The notes under the pieces: model-generated
Databases searched by the model: none
What the model was told of the DNA's origin: nothing
What the model saw: the letters and a program-made list of their open reading frames with translations, nothing else
Part shown: one piece after another, positions 1 to 64,000 of the stretch
Layout of the letters: every line of letters begins with the position of its first letter
Position numbering within the stretch: position 1 is the stretch's first letter
Position numbers and translations under genes: made by a program
Assembly (NCBI RefSeq): GCF_900115125.1
Contig: NZ_FOVJ01000001.1
Coordinates: forward strand, 467,852 to 531,851
Direction of reading: 5' to 3'
DNA from: Nitrosospira briensis
GTDB lineage: Bacteria; Pseudomonadota; Gammaproteobacteria; Burkholderiales; Nitrosomonadaceae
Length of the DNA stretch: 64,000 nucleotides

Positions 1-237
1 GGGATACATATTCAGGAACCTGGCGACAATCGCATCAGCGGCTCGCGCATGCAGTTGCTGATATGCGACAGCCCTTATCAAAGCCTCGTAGGGTTCCCGC
101 TCAGGCGCCGGCCGGTGCGTACATGGCCCCACAATTGCTACCAGCCTCGCCCAATCCTCATCGATCGAAGTGAGATGGTCAATGGCGTGTTTATATGTAT
201 CGGTCTGATCCATATACGTTATCGCAGTATCTGTCAT
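1..237 (-). CDS. DNA-3-methyladenine glycosylase 2 (AlkA/HhH-GPD), N-terminal part, runs off left edge
   Basis: I translated the reverse strand from an ATG at 237 to the window edge without a stop (79 codons). The peptide has the N-terminal pattern of the HhH-GPD AlkA family: HLTSIDEDWARLVAIVG near residues 22-38, then a segment ending ALIRAVAYQQLHARAA that matches the conserved helix before the glycosylase core. The catalytic helix-hairpin-helix lies outside the window. AlkA-type enzymes excise alkylated purines. It starts 16 bp after the norD stop on the same strand, so it may be read through from the nor operon. A second in-frame ATG at 213 is an alternative start; neither has a clear ribosome binding site. 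The family call rests on a fragment. Confidence 0.72.
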   Translation of the reverse strand, partial: MTDTAITYMDQTDTYKHAIDHLTSIDEDWARLVAIVGPCTHRPAPEREPYEALIRAVAYQQLHARAADAIVARFLNMYP

Positions 238-253
238 GAGGGTAAAACCCGAT

Positions 254-2302
254 TCATGCCCTTATTAATTTCCGGAGGATGTCTACCAGCACGACCGGCA
301 GGAGTTGAGCGTGTTGTAGCACAGCGTAGCGTCCAGGTCCAAATATACCTGCAAGGTATTGTGGCGCGTGCCGATCGACAGTTATGCAAAAAGGGTGGAT
401 AGACTGAAGTGCGGCTTCAGCAACGGCTTGACGCATATCTTCCACGCCATATCGGCCTTCATACTGATCGACATCGTTCGGTTTGCCATCTGATAGCAAA
501 ATTAGCAAACGATGTTCGGCAGCGCAAGTGGCGAGCAAGGACGCCGTATGACGGATAGCCGCGCCGGCTCGCGTGTATCGCTGAGGTTCCAGCGCGGCGA
601 TGCGGCGTTGTGCGAGGCTCCCGCCCGTTTCATCGAAATCTTTTAGCGTCCACAAGTCTACATTTTGTGCGCTCTCGCCCGAGAACGCCTGAATGCAAAA
701 TGGGTCGCCCAGAGCCATCAGTGCCTGGTGCACCAGCAACAGCGCTTCCTTTTCCACATCGATGATGCGTAAGTCATTGGAAACCCAGCCATCCGTCGAG
801 GCACTGATATCGATCAGCAATGCTATGGCAATATCGCCGCGGGCACGCCTTGCCGTTTGGTACAAGCGATCCTGTAGCGGCAGGCCAGCGTGCTGCTCCG
901 CATATGCGCTAACGTAGGCGCTAATGTCGATGTCATCTCCGTCCGGCTGTCGGCGTCGTCGGATGCGGCGCGGCTGCATGCCCTCGAAGCGACGCTGAAT
1001 CTCGCGTAATAAGGCACGGTGCCTGGCAAGCAAGGACTCGGCCCATGCTGCTTCGCCCAAAAGCGGCGACCGAAGTCGAACAACTGCGCCATGTTCACGG
1101 TAGCCGGAGATGCGAAAATCCCATTCCGGATAGGGAATGCCGGCCATTGTGCGCCTGGAGCCGGCGGGTAGCAAAGTGCGCCCGCTCACCGGATTTTCGG
1201 AAAGCAACACCTCTTGTGCAGGTTTTGGAGAAGCGATAAGGCTGGCTTCGGGCAGTTCGGATAACGAATCGGCAAGGTCTCCCGCGTCGGCATTATCGTC
1301 GCGATCGGTAGGACGTTGCATCCCCGCCGGGTCTTCCACATGTTGCTGCGGGTCATCCATTTGCAGCATCCACATGCCTTGGGAGCGATCGTCTTCATCC
1401 ATCTTTTTCTCCCGCACTTCGGGGCTGCGCGCAAGCTGCGAATTGCGCTGCGGGCGAGGGAGCGTATCTGGTCCATCGGCAGTGGGCTCGATGCTGCACG
1501 ACCCCCGCTGCGCCACCGCAGGAAGCGTCCTGCCGAGCCAGAGGCCTTTGCGGATCCCGCGATGACGTATTTTTTTCCTTGCTATCCTGGCCGGGATTTC
1601 CGCCAACATCTGTTCCGCCGTTGCGATTGCCCACGTAATTGAATCGCCCGGTATCCGTGCGAGAATCAGAGGAGATGGAATGTTGGCCGGATGAGCGCGG
1701 AGTACCTGGCAATAAAGCTCTTCAATTGCACGTTCAGGCATATTCAGCAGCCGCGGTTGCGGCCGGTCGGGCAAGGTAGCGCGGCGCAAGGCGATAAGGT
1801 CTGGCGTGAGCCCGGGAAGCTCGAGAGCGAGCGCATGATCAACCGCTATGGCTTCACTTATGTAAAAAAGGTCCTGCACCAGTCCATCCCCCGGAAATGC
1901 GTTCTCTGCGGGATACGTATGCAAGACTCTTCGCCGGGCTCGCGCCGCCTGCTGCACGGCAAGTATCCGGAACAGTTGCAGTGGAGGCGGACCGTCGGAT
2001 GGGAGCCGCATCGGCAGGAAAATTCGGGTAGCATCGTTAGCGGGCAGTGCGTACGGTTCCATGAGGTGGAAAGGGGTGCGCTCGAAGAGGCGCGAGAGTG
2101 CCGACGGAGACGCAGGTGGTTGGGCTGCGTGGACCGGAATATCATATCCGTGCACCGCCGCAAGCAGCAATTCAAGGCGGTTTTTATAGGCGGTCAACGC
2201 AGGGTTATCGTCCTTGTGCGGATCGCCACTATGCCACAAGCGCGATATGAACGCTGTTGCATGACGCGCTGCGTCAATGATGATTTCTTCAGGCTCTGCC
2301 AT
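254..2302 (-). CDS. norD: Nitric oxide reductase activation protein NorD
   Basis: 682 aa, last gene of the norCBQD order. The C-terminal third (from about residue 480) is a von Willebrand A domain with the MIDAS start DISAST (DxSxS) and the later LLILLSDGKPNDVDQYEG segment. The middle is acidic and low in complexity, as in other NorD proteins. With the MoxR ATPase NorQ, NorD is needed to assemble active NorCB, probably for metal insertion; this is family knowledge. It is separated from norQ by about 125 bp, wider than the other gaps in the operon. The ATG at 2302 lacks a strong ribosome binding site. Confidence 0.9.
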   Translation of the reverse strand: MAEPEEIIIDAARHATAFISRLWHSGDPHKDDNPALTAYKNRLELLLAAVHGYDIPVHAAQPPASPSALSRLFERTPFHLMEPYALPANDATRIFLPMRLPSDGPPPLQLFRILAVQQAARARRRVLHTYPAENAFPGDGLVQDLFYISEAIAVDHALALELPGLTPDLIALRRATLPDRPQPRLLNMPERAIEELYCQVLRAHPANIPSPLILARIPGDSITWAIATAEQMLAEIPARIARKKIRHRGIRKGLWLGRTLPAVAQRGSCSIEPTADGPDTLPRPQRNSQLARSPEVREKKMDEDDRSQGMWMLQMDDPQQHVEDPAGMQRPTDRDDNADAGDLADSLSELPEASLIASPKPAQEVLLSENPVSGRTLLPAGSRRTMAGIPYPEWDFRISGYREHGAVVRLRSPLLGEAAWAESLLARHRALLREIQRRFEGMQPRRIRRRRQPDGDDIDISAYVSAYAEQHAGLPLQDRLYQTARRARGDIAIALLIDISASTDGWVSNDLRIIDVEKEALLLVHQALMALGDPFCIQAFSGESAQNVDLWTLKDFDETGGSLAQRRIAALEPQRYTRAGAAIRHTASLLATCAAEHRLLILLSDGKPNDVDQYEGRYGVEDMRQAVAEAALQSIHPFCITVDRHAPQYLAGIFGPGRYAVLQHAQLLPVVLVDILRKLIRA

Positions 2303-2429
2303 GATTAATGATTTGACATACAGCGCCGGTTCAATTGAAATTCAAGAGCACTTCAAGAATGAATTCATAAAGGCGGGAGGTGGGGTCGAGGGCCCAAAAA
2401 TCCATTTATTCGCCGAAGCGGCGGTTCTC

Positions 2430-3275
2430 TTATTCCACCATTATTGCATCCACCAGATCGCGCATCGCCGCCGTCAAGCCGGGATCATCAGTTAGCGGAG
2501 ACACAAGCCCTACATAGCAGGCCAATTGCGGTGTGATGCCGTTGGCAATGAGGCGCGCGGTTGCCACCAGCAGGCGAGGGCTTGGCACTTCGGCCAGTCC
2601 CCGGTTTGCCAAACCACGAATGCGGCCCGCAAGTCCAACCAGGTCGTGCACTACCGCGCGTTCCGCTCCGCTTTCATGAATTATGATTTCGGCCTCGCGT
2701 TCCGGCGGGGGAAAATCGAAATCCAGAGCAACAAATCGCTGGCGCGTGCTCGGCTTGAGATCTTTCGATACGTGCTGGTAACCGGGATTGTAAGAAACCA
2801 CGAGTTGAAAACCGGGCGCGGCCTCTATCAACTCCCCCGTCTTGTCGATCGGCAAAACACGGCGGTAGTCTGTTAATGGATGAATGACAACAACTGCGTC
2901 CGCACGCGCTTCGACGACTTCGTCGAGATAGCAGATTGCCCCCAGGCGAACCGCGCGTGTAAGGGGCCCATCCTGCCACACTGTACCGTTATGGTGGATT
3001 AAAAAACGCCCGACCAGATCAGCGGCCGATAAATCGTCGTGGCAGGATATGACTACCAGGGGGCGTTTGAGACGCCAAGCCATATGCTCAACGAATCGCG
3101 TTTTGCCGCATCCGGTGGGGCCTTTCAGCATAACGGCCAGGCTTCGCTGGTGGCATTGCTCGAAAACGCTGACTTCCTCCCCTACGGAAAGGTAATAAGG
3201 TTCAACGCTATCCGGGTACCGGACGCCCTCGAGTTGTTCTCCGCAATCACCGCTTTTGATAAAGAAGTCCTCCAT
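2430..3275 (-). CDS. norQ: MoxR-family AAA+ ATPase NorQ
   Basis: 281 aa from the ATG at 3275; an upstream TTG at 3287 would add four residues. Walker A is GPTGCGKTRFVEHMAWRL and Walker B is AICYLDEVVEAR, followed by the sensor-like VVSYNPGYQ segment. NorQ-type MoxR ATPases act with VWA partners, here NorD, as chaperones for maturation of the nitric oxide reductase. The start lies inside the 3' end of norB (29-bp overlap), implying translational coupling. The product is cytoplasmic and has the length usual for NorQ/CbbQ. Confidence 0.93.
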   Translation of the reverse strand: MEDFFIKSGDCGEQLEGVRYPDSVEPYYLSVGEEVSVFEQCHQRSLAVMLKGPTGCGKTRFVEHMAWRLKRPLVVISCHDDLSAADLVGRFLIHHNGTVWQDGPLTRAVRLGAICYLDEVVEARADAVVVIHPLTDYRRVLPIDKTGELIEAAPGFQLVVSYNPGYQHVSKDLKPSTRQRFVALDFDFPPPEREAEIIIHESGAERAVVHDLVGLAGRIRGLANRGLAEVPSPRLLVATARLIANGITPQLACYVGLVSPLTDDPGLTAAMRDLVDAIMVE

Positions 3276-4638
3276 TATTACTGTCAATCACCGGGCCGAA
3301 CTCCGATATCCTCGAATCGCTGATGGATTTGGGCGCATTACGGAAAAAATCCCAGATAAAAAAAGCGGCGCCGATAGCGAAAACCGACGCGGTCGCGATC
3401 AGCATCAGAAAATGCACCTGCAGTTTGAGCTGCGTATCAAGATAGCCCAAACCCAGAATCCGTTCCAGATACACCTGGCCTATCCCTGCGGTGCCAAAGG
3501 AGAGAGTCATCCCGAACATGCCCATTACCTGCATCCAGAACGCCCAGTACCCAATGTTGTTGCCCTCCACCTTGCGATTCTCAGTGAGGCTCGGCAAAGT
3601 GTAGCTGATTATCGCCATGACGATCATGGCGTAGGCGCCGTAGAACGCGCCATGCCCGTGCATCGCCGTAACCAGCGTGCCATGTGTCCATTTGTTGACG
3701 CTGGGCCACGTGTGAGCAAAGCCGAGCAGCCCCGCGCCAAAAACCGTAAATACAGCACTGCCGATGGTCCAATGCACCGCCAGCGAATTGGGATGAGAAA
3801 GCCCGGAGCGGCGCATCGCAAAATATGCGTACATCGCCATGCCAAGTAACGCCAGCGGTTCCAGCGCACTGAACAACCCTCCGATTGGAAGCCAGTAGTA
3901 TGGCACCCCTACCCAGTAGTAATGATGGGCTGTTCCCAGAATACCCGCCAGGAAAACAAGGCCGACAATGACGTATAACCACTTTTCCATGACTTCACGG
4001 TCGGCCCCGGACAAGCGGATCAACAAATATGCCAACAGCCCGCCCTGTATCATTTCCCAAACCCCCTCAACCCAGAGATGAATCGTCCACCATCGATAGA
4101 ATATGCTGACGGTGTAATTGTCGTATTCGATGAGCGCAGGCAGATACAGCACTGCCGCCAATACAAGACCCGCTACCAGCACGCCTTCGGTGACGGTCCA
4201 TCGCCCGGCGCGCTTGATCGTCATCAGAATATTGAACAGGAACATCAGCATGACAACGACAATCACGATCTTCAATGGAAATGGTTGTTCCAGCATTTTG
4301 TTGCCTGCCGTCCAGCCGAACATGTAGCCCACAATCGCGGTCACCCCCATCAGTGTCCACGCGACCAGTTGTGCATATGCTAATTTGATGCTGTAAATTT
4401 CGCCTCGTGATTCCTCCGGGACCACGTAGTAGGTTGCTCCCATGAAACCGGTCAGCACCCATACGATCAGTAGATTGGTATGAATTGCCTTGGTCTTGTC
4501 GAACGGAAGAAAGTCCAGCAACGGATCTGGCCCAAGGTATTTGCTCGCGGAAAGCAGGCCGAATACCAGTTGCAAGCCGAACAGGCACATGGCGACAGCA
4601 AAATACCAGTATGCGACGGACTGTGAGCGGTAGCGCAT
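3247..4638 (-). CDS. norB: Nitric oxide reductase large subunit NorB
   Basis: 463 aa, about 12 membrane segments, haem-copper oxidase superfamily. Family motifs visible are AIHTNLLIVW (low-spin haem ligand helix), HLWVEGVWEM, the HHYYWVGVPYYW active-site helix and AMHGHGAFYGAYAM. The glutamates expected in NorB occur in HLWVEGVWE. It reduces NO to N2O at a haem b3/FeB centre in the cytoplasmic membrane with electrons from NorC. The length matches cNOR-type NorB rather than the larger quinol NorZ. The ATG at 4638 has AGGAG about 6 nt upstream, and norC ends 8 bp before it. Confidence 0.96.
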   Translation of the reverse strand: MRYRSQSVAYWYFAVAMCLFGLQLVFGLLSASKYLGPDPLLDFLPFDKTKAIHTNLLIVWVLTGFMGATYYVVPEESRGEIYSIKLAYAQLVAWTLMGVTAIVGYMFGWTAGNKMLEQPFPLKIVIVVVMLMFLFNILMTIKRAGRWTVTEGVLVAGLVLAAVLYLPALIEYDNYTVSIFYRWWTIHLWVEGVWEMIQGGLLAYLLIRLSGADREVMEKWLYVIVGLVFLAGILGTAHHYYWVGVPYYWLPIGGLFSALEPLALLGMAMYAYFAMRRSGLSHPNSLAVHWTIGSAVFTVFGAGLLGFAHTWPSVNKWTHGTLVTAMHGHGAFYGAYAMIVMAIISYTLPSLTENRKVEGNNIGYWAFWMQVMGMFGMTLSFGTAGIGQVYLERILGLGYLDTQLKLQVHFLMLIATASVFAIGAAFFIWDFFRNAPKSISDSRISEFGPVIDSNNGGLLYQKR

Positions 4639-4646
4639 GGCAACTC

Positions 4647-5465
4647 CTATTTCAGGGTTTCGAGGTAGGCAACGAGGCTATCGATCTGCCCTGGTTCGAG
4701 ATCGGTTATGAAATTGTCGGGCATGAAGGACTGGTTATTGGCGGAGTACATTGCACCCGGAACCAGATAAGCGCTCGGATGGGTAATCGATTCACGAATA
4801 TACTCGGCGGGGGTCTTCGCCTCGCCCTTGTATTCGGGGGATGCAATAATTGCCGTAGCACGGGTTACAAGCCCTGCCAGCGTCGGCCCCGCCAGGTTCG
4901 TGCCGGGCACAACCGAATGGCAGGCGTTGCACGCGGGCGGCGAGGAGCGGAATAACGCTTCACCCTGGGCGACGGGATCTGACGATACCGAAGCCTGTGT
5001 TGCGGGTTGACCGACATCCGTGCCAGGAATCGTTGTGCCGGAAACAATGATGGGCCGGGGTGGCCAGCCCTGATTGTCGATATGGCTGACCCAGTCCAGG
5101 AACGCGATCACATCGCTGATTTCCGTATCGCCGAGATTGGGATTCGGCATCAGGCGCCGATGCTTTTCTTCAGAATAAAACTGCGACGGGTCTTTCAGAA
5201 ACGCCGTGAGGTAAGGTGTGCCGCGCTGCTGTGTTATCTTGGTAAGATCCGGCGCGTAATAGCCACCCTCGCCAAGAAGGGTGTGGCAGTTGATGCAATT
5301 GTTCTTGTGCCAGATGTCTTTGCCGCTAATGACAGCTGGCGTGAGCTTGTCTTCATTGGTGAGTTCGGCAAAGCGGCTGTGGCTGTGGATCGTCATGCCG
5401 ATAAACGCTGCTGCCGTCAGGAATGTGCAGATGATAAAAAAAAGCCGCCCCTGTCGTTTAGTCAT
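4647..5465 (-). CDS. norC: Nitric oxide reductase cytochrome c subunit NorC, extended by a second cytochrome c domain
   Basis: 272 aa from the ATG at 5465 (AGAGG 8 nt upstream); a GTG at 5474 is an alternative. A single N-terminal anchor (residues about 8-25) precedes the NorC domain with haem motif CINCH at 57-61 and the typical GEGGYYAPDLTK segment. After a Ser/Thr/Pro-rich linker (about 140-165) comes a second class I cytochrome domain with CNACH at 179-183 and a late SFMPDN methionine segment. Ordinary NorC is about 150 aa with one haem, so this protein is a NorC-cytochrome c fusion. It passes electrons from periplasmic donors to NorB. Confidence 0.92.
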   Translation of the reverse strand: MTKRQGRLFFIICTFLTAAAFIGMTIHSHSRFAELTNEDKLTPAVISGKDIWHKNNCINCHTLLGEGGYYAPDLTKITQQRGTPYLTAFLKDPSQFYSEEKHRRLMPNPNLGDTEISDVIAFLDWVSHIDNQGWPPRPIIVSGTTIPGTDVGQPATQASVSSDPVAQGEALFRSSPPACNACHSVVPGTNLAGPTLAGLVTRATAIIASPEYKGEAKTPAEYIRESITHPSAYLVPGAMYSANNQSFMPDNFITDLEPGQIDSLVAYLETLK

Positions 5466-5507
5466 CGTCGGCACCTCTTTATTTAGACGAGTTTCAGGAC
5501 AGCAATT

Positions 5508-5639
5508 CTAGACGCTGATGCCGGTCCAGTTTTTGATTGAAATCACCGCTGCGTAAATGATTGCCAGCGCGATGGCTATGAGCACGATCGTGCCGACGGC
5601 CTTGAAGGTAGTGAAATAACGGGAAGTGCGATCTTGCAT
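5508..5639 (-). CDS. Small single-pass membrane protein at the head of the nor operon
   Basis: 43 aa from the ATG at 5639, supported by GGAG about 7 nt upstream; a longer frame upstream has no such support. Residues 1-12 are polar (MQDRTSRYFTTF), residues about 14-35 form one hydrophobic helix, and the tail is short (KNWTGISV). It lies about 40 bp upstream of norC on the same strand, with no terminator seen between. The size and topology resemble the tiny accessory subunits of haem-copper oxidases, but I do not recognise a family. A role as a NOR accessory or stability subunit is inference from position only. Confidence 0.6.
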   Translation of the reverse strand: MQDRTSRYFTTFKAVGTIVLIAIALAIIYAAVISIKNWTGISV

Positions 5640-5760
5640 AGACAGCTCCGATTGTGTACGCAGTGCCTGCAGTTGGGCCTTCTTTAACAAGTTAGACCAT
5701 ATTTCACAGAGTGCAAGCCGGATAAAAGGTTTTTGACAAAGACCGAATTGTGTAAGATTG

Positions 5761-5774
5761 TTGACGCACATCAA
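5761..5774. promoter_or_regulatory. FNR/DNR-type inverted repeat between the nor operon and adh
   Basis: The 14-mer TTGACGCACATCAA differs at one position from the CRP/FNR-family consensus TTGAT-N4-ATCAA. It sits in the divergent region, about 120 bp upstream of the small nor-operon gene and 17 bp upstream of the adh ATG. For the nor side the distance allows an activator site plus an untranslated leader. For adh it would lie over the leader. Regulator identity is inference. Confidence 0.45.
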
Positions 5775-5790
5775 CTAAAGAGGATAAATA

Positions 5791-6798
5791 ATGAAGATTC
5801 AGGGATGGGCAGCACATGGCGCCAAACGGAAACTCGAACCATTCAGCTACGATGCCGGTCTCCTTGGACCTGAGGAGGTGGAGATTGCTGTCGAGTTTTG
5901 CGGACTCTGCCATTCCGACATTTCCATTCTCAACAACGACTGGGGGTTATCCAGATATCCTGTCATACCAGGACATGAGGCAGTGGGCCAGGTAGTGGCA
6001 GCAGGGGATCACGTCAAGGGATTGCAGGTTGGTCAGCGAGTAGGCGTCGGTTGGAACGCCGATAGCTGCATGCACTGCCACGAGTGCATGACCGGCAATA
6101 ACAATCTCTGCCTGGAAGCAGCGCCGACAATTGTGGGGCACCACGGCGGTTTTGCTGACCGGATTCGCGCGCATTGGTTGTGGGCGATTCCGCTACCTGA
6201 TGCGCTCGATATTTCTTCCGCCGGCCCATTGCTGTGCGGGGGTGTTACTGCGTTTGCGCCGCTGATTACATTTGGGGTCAAGCCAACAGACCGGGTTGGT
6301 GTGGTCGGTATCGGCGGCCTCGGCCATCTCGCTCTTCAGTTCGCCAATGCATGGGGCTGCGAAGTAACCGCTTTTACGTCGAACCCATCGAAGGCTGACG
6401 AAGCACGGAAGTTTGGGGCGCATCGCATAGTGTCAAGCCGTGATAGCGCCGAAATTCTCCAGGCCGCCAATTCGCTTGATTTTCTGCTCATCACGGTAAA
6501 TATATCGCTTGATTGGGCTTCGCTGCTCAAGACATTGAAGCCGAACGGCCGCATGCATGTCGTAGGCGCGGTGCTCGAGCCCATGTCAATTCCCGCTTTC
6601 GACCTCATCATGGGGCAGAAAAGTGTTTCCGGATCGCCGACAGGGGGACCTGCGACAATATCAACCATGCTGGATTTTGCTGCTCGACACAATATCGCAC
6701 CGCAAGTGGAGCACTTCCCCCTGAGCAAGGTGAACGGTGCGATCGAGCATCTTGCAGCGGGGAAGGCGCGTTATCGGGTTGTGCTGGACGTTGCCTGA
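5791..6798 (+). CDS. Zinc-dependent alcohol dehydrogenase, NAD(P)-dependent (YahK/CAD-like)
   Basis: 335 aa medium-chain dehydrogenase. Catalytic zinc ligands are visible in CGLCHSD (about residues 37-43) and PGHEAVGQVVAAGD (about 61-74). The structural-zinc lobe is CMHCHECMTGNNNLC. The Rossmann segment is VGVVGIGGLGHLALQFANAWG. The aldehyde substrate cannot be read from sequence; the closest known groups are the YahK/cinnamyl alcohol dehydrogenase-type aldehyde reductases. AGAGGA precedes the ATG by 7 nt. It is divergent from the nor operon and shares its control region. Confidence 0.9.
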   Translation: MKIQGWAAHGAKRKLEPFSYDAGLLGPEEVEIAVEFCGLCHSDISILNNDWGLSRYPVIPGHEAVGQVVAAGDHVKGLQVGQRVGVGWNADSCMHCHECMTGNNNLCLEAAPTIVGHHGGFADRIRAHWLWAIPLPDALDISSAGPLLCGGVTAFAPLITFGVKPTDRVGVVGIGGLGHLALQFANAWGCEVTAFTSNPSKADEARKFGAHRIVSSRDSAEILQAANSLDFLLITVNISLDWASLLKTLKPNGRMHVVGAVLEPMSIPAFDLIMGQKSVSGSPTGGPATISTMLDFAARHNIAPQVEHFPLSKVNGAIEHLAAGKARYRVVLDVA

Positions 6799-6946
6799 AA
6801 AGCCTGGTTTGAAAGGGTTTACTCCCTTGCCTCAAGCTTCGAAGCGGCAGAAGTCCGTTAAAACAAGTTAGGCGACGCAGTTTTGCTCCGATGCAACGTT
6901 ACGGACAGTGCGACAGACTGCTCTTATAAGGTCCAGATGCTGGAGA

Positions 6947-7150
6947 TCAGGCGGCAATACGTATTTCCCGGAGTCTGCGACGAGGGAGTTTGCGAGTTTC
7001 ATCTTTATAGACCGTAAAGACAGTGCCTCTGTCCAGTTCCCGCCTGGCCTTTCCCGCATAGCGAAGCTTTTTGTTAATACCGCTTTCCAACCAGCGGTCA
7101 AACTCATCCTGCGTGTAACCGTACAGGTCAAGGTATCTTAGTTTCTTCAT
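6947..7150 (-). CDS. Small basic protein of unknown function
   Basis: 67 aa from the ATG at 7150, with GGAAGAA about 8 nt upstream; a longer frame to 7177 lacks such support. The sequence begins MKKLRYLDLYGYTQDEFDRW and is rich in Lys/Arg and aromatic residues in its first half, ending in a basic stretch (KLPRRRLREIRIAA). It has no signal peptide or membrane segment. It is isolated, convergent with adh. I do not recognise a family; a nucleic-acid-binding role would only be a guess from charge. Confidence 0.5.
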   Translation of the reverse strand: MKKLRYLDLYGYTQDEFDRWLESGINKKLRYAGKARRELDRGTVFTVYKDETRKLPRRRLREIRIAA

Positions 7151-7653
7151 AACAATTCTTCCGGCCGTGAGAAACAATCAGTCAAAAAAAGCACAGGGCT
7201 TCAGGATTGGGCGCATTTTGCCAATCTTCAAGCAAGGAATATGTTCGATACCGCACATACACATTTTCAGCGTCCGTAGATTGAGAGGCGCTACAGTACG
7301 GCAGGTTTTGCTCTCAATGCTCCACAGCGAACCACCACACAGCAAGTGTCGAAGTAGCTAAATGATAAGGCGTGAAAAGCAATTTGCCGTACTGTTTTTT
7401 TGTCGCAGCAAAAGGAACCCGTTTTTGGCCCATGAGCGCCTGTGCGCTTGGCGATGATTGCTGACCAGTGGAGCAGTGCGATACAGAATTAAAGACGGAT
7501 AGAGTAGTCAATAATTTTTATAGGAGCGCGTTGTTTGAGTGTGGAGGACGAACGCATGGATTACCGAGCCGATCACGGTGTCTATCGAGCTATCAGCGAA
7601 ATTAAAATTCAAAAGCAAGACCCCGAGTGCGGCAGATTGCTAACGTTGATAAA
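7151..7653. other. Gene-poor stretch with an imperfect inverted repeat
   Basis: No convincing coding sequence. The 11-mer ACAGTACGGCA occurs at 7293-7303 and, inverted, at 7385-7395. The similarity continues a further roughly 10 bp inward into T/A-rich sequence. This could be a degraded miniature element or a long-range hairpin; no transposase remnant is visible. Confidence 0.35.
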
Positions 7654-7669
7654 TTGGTAACGTTACCAA
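7654..7669. promoter_or_regulatory. Perfect 16-bp palindrome upstream of ada
   Basis: TTGGTAACGTTACCAA is self-complementary over all 16 bases and ends 28 bp before the ada ATG. A related half (TAACGTT) lies 12 bp further upstream. It resembles a dimeric repressor operator, not an Ada box. The position overlaps the expected core promoter. The binding protein is unknown. Confidence 0.55.
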
Positions 7670-7697
7670 CTCTGCAAACTGTTAAGGGGAGCACAAT

Positions 7698-8801
7698 ATG
7701 ATTACGTTGGCAAAAAAGGAAAGACGTGCTGCCGAAACGACCGATGATCCCCGTTGGGCTGCCGTCGTGGCACGTGACCATGAATTCGACGGCAGGTTTT
7801 ATTGCGGAGTCAAGACGACAGGCGTGTACTGCCATCCTTCATGCGCGGCTCGTCGTGCGCGGCCGGAAAATGTCTATTTTTACACGACCCGCGAGGAAGC
7901 GGAGGAGGCAGGCTTCAGGCCCTGCAAACGCTGCCGGCCGGACCAGCCTCCGTTGGTCGAGCGGTATGCGGCAAAAGTCACCCAGGCCTGCCGCCTCATA
8001 GAAGAATCCGAGACCACACCTGTGCTTGAAGACCTGGCGAGCCGTTCAGATATGAGCCCGTATCACTTCCACCGCGTGTTCAAGCAGCTTACCGGATTGA
8101 CGCCGAGGCAATACGCGGCGGCGCAGCGCGAGAAAAAGGTTCGCGAAGGGCTTGGCGGTGGCAACACTGTGACGGCAGCTATTTTCGACGCTGGCTACAA
8201 CTCCAATAGCCGTTTCTATGAGAATTCAAATAGTATCCTGGGCATGACGCCGAGCAACTATCGAGCCGGTGGGGCCGATATCGAAATCCGGTTTGCCATT
8301 GGGGAATGCTCCTTGGGATCTATCCTTGTAGCTCAAAGCGATCGCGGTATTTGCGCCATCCTCCTCGGTGATGACCCGGACAAGCTTGCGCGCGACCTGC
8401 AGGACAGCTTTCCCCGCGCCAATGTGATCGGAGGCGATGCTGATTTCGAGCAACTCGTCGCCAGAGTGGTTGGCTTTGTCGAGGCGCCGGGTATCGGTCT
8501 TGATCTGCCGCTGGATGTGCGCGGGACTGCGTTCCAACAGCGCGTGTGGAAGACGCTTCGGGAGATCCCGGCAGGTGAAACCACAAGCTACACCGAGATT
8601 GCCGGGCGTATTGGTTCGCCGAACTCGGTGCGGGCGGTTGCGCAGGCATGCGCAGCAAACAAGCTGGCGGTTGCTATTCCTTGTCATAGAGTGGTGCGCA
8701 ATGACGGCGCTCTGGCAGGCTACCGCTGGGGTGTTGAGCGCAAGCGCGCCCTTCTTGAGAAAGAGGAGGGTGCGGAAACGGGTGGGGAACCGTCGGCATG
8801 A
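7698..8801 (+). CDS. ada: Bifunctional methylphosphotriester/O6-methylguanine methyltransferase and transcriptional activator Ada
   Basis: 367 aa with full Ada architecture. The N-terminal zinc/methyl-acceptor domain has C45 and C49 in GVYCHPSC and the pair in FRPCKRC. An AraC-type HTH follows (about 95-195: LEDLASRSDMSPYHFHRVFK). The C-terminal methyltransferase has active-site IPCHRV and the GxxAGYRWG tail. It removes methyl groups suicidally from DNA; once methylated at the N-terminal Cys it activates alkylation-response genes. AGGGGAG lies upstream of the ATG. The stop overlaps the next start (ATGA), so an operon with the two following dioxygenase genes is very likely. Confidence 0.96.
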   Translation: MITLAKKERRAAETTDDPRWAAVVARDHEFDGRFYCGVKTTGVYCHPSCAARRARPENVYFYTTREEAEEAGFRPCKRCRPDQPPLVERYAAKVTQACRLIEESETTPVLEDLASRSDMSPYHFHRVFKQLTGLTPRQYAAAQREKKVREGLGGGNTVTAAIFDAGYNSNSRFYENSNSILGMTPSNYRAGGADIEIRFAIGECSLGSILVAQSDRGICAILLGDDPDKLARDLQDSFPRANVIGGDADFEQLVARVVGFVEAPGIGLDLPLDVRGTAFQQRVWKTLREIPAGETTSYTEIAGRIGSPNSVRAVAQACAANKLAVAIPCHRVVRNDGALAGYRWGVERKRALLEKEEGAETGGEPSA

Positions 8802-9547
8802 ACAGGATGGCCAAGGAAGCACGAGAAACACAATCGCTTTCGTATATTACCGACCGAGTGAAAGGGTTTGATTGGGGGCAGGTATCGGATGACCTTGATA
8901 CGCAAGGGTGCGCGGTGATCAAAAAACTTGTTACTCCTGAGGAATGCGATACCTTGGCCGGGCTTTACCCGAAAGACGAGATTTTTCGCAGCCGCGTCGT
9001 GATGGAGCGCCACGGTTTCGGCCGGGGAGAATACAAGTATTTCAGCTATCCGCTTCCCGTCGTCATCTCGGAATTGCGAACGTCGATATACCCCCGGCTG
9101 GCGCCGATTGCCAACCGTTGGAATGAGGCAATGGGCGTTCCCGTGCGCTATCCTGAAATACATGTGGATTTCATCAAACGCTGTCATGATGCAGGCCAGC
9201 TTCGCCCGACTCCGCTGCTGTTGCAATACGGGCCCGGTGATTACAACTGCCTGCATCAGGATTTGTATGGGGAGCATGTGTTCCCGATCCAGCTCACCAT
9301 ATTGCTGTCCGAACCGGCCCGGAACTTCACGGGGGGAGAATTCGTGTTGACCGAACAGCGGCCTCGCATGCAATCGCGCGTCGAAGTCGTACCCCTCAGA
9401 CAGGGAGATGGCGTGTTGTTTGCCGTGCACCATCGGCCCGTGCAGGGCACACGCGGAGTGTACCGGGTGAATCTACGGCACGGCGTGAGCCGTCTCCGCT
9501 CTGGACATCGCCACACGTTGGGCATTATTTTCCACGACGCAAACTGA
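8798..9547 (+). CDS. 2OG-Fe(II) oxygenase between ada and alkB
   Basis: 249 aa; the ATG overlaps the ada stop by 4 bp, and a Met four codons in is an alternative. The double-stranded beta-helix iron site is visible as HQD (in NCLHQDLYGEHVFPIQL) and a distal His in the region following RVNLRHGVSRLRSG. The segment LTILLSEPARNFTGGEFVLTE is typical of prolyl-hydroxylase-like 2OG oxygenases. The substrate is unknown. Its place between Ada and AlkB suggests a part in alkylation damage repair or tolerance, but the sequence is not AlkB-like, so this is contextual inference. It ends 5 bp before alkB. Confidence 0.87.
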   Translation: MNRMAKEARETQSLSYITDRVKGFDWGQVSDDLDTQGCAVIKKLVTPEECDTLAGLYPKDEIFRSRVVMERHGFGRGEYKYFSYPLPVVISELRTSIYPRLAPIANRWNEAMGVPVRYPEIHVDFIKRCHDAGQLRPTPLLLQYGPGDYNCLHQDLYGEHVFPIQLTILLSEPARNFTGGEFVLTEQRPRMQSRVEVVPLRQGDGVLFAVHHRPVQGTRGVYRVNLRHGVSRLRSGHRHTLGIIFHDAN

Positions 9548-9552
9548 AAACG

Positions 9553-10215
9553 ATGAGTTACACGACATCAGATTTATTTCAGAATGTAGCGCTACCCGGG
9601 CAATGGCGAGAGGATCTCTGCCCAGGCGCAGCTATATTACGCGGTTTTGCGGTTCCGCATGAGGTAGCGATTTTCGAGGCATTGCCCCATATCACAATGA
9701 ATGCGCCGTTCCGCCATTTGATCACACCGGGTGGCTTCCTTATGTCGGTCGCGATGACAAATTGCGGCACCCGTGGCTGGGTATCGGATAATACCGGATA
9801 TCGTTATGATGCGATCGATCCGGAAAGCGGCAAGCCCTGGCCCCGTATGCCTCCCGTGTTCATGAAGCTTGCACAGGACGCTGCGGCCAGCGCTGGCTTC
9901 GAAAATTTCGAACCCGATGCCTGCCTCGTCAATCGATATGAACCGGGGGCACGCCTCACATTGCACCAGGACAAGAACGAACGCGGGTTCGATGCGCCCA
10001 TCGTCTCGGTCTCGCTAGGCATTCCGGCCGTTTTCCTGTGGGGCGGTCTGCGGCGGAAGGACAAGCCCGAGCGAGTGGGACTGGTTCATGGAGATGTCAT
10101 GGTATGGGGCGGACCCGCAAGATTGCGTTATCACGGCGTGCTTCCGCTCAATCAAGGCTACCATCCTTTGACAGGCGGATATCGTATAAACCTGACCTTT
10201 CGCAGAGCCGTCTAG
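9553..10215 (+). CDS. alkB: DNA oxidative demethylase AlkB
   Basis: 220 aa, usual AlkB length. Iron ligands HxD are in LTLHQDKNERGFDAPIVSVS, with the distal His in ARLRYHGVLPL. The 2OG-binding end is YRINLTFRRAV, matching the AlkB RINLTFR signature. The nucleotide-recognition lid carries the NRYEPGA motif. It oxidatively reverses 1-methyladenine and 3-methylcytosine in DNA/RNA using Fe(II) and 2-oxoglutarate. As third gene of the ada operon it is expected to be part of the Ada-controlled adaptive response. Confidence 0.95.
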   Translation: MSYTTSDLFQNVALPGQWREDLCPGAAILRGFAVPHEVAIFEALPHITMNAPFRHLITPGGFLMSVAMTNCGTRGWVSDNTGYRYDAIDPESGKPWPRMPPVFMKLAQDAAASAGFENFEPDACLVNRYEPGARLTLHQDKNERGFDAPIVSVSLGIPAVFLWGGLRRKDKPERVGLVHGDVMVWGGPARLRYHGVLPLNQGYHPLTGGYRINLTFRRAV

Positions 10216-10286
10216 GTGGAACAGGTTAGAGAATGGCAAACTGCCCCAAATCGGCATTAAAAGTCCTTGCGTCTCCATCTTTATTA

Positions 10287-10310
10287 AGTATAATGAGAAT
10301 CATTATTGAT
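10287..10310. promoter_or_regulatory. Fur box upstream of the first TonB-dependent receptor
   Basis: The sequence TATAATGAGAATCATTATT (10289-10307) matches the 19-bp Fur consensus GATAATGATAATCATTATC at nearly all positions and is itself a good inverted repeat. It lies about 260 bp upstream of the receptor start, in a long untranslated leader. It implies iron repression of the receptor gene. Confidence 0.75.
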
Positions 10311-10431
10311 GGCCTGCCAAAGACGAGTAACGTAATGCTTTCGAAAAAATATTTGGAACGCGTACTCTCTTGATGGCATACAAGTAGAGATATTGAATCA
10401 GCTTAAAAACCAGGTATAAGTTATCCGTTGC

Positions 10432-10567
10432 TGCTGGGTTCTCCTTTCCCAGCGGCTTTTTAGCCCGCCAGCCCATCCAGGGCAAGCCAGCCATATTTTT
10501 ATTCGAGAACTCGCCAGCCCATCTTGAGCAAGGCAGTTGATTTACTACCCATTTCCGGGTATATGCT
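10432..10567 (+). ncRNA. Structured leader, copy A, directly upstream of TonB receptor 1
   Basis: The segment is closely similar to 13961-14079, and both end at the start codon of a TonB-dependent receptor gene. Shared blocks are a TATCC(G/A)TTGC(T/C)GCTGG arm paired with a later CCAGCGG arm, then a GCCAGCCCATCC(A/T)GGGC hairpin followed by AAGCCAGCC, and finally a near-identical AAAAATAAAAA start region. I read it as a 5' untranslated regulatory RNA or a dispersed repeat; no named riboswitch fits. The rest of 10216-10431 holds the Fur box and no gene. Confidence 0.5.
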
Positions 10568-12730
10568 GTGAAAAATAAAAAAAATAAGATTTCGGTGCCA
10601 GAATGGCGCCGGATGCAACCCTCGCTGCGGGAAAATCTTTCCGTCATACCGGTTGCAACGGTATGTATATTACTGGCATTCTGGACTCGGCATGCAGATG
10701 CCCAGACTCCAAACCAGGCGGAGCCGAGCAAGAAGCTTCCAGCTGTGACCGTGACGGGCGAACGGGTGGGAAGTTACAAGTCGGACACGGTTCAGGTCGG
10801 GACATTCCGTGATATGGCGCCGATCGATGTACCCCAAACCAGTAATGTGATTACTCGAGAGGTGCTTGATGCGCAAGCGACGACCAGCCTGTTCGGCGCC
10901 TTGCGCAATACCGCCGGCGTCACACGTTCGCAGTTGAATGGTTCGACCTACGACAATATCGCGATCCGGGGCATTCTGGTAGAGAATCGCAGCAATTACC
11001 GGCTCAATGGCTCCTTGCCGGTCATCAACCTGATCGATATTCCGATGGAAAACAAGGAACGCGTTGAAGTGCTCAAAGGCGCTTCATCGCTATATTATGG
11101 TTTCGTGCCTCCATCCGGCATCGTTAATATGGTGACCAAGCGCGCCAGCAAGGATCCTATCCTGAATGTCTCGGTGATGGCGAATATCTATGGTGGGGCG
11201 AATACCCATATCGATGCGGGGCGGCGTTTCGGCAGTGAGCAGCAATTCGGGGCACGCATCAATCTTCTAGCAGGGCGCGAAGATATCGGTATCCACAATT
11301 TTTCCGGTCACCGTGCGCTGATGTCGGGGGCCTTCGACTGGCGGGTCAACGATAAGCTTTCCCTCAAGTTCGATGTGGAACATTATCGCAAGGAGGTTTC
11401 CGAGCAAGCAGCAATTCAGGCCCCTGCCGCGGTCAACGGCGTGATAACGCTGCCTCCTGTTCCCAATGCCCGTCGTAATCTCGCTGGAGAATGGCAGAAA
11501 TATGATGCGGAAGCCACCAACCTCCTGCTCCGTGCCGATTACGCCATAAGCGACAACTGGGGACTGCTGTTCGAGTTAGGCAAGGCGCAGACCAGACGGG
11601 ACCGCAATTTCTCGCAATTTCAAAATTATGATCTCAGCACGGGGGAGGGAACGCTACGCACTTTTTTCAACCGTGGCCAGCGTTGGGATAACGAGAATAT
11701 CCGGGCCGAAGTATTCGGGCGGCTGCCGGGCCAGTTCATCACGCATGAGGTATCGCTGGGCTTTACCGGTAACGAACGCAGCCAGGACCCCCGCACCTCA
11801 TCAACATTCGATACCACTCAGAATCTGTTCAATCCGGTTGATATCGCGAGGCGCTCACCCACCGTGCCATTCGGTCCAAATCGGTCGAAAATAACGGACT
11901 GGGGCTTGTATGTATCGGATCGAATCCTTATTGGCGGCCGGTTGCAGGCAATGCTGGGAGTACGCAGCAGCTTCTATGAGAGCGTCGGGGCCACCACACA
12001 TTACAAGGCGGAGAATATCAATCCTTCGCTGTCGCTGATGTATAAGCCCGTCGACAATGTGTCGATATACGCAAGTTACATCGAAGGGGTTGAGGAAAGC
12101 GGGCAGGCGCCGGCCAATCGCGCCAATAACGGGGAGATTCTGGCGCCTGCCGTGTCAAAGCAAAAGGAAGTCGGGGTAAAGGCAATAGTTGCCCAAGGGA
12201 TATTGCTGCAGGTCGCATACTTTGACATAAAGCGCGCCTCGACTACGGTCGACGCGTCCAATCGCTTTGTCCTGAACGGCATGGCGCAATATAGCGGCTT
12301 TGAGCTGGCAGCCTCCGGGGAAATAACGAAGAATCTGTCGCTTATCGCGTCGGCCTTGTTCATGGAGGCGAAACAGTTGAATAGAGGCAATGCGGAGACT
12401 TTCGGCAAGATACCGGACAACACGCCGGAGCGTACCGCGAGCGTGTTCGCGGAATACCGGTTGCCGTTCATACCTGGACTCGCGCTTGGCAGCGGCGTCT
12501 ATTATGTGGGCAGACGGCCTGTCAACACAGCAAACCAGGCTTTTGTGGATGATTACGTGATATTGTCCTTGAGTGCGCGCTATGCAACTCGCATTGCAGG
12601 TAAACGTACCATGTTCCAGGCGGTAGTGGATAATGCGACCAACAGTAATTACTGGAGTACCGCAGGCAATGGGCTGCTTGGCGTCGGCGCTCCTGTCATG
12701 GTGAAGACCGTGGCCCGGGTAGAATTCTGA
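10568..12730 (+). CDS. TonB-dependent siderophore receptor 1
   Basis: 720 aa from a GTG start (the frame reads GTG AAA AAT AAA). A signal peptide occupies about residues 1-46, ending HADAQT. It is followed by a TonB-box-like LPAVTVTGER, the plug domain (DVPQTSNVITREVLDAQ ... VEVLKGASSLYYG) and a 22-strand beta-barrel closing with aromatic VARVEF at the C terminus. These features belong to the ferric-siderophore receptor family (TIGR01783-like). It imports ferric siderophore across the outer membrane using TonB energy. An upstream Fur box and a structured leader suggest iron-dependent control. The ligand cannot be deduced. Confidence 0.92.
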   Translation: MKNKKNKISVPEWRRMQPSLRENLSVIPVATVCILLAFWTRHADAQTPNQAEPSKKLPAVTVTGERVGSYKSDTVQVGTFRDMAPIDVPQTSNVITREVLDAQATTSLFGALRNTAGVTRSQLNGSTYDNIAIRGILVENRSNYRLNGSLPVINLIDIPMENKERVEVLKGASSLYYGFVPPSGIVNMVTKRASKDPILNVSVMANIYGGANTHIDAGRRFGSEQQFGARINLLAGREDIGIHNFSGHRALMSGAFDWRVNDKLSLKFDVEHYRKEVSEQAAIQAPAAVNGVITLPPVPNARRNLAGEWQKYDAEATNLLLRADYAISDNWGLLFELGKAQTRRDRNFSQFQNYDLSTGEGTLRTFFNRGQRWDNENIRAEVFGRLPGQFITHEVSLGFTGNERSQDPRTSSTFDTTQNLFNPVDIARRSPTVPFGPNRSKITDWGLYVSDRILIGGRLQAMLGVRSSFYESVGATTHYKAENINPSLSLMYKPVDNVSIYASYIEGVEESGQAPANRANNGEILAPAVSKQKEVGVKAIVAQGILLQVAYFDIKRASTTVDASNRFVLNGMAQYSGFELAASGEITKNLSLIASALFMEAKQLNRGNAETFGKIPDNTPERTASVFAEYRLPFIPGLALGSGVYYVGRRPVNTANQAFVDDYVILSLSARYATRIAGKRTMFQAVVDNATNSNYWSTAGNGLLGVGAPVMVKTVARVEF

Positions 12731-12775
12731 ATGACAGTCCCGGAGGGTTGTTAAACAGGGCAAAGGGAAAAAAAA

Positions 12776-12797
12776 CCCCGCCCAGGATCGGGCGGGG
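12776..12797 (-). terminator. Rho-independent terminator of the PEP-CTERM gene at 12825
   Basis: The stem CCCCGCCC / GGGCGGGG with a short loop lies between two convergent genes. Read on the minus strand it is followed by a run of T (the + strand has AAAAAAAA before it), so it terminates the PEP-CTERM transcript and may also stop the receptor transcript. Confidence 0.8.
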
Positions 12798-12824
12798 GCG
12801 GGTGCATCCGCTGATACAGATTAA

Positions 12825-13433
12825 CTAACTTTGCTTATTGTTCCTGCGTCTTGCGATAACACCCATCAAACCCAGTCCCGCGAGCAGCATGGCGTAGGTT
12901 TCCGGTTCAGGGATAGTCGGAACCTGTGTCAAGGTGAACGTTGTGGTATTTCCGGCACCCGGGTCGAATGGGCTCAGCATAAAGGATGCATTGGCTATCC
13001 CGTCATTCGCCAGATTTCCGGTAAAGTTGAGGTTACGCGAGCCCGTTGATGGCTCTGGATCAAGGGTGAAGCTGGAAAGTGTAGAATTGTTGTGTTCGGT
13101 GAACACCACCCCCTGCCCCTGGTCCGGTTCCTGAATACTGAAGTGAAAATCGACCCATGACTGACCGGTGTTGTTGGTGATTGCCTCGGTCACGGTATAG
13201 GGGTTGCCCGGATCGCCGTCAATGTGTCCGACCGTGAAAGTCAGGACCATAGGGTCAAGGCTGTTAAAGGTTTTGGAAAGATCAAGTACGTTGGGATCGG
13301 TGGTGTTACTAATGAGGTTGAACGTTCCTCCCCCGCTAGCGGTTACATCGGTAATAACGCCTGCGGCGGATGCGGTGGAGATAGAGCCTCCAAAGGCTAA
13401 TGCGGCTATAACTACCTTAGACATTTTATTCAT
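12825..13433 (-). CDS. PEP-CTERM sorting domain protein
   Basis: 202 aa. The signal peptide ends near residue 23 (GGSISTASAAG). The body is Thr/Asn/Gly-rich, predicted beta-sheet and without catalytic motifs. The C-terminal sorting signal is PEPETYAMLLAGLGLMG followed by ARRR. PEP-CTERM proteins are exported, cleaved and anchored by an exosortase (EpsH/XrtA type), usually in exopolysaccharide-producing Gram-negatives; no exosortase is in this window. AGGAG lies 7 nt before the ATG at 13433. The specific function is unknown. Confidence 0.9.
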   Translation of the reverse strand: MNKMSKVVIAALAFGGSISTASAAGVITDVTASGGGTFNLISNTTDPNVLDLSKTFNSLDPMVLTFTVGHIDGDPGNPYTVTEAITNNTGQSWVDFHFSIQEPDQGQGVVFTEHNNSTLSSFTLDPEPSTGSRNLNFTGNLANDGIANASFMLSPFDPGAGNTTTFTLTQVPTIPEPETYAMLLAGLGLMGVIARRRNNKQS

Positions 13434-13445
13434 TTCTTTTCTCCT

Positions 13446-13960
13446 AATGATTAGCTATGCTTCCGTTTTTAAATCGCCTTCTGTATGCCATATATCCCAC
13501 GGATCAGGAGTGTGATGTCCGAGATGAGGCTGGAGAATACACGGCATAAGTAGGCAAGCATTTATCGTGCCGAATCAGGGATAACAATTTAGTGTTAATA
13601 AACAGAAACTTATTGTGGATAAGCCGGACGGCACATATATCTACTGTCGCTTCCGGGCGACAAAGGATTTTTCCTGCTGAGCTATAACTCACTGAAAATA
13701 AAACCGATTTGGATGTCTCTAAATAGAGACAAGGTCTTATCATTTCAGTGGCTAGCGTTAGTTGAATCTGCCTCTAAGTCTGCCCGTAGCGAACCCTCCT
13801 CCCCGTGACGCCATTGGAGCAGCAAGTATATCCCTGCTGAGATTATTGCTTTTTTCTTATATTTGAAATAGGATACAAAGGTTATCATTCAGTAAAATTA
13901 TAAAAAAATTCAAAGCAACATGCCGTATTCTGGCGTTGATTGAAAAGGCAGAATACAACG
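13446..13960. other. Intergenic stretch without a gene
   Basis: AT-rich region between the divergent PEP-CTERM gene and receptor 2. I see no coding sequence with a ribosome binding site. A weak Fur-like half (GTTATCATT near 13880) is present but not convincing. It presumably carries the promoters of both flanking genes. Confidence 0.4.
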
Positions 13961-14079
13961 TATCCATTGCCGCTGGTATGGCAGAACACAGCGCCTGAAC
14001 CAGCGGTTTCATAGCCAGCCAGCCCATCCTGGGCAAGCCAGCCAATTTCTTTATCCGTTTTTTCCGGAGAATGCTGGCT
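13961..14079 (+). ncRNA. Structured leader, copy B, directly upstream of TonB receptor 2
   Basis: Second copy of the leader at 10432-10567. The outer stem pairs CCGCTGGT (about 13970) with ACCAGCGG (about 14000). It is followed by GCCCATCCTGGGC and AAGCCAGCC, then a T-rich stretch and CCGGAG, the probable ribosome binding site, ten bases before the ATG at 14080. Base changes between the two copies in the outer stem keep pairing in part, which favours an RNA function. Confidence 0.5.
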
Positions 14080-16599
14080 ATGAAAAATAAAAATGTAGAA
14101 CGCACCATTTCAGACAGTGCAGCGGGTTTCGAGGGAATAACACGCAACTTGCCCCTGTCCTCCATCACAGTGGCTGTACGTTATGCGCTGATCGGCTTTG
14201 GATTAAGCTCGATGGCCCTGTCTCAAGCCGTTTTTGCGGAATCCGTCCTCGTCGCTCAGGTATCCGAGCTTACCTATAACATTCCCGAGGGTTCGCTGGA
14301 GGAGGCGCTTAACCGTTTTGCACAGCAGACAGGGATTACGATTTCTTTTGCTCCAGCTGAGGTGAAAGACGCCAAGACTCAAGGTCTGAAAGGCAAATTT
14401 TCTGTGCGGGACGGGCTGGAGCGTTTATTGGCTGGCAGCGAGCTACACGCGGTGCAGCAGGCCGATGGGTATGTGGTAAGGAAGTCTTCTGCCGCAGTCG
14501 CTGACCCGCCGGCAACGTTACCTCCCATTAAAGTATCGGCGAGCACGATAACCGGTTCGACGGACGGTTATATGGCCATGAAAAGTTTCAGTGCAACCAG
14601 AACCGATACTCCGTTGCGGGATGTGCCTCAGTCCATCACCGTTGTTACGCAGGAGATGATCAGGGACCAGACCATGCAGAATATGGCCGACGTGGTGCGC
14701 TATGTTCCGGGTGTGGGCATCTCTCAAGGAGAAGGTAATCGTGATGCGGTGATTTTTCGCGGTAACAATTCCACGGGAGATTTTTATGTCGACGGATTGC
14801 GCGATGACGTCCAGTACTTCCGCGATCTCTACAATATTGATCGGGTTGAGGTCCTAAAAGGGTCCAACGGAATGATTTTTGGGCGGGGGGGCGCGGGTGG
14901 CGTGATCAACCGTGTCACCAAGGAAGCAGGCTGGACCCCGATTCGTGAAATCTCGGCACAGTATGGGTCCTTTAGCCATAAGCGTATCGCGGTGGATATC
15001 GGCCAGCCGATCAACGACGTGGTGGCTTTCCGTCTCAACGCGATGTACGAACACTCGAACAGCTACCGTAACGGCGTTGAACTGGAGCGGGGCGGCGTCA
15101 ATCCCACTCTCACCATCAAGCCCACCGGACAAACAAAGATTGTTCTGAGCGGAGAATACTTTACCGACAACCGTATTGCGGATCGCGGCATACCCTCCTT
15201 CGGAACCATGTCCGGTGTTGTGGATTCCGGCCGCCCCGCGGATACGCATCGATCGACTTTTTTTGGAAATGCAGCCAACAGCCCGACCCATACGGATGTC
15301 GGGGCGTTGAACTCGCTGATCGAGCACGCTTTCGAAAACAATCTCAAGGTGCGTAACCGTACGCGTTACGCCAATTACGACAAGTTTTATCAGAACGTAT
15401 TTGCCAGCGGACCCGCCACGGCTCAGGATGCCTCCGGACGGGTAAATGTCCAGGCCTATAACGATGCGACGCAGCGCGAAAATATTTTCAATCAGACCGA
15501 TTTCCTGTATGCCCTGGATACAGGATCGATAAAGCATGAACTCATGGGTGGTGTGGAGTATGGCCGCCAGGTTACGGATAATTTCCGCAATAACGGCTAT
15601 TTTAATAACAATTTTACGAGTTCCGGCAGAACTTCAAGCGTAGCGTTTCTCAATCCGCTTAGCCTCATTCCTCTGACATTCCGGCCCGATCCAACCGGCG
15701 ACGCTAGTGGGGGTTCTGCCACCGCCAATAATCACGGCGTAGTTGAAGTGGTAGGGATATATTTGCAGGATCAGGTCACGCTCCATCCCAAGCTTAAGGC
15801 TGTGCTGGGTATACGCTACGATAATTTCGATTTAAAATTTCGCAACCACAACACTGGCCAACTACTCCATACCAACGATGGATTGATTTCGCCAAGGGTG
15901 GGGCTGATTTATAAGCCAATCGAAACGATGTCTGTTTATGGCAACTATAGCCTGTCTTACGTGCCCCGGGCTGGTGACCAGCTTACCTCACTGTCACTAA
16001 CCAACGCGGCCCTTAAACCGGAGAGTTTCATGAACCTGGAGCTGGGGGCGAAATGGGATATCCGCCCCGATCTCTCGCTTACCGCCGCGTTATATCAACT
16101 TGATCGCAGCAACGTAATTGCCCCGGTTCCCAACGATCCTACCCGAACAACGCTGGTCGATGGCCAGCGAGCCAGAGGAGCAGAGGTAGGCTTGATGGGT
16201 CGCATAACCCCGCAATGGAGTGTCATGGGGGGCTATGCCTATACCGATGCCGAGATTACTCGCACGATCAGCAATGCACAGGCTGGCGCGGTCGTGGCGC
16301 AGGTTCCGAAGCATACCGTTTCCATGTGGAACCGCTACGATTTCACGCCGTTTCTGGGACTCGGGCTTGGGGTGATTCATCGCAGCAGCATGTACGCCGC
16401 ACTCGACAACACCGTGCTTTTACCGGGCTTTACGCGACTGGATGCAGCAATGTTCGTCCGGCTAAACAGAACGTTGCGTGTCCAGGCAAATATCGAAAAC
16501 ATCGCCAACGTGGACTATATTGCGTCCGCGCACAACAACAACAACATTTTGCCCGGCGCGCCGCGCATCTTCCGCGTGACTGCGATTGCCAATTTTTGA
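14080..16599 (+). CDS. TonB-dependent siderophore receptor 2 with N-terminal STN signalling domain
   Basis: 839 aa from the ATG at 14080. I prefer this over the ATG at 14071 because GGAG lies ten bases upstream and the start region then matches that of receptor 1. After a long signal region (ending near SQAVFAES) comes an STN domain (LTYNIPEGSLEEALNRFAQQ ... VVRKSS), the plug (DVPQSITVVTQEMIRDQTMQ, VEVLKGSNGMIFGRGGAGG) and a barrel ending RVTAIANF. The plug resembles catecholate receptors of the Fiu/BfnH group. STN receptors usually signal to a FecIR-type sigma/anti-sigma pair, but none is adjacent here. Confidence 0.92.
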   Translation: MKNKNVERTISDSAAGFEGITRNLPLSSITVAVRYALIGFGLSSMALSQAVFAESVLVAQVSELTYNIPEGSLEEALNRFAQQTGITISFAPAEVKDAKTQGLKGKFSVRDGLERLLAGSELHAVQQADGYVVRKSSAAVADPPATLPPIKVSASTITGSTDGYMAMKSFSATRTDTPLRDVPQSITVVTQEMIRDQTMQNMADVVRYVPGVGISQGEGNRDAVIFRGNNSTGDFYVDGLRDDVQYFRDLYNIDRVEVLKGSNGMIFGRGGAGGVINRVTKEAGWTPIREISAQYGSFSHKRIAVDIGQPINDVVAFRLNAMYEHSNSYRNGVELERGGVNPTLTIKPTGQTKIVLSGEYFTDNRIADRGIPSFGTMSGVVDSGRPADTHRSTFFGNAANSPTHTDVGALNSLIEHAFENNLKVRNRTRYANYDKFYQNVFASGPATAQDASGRVNVQAYNDATQRENIFNQTDFLYALDTGSIKHELMGGVEYGRQVTDNFRNNGYFNNNFTSSGRTSSVAFLNPLSLIPLTFRPDPTGDASGGSATANNHGVVEVVGIYLQDQVTLHPKLKAVLGIRYDNFDLKFRNHNTGQLLHTNDGLISPRVGLIYKPIETMSVYGNYSLSYVPRAGDQLTSLSLTNAALKPESFMNLELGAKWDIRPDLSLTAALYQLDRSNVIAPVPNDPTRTTLVDGQRARGAEVGLMGRITPQWSVMGGYAYTDAEITRTISNAQAGAVVAQVPKHTVSMWNRYDFTPFLGLGLGVIHRSSMYAALDNTVLLPGFTRLDAAMFVRLNRTLRVQANIENIANVDYIASAHNNNNILPGAPRIFRVTAIANF

Positions 16600-16772
16600 G
16601 TTTTCTCCGGGAAAGAGTAAATTCAGCATTTCACCCATGGCCTTTGCAAGGGTCATGGGTAATAGTTGTAATGGCGGGCGCCATTTTTCAGGCAAAGACA
16701 CGCTGCGGCAGGAGTTCAGGATGGAAAGAAGTATTGGAAGTGAACCGAAATCACCGATCCCCTCATGTTTGG

Positions 16773-16973
16773 TCAGCAGCAGCGGGTGATCTTTCCCTTG
16801 CCGCCATACCGTGCTTCCTGTCGCTCTCTGAAGAATTCCTCATAAGACATGACAGGTTGACCAGGATGGGTGCGTCTCATGTGGTCCACGTAAGTGCTGT
16901 ATTCGGGCACGCCGACCATCAACCGCATGCTCTGCCCCAAATAGCGCCTCATTCTGGCAATTTTAGTCAACAC
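16773..16973 (-). CDS. ybdD: YbdD/YjiX family small protein (DUF466)
   Basis: 66 aa. The family pattern is clear: YLGQSMRLMVGVPEYSTYVD, then HMRRTHPGQPVMSYEEFFRE, and the end GGKGKITRCC. DUF466 proteins are nearly always encoded directly after CstA/BtsT-type carriers; here the gap to cstA is 14 bp on the same strand. The function is unknown but linked to pyruvate/peptide uptake by gene context. Length and C-terminal Cys pair are usual. Confidence 0.9.
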   Translation of the reverse strand: MLTKIARMRRYLGQSMRLMVGVPEYSTYVDHMRRTHPGQPVMSYEEFFRERQEARYGGKGKITRCC

Positions 16974-16987
16974 GATCCACCTTCCAT

Positions 16988-19063
16988 TTATCCCGTCCTT
17001 GACGCTGCTTCAACAGGCAGTAATTCAAACGGCGCCTCTTTTGCGCTCGGCGCGCCCAGAGCGCGGGCGCGCAGCACTGCCCTGACGCCAAACACCAGTA
17101 CACTGATCAGTACCAGCATGAACAGGGCGGACAGCGACGCATTCACATAATCATTAAGAATCACCTGTTGCATCTGGCCAAGGGATTTGGCCGGAGCGAG
17201 GACCATGCCGTCCGCGACTGCTTCCTTATATTTGTTGGCATGCGTCAGAAAGCCGATGCGCGGATTGGCGTCAAATATCTTCTGCCACGCGGCGGTCAGC
17301 GTGCAAACGAGCACCCATATGGCTGGCATGATCGTGACCCAGGCAAAACGGTCGTGCTTCATCTTGAACAATACGCCCGTGCAGAGGATCAGCGCAATAC
17401 CCGCCAGCATCTGATTGGAAATGCCGAACAATGGCCATAAAGTGTTAATACCTCCCAGTGGATCAACCACCCCCTGGTACAGAAAATAGCCCCAGCCGGC
17501 TACGCAAATAGCGGTAGCGATCAGGCTGGCAACCAGGGAATCGGTGCGCTTCATGGATGGGATAAATGTGCCCAGCAAATCCTGCAGCATGAAGCGTCCG
17601 GCGCGGGTGCCCGCGTCGACCGCCGTGAGGATGAAGAGCGCCTCGAACAGAATTGCGAAGTGATACCAGAAAGCCATCATGCTTCGGCCGCCAACCACAT
17701 TCGATAGAATTTGGGCCATGCCTACGGCGAGGGTTGGCGCGCCCCCGGTACGTGAAATGATGGTGTGCTCTCCCACGTCGCTCGCTGTTTGAGTGATCAT
17801 TTCCGGGGTGACATAAAAGCCCCATTGCGATATGGCTTGAGTTGCGGACTCCGCTGTGCTGCCTATGATCGCAGCCGGGCTGTTCATGGCGAAGTAGACG
17901 CCCGGCTCGATGATGGACGCCGCAACCAGCGCCATGACGGCAACAAATGATTCCATCAGCATGGCACCGTAGCCGATGAAACGCGCGTCACGCTCGTTCC
18001 TGATCATTTTGGGCGTCGTGCCGGATGATATGAGCGAATGGAAACCGGATACCGCCCCACACGCGATCGTAATGAACAGGAAAGGGAACAGGCTGCCCGA
18101 CCAGACTGGGCCGGAGCCATCTACAAACTGCGTAAAGGCCGGCATTTTGAGTTCCGGCGACACGAATATGACGCCGACCGCCAGACCGACAATGGTGCCG
18201 ATTTTCAGGAAGGTGGACAAATAGTCGCGGGGCGCCAGCAATAGCCAGACCGGCAAGACGGAAGCGATGAAGCCGTAGCCGACCAGCAGCCAGGTCAACT
18301 GCTCGCCGGTCAGGGTAAACAGGGCCGCGAGCGCCGGGATTTCCTGCACGTATTGTCCGCCGACGATAGCCAGCATCAATAATACAAAGCCGATCAGGGA
18401 AACTTCGCCAATAGAGCCCGGGCGGAGATAGCGCGCGTAGACCCCCATGAACAAGGCGATAGGAATGGTGGCGGCGACGGTGAAGGTTCCCCAGGGAGAC
18501 TCGGCGAGTGCTTTGACCACGATCAACGCCAGCACCGCCAATAGGATCAGCATGATGAAGAAGGTGCCAAACAGCGCGATCATGCCGGGTATCTGCCCCA
18601 GTTCGGATTTGATCAGATCACCCAAAGAGCGTCCGTCCCGCCGGGTGGAAATGAATAGCACAATGAAATCCTGCACTGCGCCGGCAAAGACCACACCAGC
18701 GAGGAGCCAGAGCATGCCCGGCATGTAACCCATCTGTGCGGCAAGTATTGGGCCGACAAGAGGACCGGCGCCAGCAATCGCGGCGAAGTGATGCCCGAAC
18801 AATACATATTTATTGGTGGGCACGTAGTCCAGGCCGTCGTTGAACTTGTAGGCCGGCGTCATGCGGGTCGGATCCAGGCGCAACACGCGGCTGGCAATGA
18901 ACTGGCTATAGAAGCGATAGGCAATGGTATAGACACAGACAGTGGCGATGACGATCCAGATGGCGCCGATGGGCTCGCCCCGCTGCAAGGCGATTACGGC
19001 GAATGCAACGGCGCCGACGGTGGCAAACACGGTCCAGCCGAGTTTACTGGTTAGGCTACTCAT
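16988..19063 (-). CDS. cstA: Carbon starvation protein A (CstA/BtsT family transporter)
   Basis: 691 aa from the ATG at 19063 (GGGAG 5-6 nt upstream); an upstream TTG would add four residues. About 16-18 membrane segments. The N-terminal CstA domain has FGHHFAAIAGAGPLVGPILAAQ, the family's most conserved stretch, and GVVFAGAVQDFIVLFISTRRDG. The central SGTTPKMIRNERDARFIGYGAM and C-terminal WPLFGISNQMLAGIALI also match. E. coli homologues carry peptides or pyruvate into starved cells. In a lithoautotroph-like genome it may import pyruvate for mixotrophic growth, which is inference. Confidence 0.95.
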   Translation of the reverse strand: MSSLTSKLGWTVFATVGAVAFAVIALQRGEPIGAIWIVIATVCVYTIAYRFYSQFIASRVLRLDPTRMTPAYKFNDGLDYVPTNKYVLFGHHFAAIAGAGPLVGPILAAQMGYMPGMLWLLAGVVFAGAVQDFIVLFISTRRDGRSLGDLIKSELGQIPGMIALFGTFFIMLILLAVLALIVVKALAESPWGTFTVAATIPIALFMGVYARYLRPGSIGEVSLIGFVLLMLAIVGGQYVQEIPALAALFTLTGEQLTWLLVGYGFIASVLPVWLLLAPRDYLSTFLKIGTIVGLAVGVIFVSPELKMPAFTQFVDGSGPVWSGSLFPFLFITIACGAVSGFHSLISSGTTPKMIRNERDARFIGYGAMLMESFVAVMALVAASIIEPGVYFAMNSPAAIIGSTAESATQAISQWGFYVTPEMITQTASDVGEHTIISRTGGAPTLAVGMAQILSNVVGGRSMMAFWYHFAILFEALFILTAVDAGTRAGRFMLQDLLGTFIPSMKRTDSLVASLIATAICVAGWGYFLYQGVVDPLGGINTLWPLFGISNQMLAGIALILCTGVLFKMKHDRFAWVTIMPAIWVLVCTLTAAWQKIFDANPRIGFLTHANKYKEAVADGMVLAPAKSLGQMQQVILNDYVNASLSALFMLVLISVLVFGVRAVLRARALGAPSAKEAPFELLPVEAASRTG

Positions 19064-19353
19064 TCTTTCTCCCAAATAGTTTTTTACCCTGCACTGATGG
19101 CTTGCTGCTATCCGTTTGCCCGCTTACCGCCTACCCGGACTTGCGGAAACATGGCTGTCAGTCATGGATACATTTTCGTTTATACGTATTTTACTGGCGA
19201 ATCATGATCTTCATCCACGGTACTTTTAACCTGAATCCGGGCAATTGCTCAGGTGGACCGCCCACCGGTTCACCGCTTCACCGCTTCGTGATGACGAGGG
19301 TTTCAGAAGATTGACCAGCCTGAGCCCCATCAGCTCTTGCCGCGACGCGGCTC

Positions 19354-20118
19354 TTAACAGCCGCCTCCACATCCGCCGCAGCCCCCGCCACCGCAAGCTG
19401 TGCCGCCTTTGGTAGCGTAGTCATTATCGAGTGAGTGCGGAAAGCCATCTGGAATATTCAGTGCCGCATCGATCGCAAACAGAAAAGGCAGCCTGCAAGG
19501 CGACTTTTGATCGATTCCTTCCCATTCGCAAGCGAGAAGCCATGCTTTTCTCAACCCATCCTCGATCATGCCCGGCGAGACTGTTCCCCCCGCCGGCAGA
19601 TGATGCAGAAAGCGGCCTATTCCACGTTCGCAAAATTGGTTGTAATCCCGGGTGAATAGAATGAATTCATGCCAGGCTATATCGACTGCCCGCGATGGCA
19701 TCGAGACGGTTTCGCGAATTGATGTATTGCAAAACTGAAGGTATTGCCGGAGCCCCTGCATAATCAACGACAACTGGTCATCTGACAAGTGGGGATAATG
19801 CCATCCGACTCGCTCTTTGACCCGGGCGGGGAACTGGTACGCATCGATGAAGGCGACGCGCTGTTCGTGCCGAGTCGTTGCTATCCAGTGACTCCAAATG
19901 CTTCCCACTATAGAAACCGACGCCAGGGCGGAGACGAAAAAAGACAAGCCCGGTTCCTGCGTCAAGGATTGAGTTATATAAAATATAATGACGCCTGTAA
20001 TCCCGCATATCGTCAACCAGTGCATCATTTTTTTACCAAAAGAAGGTACTCCTGGTTTGACTGAAGTCGGGCCCAGGAAAATCGCCTCTTTCATCGTTGT
20101 ATCATCACGCATGTCCAT
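19354..20118 (-). CDS. Membrane protein with Gly/Cys-rich tail (glycine-rich domain-like)
   Basis: 254 aa from the ATG at 20118, chosen for GGGAG 6 nt upstream. Two hydrophobic helices (about residues 28-70) follow a short cytoplasmic N-terminus. The soluble part has the pattern DIAWHEFILFTRDYNQFC, reminiscent of glycine-rich-domain proteins (DUF1399-like) whose WHxF/L motif is conserved. The protein ends in a Cys/Gly run (CGGGGCGGCGGGC) that could bind metal or be a low-complexity tail. Divergent from the kinase gene downstream. The function is unknown. Confidence 0.72.
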   Translation of the reverse strand: MDMRDDTTMKEAIFLGPTSVKPGVPSFGKKMMHWLTICGITGVIIFYITQSLTQEPGLSFFVSALASVSIVGSIWSHWIATTRHEQRVAFIDAYQFPARVKERVGWHYPHLSDDQLSLIMQGLRQYLQFCNTSIRETVSMPSRAVDIAWHEFILFTRDYNQFCERGIGRFLHHLPAGGTVSPGMIEDGLRKAWLLACEWEGIDQKSPCRLPFLFAIDAALNIPDGFPHSLDNDYATKGGTACGGGGCGGCGGGC

Positions 20119-20323
20119 TTCATTCTCCCGAAGTCGCGTTAAAAAAAAGCATCCCGATAGACATTCATTTATGCGGTGCAAGATTTTTCTCTGCCACATA
20201 TGAATTGCTTTTGCCGGTGGATAAATTATCAACAGGGCGGTTATTTGCACAACGGCGTAAAGACGAACCGGACTAAACTTTTGGATGAGGCCAGTCCACG
20301 AACTGCTCCGTATAGTCACTCTC

Positions 20324-21700
20324 ATGAACTTACAAAATAAAATCATCCTGTACGCAATTGCGCCGCTCTTGCTGGCGCTCTTTGCGATTGCATTCACAGT
20401 GCAGTATCAGGCGACGTTATTGGGACAATTGCAGCATGCGACCATCGAGAAGGCGTACAGAGCTACTAGAGACACCGAGCTGAAAAGTTACGTTGCCCTG
20501 GCCGAGCAGTCCATTGCTCACCTTTACGATTCAGGTCGAAAAGATGCCGCTGCGATAAAGGAGGCAAAAGCCATTCTGGCCGGGCTGAATTACGGCCCAG
20601 ATGGTTACTTCTTCCTGTTCAACCTCGACGGCGAGGTGCTGATGCACGCACGCCAACCGGAACTGGTCGGTAAAAATCTCTGGGATCTGAGGGATGACAA
20701 TGGCGATCCCGCTATTCAGAAACTGGTCAGCCGTGCCATCAAAGGGGGCGGCTTTGAAGATTATATGTGGAGAAAGCCTTCCAGCCAGCGCAGCGTTTCC
20801 GAGCGCAAACGCGCCTACGTGGTTGTTTTGAAAGACTGGAACTGGGTATTGGGGACAGGCGTCTATCTGGACGATGTCGATGCCGCCCTGGCCAAGGTCG
20901 ACTTCCAGGTTTCGGCCAATATCTTTGACACAATGCTCTGGATTATGGTTATCGCGTTCCTGAGTGTGGCGGCGATAGTATGGGGATTGATGCTGAATAT
21001 CAGAAAGCGTGACGAAGCGGATGCCAGGCTCGGGGTGGCGGAAAAAAAACTACGCGGGCTCGCGCAGCGGTTTATCCATGCCCAGGAGGAAGAGCGTTCG
21101 AGAATCGGAAGCGATCTGCATGACGGTATTAAACCCATGCTTGTGGTCATCAAGATGAAAGTTGAGGTTGGTATTGAAAGATTGCATGGAAAAATTCGGC
21201 AAGCGTTCCCGCCACAAAACGTTTTCAAGGAAGCAACGGATCTCGTAATGGATACACTGGAAGAGCTTGACCGTGTCATACGCGATATTATTCCTATCGA
21301 TCTTGAGCGTCTCGGCTTGGTGGAAGCAATGAATCGGCTTGCCGTAAATATGAGGCGCGGCTCGACAGCGATCGAGTTCTCTGCGGTAGGTGAAATAGAG
21401 CACCTGCCAATCACCTTCAAAACATCCCTGTTCCGGGTTGCGCAAACAGCATTGCATAATATCGTACGGCACGCGGCTGCTGCGAATGTGGCGGTGCAAT
21501 TGAAATGCGATTCGCGCGAGGCCAGGCTCACTATCGAGGACGACGGGAGAGGCTTTGATGTAGATCGTGTCCAGGGTGATCCAGACCGCGGTTTCGGTCT
21601 ACGTAATATGGAACTGCGCGCGGAGTCTGTCGGTGGAAGATTGGAAATCAAATCATCATCCAGCGGTACAACTGTGCTTGCCATTATTCCCCTTACCTGA
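20324..21700 (+). CDS. Cache-domain sensor histidine kinase (NarL/DesK-type HisKA_3)
   Basis: 458 aa from the ATG at 20324; an ATG 13 codons earlier is in frame, but neither has a strong ribosome binding site. TM1 is at about residues 6-28. The periplasmic single Cache domain carries GLNYGPDGYFFLFNLDGEVL and LVGKNLWDLRD, and TM2 is near 205-227. The HisKA_3 box ERSRIGSDLHDGIKPML contains the phosphorylated His. The HATPase shows DDGRGFD and GFGLRNMELRAE. Such sensors detect small organic ligands. The response regulator begins 18 bp downstream, making a two-component pair. Confidence 0.92.
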   Translation: MNLQNKIILYAIAPLLLALFAIAFTVQYQATLLGQLQHATIEKAYRATRDTELKSYVALAEQSIAHLYDSGRKDAAAIKEAKAILAGLNYGPDGYFFLFNLDGEVLMHARQPELVGKNLWDLRDDNGDPAIQKLVSRAIKGGGFEDYMWRKPSSQRSVSERKRAYVVVLKDWNWVLGTGVYLDDVDAALAKVDFQVSANIFDTMLWIMVIAFLSVAAIVWGLMLNIRKRDEADARLGVAEKKLRGLAQRFIHAQEEERSRIGSDLHDGIKPMLVVIKMKVEVGIERLHGKIRQAFPPQNVFKEATDLVMDTLEELDRVIRDIIPIDLERLGLVEAMNRLAVNMRRGSTAIEFSAVGEIEHLPITFKTSLFRVAQTALHNIVRHAAAANVAVQLKCDSREARLTIEDDGRGFDVDRVQGDPDRGFGLRNMELRAESVGGRLEIKSSSSGTTVLAIIPLT

Positions 21701-21718
21701 TCCAATTAACCTAATTTT

Positions 21719-22360
21719 ATGACAGAAGAATCGATTGTCAGAATCATGATCGTGGATGATCTTCCAATAGTCATCCATGGACTACGCCAGGTGCTCGAAG
21801 CCACGCCCACATTTAGTGTGGTTGCTGAGGCCGGAAATGCGGAGGAGGCGCGATTCCATGTGAAAAACCGTAAAATTGACCTGGTAATAATGGATATCCG
21901 TCTGCAATCTTCGACCAATGGCATTGAACTTACCAAGGAGTTCAGTGCCGGTATCGAGAATCCAGCCATCTTGATTTTCAGTGACGAGAAACATGTTGAG
22001 TTCGTGCGCCGGGCTTTACGGGCAGGTGCGCGCGGCTATTTGCTCAAAGGTTCGGATATCGGAAAAATCAGATCAGCGATCGGCATAGTCATGGAAGGCA
22101 GCATTTACCTGGACGTGAAATTGCCCAGGCCGACCCAACAGGAACTGGACCCCTTGACGCCGACGGAAGAAAAGGTGTTACGGCTTATCTCTGAATGGAA
22201 GACTACCAAACAACTTGCTTTCGAGCTTGAGTTGGCCGAATCTACTGTAAAAACACACAAGCGAAATATCATGTCGAAGCTCTACCTTAGCGGCTCGCAT
22301 GAATTGGAAAGGGAGGCTATAGGGCGTTACGGTAATCCGGACGATCGTGGAGGGCGGTAA
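21719..22360 (+). CDS. NarL/LuxR-family response regulator
   Basis: 213 aa. The receiver domain has the acidic pair near MIVDDLPIV, phospho-acceptor Asp in LVIMDIRLQ and the Lys of YLLKGSDIG. The C-terminal LuxR HTH (about 150-200) begins LDPLTPTEEKVLRLISEW and includes AESTVKTHKRNIMSKL. It acts as DNA-binding output partner of the adjacent Cache kinase. The segment after the HTH is slightly longer than usual. Confidence 0.93.
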   Translation: MTEESIVRIMIVDDLPIVIHGLRQVLEATPTFSVVAEAGNAEEARFHVKNRKIDLVIMDIRLQSSTNGIELTKEFSAGIENPAILIFSDEKHVEFVRRALRAGARGYLLKGSDIGKIRSAIGIVMEGSIYLDVKLPRPTQQELDPLTPTEEKVLRLISEWKTTKQLAFELELAESTVKTHKRNIMSKLYLSGSHELEREAIGRYGNPDDRGGR

Positions 22361-22453
22361 GTGCTGTGGCTCGGCACTGCTCGCAAATTCATGTTGGAGC
22401 AAGGGTGGGGGAAACGCGTTTTAAGCCTTCACCAGCCGCCCCCGGGTGACTTT

Positions 22454-23020
22454 TTAACGAAATGGACGGCTCAGGAAGCGGGACCCGGCAAGCCCGAAAC
22501 GCCAAGGGATATCTTTTGCCTTGGAAATCCCGATGCGGGGTCCCGCCACGACATCAGCCCGTTCCGTGGGCGGTATGAGTTGAAATGGCGGCGCATCGAT
22601 CGGTTTACCGCTATGCTTATCCGTGATGCCGAGAGCCTGACAGACTCGTCCGGGTCCAGAACAAAGGAGGCGCGCATCGTCTAGTCCGCGTCGGGCACGC
22701 ATGGCATCCAATCCGGCAAGCGGCTCGATCGCGCGAATCAATACACCCGCGCCATGCCCGTCCGGGCGGCAGACGAAGTTGAGGCACCAATGGATTCCAT
22801 AAGAACGGTAGATATAGGCGCGGCAGGGCGGACCGAACATTACCCTGTTACGCCGGTTGGGGCCCGGGAAACTATGGGAAGCAGGGTCAGCATGGTCGTA
22901 AGCTTCTGTCTCTACAATACGGCCTCCAACCCCGTCCATCAACAAAGTTGCGCCAATGAGGGAACGAGCCACCTCAACGGAGGAGGCTGAAAAATCTATA
23001 GGGGGCGAAGTTGCACTCAT
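22454..23020 (-). CDS. mpg: 3-methyladenine DNA glycosylase (MPG/AAG family)
   Basis: 188 aa, usual length for bacterial Mpg. Motifs include [29 protein letters not shown] (catalytic Glu region), [20 protein letters not shown] and [20 protein letters not shown]. The later [14 protein letters not shown] segment is the conserved SGPGKL-like loop. It excises alkylated purines and hypoxanthine. It is a third alkylation-repair locus in the window, beside alkA and ada-alkB. No neighbour shares its strand closely. Confidence 0.94.
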
Positions 23021-23155
23021 GTCAGTAATTCTAATACGGAAGACAGGGTTGCTGAAACTGCCTGGCTAGTGGATCAGATCAGTTGATTTTAGTAGTTTTA
23101 GGCGCGCTACTCGTTCTTTTTCCTTTAGTACCTTAAGGTAAAGCACAGTAAGAAA

Positions 23156-23176
23156 GCGGCCTCTGCAAGAGGCCGC
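23156..23176 (-). terminator. Hairpin downstream of PEP-CTERM gene 2
   Basis: GCGGCCTC / GAGGCCGC with a 5-nt loop, 34 bp after the PEP-CTERM stop. On the minus strand the stem is followed by TTTCTT, a modest T-run. Probable terminator. Confidence 0.6.
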
Positions 23177-23210
23177 ATCAATATCTCCAATTGAGCGCCC
23201 GCTCTGAATG

Positions 23211-24011
23211 TCAGCCAAGCCGTCCAACGTTTGTCATGCTTTTCCGCCGGATGATTGCACTGATTAAACCTAAGCCAGCCAGCAGCATGGCGTATGATTC
23301 CGGCTCGGGAATCGGGATAACCGGAGCTTGAGAGGAGAGGGTAAACCCTAGCTCGAACGTTCCTGTACCCGCTGTCCCGGCAACAATATCGATTAGCAAG
23401 TTTCCGGATTGTGTCCCGGGAGAGGAGCCTTCCTCAAAAGAAGTCAGCGAAAAAACGACATCGTTATTTATGGAATCATTAAATGATGATTTTCCACTCA
23501 CACTGGCGGAAATGGCGTCGAAGAAACTGAAAGGCCGCCCGCCAGCAATGCTGAGCGTATAAGGAACGGACACTGTAAGGACACCTGGGCCATCCAGCGA
23601 AAAATCCGCACTTCGGCTTCCCTGGGATAACGCCTCTGCCGGATGATGCGCATGCTCGGGTTCCGTGGGCTCCCGAGTCGCTTCCACATTTCCCGAGAGA
23701 AACTGCTGGGACGACAGCGTGTTGGAAAATGTATTTCCTGTCCGGGCATGAGTTTCCTCGGGCGATGTCCAGCCAAGTAGCGATGTACTATCGTTTACCG
23801 ACGTTCGGCCGGGTATTGAGGCAGACGAGGTCAGGTTTGTGATTTGATCAGTTAATATCACTGTTGGGGTCGACCCGCCAGCGCCGGTAACAGATACTTG
23901 AAGCTGGCTCCAATCGAGAAAAGCTGTCCCCTCCGATGCAATCGCGGATTGGTTGAATCCAGCCGCGACTGAACACGCCATTACGAAAAGACCTCCTTTA
24001 AGCAGGTTCAT
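23211..24011 (-). CDS. PEP-CTERM sorting domain protein
   Basis: 266 aa; the signal peptide ends near IASEG (about residue 27). The body is rich in Ser/Thr/Gly with predicted beta-structure. The sorting signal is IPEPESYAMLLAGLGLIS followed by RRKSM. GGAGG precedes the ATG at 24011. Unlike most family members, about ten residues (NVGRLG end) follow the basic tail. A His-containing stretch (EPEHAHHPAEA, about 120) is unusual. Exported surface or matrix protein; specific role unknown. Confidence 0.87.
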   Translation of the reverse strand: MNLLKGGLFVMACSVAAGFNQSAIASEGTAFLDWSQLQVSVTGAGGSTPTVILTDQITNLTSSASIPGRTSVNDSTSLLGWTSPEETHARTGNTFSNTLSSQQFLSGNVEATREPTEPEHAHHPAEALSQGSRSADFSLDGPGVLTVSVPYTLSIAGGRPFSFFDAISASVSGKSSFNDSINNDVVFSLTSFEEGSSPGTQSGNLLIDIVAGTAGTGTFELGFTLSSQAPVIPIPEPESYAMLLAGLGLISAIIRRKSMTNVGRLG

Positions 24012-24247
24012 GTAAACCTCCGTTGGGTGCGATTATATTTGACTTTCCGCATTATCTTTTGGTGTGCAACGCTTTAAGAAGCTGCAAGCTAAATATAGAC
24101 CAAATGGCAGGTAATAGAGAAATGGGCGCCAAAGACAGCGTCTGATTACGCTGCGCTGATCCGACCTACCGCTGCAGCCTTCGCTACCGCATGTGACGCT
24201 CGTTAGTAGCACAGCAAGGGGAATTGGCCGGAGACCGAATGTGAGAT

Positions 24248-25258
24248 CTACGGATTTTTTGCCGAAATTGCCGATGCGCGTTTCTCGAGCGGCTCTGCTT
24301 TTTCCGGATGATGCATATCTCGATGCAGGGTTGCGAGACTTTTGAGAGTTATGGCTATGCTGGGGTGATTTGGCCCGAGGTTTTTTTCATTTATTCTCAG
24401 GGCGCGTTTATAAAACCGCTCGGCTTGAGTATATTTCGCCAGGCCTGCGTAAAGTGCGCCCAGGTTGTGCAGCGTGGTTGCAACATCGGGATGATCGGGC
24501 CCCAATCCCTTTTGGGAAATCTTGAGCGCACGTTGAAGAAGTGGCTCTGCGTCGGCATACTGCTGGCGAGCGAGATGGAGCAATGCAAGATTATTCAGAT
24601 TCGTTGCTATGTCCGGATGGTTCAGGCCCAGGGTTTCCTCGCCAATGGCCAAAGCCTGTACGAGAAGAGCGGCGGCTTCTTCAAGCCGGCCCTGCGCGCG
24701 CTGTATTTCGGCCAGATTATTCAAACATGTTGCCACAGTGGGATGATGGGAACCGCAGGCCTTCTCTGAAATTTCGAGGGCTCGCTGGAGTAGATGCTCC
24801 GCTTGCGCATACCGCGCCTGATCGCGATAGAGTGTCGCCAGGTTATGGAGGCAAGTGGCAACATCAGGATGATCGGGACCTTGTACTTTTTCGCAAATTC
24901 CCAATGCACGCATGAAAAGCGGCGCAGCCAGTTCGAGATGACCGCGGGCGCGATGTATCTCCGCCAAATTGTTCAGGCTTGCAGCCAGATCAAGGTCATA
25001 TGCGCCGTGTTTCTGCTTCCAGAACAACAGCGCTTGTTCCAGGAGCGTTTCGGCTTCAGTATATTTCCCCTCGGCATAATACAGCACGGCTAAATTGTTG
25101 CGTGCGATAGCCACTTCAAGATGATCCGGACCCAAGGCCTGCTCCGAGGCCTGCAGAGCGTTCTCTGCTTCCATGGTGGAGCGCACGTGGTTCTCTGGCG
25201 TATCCGGCTTCACATTACCTCCGCACAATAGCAACCGACCGGTGAACTGTTTGCTCAA
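24248..25258 (-). CDS. Tetratricopeptide repeat protein (kinesin-light-chain-like repeats)
   Basis: 336 aa. About seven tandem 42-residue TPR units, each with pattern GPDHPDVATxLNNLAxLYxxQGxY and a following A/E-rich helix (AEPLLQRAL). These are the TPR_10/TPR_12 kinesin-light-chain type, used as protein-protein scaffolds. The start is uncertain: a TTG at 25258 gives the longest frame, while a GTG at 25213 has GGAGG just upstream. No signal peptide is evident. The repeats are also visible as 126-bp periodicity in the DNA. The partner is unknown. Confidence 0.85.
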   Translation of the reverse strand: MSKQFTGRLLLCGGNVKPDTPENHVRSTMEAENALQASEQALGPDHLEVAIARNNLAVLYYAEGKYTEAETLLEQALLFWKQKHGAYDLDLAASLNNLAEIHRARGHLELAAPLFMRALGICEKVQGPDHPDVATCLHNLATLYRDQARYAQAEHLLQRALEISEKACGSHHPTVATCLNNLAEIQRAQGRLEEAAALLVQALAIGEETLGLNHPDIATNLNNLALLHLARQQYADAEPLLQRALKISQKGLGPDHPDVATTLHNLGALYAGLAKYTQAERFYKRALRINEKNLGPNHPSIAITLKSLATLHRDMHHPEKAEPLEKRASAISAKNP

Positions 25259-25377
25259 CGGGATATTTAACTAGGGAATGGAAAGCATGAATAGCTGTAA
25301 TATCTTACAGGGAGAGGTCGATACATTATTACGTAAATCAATGCATGAGTTCTTCTCGGGGACCGAAGGTCATACAA

Positions 25378-26313
25378 ATGCGGGCAGATAGAATTTTGAA
25401 CAGGGAGAGGAAGGAAAAATTACCGGCGCCTGTGCTGATGGTGGCGGCGACTTTTCTTTTCGCCACCATGGGTATGTGTGTCAAATTTGCTTCCGCGGAG
25501 TACAGTACGAGTGAAATCGTGTTTTATCGTGGGCTTGTGGGGGCAGCAATAATGCTGGTGCTGACGCGAACGCACGGACTGACGCTTCGCACCAGTCTGC
25601 CATCCCTCCATTTCTCGAGGAGCATAACGGGAGTCTCCGCGCTCGGCCTCTGGTTTTATGCGATAGGGGAGTTGCCGCTCTCCACGGCGGTAACACTGAA
25701 TTACATGTCCCCGATCTGGATGGCTTTGATGCTTTTGGGCGGTTCGGCTTTTCTTGGTGGCCGTGGAGTGGACGTTCGCCTGGCGTGCACGGTACTCCTG
25801 GGTTTTGCGGGCGTGGTTTGCATCCTCCAGCCCACGATGGAGCACAATCAGCTATGGGCCGGGCTGATGGGCCTGTTATCGGGACTACTTACAGCAATGG
25901 CTTATCTGCAGGTGTCCGCACTTGGCAAGGCGGGTGAACCGGAGGGGCGTGTGGTATTTTATTTCTCCCTGTGCAGCATTGGCGCAGGCGCTCTGGTTAC
26001 CTCACTTGTCAGCGGATGGCATGTTCATACTTTGAAGGGTCTAAGTATGTTACTTGCGGTGGGCTTGCTCGCGACACTCGCGCAGTTACTGATGACCCGC
26101 GCTTATGCCATTGGCCGCATGCTTGTGAACGGAAGCCTGCAGTACTTGAGTATCCTGTGGTCCTACTTCTATGGTGTGCTGCTGTTCAACGATCTTGTCA
26201 CAGGACTGGGACTGCTTGGCATGGGCCTGATCGCGGTGGCAGGTATTGCCGCTGCAAGGTTGCGCCAATCCATTACCCCTGCCAATAGCATCAATACGGC
26301 GCCAGGACCATGA
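25378..26313 (+). CDS. EamA-family (DMT) transporter
   Basis: 311 aa from the ATG at 25378 (GAAGG upstream); an ATG at 25345 would add 11 residues. Ten hydrophobic segments in two EamA repeats; the first repeat carries FYRGLVGAAIMLVLTRTHG and the second LLMTRAYAIGRMLVNGSLQY. Members export or exchange small metabolites. The substrate is unknown. Convergent with the Kazal-like gene, whose 3' end overlaps by 23 bp. Confidence 0.88.
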   Translation: MRADRILNRERKEKLPAPVLMVAATFLFATMGMCVKFASAEYSTSEIVFYRGLVGAAIMLVLTRTHGLTLRTSLPSLHFSRSITGVSALGLWFYAIGELPLSTAVTLNYMSPIWMALMLLGGSAFLGGRGVDVRLACTVLLGFAGVVCILQPTMEHNQLWAGLMGLLSGLLTAMAYLQVSALGKAGEPEGRVVFYFSLCSIGAGALVTSLVSGWHVHTLKGLSMLLAVGLLATLAQLLMTRAYAIGRMLVNGSLQYLSILWSYFYGVLLFNDLVTGLGLLGMGLIAVAGIAAARLRQSITPANSINTAPGP

Positions 26314-27013
26314 GTGAGAATAGGCAGGACACACCGCGGGATTTGTTATCTGTTTCGGCTCTGACTCCCCGGTATGCCAACTCTTCGAGTATTTTGCATT
26401 TCTCGTGGTAATCAATGGAAACCCCCGCCCGCGCAGCCTCGCATGCATTATCGTAGGTCCCGCCGTTGCAACCACAAACGGGTCTGTGCTCACTGGTGCA
26501 GTTGCTGGGTATAGCCTTGCATGTTCCTTGCGCATCTTTCACCTTGCATTGACCCGCGCCGACTTCACAGTATTGGGCTTGAGGACATGGCGTTCCGAGA
26601 ACTCCGCCACAATCCAATGGTTCAAGCGGCGCCATTTCAGTGCAACGCTCCGCAAGCTCAACATTAAGAAAAGTGCCTTCTCTCGGACGAATAGAACGCA
26701 GCTGTTTAACGAAGTCATCGAATTTTCGGGGTGTTGCGTTAACGCCCGCTTCCGCACATGCGGATAAGCCAAAATCGGTTGAGGCAGGTCCATCCACTCT
26801 CGGGTTATAAACGTCGAATATGTCGACGGTATCGGAGGCGATAGCATTTCCAACCACTTCGCGGACCATCCGCACGGCTGTGTTATCCACGCTGCCGCTG
26901 GTGCTGCCAATTCTGATATTAACGCCACGGTTGGCAATACCATCTTGCCCAACAGAGGAGGTGTTCACTAAGAGGCCTGACGTGATCAGAAAAAAATAAA
27001 TCAGCTTATTCAT
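26291..27013 (-). CDS. Secreted protein with C-terminal Kazal-like domain
   Basis: 240 aa with a signal peptide (about 1-20, ending NTSSVG). The N-terminal half (about 25-145) is of unknown type with two Cys. From about 146 there is a six-Cys segment (CGGVLGTPCPQAQYCEVG) and then a Kazal/follistatin-like module: RPVCGCNGGTYDNACEAARA and the end Cys in YHEKC. Kazal modules inhibit serine proteases in eukaryotes; bacterial cases are uncommon and mostly uncharacterised. Export to the oxidising periplasm would allow disulfides. Role inferred only. Confidence 0.8.
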   Translation of the reverse strand: MNKLIYFFLITSGLLVNTSSVGQDGIANRGVNIRIGSTSGSVDNTAVRMVREVVGNAIASDTVDIFDVYNPRVDGPASTDFGLSACAEAGVNATPRKFDDFVKQLRSIRPREGTFLNVELAERCTEMAPLEPLDCGGVLGTPCPQAQYCEVGAGQCKVKDAQGTCKAIPSNCTSEHRPVCGCNGGTYDNACEAARAGVSIDYHEKCKILEELAYRGVRAETDNKSRGVSCLFSLMVLAPY

Positions 27014-27145
27014 TTTTCTCGATCTATATGGCGAGGGCGCAAAAAAGGAATAGAAGCAGGTGGCGAGCGTGCCTGCTTGCTGAGGGAAGCCGCGGCAATT
27101 TGTGCGTCAACATTCAATGCCGCGGCTACATTTATTCGTACCGGA

Positions 27146-27529
27146 CTAATTGGGTCCGATCGGTCCCCCTTGCTCATATTTTGGATCCTTAAGCGGTTTG
27201 CCTTCTTTATCCACAGGGAAGTCCGGCACATGGTCCTCTTTGCTTGGCGATGCCGGATCTATATTGCGTTTGTTCCTTTTTTCTTGATCCACATATCCCG
27301 TATCCACTGGTTCTTCAAGGATGTCGTACGGGAATGGACCTCCATCTTGAGGTTTTTGGGAACTACCCTGGCCGGCACTTTGGCCGCTTTGTCCCGCAGA
27401 GCTGCCCTGATCTGAAGTGTTATCGCCGTACTGGGCATAGGCCACACCCGCCACGCTAAAGACCGCAGTGCTGGCAAGGGCCAATGTGGTTGCCAGCGAC
27501 TGTTTGACTGACATAGAAAGTAATTTCAT
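27146..27529 (-). CDS. Small secreted hydrophilic protein A
   Basis: 127 aa. A signal peptide (1-32, ending VAYAQ) is followed by a disordered Ser/Gly/Gln segment and a charged Pro/Asp/Lys tail (DFPVDKEGKPLKDPKYEQGG). It has no recognised domain. It resembles the next gene (27782) in layout, and the two share their upstream sequence, so they are probably coregulated periplasmic or stress proteins. GGAAC precedes the start. Confidence 0.7.
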   Translation of the reverse strand: MKLLSMSVKQSLATTLALASTAVFSVAGVAYAQYGDNTSDQGSSAGQSGQSAGQGSSQKPQDGGPFPYDILEEPVDTGYVDQEKRNKRNIDPASPSKEDHVPDFPVDKEGKPLKDPKYEQGGPIGPN

Positions 27530-27622
27530 GGCTGTTCCTTCTTATTGATCCAGCGATATTGCTGTGTTAGAAAGATTACGTACCGCTCTCCCACTCTTCA
27601 GTGCGGTAGCACACGAAGCTCA
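27530..27622 (-). promoter_or_regulatory. Conserved upstream region, copy A
   Basis: About 90 bp immediately upstream of the gene at 27529 that aligns with 28115-28200. On the coding strand both contain TTCGTG(N)GAT/CTACCGCACTGAA-like hairpin sequence, then AGCAATATxGCTGGATC and AAGGAAC just before the ATG. Likely a shared promoter/5' leader. Confidence 0.5.
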
Positions 27623-27781
27623 TTTTTTCTGATAACCCCGAGGTTTCAGATCAGAAAAAGGTCGGGATGTAGCGGATAGCGAAACCACCCGACACCCCCT
27701 CGTTAGGAGCGTGCGACTGTGCACGGCTGAGATGAGGGGTTCCAGTATTGCTCTCCGGAAGCTCCCCCTCGAATCTTGATA

Positions 27782-28114
27782 TTAATATCTGCCCCTGATC
27801 TTGGGGCCGGTACCGTCGGTGCTCGACCAGTCGTACATGTCATCACCCACATCCCTGGTGTAACCCTGATAGGATTGGTCGTACTGACCGTTGCCCGAAT
27901 CGCGAGGGCGGTCATACCGGTTTCGTTGGTCCGTTCCGCTGGTGCCATAATCAGAGCCGCCTGAAGTACCCGGCTGTTGCATGGAACCACCGGGGCTTTG
28001 CATTGAGTCGTCCTTATCTGAATAACCCTGCGCGTGCACGATGCCGGCGGTGCTAAATATCAGCACGCTAGCCAACACCAACGATTTTGCGGTTAAAATC
28101 GAAGAAGATTTCAT
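27782..28114 (-). CDS. Small secreted hydrophilic protein B
   Basis: 110 aa. The signal peptide ends near GIVHAQ (residue 29). The mature part is Gly/Ser/Asp/Tyr-rich and likely disordered (SGNGQYDQSYQGYTRDVGDD). It has no known domain. Same layout and same upstream sequence as the gene at 27146-27529; the coding parts match only in the signal region (AxxFSxAGxxxAQ). AAGGAAC lies 5-6 nt before the ATG. Confidence 0.7.
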   Translation of the reverse strand: MKSSSILTAKSLVLASVLIFSTAGIVHAQGYSDKDDSMQSPGGSMQQPGTSGGSDYGTSGTDQRNRYDRPRDSGNGQYDQSYQGYTRDVGDDMYDWSSTDGTGPKIRGRY

Positions 28115-28200
28115 GATCGTTCCTTTTATCGATCCAGCAACATTGCTGTGGCGGCGATGGTAGTCCTCGTTTCGTTATTGTTCAGTGCGCTATCGCACGA
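28115..28200 (-). promoter_or_regulatory. Conserved upstream region, copy B
   Basis: Partner of 27530-27622. The coding strand begins TTCGTGCGATAGCGCACTGAA, whose GTGCGATAGCGCAC core can fold back on itself, and ends with AGCAATGTTGCTGGATC before AAGGAACGATC-ATG. The centre between the two blocks diverges in length and sequence, as expected if only the ends are under selection. Confidence 0.5.
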
Positions 28201-28363
28201 ATACTGCGTCAAACTGGACGTACAGGGCCAACAGGCAACAGCGCAGATGCACGGAAAATTCATCCATGTCGTTGCAGGTATAGGACTCTAGCGTGACAAT
28301 AAGCCACATCATCAAATCCGCTCTACGTCGATTGACATAAACAATATCTGGAAATGCTGTACG

Positions 28364-29620
28364 TTGGCATTGCTCATGAGCATGAGCTTCGCCCCCGTAC
28401 ATGCTGTTGACATAGAAACCAGGGGCGGTCCCAAGATCAAAAGCGAAGATGGCAATTTTGAGATTGGATTCAACGCGCGTGCGCATCTGGATGTGCATTC
28501 TTTCAATCGGGACCGGGAAAACACGGAATTTCCTCTTTTCGGGAGTCAACTGCCCTCCGATGAGGAGCGCAGCGGTTTCAACTGGCGGCGAACCTATACT
28601 ACGCTCACGGGAAAAATCTACGGATTGAATTTTAAATTCGAGAATGATTTTGCGGCAGGCAGTTTTCCCAGCAGTCTCCGGGAAACATGGATTTCGACCA
28701 AACTGGGGCCAGGTCAGATTACATTAGGCCAGTTCAAGCCTTACCGTGGGATGGAAGAGCTGGCCAGTTCAAACGAGATTACAATGATGGAGCGTCCCTC
28801 GACTTCATCCACCGGTATTTATGCGGGGCGGCAGTTTTTGATAGGACTGGGGTACAAAGGCATAATCGCGGATAAGCTTGGTTATGCCGCCGATGTGATG
28901 AGCCTGGCAAACGCAGGTACGCCTTATGAAGGCATCAGCTACGGTGGGCGGGTGTTTTGGGTACCGTTTGCCAAGGAGGGCGACACTCTCCATTTTGGAG
29001 TTTCTTATAGTGTGGATGACCCCAGCCCAAAATCTCTACCAGCAAGAATAGTGGATATATATGGTGGACGCAGGGGTATCAGTAAATCACTGGGTATCGC
29101 AGGCGCGAGCGCACGTTTATCCGGCGCAAATAGTCAATCTACGTTTGCAGCTGAAGCTGCTTACGCAATCGGCCCTGTAACCTTGCAGGGAGAGTATGCG
29201 AACGCAAAACTTGATAACACGCATTCGGTAGGGGGAGCACAAAAGAATTCCCACGTGCAGGCATTCTATGTGCAAGCCAGCTGGTTTGTAACCGGCGAAA
29301 GAACAATTTACAAGAAGGAACGTGGCGCGTTCGGCAAGCCCAAGCCAATCAGCAGATGGGGCGCGCTCGAACTTGCCGCACGGTACGATCTGGCGGAGAA
29401 CATGGCCCAAGGTCCGGGTGCGGATCCTTGCCGCACCCGTACGTCAAAATGCGAGGTGCAGGTAATAACATTGGGCGCCAACTGGTACGTTCGGGAAGGT
29501 TTACGCTTCATGCTTAATTACTACCTTACTGAAGCCGAGATCGGCAACGCGGGGTCTGCCACACCAAATCGCACAGACAGTCCTTCGGTAATTTCTTTCC
29601 GCACTCAAATGAGTTTTTAA
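28364..29620 (+). CDS. Porin of the OprO/OprP (phosphate-selective porin) family
   Basis: About 418 aa counted from the TTG at 28364. The mature part starts near VDIETRGGPKIKSEDGNFEI, typical of porin O/P, and ends with aromatic FRTQMSF. Strand-forming alternation and the LGPGQITLGQFKPYRG segment fit the family. It forms an outer-membrane channel, often for phosphate or other anions. The start is odd: no ATG gives a full signal peptide. In-frame sequence upstream (DINNIWKCCTLALLMSMSF) would complete one, but it begins at an ATT at 28331. A rare start codon or a lost ATG is possible. Confidence 0.8.
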   Translation: MALLMSMSFAPVHAVDIETRGGPKIKSEDGNFEIGFNARAHLDVHSFNRDRENTEFPLFGSQLPSDEERSGFNWRRTYTTLTGKIYGLNFKFENDFAAGSFPSSLRETWISTKLGPGQITLGQFKPYRGMEELASSNEITMMERPSTSSTGIYAGRQFLIGLGYKGIIADKLGYAADVMSLANAGTPYEGISYGGRVFWVPFAKEGDTLHFGVSYSVDDPSPKSLPARIVDIYGGRRGISKSLGIAGASARLSGANSQSTFAAEAAYAIGPVTLQGEYANAKLDNTHSVGGAQKNSHVQAFYVQASWFVTGERTIYKKERGAFGKPKPISRWGALELAARYDLAENMAQGPGADPCRTRTSKCEVQVITLGANWYVREGLRFMLNYYLTEAEIGNAGSATPNRTDSPSVISFRTQMSF

Positions 29621-29643
29621 ACGCGGGGTCTGTCCTTGCCGTG

Positions 29644-30210
29644 CTACATCCGCTCGATATATTCCCCGCTGTCGGTATTGATCTTGATCTTTTCGCCTTG
29701 CAGGACGAATGGCGGAACCATGACAACAAGTCCGGTCTCCATCTTGGCCGGTTTATAGGAACTGGTGGCGGTGGCTCCCTTGAGGTTGGGTTCGGTGTCG
29801 GCGATGGTCAGCACCACGCTTGCCGGAAGCTGCACGCCAATTGCACGGTCATTGTGAAAATTGACTTGGACGTCCGTGTTTGGCAAGAGGTATTCATACT
29901 GACCTTCAAGGAACTCCTGCGACAGGCTCAATTGCTCATAATTTTCCTTGTCCATGAAGATATAATTGTCGCCTTCCTGATAGAGAAAGGTCATATCCCG
30001 CGGCTCGACGAAAGCGCGTTCCACCTTGTCTTCTGTACGGATGCGTTGATTGGTTTTGGTGCCTGCTTCAATATCCTTCATCTCTACCTGCATGAACGCG
30101 CCACCCCGGCCTCCGACATGGACGTGGTAACATTTCAACACGCGCCAGATGCGCTTGTCCCACTCGATCAGGTTTCCGACGCGGATTTCTGTTGCAAGAA
30201 CTTTAGCCAT
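29644..30210 (-). CDS. efp: Elongation factor P
   Basis: 188 aa (the ATG at 30213 would add one Met). Three-domain EF-P: KOW-like N-domain, OB domain, and the C-terminal PPFVLQGEKIKINTDSGEYI signature. It relieves ribosome stalling at polyproline. The tip loop reads HVGGRGGAF, placing Arg35 (counting Met1) where E. coli has the lysylated Lys34. The PGKG form is absent, and the loop also differs from the SGRN form rhamnosylated by EarP. The gene lies divergently next to the uracil-DNA glycosylase. Confidence 0.95.
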   Translation of the reverse strand: MAKVLATEIRVGNLIEWDKRIWRVLKCYHVHVGGRGGAFMQVEMKDIEAGTKTNQRIRTEDKVERAFVEPRDMTFLYQEGDNYIFMDKENYEQLSLSQEFLEGQYEYLLPNTDVQVNFHNDRAIGVQLPASVVLTIADTEPNLKGATATSSYKPAKMETGLVVMVPPFVLQGEKIKINTDSGEYIERM

Positions 30211-30220
30211 CATTTTTCCA

Positions 30221-30958
30221 ATGAATCAAGAAGCGCGCATCTTACTACAAAAAGCTGGGGATAAGCCCATGCAACCAGGGTTTTCCATGGAGTGCCGCCA
30301 GTGTGGCCGACTGGCTGGATTTCTGGATGAGGTGAAGGCCCGTTATCCTGATTATCACGCCCGTCCAGTACCCGCTTTCGGGGATATTTCGCCAAAGCTA
30401 CTCATTATTGGCCTGGCCCCTGGCATGCATGGTGCGAACCGGACAGGCAGACCTTTTACCGGGGATTTTGCCGGTATTTTGTTATATCGGACACTCTATA
30501 AATTCGGTTTTGCCAACCATGAAGGCTCCGCTTCGCCGGAAGACAAGCTACAGCTCATCCAGTGCCGCATTACCAACGCGGTCAAATGCCTGCCGCCAGA
30601 AAACAAGCCGGAGCCACGCGAGATCCGCCAATGCAACGGGTATCTTGCAGCCGAGATTGCTGATTTCATGAGTGGCGGCGGCACTGCACTACTAGCCCTT
30701 GGCACGATTGCTCATCAGGCAGGGCTTTTGGCACTCGGACTCAAGCACAGGGATTATCCTTTTGGTCATGGCGCCGTTCATGCCCTGTCAGCAGGTTCGA
30801 CGCCTAGCGGCTTGAAAGCAAATGGTTTGACGCTATATGACAGCTATCATTGCAGCCGCTACAATACACAGACTCGACGCTTGACCACGGCCATGTTCGA
30901 GCAGGTATTTGCCAAAATTCGTTCCGATTTGGCTACTCATCAGAAAACCGGAGACTAA
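30221..30958 (+). CDS. Uracil-DNA glycosylase, family 5 (UDGb type)
   Basis: 245 aa from the ATG at 30221; the longer frame would run into efp. A Cys pair in MECRQCGRL begins the FeS ligand set. Motif 1 is GLAPGMHGANRTGRPFTGD, and the C-terminal motif HCSRYNTQTRRLT is the family 5 form (HPSxxNTxTxRLT), with Cys replacing the usual Pro. It removes uracil and other deaminated bases from DNA. Three bases separate it from the tautomerase gene, and uvrC follows. Confidence 0.87.
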   Translation: MNQEARILLQKAGDKPMQPGFSMECRQCGRLAGFLDEVKARYPDYHARPVPAFGDISPKLLIIGLAPGMHGANRTGRPFTGDFAGILLYRTLYKFGFANHEGSASPEDKLQLIQCRITNAVKCLPPENKPEPREIRQCNGYLAAEIADFMSGGGTALLALGTIAHQAGLLALGLKHRDYPFGHGAVHALSAGSTPSGLKANGLTLYDSYHCSRYNTQTRRLTTAMFEQVFAKIRSDLATHQKTGD

Positions 30959-30960
30959 CC

Positions 30961-31149
30961 ATGCCCTACGTCAACATCCGCATTGCCGGTTCGCTCACCC
31001 GCGAACAGAAGAAGCAGATTGCCCAGGAAATTACCGATACGCTGGAGCGTGTCGCACACAAGCCGAAATCCTACACCTACATCGCTTTCGATGAGTTGCC
31101 TCACGAAAGCTGGGCGATAGGAGGCAAGCTGCTGGGCAAGGAGGACTGA
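30961..31149 (+). CDS. 4-oxalocrotonate tautomerase family protein
   Basis: 62 aa. Pro1 after Met removal ([20 protein letters not shown]) is the catalytic base of the family. The fold is the short beta-alpha-beta unit that assembles into hexamers. The segment [19 protein letters not shown] is typical of the YwhB/DmpI group. The substrate is unknown. It begins 3 bp after the glycosylase and ends 5 bp before uvrC, so the three are likely cotranscribed. Confidence 0.9.
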
Positions 31150-31154
31150 TCGCC

Positions 31155-32975
31155 TTGCTGGCAGAATCTGGTTTCGACGCCAAGTCATTTTGCTCCAGCC
31201 TACCTTCGCAGCCAGGGGTTTATCGCATGATGAATGCAGCGGGGCAGGCAATTTACGTCGGCAAAGCGATTGACCTGAGGAAGCGCGTTTCCTCCTACTT
31301 TCAGAAAAATGGACTGGGTCCACGCACGAAATTAATGGTATCGCAAATCGCCGGGGTTGAAACCACTGTAACCCGTTCTGAAGCGGAAGCGCTGCTACTC
31401 GAAAATAACTTAATAAAAGCCTTAACTCCTCGCTATAACATACTGTTCCGTGACGACAAGTCGTATCCGTATGTTTTATTGAGCGGCCATCGCTTCCCTC
31501 GGCTTGGGTTTTACCGTGGCACCCTGGACAAGAAGCACCATTACTTCGGTCCTTTCCCGAATGCGGGGATGGTAAGAGAAAGCATACAGCTGCTGCAAAA
31601 GGTGTTTCGAATCCGCACATGCGAAGACAGCGTGTTCAGCAACCGTACCCGGCCTTGCCTGCTTTATCAGATCAAGCGCTGCAGCGGTCCGTGTGTCGAT
31701 TTGATCACCGCCGAGGCCTACCGGGACGATGTGAGAGATGCGGAGCTTTTCTTGCAGGGCAAGCAGACGGAGGTTCTGGAAAGCATCGGCAGAAAAATGC
31801 GTGAAGCCGCGGATTCTCAGGAATATGAGCAAGCGGCGTTATTTCGCGACCAGATTCAGGCGCTGCGCAGAATCCGCGAAAAACAGTTCGTGGATAGCGG
31901 CAAGGCCCTGGATGCGGATGTGGTTGCATGCGTCAGCGAGAATAAAGGTAATGGAAGAGTCTGCGTCAATCTTGCCATGGTCAGGGGAGGGAGGCATCTA
32001 GGGGACAAGAGTTTTTTTCCGCAAAACGCTGAAGGTTATGATACGCCGGAAGTGGTAGAGGCCTTTCTGACCCAGCATTACCTTAATCGAAGCGTGCCGA
32101 ATCTTGTCATCGTCGGCGAAAAAATTCAGCGGGACACGCTTCAGCAATTGCTCGCGGAACAATCCGGCCATAAGGTCACTATCAACGCCAATCCGATCGG
32201 CGACCGCCGCATATGGCTGGACATGGCGACCCAGAATGCGCGTCTTGCACTGGAACAGATGCTGAGCCGCCAAGCCAGCCAGGAGGAACGGCTGCAGGCT
32301 TTGCAGCAAGCCCTGGATATGACGGGACTTGGCCGGATAGAGTGTTTTGACATCAGCCACACGCTTGGCGAAGCCACCATCGCGTCCTGCGTTGTTTATG
32401 ACAACTTTGCCATGCGTAACAGCGAATACCGCCGCTACAATATTACCGGCATTACACCCGGCGATGATTATGCCGCCATGCGCGATGTCCTTTCCCGGCG
32501 TTACCATAAAGTCGCCGAGGGGGAGGGAAGCCTTCCCGATCTGATTCTGATCGACGGCGGGAGAGGGCAGGTTAACGCCGCCGAGGAGGTTCTGGTCGAG
32601 CTCGGGTTGAACGACGCGAATCTGTTGGGCGTAGCCAAAGGCGAGGAGCGCAAGCCCGGGCTGGAACAATTGATTTTCCCGGGGGAGGAAAAGCCGTTAC
32701 AATTGTCAAGAGACCATCCGGGGTTGCATCTGATCCAGCAGATTCGCGATGAAGCTCATCGATTCGCCATTTACGGGCATCGCGCAAAGCTTGGAAAGGC
32801 TCGCACCAGTTCAAGTCTGGAGCAAATCGGGGGTGTCGGCGCGAAGCGCCGCCAAAGTCTCCTGGCCAGGTTTGGCGGATTAAAAGGCGTACAGACAGCC
32901 AGCATTGAAGAATTGCAGCAGGCTGATGGCATAAGCCGTGCGCTGGCGGAGAAAATCTACCGGGAATTGCATTGA
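31155..32975 (+). CDS. uvrC: Excinuclease ABC subunit C
   Basis: 606 aa from a TTG start close behind the tautomerase stop. The N-terminal GIY-YIG nuclease is seen in [18 protein letters not shown], a Cys cluster in [13 protein letters not shown], the UVR domain near residues 205-240, and the RNase H-like C-terminal nuclease in [19 protein letters not shown] and [14 protein letters not shown]. Two HhH motifs close the protein. It makes the two incisions of nucleotide excision repair with UvrB. The length is normal. Confidence 0.97.
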
Positions 32976-33164
32976 TTGCAAGGGGCGCAATGCCATTCCC
33001 GGTGCAACATAACGCGTGGACCAAGATCCACGGATATGCAGGGGAATATTGTCTAAGTACGAAGAAGTGTCCAAAAGAGGCGGGCGAGGCAGGGTAAGCA
33101 GTCGATCCAAAGCGGAGGTTTGCACCTATTTGACCCAGCACCTTTATGGCATACCGTGATCCTT

Positions 33165-33737
33165 ATGCCTTTTAACCTGCCCAACGTGCTTACCTGGATG
33201 CGCATACTTGCGATCCCGCTCTTTGTAGGCATCTTCTATTTTCCTCCCACTTGGTTGTCCCAATCAGAGCAGAACCTGATTGCTACCATTATCTTTACCG
33301 TTGCAGCCATCACCGACTGGCTGGATGGATATCTAGCGAGAGTGCTCCACCAGACCTCGGCTTTCGGCGCATTTCTTGATCCGGTGGCCGACAAGCTGAT
33401 GGTCGCCGCAGCGCTGATCGTCCTGGTCTACTTGAGCAGGCTCGATGCGCTCATTGCCTTTATCATTATCGGCCGGGAAATTACCATATCAGCATTGCGC
33501 GAATGGATGGCGCAAATCGGCAAAGGAAAAAATCTCGCGGTTTCGTTTCTGGGAAAACTGAAAACGACGTCACAAATGGCGGCCATCCCGCTGCTGTTGT
33601 ATCACGAGAAAATAGGGGAAAACTTCAACCCGCAGGAAGTGGGAACCTGGCTGATTTATCTGGCCGCCATACTGACGTTATGGTCGATGGCCTACTATCT
33701 TAAAGTGGCGATCCCACAGGCAATTAAACATGGCTGA
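33165..33737 (+). CDS. pgsA: CDP-diacylglycerol-glycerol-3-phosphate 3-phosphatidyltransferase
   Basis: 190 aa from the ATG at 33165, which gives the standard start MPFNLPNVLTWMRILAIP. The CDP-alcohol phosphotransferase motif is DGYLARVLHQTSAFGAFLDP plus VADK, with all Asp residues in place. Four to five membrane helices. It makes phosphatidylglycerolphosphate for PG and cardiolipin. The uvrC-pgsA order is common in proteobacteria. The tRNA-Gly promoter begins right behind it. Confidence 0.95.
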   Translation: MPFNLPNVLTWMRILAIPLFVGIFYFPPTWLSQSEQNLIATIIFTVAAITDWLDGYLARVLHQTSAFGAFLDPVADKLMVAAALIVLVYLSRLDALIAFIIIGREITISALREWMAQIGKGKNLAVSFLGKLKTTSQMAAIPLLLYHEKIGENFNPQEVGTWLIYLAAILTLWSMAYYLKVAIPQAIKHG

Positions 33738-33762
33738 AGCCGGTTTTAAATATTGCGCTTTC

Positions 33763-33790
33763 TTGACAAAGATAGCAGCATCCTTATAAT
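33763..33790 (+). promoter_or_regulatory. Sigma-70 promoter of tRNA-Gly
   Basis: TTGACA at 33763-33768 and TATAAT at 33785-33790 with a 16-bp spacer, ending 16 bp before the tRNA. Both hexamers are perfect consensus. Confidence 0.85.
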
Positions 33791-33806
33791 GCCAGATTGC
33801 TTTTTT

Positions 33807-33881
33807 GCGGGAATAGCTCAGTGGTAGAGCACAACCTTGCCAAGGTTGGGGTCGCGAGTTCGAGCCTCGTTTCCCGCTCCA
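33807..33881 (+). tRNA. tRNA-Gly (GCC)
   Basis: 75 nt including encoded CCA. The acceptor stem GCGGGAA pairs with TTCCCGC. The D-arm is GCTCAGTGGTAGAGC, the anticodon loop TTGCCAA has GCC at 33839-33841, and the T-loop is GTTCGAG. All four arms form. Confidence 0.97.
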
Positions 33882-33972
33882 GTTATTGGGAAAATGGATC
33901 CGTTAGCATGAGGCCATTGTTTGCAGTCAGGCGCCTGTGCTGAAATCCGTTTTCCCTTTTTAGTTTTTGCTA

Positions 33973-33996
33973 TTGCATTGCAACGATGCAATGCAA
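33973..33996. repeat. Perfect hairpin between tRNA-Gly and tRNA-Cys
   Basis: TTGCATTGCA and TGCAATGCAA form a 10-bp stem around ACGA. There is no T-run, so it is more likely a processing site or a small structured spacer than a terminator. Confidence 0.5.
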
Positions 33997-34018
33997 CCAT
34001 TTCAGGTTGCAGAGCAAA

Positions 34019-34092
34019 GGCGGGGTGGCAGAGTGGTTATGCAGCGGCCTGCAAAGCCGTGGACGCCGGTTCGATTCCGACCCCCGCCTCCA
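34019..34092 (+). tRNA. tRNA-Cys (GCA), integration target of the adjacent element
   Basis: 74 nt with encoded CCA. The acceptor GGCGGGG pairs with CCCCGCC, the anticodon GCA is at 34051-34053 in loop CTGCAAA, and the T-arm GGTTCGATTCC is intact. Its last 14 bases recur at 44412-44425, marking it as the attachment site of the integrated element. Confidence 0.97.
34079..34092 (+). repeat. attL: 14-bp direct repeat at the tRNA-Cys 3' end
   Basis: GACCCCCGCCTCCA, identical to 44412-44425. It forms the T-stem/acceptor end of the tRNA, a common core site for tyrosine integrases. Confidence 0.85.
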
Positions 34093-34167
34093 ATAAAGCG
34101 TCTCTTAGCGTATCAAGACATGCCAGGAATGGCGTAAATACAGGGAAAATCGCGAAAGAGACTTCTC

Positions 34168-34254
34168 ATACCGTATCAATTAATATCTTGACATACCGTT
34201 ATACTTGACGGTATCTTTAACGGTAGAGCTAATACCGTTTAATTTAGATACCGT
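34168..34254. repeat. ATACCGT repeats at the left end: putative integrase arm sites or operators
   Basis: ATACCGT or its complement occurs at 34168, 34193, 34208, 34232 and 34248, plus ACGGTA at 34220. The last copy touches the integrase ATG. Matching copies lie near the right end at 44209 and 44342. Number, clustering at both ends and variable orientation fit arm-type sites; autoregulation of int is also possible. Confidence 0.6.
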
Positions 34255-34255
34255 C

Positions 34256-35503
34256 ATGCCTCTTTCTGATCTTGCCGTTCGCAACGCGAAACCCGCGGAT
34301 AAGCCATATAAGCTTACTGACGGTGACGGGCTTTATCTGCTGGTTAACAGTGCGGGCAAATACTGGCGATATGATTACCGCTACCTTGGCAAGAGGAAGA
34401 CATTGGCATTTGGAGTTTATCCTGATGTTCCACTGGCCACTCGCGTCGAAAAAGATGAAGAAACTGGCAGGACACGAAAGGTCACGGGGGCGCGCGAGCT
34501 TCGGGAGGAGGCGCGCCAACTTCTGGCCCAAAGGATAGACCCGGGCACAATAAAACAGGCTAGAAAGCGTGAGGAGAAAGAACTCGCCGCCAGTACATTT
34601 GAATCCGTTGCTCGAGAGTGGCATGAAAAGCAGTCCACTAACTTGGAGCCAAAGACCGCCGCTAGAATCTTAAGCATACTCCGCCGTAATATCTTTCCGG
34701 CGATAGGTAATACTCCAATAGCACAAGTAACAGCCGCTAACCTTCTAAGCACAATTCAAAAGATAGAAAAGCGTGGCACTGTCTCGACTGCTCACCGGGC
34801 AATGCAGTATTGCGGGCAGATATTCCGTTATGCCATTGCTACCGGAAGAGCCCAAGCAGACCTTAGCTTAGTTCTGAAAGGGGCATTGACCCCGTTCAAG
34901 GAAAAGCATCACGCGAGTATTACAGATCCAAAAAAGATAAGGGGTTTATTGCTTTCGTTGGATGGCTATGATGGATCCTTCATTACGAAATCTGCTCTGA
35001 GGATCGCTCCACTAGTCTTTGTAAGACCAGTCGAATTGCGCCACGCAGAGTGGTCTGAAATAGATTCTGATGCCGCCGAGTGGCGCATAGCAGCGGGCAA
35101 GATGAAGATGAAGGCAGTACACCTTGTACCTCTATCAAGCCAAGCTCTAACCATATTACGTGAGCTGCATCCTCACACAGGGGAGGGGAGGTTTGTTTTC
35201 CCCAGCGTCAGAAGCTATTCCAGGCCAATGAGTGAGAACACCGTTAACGCGGCTCTACGACGCCTGGGGTACGAAAAAAACGAGATGACGGGGCACGGCT
35301 TTAGAAGCATGGCATCAACCATTTTGCATGAGCAGGGATGGCCCCACGAAGCGATCGAGCGGCAATTAGCCCATGCCGAACGCAACAAGGTAAGCGCGGC
35401 ATACAACTACGCTGAGCATTTACCGAAGCGCAGAGAAATGATGCAAGCCTGGGCGGATTATTTGGACGAGCTCAGGGCTGGAAGGAGTTACACCGTGGCC
35501 TGA
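34256..35503 (+). CDS. int: Tyrosine site-specific integrase (P4-type, DUF4102 N-terminus)
   Basis: 415 aa from the ATG at 34256 (MPLSDLAVRNAKPADKPYKL). Residues 1-90 are the DUF4102 arm-binding domain, about 110-200 the SAM-like core-binding domain, and 210-400 the catalytic domain. Catalytic residues visible are Arg in VRPVELRHAEWSEI, the HGFRSMAST box and Tyr in NKVSAAYNYAEH. It integrates the element into the neighbouring tRNA-Cys. ATACCGT repeats surround its promoter. Confidence 0.94.
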   Translation: MPLSDLAVRNAKPADKPYKLTDGDGLYLLVNSAGKYWRYDYRYLGKRKTLAFGVYPDVPLATRVEKDEETGRTRKVTGARELREEARQLLAQRIDPGTIKQARKREEKELAASTFESVAREWHEKQSTNLEPKTAARILSILRRNIFPAIGNTPIAQVTAANLLSTIQKIEKRGTVSTAHRAMQYCGQIFRYAIATGRAQADLSLVLKGALTPFKEKHHASITDPKKIRGLLLSLDGYDGSFITKSALRIAPLVFVRPVELRHAEWSEIDSDAAEWRIAAGKMKMKAVHLVPLSSQALTILRELHPHTGEGRFVFPSVRSYSRPMSENTVNAALRRLGYEKNEMTGHGFRSMASTILHEQGWPHEAIERQLAHAERNKVSAAYNYAEHLPKRREMMQAWADYLDELRAGRSYTVA

Positions 35504-35590
35504 CGGACTTCAGGCAATAAAGCGGGGTGAAAGGTGTATCAGCACCAGACACCCCTGACCACAACGCAACCTTGATAGGAGGTAAGCATC

Positions 35591-35839
35591 ATGGCTAACG
35601 CCAATTCTACACCCGTTTCCCAAAAATTCACTGAAGCGCAGGACTTGCTCATGGAAGCAGGTCACGTCGCCGAGTTCATTAAGGACATGTCCCTTAATGT
35701 TGATGTAAAGCTCGAAGCCGGCGAGTTATCGGGGTTTTTCTTCGTGATGCACGATTTAATCAGTCGTATTAAAAAAGCCGAGCGGCTGCTACAAGAATGC
35801 AAGGCCGACATCGGCACAGCAGAAAAAGAGGTGGCGTAA
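35591..35839 (+). CDS. Small helical protein of the element, paralogue 1 of 3
   Basis: 82 aa. GATAGGAGG precedes the ATG by about 8 nt. Predicted mostly helical; the second half (LEAGELSGFFFVMHDLISRI, then LLQECKAD) aligns with the next gene's AGESV...GLLVVLNNLVERI...LLDECERA. No known domain. First of three consecutive related genes; its stop overlaps the next start by one base. Confidence 0.65.
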   Translation: MANANSTPVSQKFTEAQDLLMEAGHVAEFIKDMSLNVDVKLEAGELSGFFFVMHDLISRIKKAERLLQECKADIGTAEKEVA

Positions 35840-36120
35840 TGGCTAAGGGCAATTCTTCACCAGTTGTCAGACTGGCACCCGCAACGTCATTGCTCAAAGA
35901 TAAATTTGTTGAAGCCAATTGGGCGATCTGTCAGACCAGTTTTATCGCTCATTTTTTAGCTTCCACGATTTCAAAGCAGTTAGATGCTGGCGAATCTGTA
36001 ACGTTCGATAATCGCGAGGCAGAGGGCTTGCTAGTTGTATTGAATAATTTGGTTGAGCGTATCGAGGGATCCCTGTCTCTTCTGGATGAATGCGAGAGGG
36101 CCGCTAATCATGGCGACTAA
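35839..36120 (+). CDS. Small helical protein of the element, paralogue 2 of 3
   Basis: 93 aa. It begins at the TAATG junction with the previous gene. The FVEANWAICQTSFIAHFL and LLVVLNNLVERIEGSLSLL helices parallel paralogue 1, which lacks a few residues around the DNREAE loop. No recognised function; perhaps satellite accessory proteins that act as a complex. Overlaps paralogue 3 by 11 bp. Confidence 0.65.
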   Translation: MAKGNSSPVVRLAPATSLLKDKFVEANWAICQTSFIAHFLASTISKQLDAGESVTFDNREAEGLLVVLNNLVERIEGSLSLLDECERAANHGD

Positions 36121-36361
36121 AACTGAAAACACAACAGCGATGAAGGATGCCGATCGGGGACTTATCGCACTAGAGGCAACTTGGGGAATCTCGGCTTTAG
36201 TGACACTGATAAGCAGCGCGCTCGATAATGACGAAACTACGGAAACCGTTTGGGCAACCAAAGAAGTACTGAAGCGAGTCGCACAACTCAATAGCGTAAT
36301 TATGAGCGCAATTGGCGATCCTCTTCAAACCAACGAGGAATTGAAAGGGCGATTCAATTAA
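36110..36361 (+). CDS. Small helical protein of the element, paralogue 3 of 3
   Basis: 83 aa from the ATG at 36110 inside the end of the previous gene. The helix patterns GISALVTLISSALDNDE and KEVLKRVAQLNSVIMSAIG resemble the other two at low identity. No known domain or signal. Followed by about 95 bp containing an inverted repeat (GCCACCCC at 36372 with GGGGTGGC near 36417). Confidence 0.6.
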   Translation: MATKTENTTAMKDADRGLIALEATWGISALVTLISSALDNDETTETVWATKEVLKRVAQLNSVIMSAIGDPLQTNEELKGRFN

Positions 36362-36456
36362 ATTGTTCAAGCCACCCCTAGCCCGACGGGGCAAAAAGCG
36401 GAAACCTTCACCGCCTGGGGTGGCGTCTTAATGAAGGCACTTCGAAGGAGTGATGG

Positions 36457-37191
36457 ATGGAAGATTCAAGCGGTTACGCGCCTCGCTTGTGCTTTGATAA
36501 AACGACCCGCGATAGGCTTACGAAGCTCTTCAGGGACGCGCATAAGGGCCGGAACTTATCTCCTGCTGAAGTTGAGTTTGAGGTCACTGTTATTCTGCGC
36601 ACCCTCGAACAATACGCCTCGGCAATTCCTCTTTATGAGCAATTTCAGCCCGAAAGTCAGCAGCGAAGGCGAGAGCGTATTGAGTCATTAGCGGCGCACC
36701 TAGAAGGAGCTCTTGAGCAATTGAAAAATCTCGACTCAGCGGCTCTTGGCTTCATTGCATGGCGAGCGAAAGATGAGATGTCAAAAACCTTAGGAACGCC
36801 AAATGATTTTCCTTCTGGACTTAAAGCCGCTGCGGAGGCCGTCTCTTGGCGCGAAGCAAATATTTCCGCTATCACAGCCTTTTCATTAGGGCTAAGAAAA
36901 TCCGCTTCCGAGCTTCCACAGCATCCCCTTAATACCTCAGGCAAAGATTATCCCTGGTACTCACTGCCGAAAGAATTATCCACGGCAATGGCTGTTGAAC
37001 GGTTGTTTTGGGAAAACAACCTTAGCTTCACCGTATCAAATAACGGTTTTGCTGCTGAGTGCTTGCGAGCCGTCTTCCAGCTTGGGGGGCTTCATATTGA
37101 CAGGGTCGATTACTGGCTCAGGCAAGCACGAGATCACTCAGACTCAATGTCAAGCTTCAACAAACGCATGCAAAAATACAGGGAAGAATAG
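36457..37191 (+). CDS. Hypothetical protein of the element
   Basis: 244 aa; AAGGAG lies 7 nt before the ATG at 36457. Largely helical and hydrophilic with a Cys-poor, Glu/Arg-rich centre (QQRRRERIESLAAHLEGALE). I do not recognise a family. Similar-sized unknown proteins often lie between int and alpA in integrated islands. No membrane segment or signal. Confidence 0.65.
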   Translation: MEDSSGYAPRLCFDKTTRDRLTKLFRDAHKGRNLSPAEVEFEVTVILRTLEQYASAIPLYEQFQPESQQRRRERIESLAAHLEGALEQLKNLDSAALGFIAWRAKDEMSKTLGTPNDFPSGLKAAAEAVSWREANISAITAFSLGLRKSASELPQHPLNTSGKDYPWYSLPKELSTAMAVERLFWENNLSFTVSNNGFAAECLRAVFQLGGLHIDRVDYWLRQARDHSDSMSSFNKRMQKYREE

Positions 37192-37285
37192 CGTAGCGGT
37201 TTCGCTCTTTCTTTTCGCGTTAAAACTGCATTATTCGACTATGAAACGACATGACGTTTCACACCACTTAAAAGGAGCGTTCCGA

Positions 37286-37501
37286 ATGGCAAACAATTTT
37301 TCAAACTTCGGCAAGTTACCGATCGGCGGTTACATTCGCCAGTCGCAACTTATACCGGACATCGTACCGTTCTCTTCAGCTACGTTATGGAGAAAGGTAA
37401 AAACAGGGGAGTTTCCAGCACCAGTAAAGTTATCTGAACGAATCACGGCATGGGAAGTTAATGCCGTTCGGGAATGGCTGGACTCGAGAAAGGGGGCGTA
37501 A
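37286..37501 (+). CDS. alpA: AlpA-family transcriptional regulator
   Basis: 71 aa from the ATG at 37286 (AGGAG 8 nt upstream); an ATG at 37241 would add 15 residues. The winged-helix MerR-like core is seen as YIRQSQLIPDIVPFSSATLW, RKVKTGEFPAPVKLSERITA and WEVNAVREWL, the classic AlpA/DUF5710-like pattern. AlpA activates excision or early genes in P4/CP4-57-type islands. It overlaps the next gene by one base (TAATG). Confidence 0.9.
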   Translation: MANNFSNFGKLPIGGYIRQSQLIPDIVPFSSATLWRKVKTGEFPAPVKLSERITAWEVNAVREWLDSRKGA

Positions 37502-37923
37502 TGAACCCTCCAAAAGAAAACGCCCCGGCGGCAACCGAGGCGAGATTTGATACCAAACTGAACCGGAATTATAAACGACTGCCACCATACGGCAAGCAGT
37601 TTATGGCTATTAGGGAAGCAGGCAAAATTCCCGCCAAAACCGTCATGGTTTCTTTCGATTGGGATCTGGCCAAAGCCTATCCAAGAATCATCATTCCCGC
37701 TGATGTAACCCCGGCAGAGATTGAATTCAGATTCCTTGCCGGCCTGCCTGTTCAAATAACCTACCGCAACAAAGACGCGCATCGAGTGGATGCGGTCGCG
37801 CAGGAGATAGCTAAGGTTAATCCCTGCTTCCTTGCGACGTTTGCGTATGACTTTGCCGGTACTGGGAACGCTTGGGCGATCCTTAAGCCGTACCAAAGCC
37901 TTGAAATAGCGGAGGCCGCGTGA
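37501..37923 (+). CDS. Hypothetical protein upstream of the replication ATPase
   Basis: 140 aa. It starts in the TAATG overlap with alpA and ends in a TGATG overlap with the ATPase, so it is translationally coupled at both ends. The pattern IPAKTVMVSFDWDLAKAYPR and IEFRFLAGLPVQITY is unfamiliar; the predicted fold is mixed alpha/beta. A replication-linked accessory role is inferred only from coupling. Confidence 0.65.
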   Translation: MNPPKENAPAATEARFDTKLNRNYKRLPPYGKQFMAIREAGKIPAKTVMVSFDWDLAKAYPRIIIPADVTPAEIEFRFLAGLPVQITYRNKDAHRVDAVAQEIAKVNPCFLATFAYDFAGTGNAWAILKPYQSLEIAEAA

Positions 37924-38963
37924 TGCTTAAAGCTATGGAAACCGTAGAGGCAACACCTGAAGCGAAAGCAGCGTTTACCGCTTTAGCCAAGGTGATGAAG
38001 CCACAATTGCGGGTAGTGGGCCTCCATGACTTCATAGGAATGGAGTTGCCACCAAGAGATACGATGATGGCGCCCTGGCTGATGACCCAGAGCCTGAACA
38101 TGATTTACGGATGGCGAGGCGTCGGCAAAACTCACGTCAATTTGGGAATCAGCTACGCACTTGCTTGTGGTAGCACCTTCCTTAATTGGAAGGCAGAAAA
38201 ACCGAGAAGGGTTTTGCTTGTAGATGGGGAAATGCCTGCTCCAGCACTGCAGGAGCGACTAGCTGCAATCATTGCATCGAACGGCGTTGAGCCCGGCCCC
38301 GGCTTCCTTTCTATCGTTACCCCTGACCTACAGAACGGGGCTATGCCTGACCTTTCTACCCACGACGGCCAGGAAGCGATCAGCGAGGTCGCAGAGCGTG
38401 TAAATGCCGAGTTGATAGTGATAGACAACCTATCCTGCCTAGTGCGAGGTGGAGGCCGTGAGAACGACGCGGAAAGCTGGCTGAGCGTCTCTGAATGGGC
38501 GCTCCTACAGCGGCAAGCAGGGCGAAGCATTCTCTTTATCCATCACAGCGGAAAGAACGGGCAGCAACGGGGCACTTCAAAGCGGGAGGATTTGTTGGAT
38601 GTGGTTATCTCCCTCCGGAGGCCAGCCGATTATGACCCTGCGGCCGGCGCCTGCTTTGAAATTCATTACGAGAAAGCTAGACATCTATCCGGCAATGATG
38701 TCGATCCCATCGAAGCGCAATTGACCGTAGATTCTCATGGCATGAGTACATGGGCATGGCGCCCCGTCGCTGATTCAACCTTTGATCGTGTAGTCACTCT
38801 TGCAAATGACGGGCTATCCCAGAGTGAAATAGCCATCGAGCTAGAGCTCAACCGCTCTACTGTATTAAGGGCTTGGCGCAAGGCAGATGATGCGGGATTA
38901 CTGGAAACGAAGACCACAACCAGAGGCCGCAATCAGTACCAGAAAAGGAGTAAAGGGGAATGA
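37923..38963 (+). CDS. RepA-like RecA-fold ATPase (AAA_25), replication protein of the element
   Basis: 346 aa. Walker A is in YGWRGVGKTHVNLGISYALA and Walker B in ELIVIDNLSCL. A helicase-like SILFIHHSGKNGQQRGTSKR segment follows. The last 70 residues form an HTH (GLSQSEIAIELELNRSTVLR). This is the RSF1010 RepA/AAA_25 hexameric helicase class found in plasmids and satellites. Direct repeats spaced by exactly 23 bp begin about 145 bp after its stop, inside the next gene, consistent with a rep-ori unit. Confidence 0.87.
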   Translation: MLKAMETVEATPEAKAAFTALAKVMKPQLRVVGLHDFIGMELPPRDTMMAPWLMTQSLNMIYGWRGVGKTHVNLGISYALACGSTFLNWKAEKPRRVLLVDGEMPAPALQERLAAIIASNGVEPGPGFLSIVTPDLQNGAMPDLSTHDGQEAISEVAERVNAELIVIDNLSCLVRGGGRENDAESWLSVSEWALLQRQAGRSILFIHHSGKNGQQRGTSKREDLLDVVISLRRPADYDPAAGACFEIHYEKARHLSGNDVDPIEAQLTVDSHGMSTWAWRPVADSTFDRVVTLANDGLSQSEIAIELELNRSTVLRAWRKADDAGLLETKTTTRGRNQYQKRSKGE

Positions 38964-39343
38964 ATGCACAGTTAACAGAGAGCTTGTTGCATATTTCATT
39001 TCCTAGCAAAGCAACAATGCAACAACCACCTATAAATGACGCAACAAGCTATGCAACAACCACGCAACAGCCTACCCCTATACCAGCCTCATTGCTTGAT
39101 CTAGCACGCAACAAGCTATGCAACAACCACGCAACAAGCTCACCAAAAGACGCGCAACAAGCTCACCAAAAACAAGGGGTGGATGTTGCGCGATCTGAGC
39201 TGGTTAGATTGGTTCGTTTCTGTGGTGAAGCGTATGGCTTTACTGAGGAGGAACATACCGAGGCATTAACGCGAGCGTTGGCTGATTGCGATAGCGCGCT
39301 AACGTGCTTCCGTGCGATCAAGGCAGAGATACTTGATGAGTAA
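38960..39343 (+). CDS. Hypothetical protein overlapping the iteron region
   Basis: 127 aa, ATGA overlap with the ATPase. The first 65 residues are low-complexity Asn/Gln/Thr/Ala because the DNA consists of GCAACAAGCT-type repeats. The C-terminal 60 (ARSELVRLVRFCGEAYGFTE) looks like a real helical domain. It may exist mainly as a coding strip over the origin, with a small replication accessory domain at the end. No family recognised. Confidence 0.6.
   Translation: MNAQLTESLLHISFPSKATMQQPPINDATSYATTTQQPTPIPASLLDLARNKLCNNHATSSPKDAQQAHQKQGVDVARSELVRLVRFCGEAYGFTEEEHTEALTRALADCDSALTCFRAIKAEILDE
38981..39173. repeat. Iteron array, putative replication origin of the element
   Basis: GCAACAAGCT occurs at 39041, 39108, 39131 and 39154; the last three are spaced exactly 23 bp. 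An inverted copy (AGCTTGTTGC) is at 38981, and shorter GCAACAA forms fill the gaps at 39011, 39019, 39053 and 39120. Such phased repeats next to a RepA-type gene are typical iterons. Confidence 0.7.
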
Positions 39344-39459
39344 GCAGGGGGAGATGCATTCCTTAGCCTGCAGCTCTGGAGACCGCGCAGGTAGTCATTT
39401 ATTCGCACGTGCAGTTCAGAAAAACAGGTTTTTTAGCCGCATCAATTTAAGGAGAAAAA

Positions 39460-39732
39460 ATGGACTCGAAATTAGATAAAAGCATTCTGGCCACCCTGGA
39501 GAACGCAAGACGCACATCCGCCCAGGTATCCGAACTAATGATGATTGCCTTGCGCCGGTTTCATCCTGATGTAGCTGATGAGGTAGACGATCTGCTGGAG
39601 CTTGACCAGATCCGGCTGGTCGTCCAGTCTGACTCTGTCGAGTTAAAGCTCTTCGCCATTGATCAGCAAAACAACGCCGTTGGAGGGCAGCCGTTATTAA
39701 CCTATCGGCCGCAGGATAAGACATGCCATTAA
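39460..39732 (+). CDS. Hypothetical small protein of the element
   Basis: 90 aa; AAGGAG lies 9 nt upstream of the ATG. Helical N-terminal half (ILATLENARRTSAQVSELMM), then an acidic stretch (DVADEVDDLLELDQ). No known family. It overlaps the next gene by 10 bp, continuing the tightly packed late part of the element. Confidence 0.6.
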   Translation: MDSKLDKSILATLENARRTSAQVSELMMIALRRFHPDVADEVDDLLELDQIRLVVQSDSVELKLFAIDQQNNAVGGQPLLTYRPQDKTCH

Positions 39733-39890
39733 GCGGACGAGGAAACATTTACGTGCAAGCCATGCGAAAGGGTGGCAACCGGGCTGAAGCGCTGCGGAAA
39801 AGAAAGATCGAACAGCAGCTTATTAAGGAACTCGGGTATTCGAGGTCCAAAGCAAAGAGAATGGTCTCGGAGCTGGACAACGGAAAGTGA
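39723..39890 (+). CDS. Short basic protein of the element (55 aa)
   Basis: 55 aa, read directly from the sequence: ATG at 39723 to TGA at 39890. It starts MPLSGRGNIYVQAMRKGGNR and continues with a strongly basic helical part (ALRKRKIEQQLIKELGYSRS), ending SELDNGK. It overlaps both neighbours, by 10 bp upstream and GTGA downstream, which supports translation by coupling. The basic character suggests nucleic-acid binding; no family recognised. Confidence 0.6.
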   Translation: MPLSGRGNIYVQAMRKGGNRAEALRKRKIEQQLIKELGYSRSKAKRMVSELDNGK

Positions 39891-40261
39891 ACATAACCAG
39901 CTACCTGGAGACCGCATTACCACCGAGCCCAGAGCGTGACCAGCTTATCACCCTGGTACGCCTGGGGCTCTCATTCCAGAAACATCACAGGGTCGGAAAG
40001 AGGCCGGGTCCGTTAAAAGCATATCTTCTGAAGGTTACAGGCAGGATCGACGCCCCCCTCACGTTCGATCGGCTTTTAGAGGAACTGGAGCTTGAAGCTG
40101 TGCGCCGTGGGATGCACGGTACAGCGGCAAGCCCGGTTGAGAAAGTGGATCGAGTCTGGGAAATAATCACATACCATCACCCGCGAGCCGGCCGGCAGCA
40201 GCTCACATTCAAGACCCTTCGCAACAAACTCACTTGGTGTAAATTAAATCTAAACCAGTAA
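39887..40261 (+). CDS. Hypothetical protein of the element
   Basis: 124 aa from a GTG start within the GTGA overlap. Mixed composition with a basic middle (HHRVGKRPGPLKAYLLKVTG) and helical LTFDRLLEELELEAVRR. No known domain. Last of the coupled small genes before the capsid; a 96-bp AT-rich gap with a new ribosome binding site follows. Confidence 0.6.
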   Translation: MNITSYLETALPPSPERDQLITLVRLGLSFQKHHRVGKRPGPLKAYLLKVTGRIDAPLTFDRLLEELELEAVRRGMHGTAASPVEKVDRVWEIITYHHPRAGRQQLTFKTLRNKLTWCKLNLNQ

Positions 40262-40357
40262 TTCTCTGATACGCCCAATCAGGGAATTATCCTTTATATA
40301 CTTAGACATACTCTAATTTTTAGAGTAATTCTATGACATATATAAGGAGTTAACAAG

Positions 40358-41485
40358 TTGGATTACGAGATAAAAGAACTACTGGAAAAACAGGGCGACG
40401 CATTCGAAGAATTCAAGAGAGTCCAGGGAGGACGTATCGAGAACCTGGAGAGCGCACTAAACGAATTTGCAAAGAAGGCCGGACGTCCGAACATTGGCGG
40501 CGGTGGCTCTGCTGAGGACCTGGAGCACAAAAAAGCATTTTTGGGTTATATGCGCTCAGGAAAGGATCGCGACCTTGAGGCTAAATCCATGTCGGTTAAC
40601 AACGATCCGAGCGGCGGTTATCTGGTGCCTGAAGAGATCGACGGCACGATTTCAAAAGCGTTACGCGAACTCTCGCCGATGCGGCAACTAGCCCGCGTTA
40701 TCCCGGTAACTACCGGGGAATTCTCGATGCTACATAGCGTGGGCGGCACAGCTTACTCATGGGTGGGCGAGAAGTCCGCCAGGCCAGAGACCGGGAATCC
40801 GACGTTCGTAAAATTGATTCCTCCGATGGGGGAAATATACGCCAGCCCTGCAATTACCCAGAATCTGCTCGATGACAACAATTTCGGTCTCGAGGAGTGG
40901 CTGGTTGAGGAGGTTGTAGAGGCGTTCGGTGAAGGCGAAGGGGATTCGTTCGTCAACGGCAATGGAGTTAACAAGCCGCGCGGCATTTTGACCTACGACA
41001 TTGCCAGCACTGCGGACGGCGCCCGTGCGGAAAACGCGCTGCAGTATGTGGCTTCCGGAGCATCCGGAGCGTTCGCAGCAAGCAACCCTTCAGACAAGCT
41101 CATCAGCCTGGTTCATTCGGTAAAGCCGCGGTATCGCGTCAATGCCAAATGGTCCATGAACACAAACACAATCGAGCAAATCCGGACCTTTAAAAACACC
41201 GCCGGCGATTACATCTGGAAGCAGGGCATAGAAGCTGGCCAGCCCGGTACGCTGTTGGGCTACCCGGTATTCGAGGATGAAAATATGCCGGACATTGCCG
41301 CGAACAGCCTCTCAATCGCGTTCGGAGACTTTCAGCGTGGCTATGTGATTCTTGATCGCAACTCCTCGATGCTTCGCGACCCGTTCACTGCAAAACCTCA
41401 CGTACTGTTTTACACGACAAAGCGTGTGGGTGGCGGTATGCGGGATTTCCGCGCAATCAAGCTGATGAAGTTTGCCGCCAGCTAA
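40358..41485 (+). CDS. HK97-family phage major capsid protein
   Basis: 375 aa from a TTG start with AAGGAG 8 nt upstream. The N-terminal coiled scaffold-like delta domain (LLEKQGDAFEEFKRVQGG) leads into the HK97 fold: GGYLVPEEIDGTISKALREL, SPAITQNLLDDNNFGLEEWL, GDSFVNGNGVNKPRGIL and the C-terminal RVGGGMRDFRAIKLMKFA. Usually a protease and portal precede it; neither is present. It would form or subvert a capsid shell. A terminator follows immediately. Confidence 0.92.
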   Translation: MDYEIKELLEKQGDAFEEFKRVQGGRIENLESALNEFAKKAGRPNIGGGGSAEDLEHKKAFLGYMRSGKDRDLEAKSMSVNNDPSGGYLVPEEIDGTISKALRELSPMRQLARVIPVTTGEFSMLHSVGGTAYSWVGEKSARPETGNPTFVKLIPPMGEIYASPAITQNLLDDNNFGLEEWLVEEVVEAFGEGEGDSFVNGNGVNKPRGILTYDIASTADGARAENALQYVASGASGAFAASNPSDKLISLVHSVKPRYRVNAKWSMNTNTIEQIRTFKNTAGDYIWKQGIEAGQPGTLLGYPVFEDENMPDIAANSLSIAFGDFQRGYVILDRNSSMLRDPFTAKPHVLFYTTKRVGGGMRDFRAIKLMKFAAS

Positions 41486-41595
41486 TGAAATTCAATTGGC
41501 GTGTTTCAGTAAGTGCGCCCGATCAGTTGGCCAGTGCGAAAACCACAACAGCCTGCGGCAATTTCATTCCATTGGTTGCGCGGCAGGCAAAAGAG

Positions 41596-41623
41596 ACCCT
41601 CGGCCTAACAGCCGGGGGTTTTT
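41596..41623 (+). terminator. Terminator after the capsid gene
   Basis: ACCCTCGGC and GCCGGGGGT pair around CTAACA, followed by a short T-run. The position, 110 bp after the capsid stop, fits a late-gene terminator. Confidence 0.8.
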
Positions 41624-41724
41624 ACCAAGCAGGGGGTATTGTTTTGTTTGGAGAAGCAGTGCCTGGACACCGCGCCCCTCCTCACGCAGACAAAAAATCC
41701 CATATTTCAAAAAGAATTCAGCAA

Positions 41725-41871
41725 ATGGCAGGAGTGAAAGGTAAGAGTGGCGGGCCGCGCAAGAACGCAGGCGGCGCCAGACCTGGTGCCGGGACCGGTT
41801 CCGGGCGCCTACACTTTTTTTCATTTCCACAAAACAGAAAACTGAACAGGAGGATCTTTAAATGCCAATGA
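41725..41871 (+). pseudogene. Fragment with the N-terminus of a phage DNA-packaging-type protein
   Basis: A reading frame from the ATG at 41725 starts MAGVKGKSGGPRKNAGGARP, the basic N-terminus common on phage small terminase-like or DNA-binding proteins. After about 27 residues it loses the expected domain and ends in unrelated sequence. This marks a deletion joint between the capsid and tail-tip parts. A longer frame from 41485 crosses the terminator and is not believed. Confidence 0.5.
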
Positions 41872-42896
41872 TGATAGTGGCAATGCCTGCAATCATTGGA
41901 GGGATCGTAATGGCCGCCCCCATAGCCCTTTCCATCGGCACAACCGTATTCGGCGCGGTCCAGCAAAAATCAGCCGCCAAGAAAGCTAAGCGTAAGGCAG
42001 CGCAGGCCCGAGAAGATTTCCTGAACACATTACAAGAGCGAACGATCACCCGCATTGCGAGTGAGGCGCCGCATCGGTATGTATACGGTAAATCCAAGGT
42101 AGGATCAGACATTGTCGCCATATTCAAGAGCGGGGCGAATGATGAATATAAGCACCTAGTTTGCGTCCATGCGGCCGGCGAGTCGGAGTCGATTGATGAG
42201 GTTTACATCAATAACAAGCCGCTCGGTACGCTCGATGCTGATGGCTATGTCACCAGCGGGGAGTACTACTCGACGGCAACGGAGAACGCAACTGAGCAAT
42301 ACGGCACATCGCCTTTTACCCTGGCGCATACGCCATCAAGCGCGATCACAGTTGTTGCTTTCGGCAAGTCTTATTTAATGGGCATGTTTTTTCGGAACCA
42401 CAGCGGCGCCGTAGCTTATACGCGAGTCGGCAACACAATAACGGTAACAGGCAGCCTTTCCGGACCGATCCCAGGAACCACATTTGCGCTCGATGGCTAT
42501 CGAGTGACCTACCAGCACAAAGTCAACACGTCGCAAGTCAGGGTTAAAAAGCACCTGGGGGTCGCTGGTGATCCTGCCGATGCGTCATTGCTTGCAGAGT
42601 GCGGCGACAAGTGGAAGTCTACAGCGACCCTAACCGGATTCACTTATACCGTCATCCGGCTCGATCTGCGCCAGGCAGAGTTTCAAAACGGGATACCCGA
42701 TATCAGCGTGCTGATGAAGGGAAGAAAGCTCTTTGATCCCCGTACCGGCCTGACGGCGTGGAGCGCAAACCCGGCGCTGGTGATTTACGACTACCTCACA
42801 TCGGAAATGTGCGGCGTGGATCCGGACGACCTCCCGATATCACACTACATTACCGCGGCGAACGTCTGTGATGAACAAATTCAAGGACTATGTTAA
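41862..42896 (+). CDS. Phage tail-tip protein J-like, C-terminally truncated
   Basis: 344 aa; AGGAGG precedes the ATG. A hydrophobic N-terminus (MPMMIVAMPAIIGGIVMAAP) is followed by the J N-terminal features: APHRYVYGKSKVGSDIVAIF, KHLVCVHAAGESESIDEVYI and later ALVIYDYLTSEMCG with ITAANVCDEQI. Host-specificity J proteins run beyond 1,000 aa; this one stops just after the ANVCDE motif, about where the fibronectin and receptor-binding parts would begin. Probably a remnant or a reused adaptor. Its stop overlaps the next start. Confidence 0.8.
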   Translation: MPMMIVAMPAIIGGIVMAAPIALSIGTTVFGAVQQKSAAKKAKRKAAQAREDFLNTLQERTITRIASEAPHRYVYGKSKVGSDIVAIFKSGANDEYKHLVCVHAAGESESIDEVYINNKPLGTLDADGYVTSGEYYSTATENATEQYGTSPFTLAHTPSSAITVVAFGKSYLMGMFFRNHSGAVAYTRVGNTITVTGSLSGPIPGTTFALDGYRVTYQHKVNTSQVRVKKHLGVAGDPADASLLAECGDKWKSTATLTGFTYTVIRLDLRQAEFQNGIPDISVLMKGRKLFDPRTGLTAWSANPALVIYDYLTSEMCGVDPDDLPISHYITAANVCDEQIQGLC

Positions 42897-43348
42897 TGAA
42901 TAGAAGCTTTACCGTTAAATCTGAAGGCGGTTTATTGACAGCCTTAGCAACCCCTTGCCATGTCTCTCAAGCATTCAACCCAGCTAATGGAGTTCCTGAC
43001 TGCGCAACGATTCAATTTAACGCTTGCTGGGATACAGGCGCGACCAAATCAGTAATAACTCAGCGAGTCGTCGAGGCATGCGGCCTAAAATCTATCAGAG
43101 CTATAAAGCCAATCCTTTTACAAGGGGTAGATGGGTTCGAAAGGAGCGCAGCCTATGTAATAAATCTCTCTCTTCCCGACAAGGTTACCTTCCATAACTT
43201 CACTGTCGTCTCAAAGAATCCAGGCAATGTATGGTGGGATGTGCTAATTGGCATGGATATAATTTCTACCGGAGAGTTTTCGATAAGAAGCGTGAACGGT
43301 AAGACAGAGTGGTCATTCAGTTACGCATCCCGCAAAGCCGCGTCGTGA
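42896..43348 (+). CDS. Retropepsin-like aspartic protease domain protein
   Basis: 150 aa from the ATG in the TAATG junction at 42896. The active-site motif is WDTGATKSVIT with Asp46, and the C-terminal hydrophobic-Gly motif is DVLIGMDIIS. Between them lies a flap-like segment (LLQGVDGFERSAAYVI). Single-lobed retropepsins dimerise to form the active site. Bacterial members exist (aspartyl protease family, gag-asp_proteas-like), but a copy joined to tail genes is unusual; it might serve as a head-maturation protease or an anti-host function. Activity is inferred from motifs only. Confidence 0.8.
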   Translation: MNRSFTVKSEGGLLTALATPCHVSQAFNPANGVPDCATIQFNACWDTGATKSVITQRVVEACGLKSIRAIKPILLQGVDGFERSAAYVINLSLPDKVTFHNFTVVSKNPGNVWWDVLIGMDIISTGEFSIRSVNGKTEWSFSYASRKAAS

Positions 43349-43465
43349 TTGGAACCGATAGCTATGTTTCTGACGGCCAGGGGGTATCGTTTTCTTTGGG
43401 ACGATCGCTTCCAGACCGCGCTCTCAGGGTCCCGTTCATAAATCGTTACAATTTGGGCTATTTTT

Positions 43466-43882
43466 ATGGCTAAGAAATCATCCGCAAGTCTTACCGTTGT
43501 TCCCCCAGGCGTTGCCACCCTCCTATCGCCGCCGAAATCACTGACCACTCGACAGAAAGAGCTTTGGAAGGAGATTGTGCTATCAAAGCCGGCCAGCTGG
43601 TTTGACCCGTCGACTGCGCCGCTGCTTTCCGGATACGTCAAAGCCATTGCCTCTCATGAAGCCTTGGCATTGCGCTCTGACGCGATCGAGGCAACGCTGG
43701 ACGATGGCGGCGATTTGAAAACCCTGAATAGGATCCACGCAATGATTGAGCGGCAGGCGCGCCTTATTCAGACTTTCGCAACAAAACTGAGGCTTACACA
43801 GCAATCGCGCTATACGGCTGCTACTGCCGCTGTAATGTCGAGCAAGGCGTCAGGGCCCAGGCCATGGGGAGACGACAAATGA
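43466..43882 (+). CDS. P27-family small terminase subunit-like protein
   Basis: 138 aa. The pattern LTTRQKELWKEIVLSKPASW and the long helices DLKTLNRIHAMIERQARLIQ and LRLTQQSRYTA are those of P27-type TerS. The end RPWGDDK is also usual. TerS recognises packaging sites; with no large terminase in the element it would have to use a helper's TerL, as satellites do. Confidence 0.85.
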   Translation: MAKKSSASLTVVPPGVATLLSPPKSLTTRQKELWKEIVLSKPASWFDPSTAPLLSGYVKAIASHEALALRSDAIEATLDDGGDLKTLNRIHAMIERQARLIQTFATKLRLTQQSRYTAATAAVMSSKASGPRPWGDDK

Positions 43883-44411
43883 TTCTAGGCTCTACCAGAA
43901 GCCCTACAATCGATTTAAATGGAGGGGCGGCTACCACGGCATTGCCAAGGGTGGAAATAGATCAGCTATGAAGCGAATGAGCCGATTCAATAGCTATTGA
44001 AATAGCTGGTGCTTGGCCTCTAATTACACTAGACTACTTTAACAAGAAAACAAAATGCTTTCTTTCCACATTGTCTAGCATAAAGCCTGGTCCCATTCCG
44101 CAATGTTATCCAGGCCCTGCAAACCCACTGATAACCTTCAGGGGCTTTTTTCTGACTTTTTGTCATAAGCATTTACCTCCTTTCCGCGGGGTTTGCCCGC
44201 GCGCGTAAACGGTATTACCCAGCGGCGCGAAAAGAAAGAGAGGCCAAGCAGTTCTATTTATAAGCCTACCGAATGCGAATATCTATTGTACTTTAGTCCT
44301 ACAATGCAATATTCAATGCTGAGCTTGTGGCGGTATCTATGACGGTATCTGATCAACATATATAATAAATAAGCGATGTATTACAGATACTTATCCAGAT
44401 ACTGCGGATGT
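43883..44411. other. Right-end non-coding region of the element
   Basis: No gene found. Copies of the ATACCGT repeat are at 44209-44215 and 44342-44348, with a related GCGGTAT at 44330. A weak hairpin with a T-run (CAGGGGCTTTTTT near 44140) may end the small-terminase transcript. The sequence is AT-rich. Confidence 0.5.
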
Positions 44412-44425
44412 GACCCCCGCCTCCA
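44412..44425 (+). repeat. attR: 14-bp copy of the tRNA-Cys 3' end
   Basis: GACCCCCGCCTCCA, identical to 34079-34092. It is not part of a tRNA here; the bases before it do not continue the T-arm. Confidence 0.85.
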
Positions 44426-44458
44426 TATAACAATCCAAGTAAATCCAAGAACATCCTT

Positions 44459-44483
44459 AAACCCGCGTAACAGCGGGTTTTTT
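44459..44483 (+). terminator. Rho-independent terminator just outside attR
   Basis: AAACCCGC and GCGGGTTT pair around GTAACA, followed by TTTTTT. This may be the original terminator of the tRNA-Cys transcript, displaced by the insertion. The remaining 44484-44905 shows no gene. Confidence 0.8.
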
Positions 44484-44905
44484 ATTGATTAGTTCATCTA
44501 ATAGGGGATGGCCATATGGTACCAGCTATTTTTTTTCGGATTGTACCTGATTGACGCGGTTGGCCGGGTTAGATATGACCGGAAGTGGGTCAATCTCCTG
44601 CATTTGTTTGCTGTCGCCATTTTCCAGCCGATAAGCTGCTTCCAGTTCGTTCTTTAGTGGGTACAAAGTGACCCAGTCTTTGCTCTCGTTATTAGCAATT
44701 CTTTTCGCTTAATCAATATCTTAATTTAGGTCCCGTCCTGGCATAGGGCTTGCTAGAAGTATGATGTAGGACATGGTTTCTTGATAACCACAATTGCTGC
44801 ACATACGGTTAGGGAAATCGTGAGGTAGGTCGAATGCAGGCACTAAATGGCTGGAGCCAGATGGATCTCTGTAACTTAACTATTGCGAACTTTGGAGGTA
44901 ATTAA

Positions 44906-45139
44906 ATGGAGACTAAAACAGGAATTTCACCTTCACCTAATCCTTCCGCGAATGTGGTGCGGGTTTCGCTTCCGGCGGACGTTCACAATGATCTTAAGAA
45001 ATTTCAGCAAATACAGCAAGATATTTTGGGGAAATTGGGCTGTATGGCCTGTTGCTCGGGTTGGGATATCCGCTTCACTGTCCAGAAACAGTTTGTAGTA
45101 GACAACGCTTTGACCGTTAAGGAAATCGTTGCCGAGTAA
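44906..45139 (+). CDS. Candidate RiPP precursor or metal-binding small protein with CxxCC motif
   Basis: 77 aa; GGAGGT lies 6 nt before the ATG, a very strong ribosome binding site. Residues 17-44 look like a leader-type amphipathic helix (VVRVSLPADVHNDLKKFQQI). The core-like part is LGCMACCSGWDIRFTVQKQF, with Cys46, Cys49 and Cys50. The gene for an MNIO-type enzyme starts 9 bp downstream, and these enzymes modify Cys in precursor peptides. Hence a substrate role is likely, but the protein lacks a signal peptide and could instead be a small metal chaperone. Confidence 0.7.
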   Translation: METKTGISPSPNPSANVVRVSLPADVHNDLKKFQQIQQDILGKLGCMACCSGWDIRFTVQKQFVVDNALTVKEIVAE

Positions 45140-45148
45140 ATTAATATA

Positions 45149-46633
45149 GTGATAAATTTTAAGCCTCCTCCGCTTGGAGTCGGTATGGTCTATTTTCCCG
45201 CGCTCGAACCGATTTTCGGGCGAGGGGGGGCTTTGCTAGACGCATTAGATATGCTTGAGGTTGAGCCTCAGGCGTTTTGGTTTCCCAATCACAACGGCGG
45301 TGACCATCACTTGGATCAGCGCGTCTTTGAAAGATTGGCCAAGTTATCTCAACCTAAACTGATACACGGCGTAGGGCTACCATTGGCCACTACCGTAGAG
45401 TTCGACTCTCAACAGATCGCGCCTTGGCAGCAGAGTATCGATAGATTAAATCCTCCTTGGGTTAGCGAGCATCTCGCCTTCATGCGTGTGGCAAGCAACG
45501 AGCCCGGGGTCAAGAGTCGACACAGCGGCTTTTTATTGCCACCTCTGCAATGTCAAGAGACGGTAGACATCGCTGTAGCTCGGATCGCTGATTTACGGCG
45601 CCTGAGCGGCAGGGCCGTGGCGTTTGAAATTTCACCTAATTATCTGCAACCGCAGCCGGGGGAAATGGCAGATGGTGAGTTCTTCGCGCGACTGGCAATA
45701 GAGGCAGACTGTGGCATCGTACTAGATTTGCATAACTTGTGGTGCAATGAGCGCAATGGCCGCCAGTGCGTGCAGGAAGTGATGGAGAGCTTGCCATTAG
45801 ATCGCGTCTGGGAAATTCACCTTGCCGGTGGCGAAAGCTATGAAGGGTACTGGCTGGATGCGCATAGTGATCTCGTGCCACAGCCTGTCATGAATCTATA
45901 CGAGCAATGGCTGCCCAAGCTAGAAAATTTAGCAGCGCTGGTGTTCGAGATTATGCCTGACTACGTACAAGCCAAGCAGCTCTCACCAGACCAGCTTATC
46001 CAGCAGATTCAGGCAATGAAGTCGCTCTGGCGCTTTGGGCCCACAGCCTCATCCTTGCATTCTTGCAGGCATATCAATTCGATAACAACTGCATCAATGC
46101 CTGCAGATGGCGTTAAATCCGTGGCAAGCGTGAAGGTCATGGGGTGGGAACAGTCTCTGGGAGCGCTAGTCAACGGACGGGAACGGCCGATGGTTTCCGA
46201 CGATTTCGCTAATCTTGAAGACGATCCGGGTGTGCCAGTATACAAATCGTTGGTTGAAAGTTTTCGAGCTGGTACCTTGGCGGAAGGACTGACGCTAAGC
46301 TATCGTCTATTGGTGTTAACGTTAGGCAAGACTGCTACCCTTAGCTTGATGCGGCAGTTTTGGAGCAGCAATTGGCCGGAGCCCTTTGCCTTCGATGAAA
46401 TGCTCGGCTTTGCTGCCTTCCTGCATCAACGCATGGTACAGGGGACACTAACAGTTGCTTTTCTTGAGAACGTACTTAACTACGAACTTGCCCGCGCTCA
46501 AGCACAGCAGACCGGAAAGGAGCGGTTCGTGGCTTTTAATTGTGAACCTATTGCACTGTTACGATCCCTTTCTCACGGACATCTGCCGGTCGAGGTGGCA
46601 TACGGCGAGTTTGAAGTGCATGTGCCTGGTTGA
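45149..46633 (+). CDS. MNIO (DUF692) family enzyme fused to a HvfC/MbnC-like partner domain
   Basis: 494 aa from a GTG start coupled to the previous gene. Residues about 8-295 form a divergent DUF692 TIM barrel: SEHLAFM (E107, H108), FEISPNYL (E160, N164), GIVLDLHNLW (D193, H195, N196), EIHLAGG (H224), LDAHSD (D237, H239) and FEIMPD (E267), which match the metal-ligand motifs of MbnB/TglH enzymes. Residues about 345-494 resemble the separate partner protein (YRLLVLTLGKTATLSLMRQF ... LENVLNYELARAQA). MNIOs are multinuclear iron oxidases that modify cysteines. The fusion is unusual. Confidence 0.8.
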   Translation: MINFKPPPLGVGMVYFPALEPIFGRGGALLDALDMLEVEPQAFWFPNHNGGDHHLDQRVFERLAKLSQPKLIHGVGLPLATTVEFDSQQIAPWQQSIDRLNPPWVSEHLAFMRVASNEPGVKSRHSGFLLPPLQCQETVDIAVARIADLRRLSGRAVAFEISPNYLQPQPGEMADGEFFARLAIEADCGIVLDLHNLWCNERNGRQCVQEVMESLPLDRVWEIHLAGGESYEGYWLDAHSDLVPQPVMNLYEQWLPKLENLAALVFEIMPDYVQAKQLSPDQLIQQIQAMKSLWRFGPTASSLHSCRHINSITTASMPADGVKSVASVKVMGWEQSLGALVNGRERPMVSDDFANLEDDPGVPVYKSLVESFRAGTLAEGLTLSYRLLVLTLGKTATLSLMRQFWSSNWPEPFAFDEMLGFAAFLHQRMVQGTLTVAFLENVLNYELARAQAQQTGKERFVAFNCEPIALLRSLSHGHLPVEVAYGEFEVHVPG

Positions 46634-46704
46634 GATGTTCGAGTGCCGTCATGGTTTGGCGTCGTATTTCCAATGCTAGTGAATCGGTTGCCTTTATTAG
46701 CAAG

Positions 46705-46720
46705 CCCGCGGTTTCGCGGG
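46705..46720. repeat. Perfect short hairpin between MNIO gene and next gene
   Basis: CCCGCG and CGCGGG around GTTT. No T-run follows, so a leader structure or attenuator rather than a terminator is more likely. Confidence 0.45.
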
Positions 46721-46853
46721 GACATAATGTACGGACATTTGCTCATGGGTCAAAGTGGTACGGACTCTGAAACCATTTTTCTGGTCAGCCTACGGGGTCA
46801 ATTTCAGCCCAATTACTTGGGCTGGCAAACTTAATTACAAGGAGCGCTTCATT

Positions 46854-47198
46854 ATGCAAGCCAATTTAAATCGAGCCAACACCTTTGAACTTAGTGGAAA
46901 ATCGATTCATGTCACCTACACAAGCACAGGTATTTCTGGACAACCGACCTTCAGTTATCGCGATGATCGGTTAAGCCGTTCCTTTAGCGGAGAAGAGATT
47001 CGTGTTGCGGACACTGAGCTTGGCCAGTTGATTACAGTAACATTGGAAGCAATTCCAGACTTTAAAGTCGTGACCGTTACGTTGGCTCTACCTGTAGTCA
47101 CTGTGCCCCAGGCTAATACTCCAATAGGTATCACGGTCCCCGGAATTACTGTTACAAATCCCACAACAATTGGTGGTCCGAAGCTGCTAGGACCATGA
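46854..47198 (+). CDS. Small beta-rich protein of unknown function
   Basis: 114 aa from the ATG at 46854 (AAGGAG about 9 nt upstream). It begins MQANLNRANTFELSGKSIHV and continues in alternating beta pattern (IRVADTELGQLITVTLEAIP), ending in a Pro/Thr/Gly/Val stretch. No signal peptide or known domain. It follows the MNIO gene by about 220 bp on the same strand, and a terminator stands about 250 bp behind it. Membership in the MNIO pathway is possible but not shown. Confidence 0.65.
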   Translation: MQANLNRANTFELSGKSIHVTYTSTGISGQPTFSYRDDRLSRSFSGEEIRVADTELGQLITVTLEAIPDFKVVTVTLALPVVTVPQANTPIGITVPGITVTNPTTIGGPKLLGP

Positions 47199-47451
47199 CC
47201 GGAAAAACTCTATTCCATCGTCAATATGAGAGGAACTGCTCATTTTTTTCAGTTTTAGCATGATAATTGGTTCTCTGATTGAGGAGTATGCGATCCAGCT
47301 CACGTAAAGGATTTCCGTGAGAACCGTAGTAAAGCGTTCGCGGCAAAAATAACGTTCGCCTTGTCATCATAGTTACGAAGGAAACTGCCCGAGTGTGAAG
47401 CAGGAGAAGATGCTAGCAGATATAGAGTGCGAAATACTCACTCCGAAACCT

Positions 47452-47479
47452 AACCCACCCCTAACCCGGTGGGTTTTTT
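47452..47479 (+). terminator. Rho-independent terminator
   Basis: AACCCACC and GGTGGGTT form the stem, followed by TTTTTA. It closes the MNIO region on the plus strand. Confidence 0.75.
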
Positions 47480-47504
47480 AATCCGTGTGGCAGCTGAAAT
47501 AAAA

Positions 47505-47525
47505 AATGGGGACAAAGTCCCCATT
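47505..47525 (-). terminator. Terminator of PEP-CTERM gene 3
   Basis: AATGGGGAC and GTCCCCATT around AAA. Read on the minus strand it is followed by TTTTTATTT. It lies directly behind the stop of the PEP-CTERM gene. Confidence 0.8.
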
Positions 47526-47528
47526 GGT

Positions 47529-48146
47529 CTACATGGAAGAGCTTTTTCGACGCCGAGCCATAAGACTCACCAATCCTAAACCGGCCAAAAGCATGGCATA
47601 GCTCTCAGGTTCGGGTACGTTACTAACGATGAGATTGTCCATAGTGAAGTTAGAGGTGGAAGACCCGTACAATGGATTACGTGTCCCGCCAGTTGCCGAA
47701 ATCAACACAGTGTCAACGTTCTGCCAGTTGAAAGTTTCCAAGTTTCGCCCAGTGGCATTAACCGTGAATAACTTTGTATCTACGATGAGGCCGCCCGATT
47801 GTCCCTCAACTGTGACTTGAAGACCATCCTTAAAAGCCGAACCGAAATAGGCGCTATTTAAGGTAAACGGGGTGGTGGATTCGAATTGAGCAGGCAACCC
47901 GCCGTGATTCACGGCAAGGTATCTCAATGACACTAAGCCGTTTCTTGCCCCAGAGCTCTCAAAGCCGGACGTACTACTAAACGGATTTACATAATCAAAA
48001 TTAGTCCATTTAAATCCTTCGTAGTTATCGGGCACACTGCTGGCGCTAAGATTGCTTATCTCGTCGAACGTAATGAGTTTTGTCGCATGGGAAGTTGATG
48101 TAAAGGTGAAAAGAGCAGCAGCTATAAGAAGTGATTGCCGGTTCAT
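47529..48146 (-). CDS. PEP-CTERM sorting domain protein
   Basis: 205 aa from the ATG at 48146 (AGGGA 8 nt upstream); a longer frame to 48203 is not needed. The signal peptide ends near TSTSHAT (residue 22). The body begins LITFDEISNLSASSVPDNYE, a pattern found in many PEP-CTERM proteins with a jelly-roll-like fold. The sorting signal is VPEPESYAMLLAGLGLVS followed by ARRRK. Function unknown. Confidence 0.88.
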   Translation of the reverse strand: MNRQSLLIAAALFTFTSTSHATKLITFDEISNLSASSVPDNYEGFKWTNFDYVNPFSSTSGFESSGARNGLVSLRYLAVNHGGLPAQFESTTPFTLNSAYFGSAFKDGLQVTVEGQSGGLIVDTKLFTVNATGRNLETFNWQNVDTVLISATGGTRNPLYGSSTSNFTMDNLIVSNVPEPESYAMLLAGLGLVSLMARRRKSSSM

Positions 48147-48385
48147 GAAAATTTCCCTATGTGGTGGTTGTTCTTGGTATTGAGGCATAAGTTGTTCCGC
48201 CAAACCTTGGGCGAAACTTTTTAACTATAGATCATCCTCAGCAATTCGCTACCGAAACTGATTATTTAATTTTTAGTGATGTAGCCCACTTCTGGTGCGT
48301 TTTTTTATGCCCGCCGCGAGCGGTATTTTTTTAGCGTAAACAAAATGAACCCATTAGCTCTAGCCTTCGCAATCGCCTATACGCA

Positions 48386-48718
48386 ATGCTCGCGGCAGCA
48401 ATTATCGGGGTGAAAGAAGTCACTGACGCGCTGGACGCAAAGAAACAAGCTGCCGATGCAGCGATGAAAAATGGTCGGTATTGGGCAAGCAAACATACGA
48501 CGCTCGCGGAAGAGGTCAATAGCCTTCCGGTTCGCCCTGATGAGACTCAACGTCAGGCGATTGAGAGGGAGCAGAAAGAGTATGTTCAAACCGCGCTCGG
48601 TCATGATGCGCCGGAGCAGGTCTTGCCATGCTGGAGCCATGTTCCGTTGCCCACTCTCCCGCAGGCGCACAGTGCGTTCCGGGCTTCCCGGATCTCGGCA
48701 GAGATCATCTCTTTTTAA
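48386..48718 (+). CDS. Doubtful reading frame, possible gene remnant
   Basis: 110 aa without a ribosome binding site. The first 75 residues are plausibly helical (VKEVTDALDAKKQAADAAMK). The end, from about 80, reads antisense-like Pro/Ser/His sequence. A short frame from the ATG at 48345 (MNPLALAFAIAYT) overlaps it in another frame, as if a frameshift separated the two. I treat it as a possible pseudogene. Confidence 0.25.
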   Translation: MLAAAIIGVKEVTDALDAKKQAADAAMKNGRYWASKHTTLAEEVNSLPVRPDETQRQAIEREQKEYVQTALGHDAPEQVLPCWSHVPLPTLPQAHSAFRASRISAEIISF

Positions 48719-48939
48719 TGATCCGTACATACGTAGGAGAGAACATTGTCGTCCTGATCCAGCATTTCCTCCAGGTGTGCCGCGTTCTCTTCTCCCACGT
48801 CGATAACCGCCAGATCATGCTTACCGTTGTAGCGCTGGATCGCATCTCGCCACGAGCCGTCGCATGCAAGGGCAAGCACGTTTACGGCAAACCGCCCCTG
48901 ATTGGCGAAGATGATTTTGTAGCTTCTGGTAGCTGCCAT
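48715..48939 (-). CDS. Small hypothetical protein
   Basis: 74 aa; AGAGGA lies 8 nt upstream of the ATG. It begins MAATRSYKIIFANQGRFAVN with an alternating beta-alpha pattern and an acidic C-terminal part (DVGEENAAHLEEMLDQDD). Soluble, two Cys. No family recognised. It stands alone between non-coding stretches. Confidence 0.6.
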   Translation of the reverse strand: MAATRSYKIIFANQGRFAVNVLALACDGSWRDAIQRYNGKHDLAVIDVGEENAAHLEEMLDQDDNVLSYVCTDH

Positions 48940-49341
48940 TTTATTTTTCCTCTTGGTTTGGCTTGGTTAATCGGTTGCTGCGTGATTTGCACTTTACAAA
49001 AATATTGTTCCGGTTGCCAGGAAGGAAAGAGGAATATTCTTTAGTAGTAGTGAGATGCCCAAATCCTCGCGCTGAGCTATCCTTGCTCTATCAGCATGTG
49101 AGGGGAACCCGTGGTCTAGACTCAGGTAATCGAAAAGCCGTATCCGATCTACCGCGAGATTAACATGCCGGATGAGTGCAAGGACTCGTAGGCCCTAGCT
49201 CGAGTGCCGGTAAAGGACGATGCGCTGGTAATCAATCGGGCTCTGCGGTCGGAGATAGAACAGAGGTCTGCCTGTGAAGTGATGGTGAAGGCATTGCCAT
49301 GCCAACAAGCTTTCCACGCAAATGGTATCAATCGTTAATAG
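48940..49341. other. Stretch without a supported gene
   Basis: Short frames only, none with a ribosome binding site. Around 49200-49320 the plus strand reads ALVINRALRSEIEQRS without an intact start, interrupted by a stop at about 49188; this could be the tail of a decayed gene. Confidence 0.35.
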
Positions 49342-51897
49342 TTACTCTTTGTTGCTTGCATCAATCTCTATGAGCAATGAATGCAACTTGTCTATTTCGA
49401 CGGGTTTGGTAAGGTGATGGTCGAATCCAATATTTTTCGCCTGCCGCCGGTCGTCTTCGGACCCCCATCCGGTCAAAGCTACAAGGGTCAAGCCCTTTAT
49501 AGCCGAATCGGAATGTAGTTGTCGCGCAACTTCGTACCCACTCATGCCGGGAAGGTCAATGTCGAGAAACATCACGGTAGGTTGAAAGGCCTGGACGGCC
49601 TTCAGCGCGTCCGGCCCAGTATGAGCCGTCTCTACCGTATGCCCGGACAACGCAAGCAACATGGCGAGCGTCTCAGCACCATCCACATTGTCGTCCACTA
49701 CTAAAATGCGACGGGGAATAGATAGACTACAGGAGCGCTGCTCTCCAGCGACCCGCTGCCCTCCGGTTTTTTGCATCGCCGCGAGGGGAAGACGGACAAC
49801 GAACGCGCTACCTTTCCCTGGGCCTTGACTTTCGGCCGTGACATGTCCGTTATGCATTTCGACGAGTCGCTTGACGATGGCCAACCCGATCCCCAATCCT
49901 CCTCGTGAGCGATCCAGCGTTTTCCCGACCTGGTTAAATAAGTCGAATACCTTTGTGAGTGCCTCCGGGGTAAGGCCAACCCCGTTGTCCCGCACCTGGA
50001 TGACGACTTCGCTGCCGTCTCTCTGGGCGGATAATTCGACTCGCCCTCCTTCAGGAGTATACTTTGCTGCGTTATTCAGAAGATTACTTACCACCTGTGC
50101 CATACGGACTGGATCGACATCAAGCAGGAGCGCCTCTTCAGGAGTCGAAACCAACAGCTCGTGCCGGCCTTCCTCAATAAGAGGCCGGCTCAGTTCAAGA
50201 GCTGTCTCCAATACTGTGCCGACATCTACCGGCTCTTTCTTGAGCTGAACCTTTCCTCTGGTAATGCGCGAAACGTCAAGCAGATCGTCGATGAGGCGAA
50301 CCATATGTTCGACCTGTCGCTCCATGATCTCCCGTGTCTTCACTGTTGCATCGATTGAGGATGCCAGCTCGAGTACAGCAAGCCCGGTGCGAATGGGAGC
50401 AAGAGGATTTCTTAGTTCATGAGCCAGCGTGGCGAGAAATTCGTCCTTTCGTTGATCTTGCTCCCGCACCTGCTCATAAAGATAGGCGTTTTCGATCCCG
50501 GCAGAGGCGATCGCGGCAAGCTGTACGAGAATCGCTTCGTCCTCCTCGGTAAATTCGCCGTGAGCCTTGTCCGTTAGCTGGACCAGCCCGAGGTTCTTTC
50601 CCCCGTGACCGATTAGCGGCACAGCAAGCCAGCCCCGCATGGGCGGGTGATCTTTGGCATGTTTTCCAAACCCTTTCCATGCTGGATGGGCTTCCAGCTC
50701 TTTTTGGGTCATCCTCAGTGGACAATTGGTACGACACACCTCGATGTAAATGCCAGATCCGTCCGGCTTCTCGGAATAGGCCCGGTAATCGGCGTACTTG
50801 TCTGATAGCGACACCGCGGTAATACGTTGAGCCCAGTTTTCTGAAACAGTCAGGGAGGTGGCTGCCTGGTGAGCTCCGAGCATAGAGCGAGCCTCTTCGG
50901 TCAAAGTCCGGGCAATACTCTCCATGGACAACATTCCGTTTATCGACTTGCTTGCATTGGCTACCTGCGCCAGAAGCGTGGCGCGCTGTTTCTCCTTCGC
51001 AAGGAGAGCGGCCATCTGCTCCTCGGATTGCTTGCGTTCGGTGATATCGAGCAGATTTCCCGCATATCCGAGGAATTGCCCATTCGAGGAAAGGCGAGGG
51101 CGACCTCGGTCGATGATCCAACGGTACACGCCATCGGCCCGCCGCAAACGATATTCGATTGAGAATGCCTCATTCCGCTCGTTTGCAGACAGGAAATGTT
51201 TGCCTGCTGCCGCTCGATCGCTTGGATGTATGGCATTGAGCCACCCCAAACCCAGGCCTTCATCCTCGCCCTGGCCGGTAAACTCGTACCACCCTTGTGA
51301 GAGGAAAGAGCACGAGCCGTCTGGCTCGGTCACCCATAGCATGGCGGGGGCAGCGTTGGCAAAGTCACGGAACCGTTCTTCGCTTTGCTGGAGGGCCTGC
51401 TCGGCCCACTGGTGCTGCGACGCCATGATTACCTGGTTAGCAGCGAGCCGCAGCAGCAGGCGTTCTTTCTCGGTTGGAAAGTTTACGCGCTGGGAACCGG
51501 CAACTAAAACGCCATGCTCCCCGACCAAATCGAACCGAGTGACGGTCGTTCGCAGAGTTCCGGGTCCAAACGGATCGCGCACCATAGTTACCGGCGCCAA
51601 GGCAACACCCTTCAAGAACGGCGCGAGCCGCACTTTTGCTTCGTAAATGCAATGGTTGGCATCAGGCCGATGCTTGCTACTTACAGTCTCTGTAAAACCA
51701 GAGCCTCCAGGCTGGGCAAGCTGAATGTAGACCAAGTCGAGATCAAGAGTACTCAAGAGAACCTGGGCGAGGCTCTTGGCAATACCGTCAGATCCCAAGC
51801 CGACCCACGCCGCAGGCAGGCTCGAGAAAGCTACTAGATCTCCCATTGCTCGCTGCAAGCAGCCTACTTTATCACTATCGTTGTAAGTTATATCCAT
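49342..51897 (-). CDS. Hybrid sensor histidine kinase (GAF-PAS-GAF-HisKA-HATPase-REC)
   Basis: 851 aa from the ATG at 51897; a TTG at 51933 is an alternative. In order: a GAF-like input domain (about 20-165), PAS (RFRDFANAAPAMLWVTEPDG ... DITERK), a second GAF (about 310-475), HisKA with ATLAHELRNPLAPIRTGLAV, HATPase (NAAKYTPEGG, DNGVGL, GGLGIGLAIVKRLVEMHNG) and a C-terminal receiver with phospho-Asp in VMFLDIDLPGMSG. No membrane segment is seen, so it senses a cytoplasmic signal. The output partner is not adjacent. Confidence 0.92.
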   Translation of the reverse strand: MDITYNDSDKVGCLQRAMGDLVAFSSLPAAWVGLGSDGIAKSLAQVLLSTLDLDLVYIQLAQPGGSGFTETVSSKHRPDANHCIYEAKVRLAPFLKGVALAPVTMVRDPFGPGTLRTTVTRFDLVGEHGVLVAGSQRVNFPTEKERLLLRLAANQVIMASQHQWAEQALQQSEERFRDFANAAPAMLWVTEPDGSCSFLSQGWYEFTGQGEDEGLGLGWLNAIHPSDRAAAGKHFLSANERNEAFSIEYRLRRADGVYRWIIDRGRPRLSSNGQFLGYAGNLLDITERKQSEEQMAALLAKEKQRATLLAQVANASKSINGMLSMESIARTLTEEARSMLGAHQAATSLTVSENWAQRITAVSLSDKYADYRAYSEKPDGSGIYIEVCRTNCPLRMTQKELEAHPAWKGFGKHAKDHPPMRGWLAVPLIGHGGKNLGLVQLTDKAHGEFTEEDEAILVQLAAIASAGIENAYLYEQVREQDQRKDEFLATLAHELRNPLAPIRTGLAVLELASSIDATVKTREIMERQVEHMVRLIDDLLDVSRITRGKVQLKKEPVDVGTVLETALELSRPLIEEGRHELLVSTPEEALLLDVDPVRMAQVVSNLLNNAAKYTPEGGRVELSAQRDGSEVVIQVRDNGVGLTPEALTKVFDLFNQVGKTLDRSRGGLGIGLAIVKRLVEMHNGHVTAESQGPGKGSAFVVRLPLAAMQKTGGQRVAGEQRSCSLSIPRRILVVDDNVDGAETLAMLLALSGHTVETAHTGPDALKAVQAFQPTVMFLDIDLPGMSGYEVARQLHSDSAIKGLTLVALTGWGSEDDRRQAKNIGFDHHLTKPVEIDKLHSLLIEIDASNKE

Positions 51898-51942
51898 CGA
51901 GCCGTTGGTCCTGGGGATACCCGCTTGCTTCAAGTAGTATCT

Positions 51943-52354
51943 TCACTCCCGAGAGCGAGCAATTTTTGCTTTCCATCTAAAGCTCGTTGCGTTAGAGCGG
52001 CTCAATCTCTGTTCTTTCTTCAAAGACAAGCCCGCAGCCTCGCGAAAAAAAACCGTTGCAACCACCTCAAGAGAGAATTTACAGCTCTCCAATGTCGCTA
52101 ATTTACGGAGAATTGGGAATGCAGTTATTACCTTCTTCGCTAGTGCAGTCTTTATAATACACGTGGATTGCCGCACATCCCAATATCTAAAGGATGGTGC
52201 GCGGGAGTTGACAGGCCGCATTCCCGTAGCGGGACGGACGGATTTGTTGAAGTCAGACCCAGTAAAAGATGCGAGGGTGGAGCATGGCGAGGGTCTAATT
52301 TAGCAAAAAACCAGCGCAGTATGTTAAAACGCGTGAAGGACTTAGGGGACAAAA
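51943..52354. other. Intergenic stretch without a gene
   Basis: Several overlapping frames exist on both strands, but none has a ribosome binding site or a recognisable domain. It contains the start regions of the hybrid kinase (minus) and the small gene at 52355 (plus). Confidence 0.35.
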
Positions 52355-52630
52355 ATGAAATCATTGTACAACCCAGACATATACTCCGATCAAGTCCGGG
52401 AAATGATATTGCAATCGGGCGAGATCGGGATCGAGATCGCAAACCGGTGGATGATGGGATGGCCGAAGAGGGTCGTGAAACTTCTCGTCGAGGATATGTA
52501 CGAGGAGGTGTTTGAGTATCAGCTGTTGCAGGAGCAGGATGTGATAGCCAGAGCGTCCAACCTCAGCCATCTGGCGCCCATGGAGATCGTCGTGATGTCT
52601 GGCCTGAGCCTGGAGCCCCCGGAATTGTAG
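52355..52630 (+). CDS. Hypothetical protein
   Basis: 91 aa; GGGGA lies about 7 nt upstream of the ATG. It begins MKSLYNPDIYSDQVREMILQ, is predicted helical, and has a Met/Glu-rich central part (EDMYEEVFEYQLLQEQD). No signal peptide. No family recognised. Its neighbours do not suggest a role. Confidence 0.6.
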   Translation: MKSLYNPDIYSDQVREMILQSGEIGIEIANRWMMGWPKRVVKLLVEDMYEEVFEYQLLQEQDVIARASNLSHLAPMEIVVMSGLSLEPPEL

Positions 52631-52847
52631 ACAATCTCGGCGCCACTGTAGGCGCGCCCTCAACGTATGCGAATCTGCCGCGCTATCCGGCATTCATCTC
52701 CTCACAGAATCCCTAATCAAGAGCCAGGCTGCTATCAGGCGGCGTTTTCTGTTCCCAATTCCCGTAAGCAAAAAGTAGCAGTCCTGCTGAAATTAATCCG
52801 CTCATAACGGAAAAATGCGGCTGAGATCGTATCGCACAGAAAACATG

Positions 52848-53161
52848 TCATCTCTGGCGAAGCAGGACGAAGGGCGGTTCGCCTGTACCCCGTTCAATTA
52901 ACTTCCCTTGGCCATACTGAACCACGCGATCGTTTTTGAGAATTACGGCGTAGTGGACGCGTTCAACATTAAGCCAACCATCGATTTGACGATCCACGTA
53001 ATGCAGCGCTTCATAGTCACCGCTCCGTTGAAAGCCATCTGGATTCCCAATGGTATTTATGACCTCTGCCCTTGACAGACCTTCGCGCAGCGCGGTGGTC
53101 TTTCCTGTGGCGCACGAGGCCAGGACCAGTGTGCAGCTAGAGCAAGAACAAACCGCTTCAA
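52848..53161 (-). pseudogene. Small OmlA/SmpA-like lipoprotein gene with a 2-bp frameshift in the signal peptide
   Basis: Read on the minus strand, TTG at 53161 (GGAAGAAG just upstream) encodes MKRFVLALAA. A CA dinucleotide at 53130-53131 then breaks the frame. The other frame continues LVLASCATGKTTALREGLSR and EVINTIGNPDGFQRSGDYEA to a TGA at 52848-52850. Without the extra CA the result is a textbook lipoprotein: basic start, hydrophobic core and LASC lipobox, with a roughly 80-residue BamE/OmlA-like mature part ending VHYAVILKNDRVVQYGQGK. Either a recent pseudogene, a phase-variable CA repeat, or a sequencing error. Confidence 0.72.
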
Positions 53162-53667
53162 TATCTTCTTCCGTCGTAATAACAAACGCCGAGCAAAATA
53201 TCAGATATGACTTGTTTCTGCTAAATCAAGCGGCGCTTTTCTGTGCAGGAAATAGAAGGATCCCAAAACACTGCGGTGATGCCTGGCGTGGCGATAACAC
53301 GATGATCGTCATGGAGAAGGGCCTCGAAAAAGGCTTTTTATGCTTTCCGGAGATCAAGCTTCACTATCTGCTCAGCATGCATTTTTCAGCGGCCTATCAG
53401 AAGGTTTTTATACCTTCCCGGGGTATTGTTGACATATACCCTATACGGGTATATGATTGCTTATCGGCAATCGCAGATGTTTTGGCGAAATGCTCCGGCT
53501 GGTTTGATATCGAAACTGTAAACGTTGAGTGATATATGGCTGTCAAACCCATTAATCTGAAAATCAAGGGTATGAATGCGCGCAACGTTTGAACAGGCGG
53601 GGGCCAGGCCGATAGCAGGTCGAATCAAGTTGAATATTGATAATTTTGATAGGGAGAGCGGATATTC
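53162..53667. other. Region between lipoprotein remnant and copA
   Basis: Carries the copper-responsive promoter (53429-53457). No convincing gene; a plus-strand frame of 160 aa from 53050 to 53532 lies partly opposite the lipoprotein gene and looks like chance. A tiny frame at 53536-53592 encodes MAVKPINLKIKGMNARNV, whose end recalls a metal-binding-domain start without its cysteines; possibly a leader peptide or remnant. Confidence 0.4.
53429..53457 (+). promoter_or_regulatory. copA promoter with CsoR-type operator in the spacer
   Basis: TTGACA at 53429-53434 and TATGAT at 53452-53457 with a 17-bp spacer. The inverted repeat ATATACCC (53434-53441) and GGGTATAT (53447-53454) lies across the spacer and touches both hexamers. 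It matches the TACCC...GGGTA form of CsoR operators. A second related block, TACCTTCCCGGGGTA, is at 53411-53425. A csoR gene lies 2.9 kb downstream. Confidence 0.82.
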
Positions 53668-56058
53668 ATGAACTCGCTTGCGCTTAAACAAATCGAGTTG
53701 CCCATCGAAGGCATGACCTGCTCGGCCTGCGCGGCACGCATCGAAAAAAACCTGAATAAGCTGCCCGGCGTTCATGCGGTGGTCAATTTTGCCAACGAAA
53801 AGGCGCGCGTGGAGTTTGATGACGCCGCCATCCGACCTGAAGAGCTGGTTCACTCGATCGAGAAAGCAGGGTTTCACGTTGTTCCGCAATCGGTACAACT
53901 ACAAATCAGCGGGATGACCTGCGCGGCATGCAGCGGGCGTATTGAAAAGGCGTTGGACAAGCTTCCCGGCGTATCCGCGTCCGTCAATTTAGCCACTGAG
54001 ATAGCCCATGTCAGCTTAAGACCCGGAGCGCCTGTCATGGATGACCTGATAGCCGCTGTCGCCAAGGCGGGTTACGGCGCGACCGAGATCAGTGAAGCCA
54101 GCCGCGCCGAGGAAAAGGCCCGGAAACTTGCCGCGTACCATGCGGAGCTTCGCATGTTCTGGATATCAGCTGCGCTTACCTTGCCGATGGTGCTGGAGAT
54201 GGTTCCCATGCTCTGGGGCGATCATGGTGGTTTTCTGCCGCGCTGGCTGCAAATGTTGCTGGCCACTCCCGTGCAGTTCTGGGTGGGCAAGCGCTTTTAT
54301 ATCGCGGGGTGGAACGCATTGCGTGGCGGTGGCGCCAATATGGATGTGCTGATAGCGCTGGGCACCAGCATGGCCTACTTTTTCAGCGCCGTCGTGACCT
54401 TGCTGGCTCTTGACCAGCATGTCTATTTCGAAGCAAGCGCGGCTATTATTACGCTAGTGCTGCTGGGCAAGCTGATGGAAGCGCGTGCAAAGGGCAAGAC
54501 GTCGGCGGCCATTGAGGAACTCATCAAGCTGCAACCTAAAACCGCGAGGGTAGAGCGCGACGGCGAAATCGTCGAGGTAGACGCAAATACTCTCAAGGTG
54601 GGCGATATTTTTATCGTGCGGCCGGGCGAGAATCTGCCTGTGGATGGGATTGTCATTGAAGGCGCATCCGATGTGGATGAAGCGATGTTGACTGGCGAGA
54701 GCCTGCCCGTTGCAAAACGGGTGGGGGCCAAAGTCTATGCGGCAACTTCGAATCAGCAGGGCCGGCTCCGATGCCGTGCCACCAGCGTGGGCGCTCATAC
54801 CCAACTTGCTGCCATCATTCACCTGGTGGAAGAAGCCCAGGGCTCCAAGGCCCCCATCCAACGGCAGGCGGACGTCATTTCGGGAATATTCGTGCCGGTC
54901 GTGGTGGTCATCAGCGTGCTGACACTGGTCGTTACGTGGTGGCTCGCAAGCGACTTTGTTCCGGCTCTCATCAACGCCGTGGCGGTTTTGGTCATTGCCT
55001 GCCCCTGCGCGTTGGGGCTGGCTACGCCGACTGCAATCATGGTTGGAACAGGGCGTGGGGCGCAGGCGGGTGTGCTGGTGAAAAATGCCGCTGCGCTGGA
55101 GCAGGCGGAAAAAATTCAGGTTCTGATCGTGGATAAAACCGGCACGCTCACGGAGGGCAAGCCGGCGGTAACGGATATTGTCCCCCTGGGAGCGATGACG
55201 GAGCGGGCCTTGATGCAAGTGGCCGCAACACTTGAGCAAGGCTCGGAGCATCCCCTTGCAAAAGCGGTAATGGAGCGTGCCGCGGCCATGAATATCAGGC
55301 CGCAGGCCATAAGCGACTTTTCCGCCATTACCGGCAGCGGAATTGCTGCCCGGGTGGATGACGTTGAATACATTTTGGGTTCCCCAAGATTTCTGCGGGA
55401 GCGCGGCGCTGAGGTTAATGAAAGCCTCGCTGATCTCCAGGACGAAGGTAAAACCGTCGTAGGCGTGGCAATCTTATCCATGGAAACTCCAAAGGTGCTT
55501 GGCTATCTTGCCATTGCCGATCGATTGCGCGGTACTTCGGCGCAGGCAGTGAAGCGACTGCAATCGATGGGGATCGAAGTGGTGATGCTGACGGGTGATA
55601 ACGCCGCCACTGCTTCAGCCATTGCCCTGCAAGCGGGCATTACCGCTTATCGAGCTGAGGTGGCGCCACAGGATAAGGCTGCTGAAGTGGGAAAAATGAA
55701 GGCCGAGGGTAAATTTACGGGCATGGTGGGCGATGGCATTAACGATGCTCCGGCGCTGGCTGCGGCGGATGTGAGCTTCGCAATCGGCGCAGGCTCCGAC
55801 GTGGCGATAGAAGCTGCCGACATTACCCTCATGCGTGACGACTTGATGAGCGTGGCCGACGCCATCTCACTCTCGCGCGCAACGCTGGGGAAAATCCGCC
55901 AGAATCTTTTCTTTGCCTTCATCTATAACGTGCTTGGCATACCGCTGGCGGCAATAGGCTTGCTTAATCCGGTTATTGCAGGAGGGGCAATGGCAATGAG
56001 TTCGGTATCGGTAGTCAGTAATTCATTGTTGCTGAAGCGCTGGCGGGCAGGCGGCTGA
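53668..56058 (+). CDS. copA: Copper-exporting P-type ATPase CopA
   Basis: 796 aa. Two N-terminal HMA domains carry [13 protein letters not shown] (about 14-26) and [13 protein letters not shown] (about 81-93). Eight membrane helices include the ion-site [13 protein letters not shown]. The actuator TGES, phosphorylation DKTGTLTEG, nucleotide-binding SEHPLAKAV and hinge [10 protein letters not shown] motifs are all intact. It exports Cu(I) to the periplasm. It is followed by a chaperone and CsoR genes and led by a CsoR-type operator: a self-contained copper-resistance locus. Confidence 0.97.
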
Positions 56059-56091
56059 TTTGCCGGTAACTTGACGAAAAGGAGTTTTGAA

Positions 56092-56301
56092 ATGCGAACA
56101 GAAGTTATGAAAATTGAGGGAATGAATTGCATGGGTTGCGTAAATAAGGTGAAAACCGCGCTGGAAAACATTACAGGAATGACGCGTGCCGATGTTTCGC
56201 TGGAACAGAAGCAGGTGACAATTCAGTACGATGAAAGCGATGCCGCCCCGGAACAGCTTAGGCAAGCCATCAGGAATGCAGGTTTTCAACCCACAGGCTG
56301 A
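56092..56301 (+). CDS. copZ: Copper chaperone CopZ-like (HMA domain)
   Basis: 69 aa from the ATG at 56092 (AAGGAG 7-8 nt upstream). One ferredoxin-like HMA domain; the metal motif is GMNCMGC, with Asn in place of the usual Thr before the first Cys. It starts 33 bp after copA and presumably delivers Cu(I) to it. Confidence 0.92.
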   Translation: MRTEVMKIEGMNCMGCVNKVKTALENITGMTRADVSLEQKQVTIQYDESDAAPEQLRQAIRNAGFQPTG

Positions 56302-56382
56302 TCGATTTCCGCTTTTTGTTAATTTCTATTAATTCAAATGATAAGAGTGTTTAGTTGAAGAATAACATTAAGGATTCTGATT

Positions 56383-56694
56383 TTGAAGTCGCCGAGTAGC
56401 AAGAAACCATGCCATGAGCCTCAGACCGTGGTGCAACCGGATAAGGAAGCCCTGATCCGGCGCCTCAACCGCATCGAGGGCCAGGTTCGCGGAGTCAACA
56501 AGATGATATCGGAGGACCGTTATTGCGTTGATATCCTGAACCAGGTCTCCGCGCTGCAGTCCGCGCTGGACGCCGTCGCCATGCTGTTATTGGAGAATCA
56601 TACCCACGGTTGCATGCAGAGTGCCATCCAGTCCGGCCAAGGTGATGAGGCTATTGATGAGCTGATGACGGTAGTGCGAAAATTTGCGCGATAG
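56383..56694 (+). CDS. csoR: CsoR-family copper-sensing repressor
   Basis: 103 aa from a TTG start (AAGGA 8 nt upstream). The DUF156 core begins RRLNRIEGQVRGVNKMISED. The Cu(I) ligands are C48, H73 and C77, spaced exactly as C36-H61-C65 in the reference CsoR. The apo-form binds the operator ahead of copA; Cu(I) releases it. Third gene of the copper operon, probably autoregulated. Confidence 0.92.
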   Translation: MKSPSSKKPCHEPQTVVQPDKEALIRRLNRIEGQVRGVNKMISEDRYCVDILNQVSALQSALDAVAMLLLENHTHGCMQSAIQSGQGDEAIDELMTVVRKFAR

Positions 56695-56744
56695 CAGGGC
56701 CGGCATTTCGACACTTTGCCGACTTCCTATTATAAAGGTCCGCT

Positions 56745-57476
56745 ATGAGACGTTTTATTCTGATTGCATGCCTGTTTTTTGCGGCGCCTGCCCTTGCCGC
56801 CGATATTTCCCCGGTTGACGCTCCCGACACGATAGCCGAGCGGGTAAAAGCCTGTACTACCTGCCACGGCCCCGAGGATAAAGCGGGGCGAGATGCGTAC
56901 TACCCGCGTATCGCGGGTAAACCGGAAGGCTATCTTTTCAACCAGTTACGCAACTTTCGAGATGGGCGGCGTCACTACCGGCCCATGGCCTTTCTGTTGA
57001 AAGACTTGCCGGATGAATACCTTCGGGAGATGGCTCGCCATTTTGCTTCGCTGAATCAAGCCTTTCCCCCGCCCGAGCGCCTGGCCTCCTCACCGGGCGA
57101 AGTCGAGTTGGCCCGTAAACTTATCGACCGCGGTGATCCCGCACGGAAGATCCCTGCCTGCATTGAGTGCCATGGTAAAGACCTGATGGGAACGGCGCCT
57201 TTTATTCCAGGGCTGCTGGGCCTGCCCCGCGTTTACATAATCGCTCAGTTCGGCAACTGGCAGCACGGAGCGCTGATGCGTGGACAGACCCCCGATTGCA
57301 TGTCCGAGATTGCCAAACGGCTTACTACCAGCGAGGTAAGCGCCATCGGGGCCTGGTTGGCTGCGCAGCCTGTTTCCGAGTCCCTGTCAAGGCGATCCGG
57401 CCAGGTAGCAACACTTTCTCCTGAACTGGCGAGGCGCTGCGCCAGTGTGTTCCTGCAACCGGAAGTTCCGCAATGA
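56745..57476 (+). CDS. Periplasmic dihaem cytochrome c (c4-like)
   Basis: 243 aa. Signal peptide to about residue 19 (APALAAD). Two class I haem domains with CTTCHG (about 37-42) and CIECHG (about 139-144); candidate Met ligands in RPMAFLL and HGALMRGQ. The c4-type tandem arrangement and the segment GKPEGYLFNQLRNFRDGRRH fit the family. It carries electrons in the periplasm, possibly to the triheme partner encoded next with a 4-bp overlap. Confidence 0.9.
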   Translation: MRRFILIACLFFAAPALAADISPVDAPDTIAERVKACTTCHGPEDKAGRDAYYPRIAGKPEGYLFNQLRNFRDGRRHYRPMAFLLKDLPDEYLREMARHFASLNQAFPPPERLASSPGEVELARKLIDRGDPARKIPACIECHGKDLMGTAPFIPGLLGLPRVYIIAQFGNWQHGALMRGQTPDCMSEIAKRLTTSEVSAIGAWLAAQPVSESLSRRSGQVATLSPELARRCASVFLQPEVPQ

Positions 57477-58786
57477 AGCGCGTGAAACACATAGCCATCG
57501 CAACTGTCTTTGCCATATTCGCCGGTCTCGGCGTGCTCCTTGCACCACTGGGCCCACAGGTGATCAGCGCAGAACAGATGCCGGCAAAGACGGGGGATGC
57601 GGAGACATCGCAGGCACAGCAAACCCAGCAGACGCGGCAAATGCGGGGAGCCTATCTCGCGCAGGCAGGCAATTGCAGGGGATGCCATACGGCACAAGGG
57701 GGCTTGCCTTATTCCGGCGGGCATATCCTTGCTACGTCTATCGGCATATTTGTTACGCCAAATATCACGCTCGATCAGGAGACCGGTATTGGGCTCTGGG
57801 ATGAAGAGGACTTCTGGCGGGCAATGCATCACGGCAAATCCCGTGACGGCAGTCCTTTATACCCCGCATTTCCGTATACCGATTACACTAAGGTGACCCG
57901 TGAGGATACTGATGCTATTTTCGCTTACCTGAAGTCCTTGCCCCCTGTCGAGCAACGTAATCCCCCACACCAGATCAATTTTCCTTTTAACTTCCGCCCG
58001 CTCCTGTACCTCTGGCGCGCCCTTTATTTTACAGACGGTGTTTATCAGCCTGACGCTGTAAAGAGCGATGAATGGAATCGCGGCGCATACCTCGTGCAGG
58101 GACTCGGACACTGCAATGCCTGCCACACTACCCGCAATCCGCTCGGCGCAAGCCAGGGGGATAGTCTGGGAGGGGGGCAAATCATGGGCTCGAACTGGTA
58201 CGCGCCCTCCCTGACCTCTCTTCAGGAGGCTAGTACCGTTGACTGGGCACTCAACGATATTGTCCAAATACTAACGACAGGCCTTTCATCTCGCGCAGTC
58301 GCGACAGGTCCGATGGCGGATGTGGTCAGCCAAAGCCTTCAGCACCTGACTGCGGGTGACGCGCATGCAATGGCCGTTTACCTGAAGTCATTACCCGAGA
58401 GCGCGCCGTATTCACGGGGGATTGCGCCGGAGCTTACTCAGGAAGTCGACGGGCTGCTCCAGAAAGGAAGCGAAATTTATGAGATTTATTGTCAAGATTG
58501 CCACGGGGAGTTGGGGCAGGGCGCACCTGGTGTTTATCCGCCGCTGGCGGGCAACCGCGGCATAACCCTGGCTTCTCCGATTAACGCGATACGCAGCATT
58601 CTTCATGGAGGCTATGCGCCGGTTACTGCAGCCAATCCACGTCCATATGGCATGCCGCCATTTGCGCAAGTCTTGCGCGATGAAGAGATCGCGCTGGTTT
58701 TATCCTATATCCGTAACGCATGGGGCAACCGTGGCAGCCTCGTGACGGCGGTTCAAGTTGATAGGAGCCGGAAGGGCGTGCAATAA
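57473..58786 (+). CDS. Triheme cytochrome c (alcohol dehydrogenase cytochrome subunit-like)
   Basis: 437 aa with N-terminal signal/anchor (about 8-30). Three CxxCH motifs: CRGCHTAQGG, CNACHTTRNPLG and CQDCHGELGQG. Around them are GGHILATSIGIFVTPNITLD and FWRAMHHGKSRDGSPLYPAF, the classic features of the membrane cytochrome subunit of gluconate/alcohol dehydrogenases. No dehydrogenase large subunit is nearby, so it likely works as an electron carrier for another system. ATGA overlap with the c4-like gene. Confidence 0.9.
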   Translation: MKRVKHIAIATVFAIFAGLGVLLAPLGPQVISAEQMPAKTGDAETSQAQQTQQTRQMRGAYLAQAGNCRGCHTAQGGLPYSGGHILATSIGIFVTPNITLDQETGIGLWDEEDFWRAMHHGKSRDGSPLYPAFPYTDYTKVTREDTDAIFAYLKSLPPVEQRNPPHQINFPFNFRPLLYLWRALYFTDGVYQPDAVKSDEWNRGAYLVQGLGHCNACHTTRNPLGASQGDSLGGGQIMGSNWYAPSLTSLQEASTVDWALNDIVQILTTGLSSRAVATGPMADVVSQSLQHLTAGDAHAMAVYLKSLPESAPYSRGIAPELTQEVDGLLQKGSEIYEIYCQDCHGELGQGAPGVYPPLAGNRGITLASPINAIRSILHGGYAPVTAANPRPYGMPPFAQVLRDEEIALVLSYIRNAWGNRGSLVTAVQVDRSRKGVQ

Positions 58787-58992
58787 AACGTGGGTCAAGC
58801 ATGAGCAGAACGTACTCCAGCTTTTTCTCCTATGTATGCTTCCGAACGGAGCAACGTACTTTTCCTCTCTATGATCATCGTCCATCTCTGATTTTATCTT
58901 TAATAGCGGAGACAAGAACCCAAAGACATGAATGGCTGACCGATCAATCGCCTGTCAGAGGGAGATTTTCAAAGTGTTCGATAAGGAGATTC

Positions 58993-59436
58993 ATGATGGC
59001 TTCAGATAGAGAAAAAAAAGGTGATGACCGGAGCAGTGGGGGCAAGCGTGGCTTTGCTTCAATGGATCAGGACAAGCAGCGTGAAATAGCCAGTAAAGGG
59101 GGCAAAGCAGCCCACGAGAAGGGCACGGCGCACGAATTTGATTCAGAAGAAGCTCGTGAAGCTGGCAGCAAGGGTGGCAAGGCCGCTCATGAAAAAGGCA
59201 CTGCACACGAGTTTGATTCGGACGAAGCGCGCCGTGCCGGCAGCAAAGGTGGAAAGGCCGCTCATGAGAAAGGCACTGCTCACCAGTTTGATTCCGAAGA
59301 GGCTCGGGAAGCTGGTCGAAAGGGAGGAGAATCTCGTGGAAGTGGCTCGTCTGATGACAAATCCTCGCATTCAAGCAAAGGTGGAACATCAGGCCAGCAT
59401 GCCAAGGCGGGCAGCCAAAGCCATAAACATAAATAG
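58993..59436 (+). CDS. KGG-repeat stress-induced protein
   Basis: 147 aa from the ATG at 58993 (AAGGAG just upstream). Three near-identical 25-residue units SKGGKAAHEKGTAHEFDSEE-AREAG (about 33-107) follow GKRGFASMDQDKQREIASKG. The C-terminal part is Ser/Gly/His/Lys-rich. KGG (con-10-like, YciG-type) proteins are hydrophilic and linked to desiccation or general stress. Typical bacterial forms have one or two units, so three with 75-bp DNA repeats is expanded. Confidence 0.88.
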   Translation: MMASDREKKGDDRSSGGKRGFASMDQDKQREIASKGGKAAHEKGTAHEFDSEEAREAGSKGGKAAHEKGTAHEFDSDEARRAGSKGGKAAHEKGTAHQFDSEEAREAGRKGGESRGSGSSDDKSSHSSKGGTSGQHAKAGSQSHKHK

Positions 59437-59479
59437 CGGTTCAGCATGACGGCGAGCCGGCTGCCCGGCTCGTTATCAT

Positions 59480-60343
59480 TCATAGCTTTGCCACCAGGGC
59501 CTGGGCATCGAACGGCGCCTTCACTTTCACATCGTTATCAAAGTAGCAATAGACGTCGCGCGGCCGGTGCGACAGCTTGGACTGCGCCGAGATGAGATGT
59601 GCGTCGGCCGGTTGGAAACCCGCGCGCCAAGCCTGAATTCTTGATGCCCAGCGCGTCAATGCTTCGTCGGTATAGCCGCTCGCATAAATTTCCTTGTCGC
59701 CATGAAGACGGAGATAGAGAAAATCCGCTGTGACGTCTTCCCGGTAAGGCCATTTACCTGCCGTGTCCGCGACGACCAAGGCAATGTTATGGTCGCGCAG
59801 CAGTTGCACGAAAGATTCATCAATGAAACTTTCATGCCGTATCTCGATCGCGTGGCGCAGTGTACGTATCGCATCGATAGCCAGCCGCGCACGGCCCGTC
59901 ATGCGGCCCTCCCGGCGACGAGCAAGACTCAGCGCCTGTTGGGTGTCATGCGGCAAAAGCTCGAAGAAACCCGCCATCAATTCACGGTCATAGCGAAAAC
60001 TTGGAGGAAATTGCCAGAGGATAGGGCCGAGTTTTTCCCGCAGGTTGAACAAGCCCGAGGCAAAGAAATTAGCAAGTGGGCCGTCAATCTCACGCAAGCG
60101 CCGTACATGGGTTATGTAGCGTGCTCCTTTTATGCTGAAAATGAACCCCGGTGGCGTATCGTCATACCAGTGCTGAAAACTCTCCGGTTTCTGGAGAGAG
60201 TAAAACGTTCCATTTATCTCTATTGTCGATAATGCCCTGGAAGCATACTCAAGCTCACGGTTCTGCGGAAGGCCCGCAGGGTAGAAGACTCCACGCCAGG
60301 GGGGATACCGCCAGCCGGAGATGCCGACAAAGGCCGCGCTCAC
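59480..60343 (-). CDS. DUF72 domain-containing protein
   Basis: 287 aa from the GTG at 60343, chosen because it gives the usual start (VSAAFVGISGWRYPPWRGVF) and has GGAG 8 nt upstream; an ATG at 60379 would overlap the cupin gene. TIM-barrel features are YASRALSTIEINGTFYSLQK, FSIKGARYITHVRRL and the C-terminal RDVYCYFDNDVKVKAPFDAQ. The function of DUF72 is unknown. It follows the cupin gene directly. Confidence 0.88.
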   Translation of the reverse strand: MSAAFVGISGWRYPPWRGVFYPAGLPQNRELEYASRALSTIEINGTFYSLQKPESFQHWYDDTPPGFIFSIKGARYITHVRRLREIDGPLANFFASGLFNLREKLGPILWQFPPSFRYDRELMAGFFELLPHDTQQALSLARRREGRMTGRARLAIDAIRTLRHAIEIRHESFIDESFVQLLRDHNIALVVADTAGKWPYREDVTADFLYLRLHGDKEIYASGYTDEALTRWASRIQAWRAGFQPADAHLISAQSKLSHRPRDVYCYFDNDVKVKAPFDAQALVAKL

Positions 60344-60344
60344 C

Positions 60345-60689
60345 CTATCCGCTCCGCCCGGGAGGCAGTTCTTCTCCATCCCCGGTATACGCCGGGGGCA
60401 CATAAAAATTGAGCGTGCGGAGAGGGCAATCGCCGGTGTTGCGTATTTCATGCTGGTCACCACGCTCGATGAGCATGAGCGACCCCTCGCCAAGCCGGTA
60501 GCGCTCGCCGTTCACCGTCGCAATACCGGTTCCCGATAACACGTACAACCACTGGTCAGCGCCGCGATGGCGATTTTCCGCGCCTCCTTCCGCGTCGCCT
60601 GGCGGTAAGACCATTTCCGCTGCTTGGGAGGCCTGATTTCCGAGGACCACGTGAAATCCATTTTCAAACCGCAGGTTCTTCCGTTTCAT
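60345..60689 (-). CDS. Single-domain cupin protein
   Basis: 114 aa. The conserved barrel motif is HRGADQWLYVLSGTGIATVN with the metal-ligand His, and a second His is in ERGDQHEIRNTG. Small bicupin-fold half, possibly a dioxygenase-like or sensor protein; substrate unknown. It ends one base before the DUF72 start, and the pair is likely cotranscribed. Confidence 0.88.
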   Translation of the reverse strand: MKRKNLRFENGFHVVLGNQASQAAEMVLPPGDAEGGAENRHRGADQWLYVLSGTGIATVNGERYRLGEGSLMLIERGDQHEIRNTGDCPLRTLNFYVPPAYTGDGEELPPGRSG

Positions 60690-60833
60690 TTTACGTCCCC
60701 TGCCTTTAGAAAAAATTGGACAACGGAAAAACAGCGCGGTTTCGAGATGAAGGAGCGGGTTGATGGCAACAGCAGGATCGGTAGGCTCAGCTGTGGAGGC
60801 TGAATCTGCCGAGTTGAGAGCCTCGCGATACGA

Positions 60834-61463
60834 TCAGCGCAGAAAAGGTTTCGCGAGCTTGAGATCATCTACAAAGCGCTCATATTCATCATCCTTGTCT
60901 CGCCCGGGCATGCGCAGCAAGAATGAGGGATGGATTGTTATCAGTAGCGATATACCGGTCGCATAGTCACGCAGTTTGCCCCTGTTAATGGTAATCGGCG
61001 TTGCCCGGCCCAGCAGGGAGCGCGCGGCGGTTGCGCCCAGCGCGACCACCAGACGGGGAGTAAGCAATTCGATTTCACGCTTTAGCCAGTCGTAACACGC
61101 AATGATTTCGGAATCGACAGGTTTCTTGTGCATACGACGCTTGCCCCGGGCTTCAAACTTGAAGTGCTTGACGGCGTTGGTGACGTAAACGTCTTCTCGC
61201 GGGATATCGACCGCCGCCAGTGCCCGCTCGAGAAGTTGCCCGGCGGGTCCTACGAATGGGCGGCCAGTTATGTCTTCCCGGTCCCCAGGCTGTTCGCCGA
61301 CCAGCATGATAGGCGCGTGGGATGGACCTTCACCAAATACTGTTTGTGTTGCGTTCTGCCACAAGGGGCAGGCCCGGCAAGCGGCAGCCGCTTTACGCAG
61401 GGCTTCTATCGAGTTTCCTGCCTGCTCCGCAGGATGTGAAGCGTCATCGGTATAAGTTTTCAT
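60834..61463 (-). CDS. UdgX-type uracil-DNA binding/glycosylase (family 4-like)
   Basis: 209 aa. Four FeS-ligand-type Cys are partly visible (CRACPLW near 29). Motif 1 is GEQPGDREDITGRPFVGPAG. The loop KRRMHKKP (K108-H112) matches the KRRIH loop special to UdgX, whose His forms a covalent bond to the abasic site, with Met for Ile. The last motif is ITIHPSFLLR. UdgX proteins tightly bind uracil-DNA. It is the second uracil-directed enzyme here beside the family 5 gene. Confidence 0.9.
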   Translation of the reverse strand: MKTYTDDASHPAEQAGNSIEALRKAAAACRACPLWQNATQTVFGEGPSHAPIMLVGEQPGDREDITGRPFVGPAGQLLERALAAVDIPREDVYVTNAVKHFKFEARGKRRMHKKPVDSEIIACYDWLKREIELLTPRLVVALGATAARSLLGRATPITINRGKLRDYATGISLLITIHPSFLLRMPGRDKDDEYERFVDDLKLAKPFLR

Positions 61464-61617
61464 GGTTTCGCCGGTATGGCTAAAATCTCATAAGCTTTCC
61501 AAAAAGGAAAAACATGTCTGGTCTAAACAGTTTAGTTGCTGGGCGGGAGATCGCCAGTAATGGAGCAGGACGTGATGGAAGGCTCGTCATCACCCATGCA
61601 ATCGCCGTAGCTGATCC

Positions 61618-62280
61618 TCAGCCAATGCCGCGCCCTTTCGGGCGTTCTAGTCGAAAGCTCCGCTGTCCATCGCTGATGAGTCCTGCGGTGGCGCCTCCAT
61701 CATCGAGTTGACGCAGTAGACGAACAAATGTCTCGACGGACTCGGGCAGCGGCGGAGGGGCCGGTGCAGGGGAGACAGAGGCTGGCATGACCGTAATCAA
61801 TACCGGACTCGGAGGATCGCTCACGTCGTGCCGCTGCAGGCGGAATGCGAACAAGTGGCCAGTTTCACCTTGTAGTTCGGCAAACTGCGGCACCACTACC
61901 ACGGCCATATCAGCACAGTCGAGCGCAAACTGGCCAGCTGCTGCTTCGATCGCCCCCATCATTGCATCTCCCGCGCCCAGCAATGTGAAGTTGGGTCCCG
62001 TCACGCCAAAATGGCGCGCAATGGCGCCGCAGGGCGCGTTGGCCAGGCACCACGGAAACAGTTCGGGGCTGGCTAGCGCGGGACCAACCTGGGCTGCATC
62101 AGCCCAGAACTTGACCGAGGTGGCCGCACCGGCATTTGATGACGCCACTATAAGGCAGGTGCGATGTCGCGGTACGCCGGAGTCGAATAATGGCACCAGG
62201 CGAGGGGTAATCGAAGCAATGAGTTCGCGCTCCAGACCCCAGTCCAGCATGGATAGATGGTGCATGTCGAGATATATCAT
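61618..62280 (-). CDS. Ketosynthase-like chain-length factor (truncated, no active-site Cys)
   Basis: 220 aa from the ATG at 62280, whose ATGA overlaps the ketosynthase stop; an ATG at 62289 is in frame. It covers only the N-terminal half of a KS fold: CLIVASSNAGAATSVKFWAD and NFTLLGAGDAMMGAIEAAAG. The position of the catalytic Cys is Gly/Ala here. It then ends in a Pro-rich stretch. This is like the small KS-like partner (chain-length factor) in aryl-polyene-type type II systems. It probably pairs with the adjacent KS. Confidence 0.72.
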   Translation of the reverse strand: MIYLDMHHLSMLDWGLERELIASITPRLVPLFDSGVPRHRTCLIVASSNAGAATSVKFWADAAQVGPALASPELFPWCLANAPCGAIARHFGVTGPNFTLLGAGDAMMGAIEAAAGQFALDCADMAVVVVPQFAELQGETGHLFAFRLQRHDVSDPPSPVLITVMPASVSPAPAPPPLPESVETFVRLLRQLDDGGATAGLISDGQRSFRLERPKGRGIG

Positions 62281-63434
62281 CCCTCCCATGCGCGAAGCAG
62301 TAGCGCAGAATTGAGCCCGCCGAAGGCGAAAGCATTGTTCATCACCCAGCGCAGGCGGCTTGGCCGGGGTTCAGGGGTACAGGCGATACCGCCCTCTATT
62401 TCCGGTTGTTCATGCCCCGGAGTCGGAGGCACTGTCTGTGTCAACAGTCCTTGAACGCACAGCGCAAGCTCAATCGCGGAGGCTGCGCCCAACGCATGCC
62501 CAAGTGCACCCTTGCTACCGCTTACGGGCGGCAGGCCGGCGCTGAACAACTCATGCAGAGCCTTGGCCTCAGCTGCGTCCGAGGCCCGCGTGCCAGTCCC
62601 GTGGGCGTTTACCCAGTCAATCTGTGCCGGCGTGATGCCAGCTATTGTGAGCGCCGCCTGCATCGCGGCCCGCATACCGGTCCCCTGCGGTTGCGGTGCG
62701 GTAGGATGGAACGCGTCGCAGGACAGGCCAAGGGAAACCACTTCTGCCAGGGGTTCGATGCCGCGCTGCAAGGCATCGTCCGCGCGCTCCAGAACGAACA
62801 TCGCAGCGCCTTCGCCTAGTATCATTCCGTTGCGGCGCACATCAAAAGGGCGACAGGCATCCGATGCCATTGCCCGCGCCCGGCTGAAGCCCACCATGGA
62901 TAACCGCGAGAAAGGTTCAACCCCGCCTGCAAGGGCCACTGGAACCTGGCCGCTGCGCAAGGCAGCAAAAGCCGTACCTACCGCGTAATTACCTGCCGCG
63001 CAGGCAGTGGCCAATGACTGCTGTGGCCCGGTAAGACCAAAATGGGCACGCACGCCATCGGTGAACGAAGGCGCCATATAATCGGCAAGGTTTATCGCAT
63101 CGTCCGACGGCGTCCGCTCGAACGCTTCGCTCTCGCCGAGGGTGCTACCGATGTACACCCCAGTCCGCGCCGGGGGTAGCGGCAAGCCTGCATGGCCCAA
63201 GGATTGTCTGGCAGCGGCAAGCGCAAGCGAGCGTCCCCGCCGCAGGGGTTCGGCCGTAAAAGATTCTATTCGGCAGGCACGCGTGCAACGATAGCCGTCT
63301 GCGGCAAGGTCTGGCCATTCGCGTAACGCAGACTCTCCAGCCAGCAGGCGCTGCCACAATTCCGACGGCGAATCGCCCAATGGCGTCATAACGCCCATGC
63401 CGGTTATCACCACCCGAACGGCGGGCTCGCTCAT
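62277..63434 (-). CDS. Beta-ketoacyl-ACP synthase (FabF-like, type II PKS/FAS)
   Basis: 385 aa, full-length KS. Catalytic Cys is in SLATACAAGNYAVGTAF, first His in WVNAHGTGTRASDAAE and second His in GSKGALGHALGAASAIE. Cytoplasmic condensing enzyme using the ACP encoded directly before it (ATGA overlap). Together with the chain-length-factor-like gene behind, this is a minimal KS-CLF-ACP set, as in aryl polyene or other dedicated lipid/polyene pathways. Confidence 0.92.
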   Translation of the reverse strand: MSEPAVRVVITGMGVMTPLGDSPSELWQRLLAGESALREWPDLAADGYRCTRACRIESFTAEPLRRGRSLALAAARQSLGHAGLPLPPARTGVYIGSTLGESEAFERTPSDDAINLADYMAPSFTDGVRAHFGLTGPQQSLATACAAGNYAVGTAFAALRSGQVPVALAGGVEPFSRLSMVGFSRARAMASDACRPFDVRRNGMILGEGAAMFVLERADDALQRGIEPLAEVVSLGLSCDAFHPTAPQPQGTGMRAAMQAALTIAGITPAQIDWVNAHGTGTRASDAAEAKALHELFSAGLPPVSGSKGALGHALGAASAIELALCVQGLLTQTVPPTPGHEQPEIEGGIACTPEPRPSRLRWVMNNAFAFGGLNSALLLRAWEG

Positions 63435-63700
63435 ATCGATACTCTGGCGAAGATATAACGTACGGTGGCTTCAAGCGAGACAAACTCTGGTAGATCCTGA
63501 TCGGGGATGATCAGAGCGTAGCGCCGCTCGATACGTGCCACCAGTTCGACGAGATCCAGTGAATCCAGCAGCAGATCGGTTCGAAAGTTGGCCTGAACCG
63601 GTAGAGTCGGGGGTAGCGTTGGCCGGATCGCCCGTAATTCGGAGCGCAGGAACGAGAGTACTTGGTCGTCATTCATTCGCGCGGTGGTGGGTTCGCTCAT
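63431..63700 (-). CDS. Acyl carrier protein
   Basis: 89 aa from the ATG at 63700. Phosphopantetheine site in DLLLDSLDLVELVARIERRY, where Ser of DSLD is the attachment residue. A long N-terminus (about 25 residues) precedes the four-helix domain. It overlaps both neighbours by ATGA, so it belongs to this biosynthetic operon and is not the housekeeping AcpP. Confidence 0.9.
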   Translation of the reverse strand: MSEPTTARMNDDQVLSFLRSELRAIRPTLPPTLPVQANFRTDLLLDSLDLVELVARIERRYALIIPDQDLPEFVSLEATVRYIFARVSI

Positions 63701-64000
63701 GGGTAGACAGGCACCGCAGCCGCACGGGCGACCGCAAGGCATTCGCTCGCCAGCGGAGCGAGTGGATCGCCTATAAGCCGGTACGATTCCCATGCGCGTG
63801 CTACGGGCGGCGCGCCACGCACAATCAGCTCTCCGATCGTCTGGGCGCCGGTACGAAGGGCATCGCACAGGCCGAGAGCCCACCGTGTGTTATCCGTATG
63901 TAGAGTATCGCTGAACGCGCCAAAACTGGCTGCCGCCACCCCCCGCAAGGGCACGGCCTCCGCAAAGGACAGGCTGGTGCGTTGACGGCTGGCGGTGCGG
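63697..64000 (-). CDS. C-terminal part of an unidentified protein, runs off right edge
   Basis: 101 codons open to the window end. Visible: RTSLSFAEAVPLRGVAAASF, then RWALGLCDALRTGAQTIGEL and the end ESYRLIGDPLAPL. The GE...Y.L.GDP.L pattern recalls the C-terminal parts of gingipain-like (C25) or CHAT peptidases, but the sequence is too short to decide; a biosynthetic enzyme is equally possible. It overlaps the ACP start by ATGA, so it is the upstream member of the KS operon. Confidence 0.5.
   Translation of the reverse strand, partial: RTASRQRTSLSFAEAVPLRGVAAASFGAFSDTLHTDNTRWALGLCDALRTGAQTIGELIVRGAPPVARAWESYRLIGDPLAPLASECLAVARAAAVPVYP

Follow-up and report, generated by a model that had tools for sequence, protein, structure and literature searches.

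Which protein does a divergent MNIO enzyme act on when its nearest companion is a small gene whose product has no Pfam or NCBIfam match? The window, the whole 64,000-nucleotide stretch of Nitrosospira briensis DNA analyzed here, encodes a 77-aa protein just ahead of a DUF692/MNIO enzyme (Table 1). A first-pass annotation had singled out this pair for the strong ribosome binding site of the small gene and for its position 9 nt before the enzyme, and both hold: the site reads GGAGGT and the enzyme matches PF05114 (MbnB_TglH_ChrH; E=1.2e-40 and 139.8 bits, the cut-off being 25; residues 54-265). The annotated range had extended to position 47198 and takes in the gene pair together with a third ORF at 46854-47198, whose sole match among the loci compared is the window's own copy and which we do not count in the cassette.

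Table 1. Features of the gene pair and of the DNA beside it, in window coordinates
Feature	Coordinates	Strand	Remarks
Ribosome binding site GGAGGT, small gene	44894..44899	+	6 nt upstream of ATG
77-aa precursor-like protein	44906..45139	+	ORF; core LGC46MAC49C50SGWD54IRF; no visible signal peptide
494-aa MNIO enzyme with fused partner domain	45149..46633	+	GTG start, 9 nt past the small gene; PF05114
MNIO TIM-barrel domain, residues 1-301	45149..46051	+	iron-ligand positions H73, H108, E160, D193, N196, H224, D237, H239, E267
Fused partner domain, residues 328-494 (~165 residues), DUF2063-like (PME-type 2-like)	46130..46630	+	homology to separate partners; hhalign
Remnant prophage, context outside the cassette	34205..43882	.	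integrase, AAA, capsid, tail-fibre fragment, terminase small subunit
Integrase	34205-35503		prophage gene
AAA protein	37920-38963		prophage gene
Capsid	40358-41485		prophage gene
Tail-fibre fragment	41862-42896		prophage gene
Terminase small subunit	43466-43882		prophage gene
tRNA-Cys	34019-34092		beside the remnant prophage

The gene pair recurs in distant genomes

The small gene is carried by 12 genomes in total, the window's included, and in all 11 that could be tested (again counting the window) the next same-strand gene is the fused MNIO. The 12th genome, G1537, does not enter the counts of linkage or conservation because the start of its small gene is cut by a contig end. Across the 11 loci the fusion is 455-498 aa long, and at the nine loci measured the two genes are separated by anything from a 4-nt overlap to 32 nt. 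The expectation that homologs of the small protein would lie beside a DUF692 gene is thus borne out, with 0/11 testable loci lacking the MNIO neighbor, and judged from sequence the recurrence of the pair in distant genomes is more than chance.

A contig scan with the enzyme, which relied on two aligned enzymes and a pair of narrow patterns, gave 257 stretches and among them two relatives, a lower bound: Lysobacter (Novilysobacter) spongiicola DSM 21749 and the actinomycete Glutamicibacter soli NHPC-3. Profile searches with the small protein, in samples of larger groups whose counts are no census, detected it in 6/297 genomes of the L. spongiicola family, in 4/250 genomes of the window's order (window included) and, among 197 genomes of the Glutamicibacter family, in G. 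soli alone plus one weak match. A class sample of 369 genomes added one genome (G256) besides four weak matches, and a phylum sample of 398 returned the window plus six weak matches. Among the four genomes of G256's family and order only G256 carries the gene, and the small protein is unmatched in the other 124 of the 125 genomes of the window's family. The 11 loci with the pair are those of the window, G256, L. spongiicola, G. soli, five more genomes of the L. spongiicola family, G1393 and G1432. In G256 two tandem small genes (53 and 48% identity) precede one enzyme, as expected of substrates.

Apart from the pair, the loci share little. Among 107 neighboring ORFs of at least 90 aa at the 11 loci, no other gene was common at E<=1e-5 except between three close relatives (L043, L044 and L045) and in L010 and L064, which match over 188 residues at 33%. 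The loci have neither an exporter nor a protease gene in common, and the cassette itself includes no metal gene. The reverse link, from fusion to small gene, has one exception: a frame-broken fusion copy (L084, in G969) without a recognizable small gene, which stands outside the 11 loci, as those came via the small protein or the enzyme scan.

Several weak matches were followed and rejected. For the four in the class sample (G372, G298, G214 and G462), a motif scan turned up nothing beyond a CSMSGYD frame put down to chance. The six in the phylum sample (G601, G852, G736, G596, G709 and G660) were rejected as relatives; in G709 two unrelated genes flank a 48-aa frame with GCAICCSGFDL at its end, on a 9-kb contig without an MNIO, G601 has a 65-aa frame at 27 bits without an MNIO in the 9 kb examined, and both were called chance, or maybe stray. 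G1362 (E 4.3e-4) has no core motif in the 10 kb examined. A viral match (L032, E 3e-6) covers the start of a 200-aa ORF that is acetyltransferase-like by eye, with no MNIO noticed among its ORFs, and three other viral scans gave no relative. The window's small protein was not found in phage and plasmid records; the plasmid records had no match to the CH-type or sister precursor (see below), and MNIO matches in 337 of them included none spanning 80% of the fusion.

An invariant core and a separate-partner sister form

Searches of Pfam, NCBIfam and PHROG, at the limits used, gave no match to the small protein. We aligned 12 full-length members, the two from G256 included and G1537 left out, which range from 72 to 86 residues with 2-3 Cys. 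Twelve positions are invariant in 12/12 (P23, L41, L44, G45, C46, C49, S51, G52, D54, R56, F63 and L69) and most others are variable. The three core cysteines had been put forward as invariant; this stands for C46 and C49, but not for C50, which is Cys in six proteins and His in the other six. The N-terminal part follows the pattern VxRVSLPA...DL...Q..IL, a strand and a helix as judged by eye. Conservation extends to both flanks of the core, and C46-C50 lie 27-31 residues from the encoded C terminus of the 77-aa protein.

The precursor had also been described as lacking a signal peptide, and the family agrees: top N-terminal hydrophobicity is 0.47-1.52 in 12/12 small proteins as against 2.06-2.28 in three signal-peptide-like MNIO precursors, on a plain Kyte-Doolittle window, which is a crude measure and not a signal-peptide predictor. 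By the same measure, none of the 12 shows a Sec signal peptide such as bufferin and oxazolin precursors carry.

A search with the fused C-terminal domain over the same 297 genomes of the L. spongiicola family returned 15 genomes, namely the six already known, a further six at E<=1e-17 and three weak matches (G1065, G923 and G879; E 7e-5 to 4e-4). Five of the six added genomes have a three-gene arrangement consisting of a small precursor-like protein, an MNIO and a separate partner. The sister precursor-like protein is 69-80 aa long with PG(I/F)(R/K)GCRPCLSGLDR near its C-terminal end, the sister MNIO (305-318 aa) starts 8-23 nt after it, and the partner gene (about 193-225 aa) starts at or just ahead of the MNIO stop. 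The sister core GCRPCLSGLD shares C, C, S, G and D with GCxxC(C/H)SGxD, and its third core position is Leu in 5/5 precursors; the element common to the predicted fused and sister systems is therefore CxxC-x-SG-x-D, not CxxCC. Four of the five sister MNIOs have a cysteine-dioxygenase-like gene (PF05995, E 1.2e-13 to 8.7e-13) 555-576 nt upstream.

A stand-alone partner fused to the enzyme

The sister loci bear directly on the C-terminal tail of the window enzyme, which the first-pass annotation had taken for a fused partner domain. No Pfam match, DUF2063 included, was found for residues 328-494 of the window enzyme or for the C-terminal domains of five relatives, there was no relevant PDB sequence match for the fused partner domains, and the fold-search list of the enzyme model was filled by barrel matches with nothing on this domain, for which a PME-type 2 partner would be expected to resemble NGO1945 or TglI. 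A profile of the domain did match the separately encoded partners in the five sister operons, the gene after the MNIO, at E 4.5e-19 to 4.8e-18. Because the sister loci encode it as a separate gene, the reading of the tail as an MNIO partner that stands alone in other operons is supported by homology.

The relation to DUF2063 is more distant. With hhalign, 11 fused and four separate partners matched three DUF2063-carrying partners at 89% probability (P 2.2e-6, score 46.2; best score of 60 column-shuffled control alignments, 19.8), a result that became convincing only after two fusions and four sister partners were added, as nine fused domains alone gave a weak match (probability 15%, P 0.00038). 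One separate partner, L085, itself has sub-threshold matches to DUF2063 (E 0.0085) and HvfC (E 0.09). The fused domain thus has the sequence features of PME-type 2, being without the DUF2063 signature, DUF2063-like by relation and encoded with an MNIO; it departs from PME-type 1, a separate partner with the DUF2063 Pfam signature, in that the partner is fused here.

A divergent MNIO with conserved iron-ligand positions

All NCBIfam matches of the enzyme are far below the curated cut-offs: BufB 122.8 of 310 bits, ApyH, the second-best match, 84.3 of 400, HvfB 77.9 of 360, ChrH 55.2 of 600 and MbnB (TIGR04159) 21.4 of 325. The window enzyme is 36-48% identical to eight related fusions, and a tree of the 11 fusions and four bufferin-type MNIOs sets the two groups apart with support of 100/100. 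The nine iron ligands reported for TglH (His71, His107, Glu151, Asp184, Asn187, His216, Asp229, His231 and Glu258; PMC10880893) align, in that order, with the nine positions listed for the barrel in Table 1, and all nine are kept in 11/11 aligned fusions (window included) and in 5/5 sister MNIOs. The metal-ligand motifs had been called recognizable but altered; recognizable they are, but the ligands are unaltered, the Glu of FEISPNYL aligning with TglH E151.

An AlphaFold2 model of the enzyme, built from three sequences and with a mean pLDDT of 65.9, has the TIM-barrel fold of the MNIO superfamily over residues 1-301; its closest solved structure is TglH (8hi7_B; Z 28.9, rmsd 2.9, 283 residues), with MbnB next (Z 24.6-25.5). 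The enzyme is an MNIO with intact predicted iron-ligand positions. The only other MNIO in the window genome fits PF05114 across its whole length and follows an EF-hand precursor whose N terminus is signal-peptide-like.

A proposed two-gene modification system

We consider it probable that the pair is a self-contained two-gene RiPP-like cassette, in which a cytosolic precursor would be modified at CxxC(C/H)SGxD by the MNIO-partner fusion. This reading is supported by the 11/11 linkage, the invariant core, the sister form, the kept ligand positions, the TglH fold, the DUF2063-like partner, the tandem small genes of G256 and the near absence of other common genes. The part of it in which we have most confidence is that the 77-aa protein is very likely the substrate. 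As the partner is tethered, and as the partner of TglHI binds the substrate peptide (PMC10880893), the fused domain would bind the small protein by its conserved N-terminal half and present the core to the iron center of the TIM barrel. The enzyme would then oxidize C46 and/or C49, since both are invariant and most known MNIOs act on Cys (PMC12452194), and on balance we favor cysteine as the target. The product would most likely be a Cys-derived heterocycle of the thiooxazole or oxazolone-thioamide kind, a type that we assign tentatively. Without a visible signal peptide or a common exporter or protease, the modified protein would most likely stay cytosolic and uncleaved and act whole. A guess of similar standing, drawn from bufferins and the Cys/His swap, is that it may serve as a ligand or buffer for a metal, probably copper. 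A read-through model of the precursor joined to the enzyme did not place the precursor with confidence (core pLDDT 32-41), and we count against the cassette reading the missing metal gene, the fusion copy L084 without a small gene, the weak DUF2063 match of the fused domains alone and the lack of a relevant PDB sequence.

The choice of cysteine is where the leading alternative enters. The enzyme might act on Asp54 or another non-Cys core residue, as ApyH does on Asp, and CxxC(C/H) would bind metal or hold the fold. Asp54 and Ser51 match the two Cys in conservation, which leaves room for a target other than Cys, and the invariance of Asp54 in particular makes an Asp target conceivable; with G52 they are present in the five sister precursors as well, MNIOs are known that modify Asp, Asn or Phe (PMC12452194) and ApyH ranks second among the NCBIfam matches, albeit far below its cut-off. 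However, ApyH and MovX are described as modifying C-terminal residues (PMC12452194), D54 is internal with 23 residues following it, and the invariance of C46 and C49 is just as complete. We therefore regard a non-Cys target as unlikely.

A second alternative would make the small protein a cofactor or chaperone subunit, for example one that delivers iron via CxxCC/CxxCH, with the true substrate encoded elsewhere. Conservation on both flanks of the core and a C-to-H swap at position 50, which suits a metal ligand, would fit such a role, but the position, size and Cys core of the small protein match known MNIO precursors, its gene is tandemly duplicated in G256 and no other candidate substrate is common to the loci, all of which makes this explanation improbable.

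Genomic context and possible gain of the cassette

The cassette adjoins a remnant prophage (Table 1); we found no att repeat of the tRNA region that would set the right prophage end. We searched the DNA of positions 43900-52300 against the other 22 genomes of the genus (23 with the window's), scoring at most 13 candidates per genome, and no listed match fell inside the cassette (query 1007-2734), while seven of the 22 matched from query 5396-5483 onward at 77-90%. As this search and the family protein search lack the cassette elsewhere, gain by transfer is suggested. That the window copy is decaying mobile cargo without present function, as its place beside the prophage and the small protein's absence from the other 124 family genomes might imply, is highly improbable given its two open frames and strong ribosome site, and given that ligand positions and core residues persist although the enzyme is so diverged from the other aligned fusions.

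Returning to the cassette reading, a bolder extension, which we think doubtful, would see a mobile minimal system in which MNIO and partner in one polypeptide rewrite CxxC(C/H/L)SGxD of a cytosolic mini-protein into a new intracellular modified metalloprotein, possibly by Cys-Asp joining chemistry. Even short of this, structural and chemical studies would gain a simple subject in a natural single-chain enzyme with a putative 77-aa substrate and no other common genes. One core position varies (C/H/L) while C46, C49 and D54 stay constant, which amounts to a natural experiment on the residues that the enzyme changes, and a cytosolic product, if true, would mean that MNIO products do more than serve as exported copper ligands.

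Relation to known MNIO systems

The first-pass annotation knew of no MNIO family with this layout, a view that is superseded in part by Antoine et al. 2025, who list signal-peptide-less CxxC precursors of MNIO cluster 7, predicted only, as 'adjamnio-7' with WP_078758616 of Novilysobacter spongiicola as representative (PMC12452194). In the genome examined from that species there are two MNIOs, the cassette fusion and a second one that follows an EF-hand/EGKCG precursor whose N terminus is signal-peptide-like; because the second has a different precursor, the cassette's family is, by elimination, very probably adjamnio-7, with which it shares the lack of a signal peptide, the CxxC motif and the place beside an MNIO. 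The searched text of PMC12452194 does not describe the fused partner, the CxxC(C/H)SGxD core, the third-position switch or the three-gene sister form, which its figures or supplements may show; it does mention an MNIO-nitroreductase fusion and a MovX with an extra winged helix domain. At the level of abstracts and passages, PMC13174530 included, we found no MNIO-DUF2063-like fusion, no other occurrence of the term adjamnio-7 and nothing on an MNIO with a cysteine dioxygenase in a Lysobacter RiPP context. Very probably, then, the precursor family has already been named in print, and the fused architecture, the switch and the sister form have no description in the text searched.

Among characterized MNIO enzymes, most of which use a separate partner protein (PMC12452194), the cassette stands apart from methanobactin MbnB by its score against TIGR04159 and from aminopyruvatide ApyH both by score and because the ApyH precursor has its Asp at the C terminus, unlike the internal Asp54. 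Adjamnio-IV, as described in PMC12452194, shares the CxxCC motif and an MNIO neighbor, but its members have 119-146 residues and 5-6 Cys, well above the size and Cys count of the cassette family. The bufferin (BufA/B/C) and oxazolin (HvfA/B/C) systems likewise pair an MNIO with a DUF2063-type partner and a Cys core; the cassette differs in its motif, in having no visible signal peptide, in BufB and HvfB scores far under cut-off and in the fusion of its partner. Bufferins show absorbance near 305 nm (PMC12452194). MovX, from a Vibrio methanobactin-like system, resembles it as an MNIO whose additional domain may take over the task of the partner, although by description this domain is a winged helix-turn-helix and the substrate residue a C-terminal Asn (PMC12452194). 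The TglH/TglI system (pearlin, 3-thiaglutamate) has the closest solved fold, the same nine iron-ligand positions and likewise a partner protein with which it works, and differs in that TglA is modified at an appended C-terminal Cys rather than at an internal core and in that the partner, separate there, is part of the enzyme here.

Genes around the cassette in the window

The ORF that follows the cassette contains the stretch PVVTVPQANTPIGITVPG and had no counterpart in the other loci compared. Farther downstream, the gene of a heavy-metal P-type ATPase is followed by that of a metal-sensing repressor (PF02583). We also observed a retropepsin-like aspartyl protease gene among those of the remnant prophage.

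Features flanking the cassette (window coordinates)
Feature	Coordinates	Location	Domain matches
152-aa retropepsin-like aspartyl protease	42890-43348		PF13975, PF13650
114-aa ORF	46854-47198	after cassette	weak DUF7160 match, E 0.021
Heavy-metal P-type ATPase	53668-56694	7 kb downstream of cassette	two HMA domains

A frame-broken copy, an isolated short frame and related systems

In G969 (L084, 3223-4915), the reading frame of the MNIO fusion is broken and no small gene can be recognised; this locus is apparently a decayed cassette. In G709, a 48-aa frame (L090, 6676-6822) ends in GCAICCSGFDL; no MNIO was found on its contig, and the frame represents either a chance or a stray core.

In the sister locus L085 of the L. 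spongiicola family (3502-6167), a GCRPCLSGLD precursor is followed by the MNIO and then by a separate DUF2063-like partner, an order shared by L086-L089. Four of these five loci also carry a cysteine-dioxygenase-like gene, located 555-576 nt upstream of the MNIO.

In G256 (L010), where 5017-7028 adjoins 7350-9414, the cassette comes immediately after a bufferin-type operon comprising a signal-peptide-like Cys precursor, an MNIO and a DUF2063 partner, placing two MNIO systems side by side.
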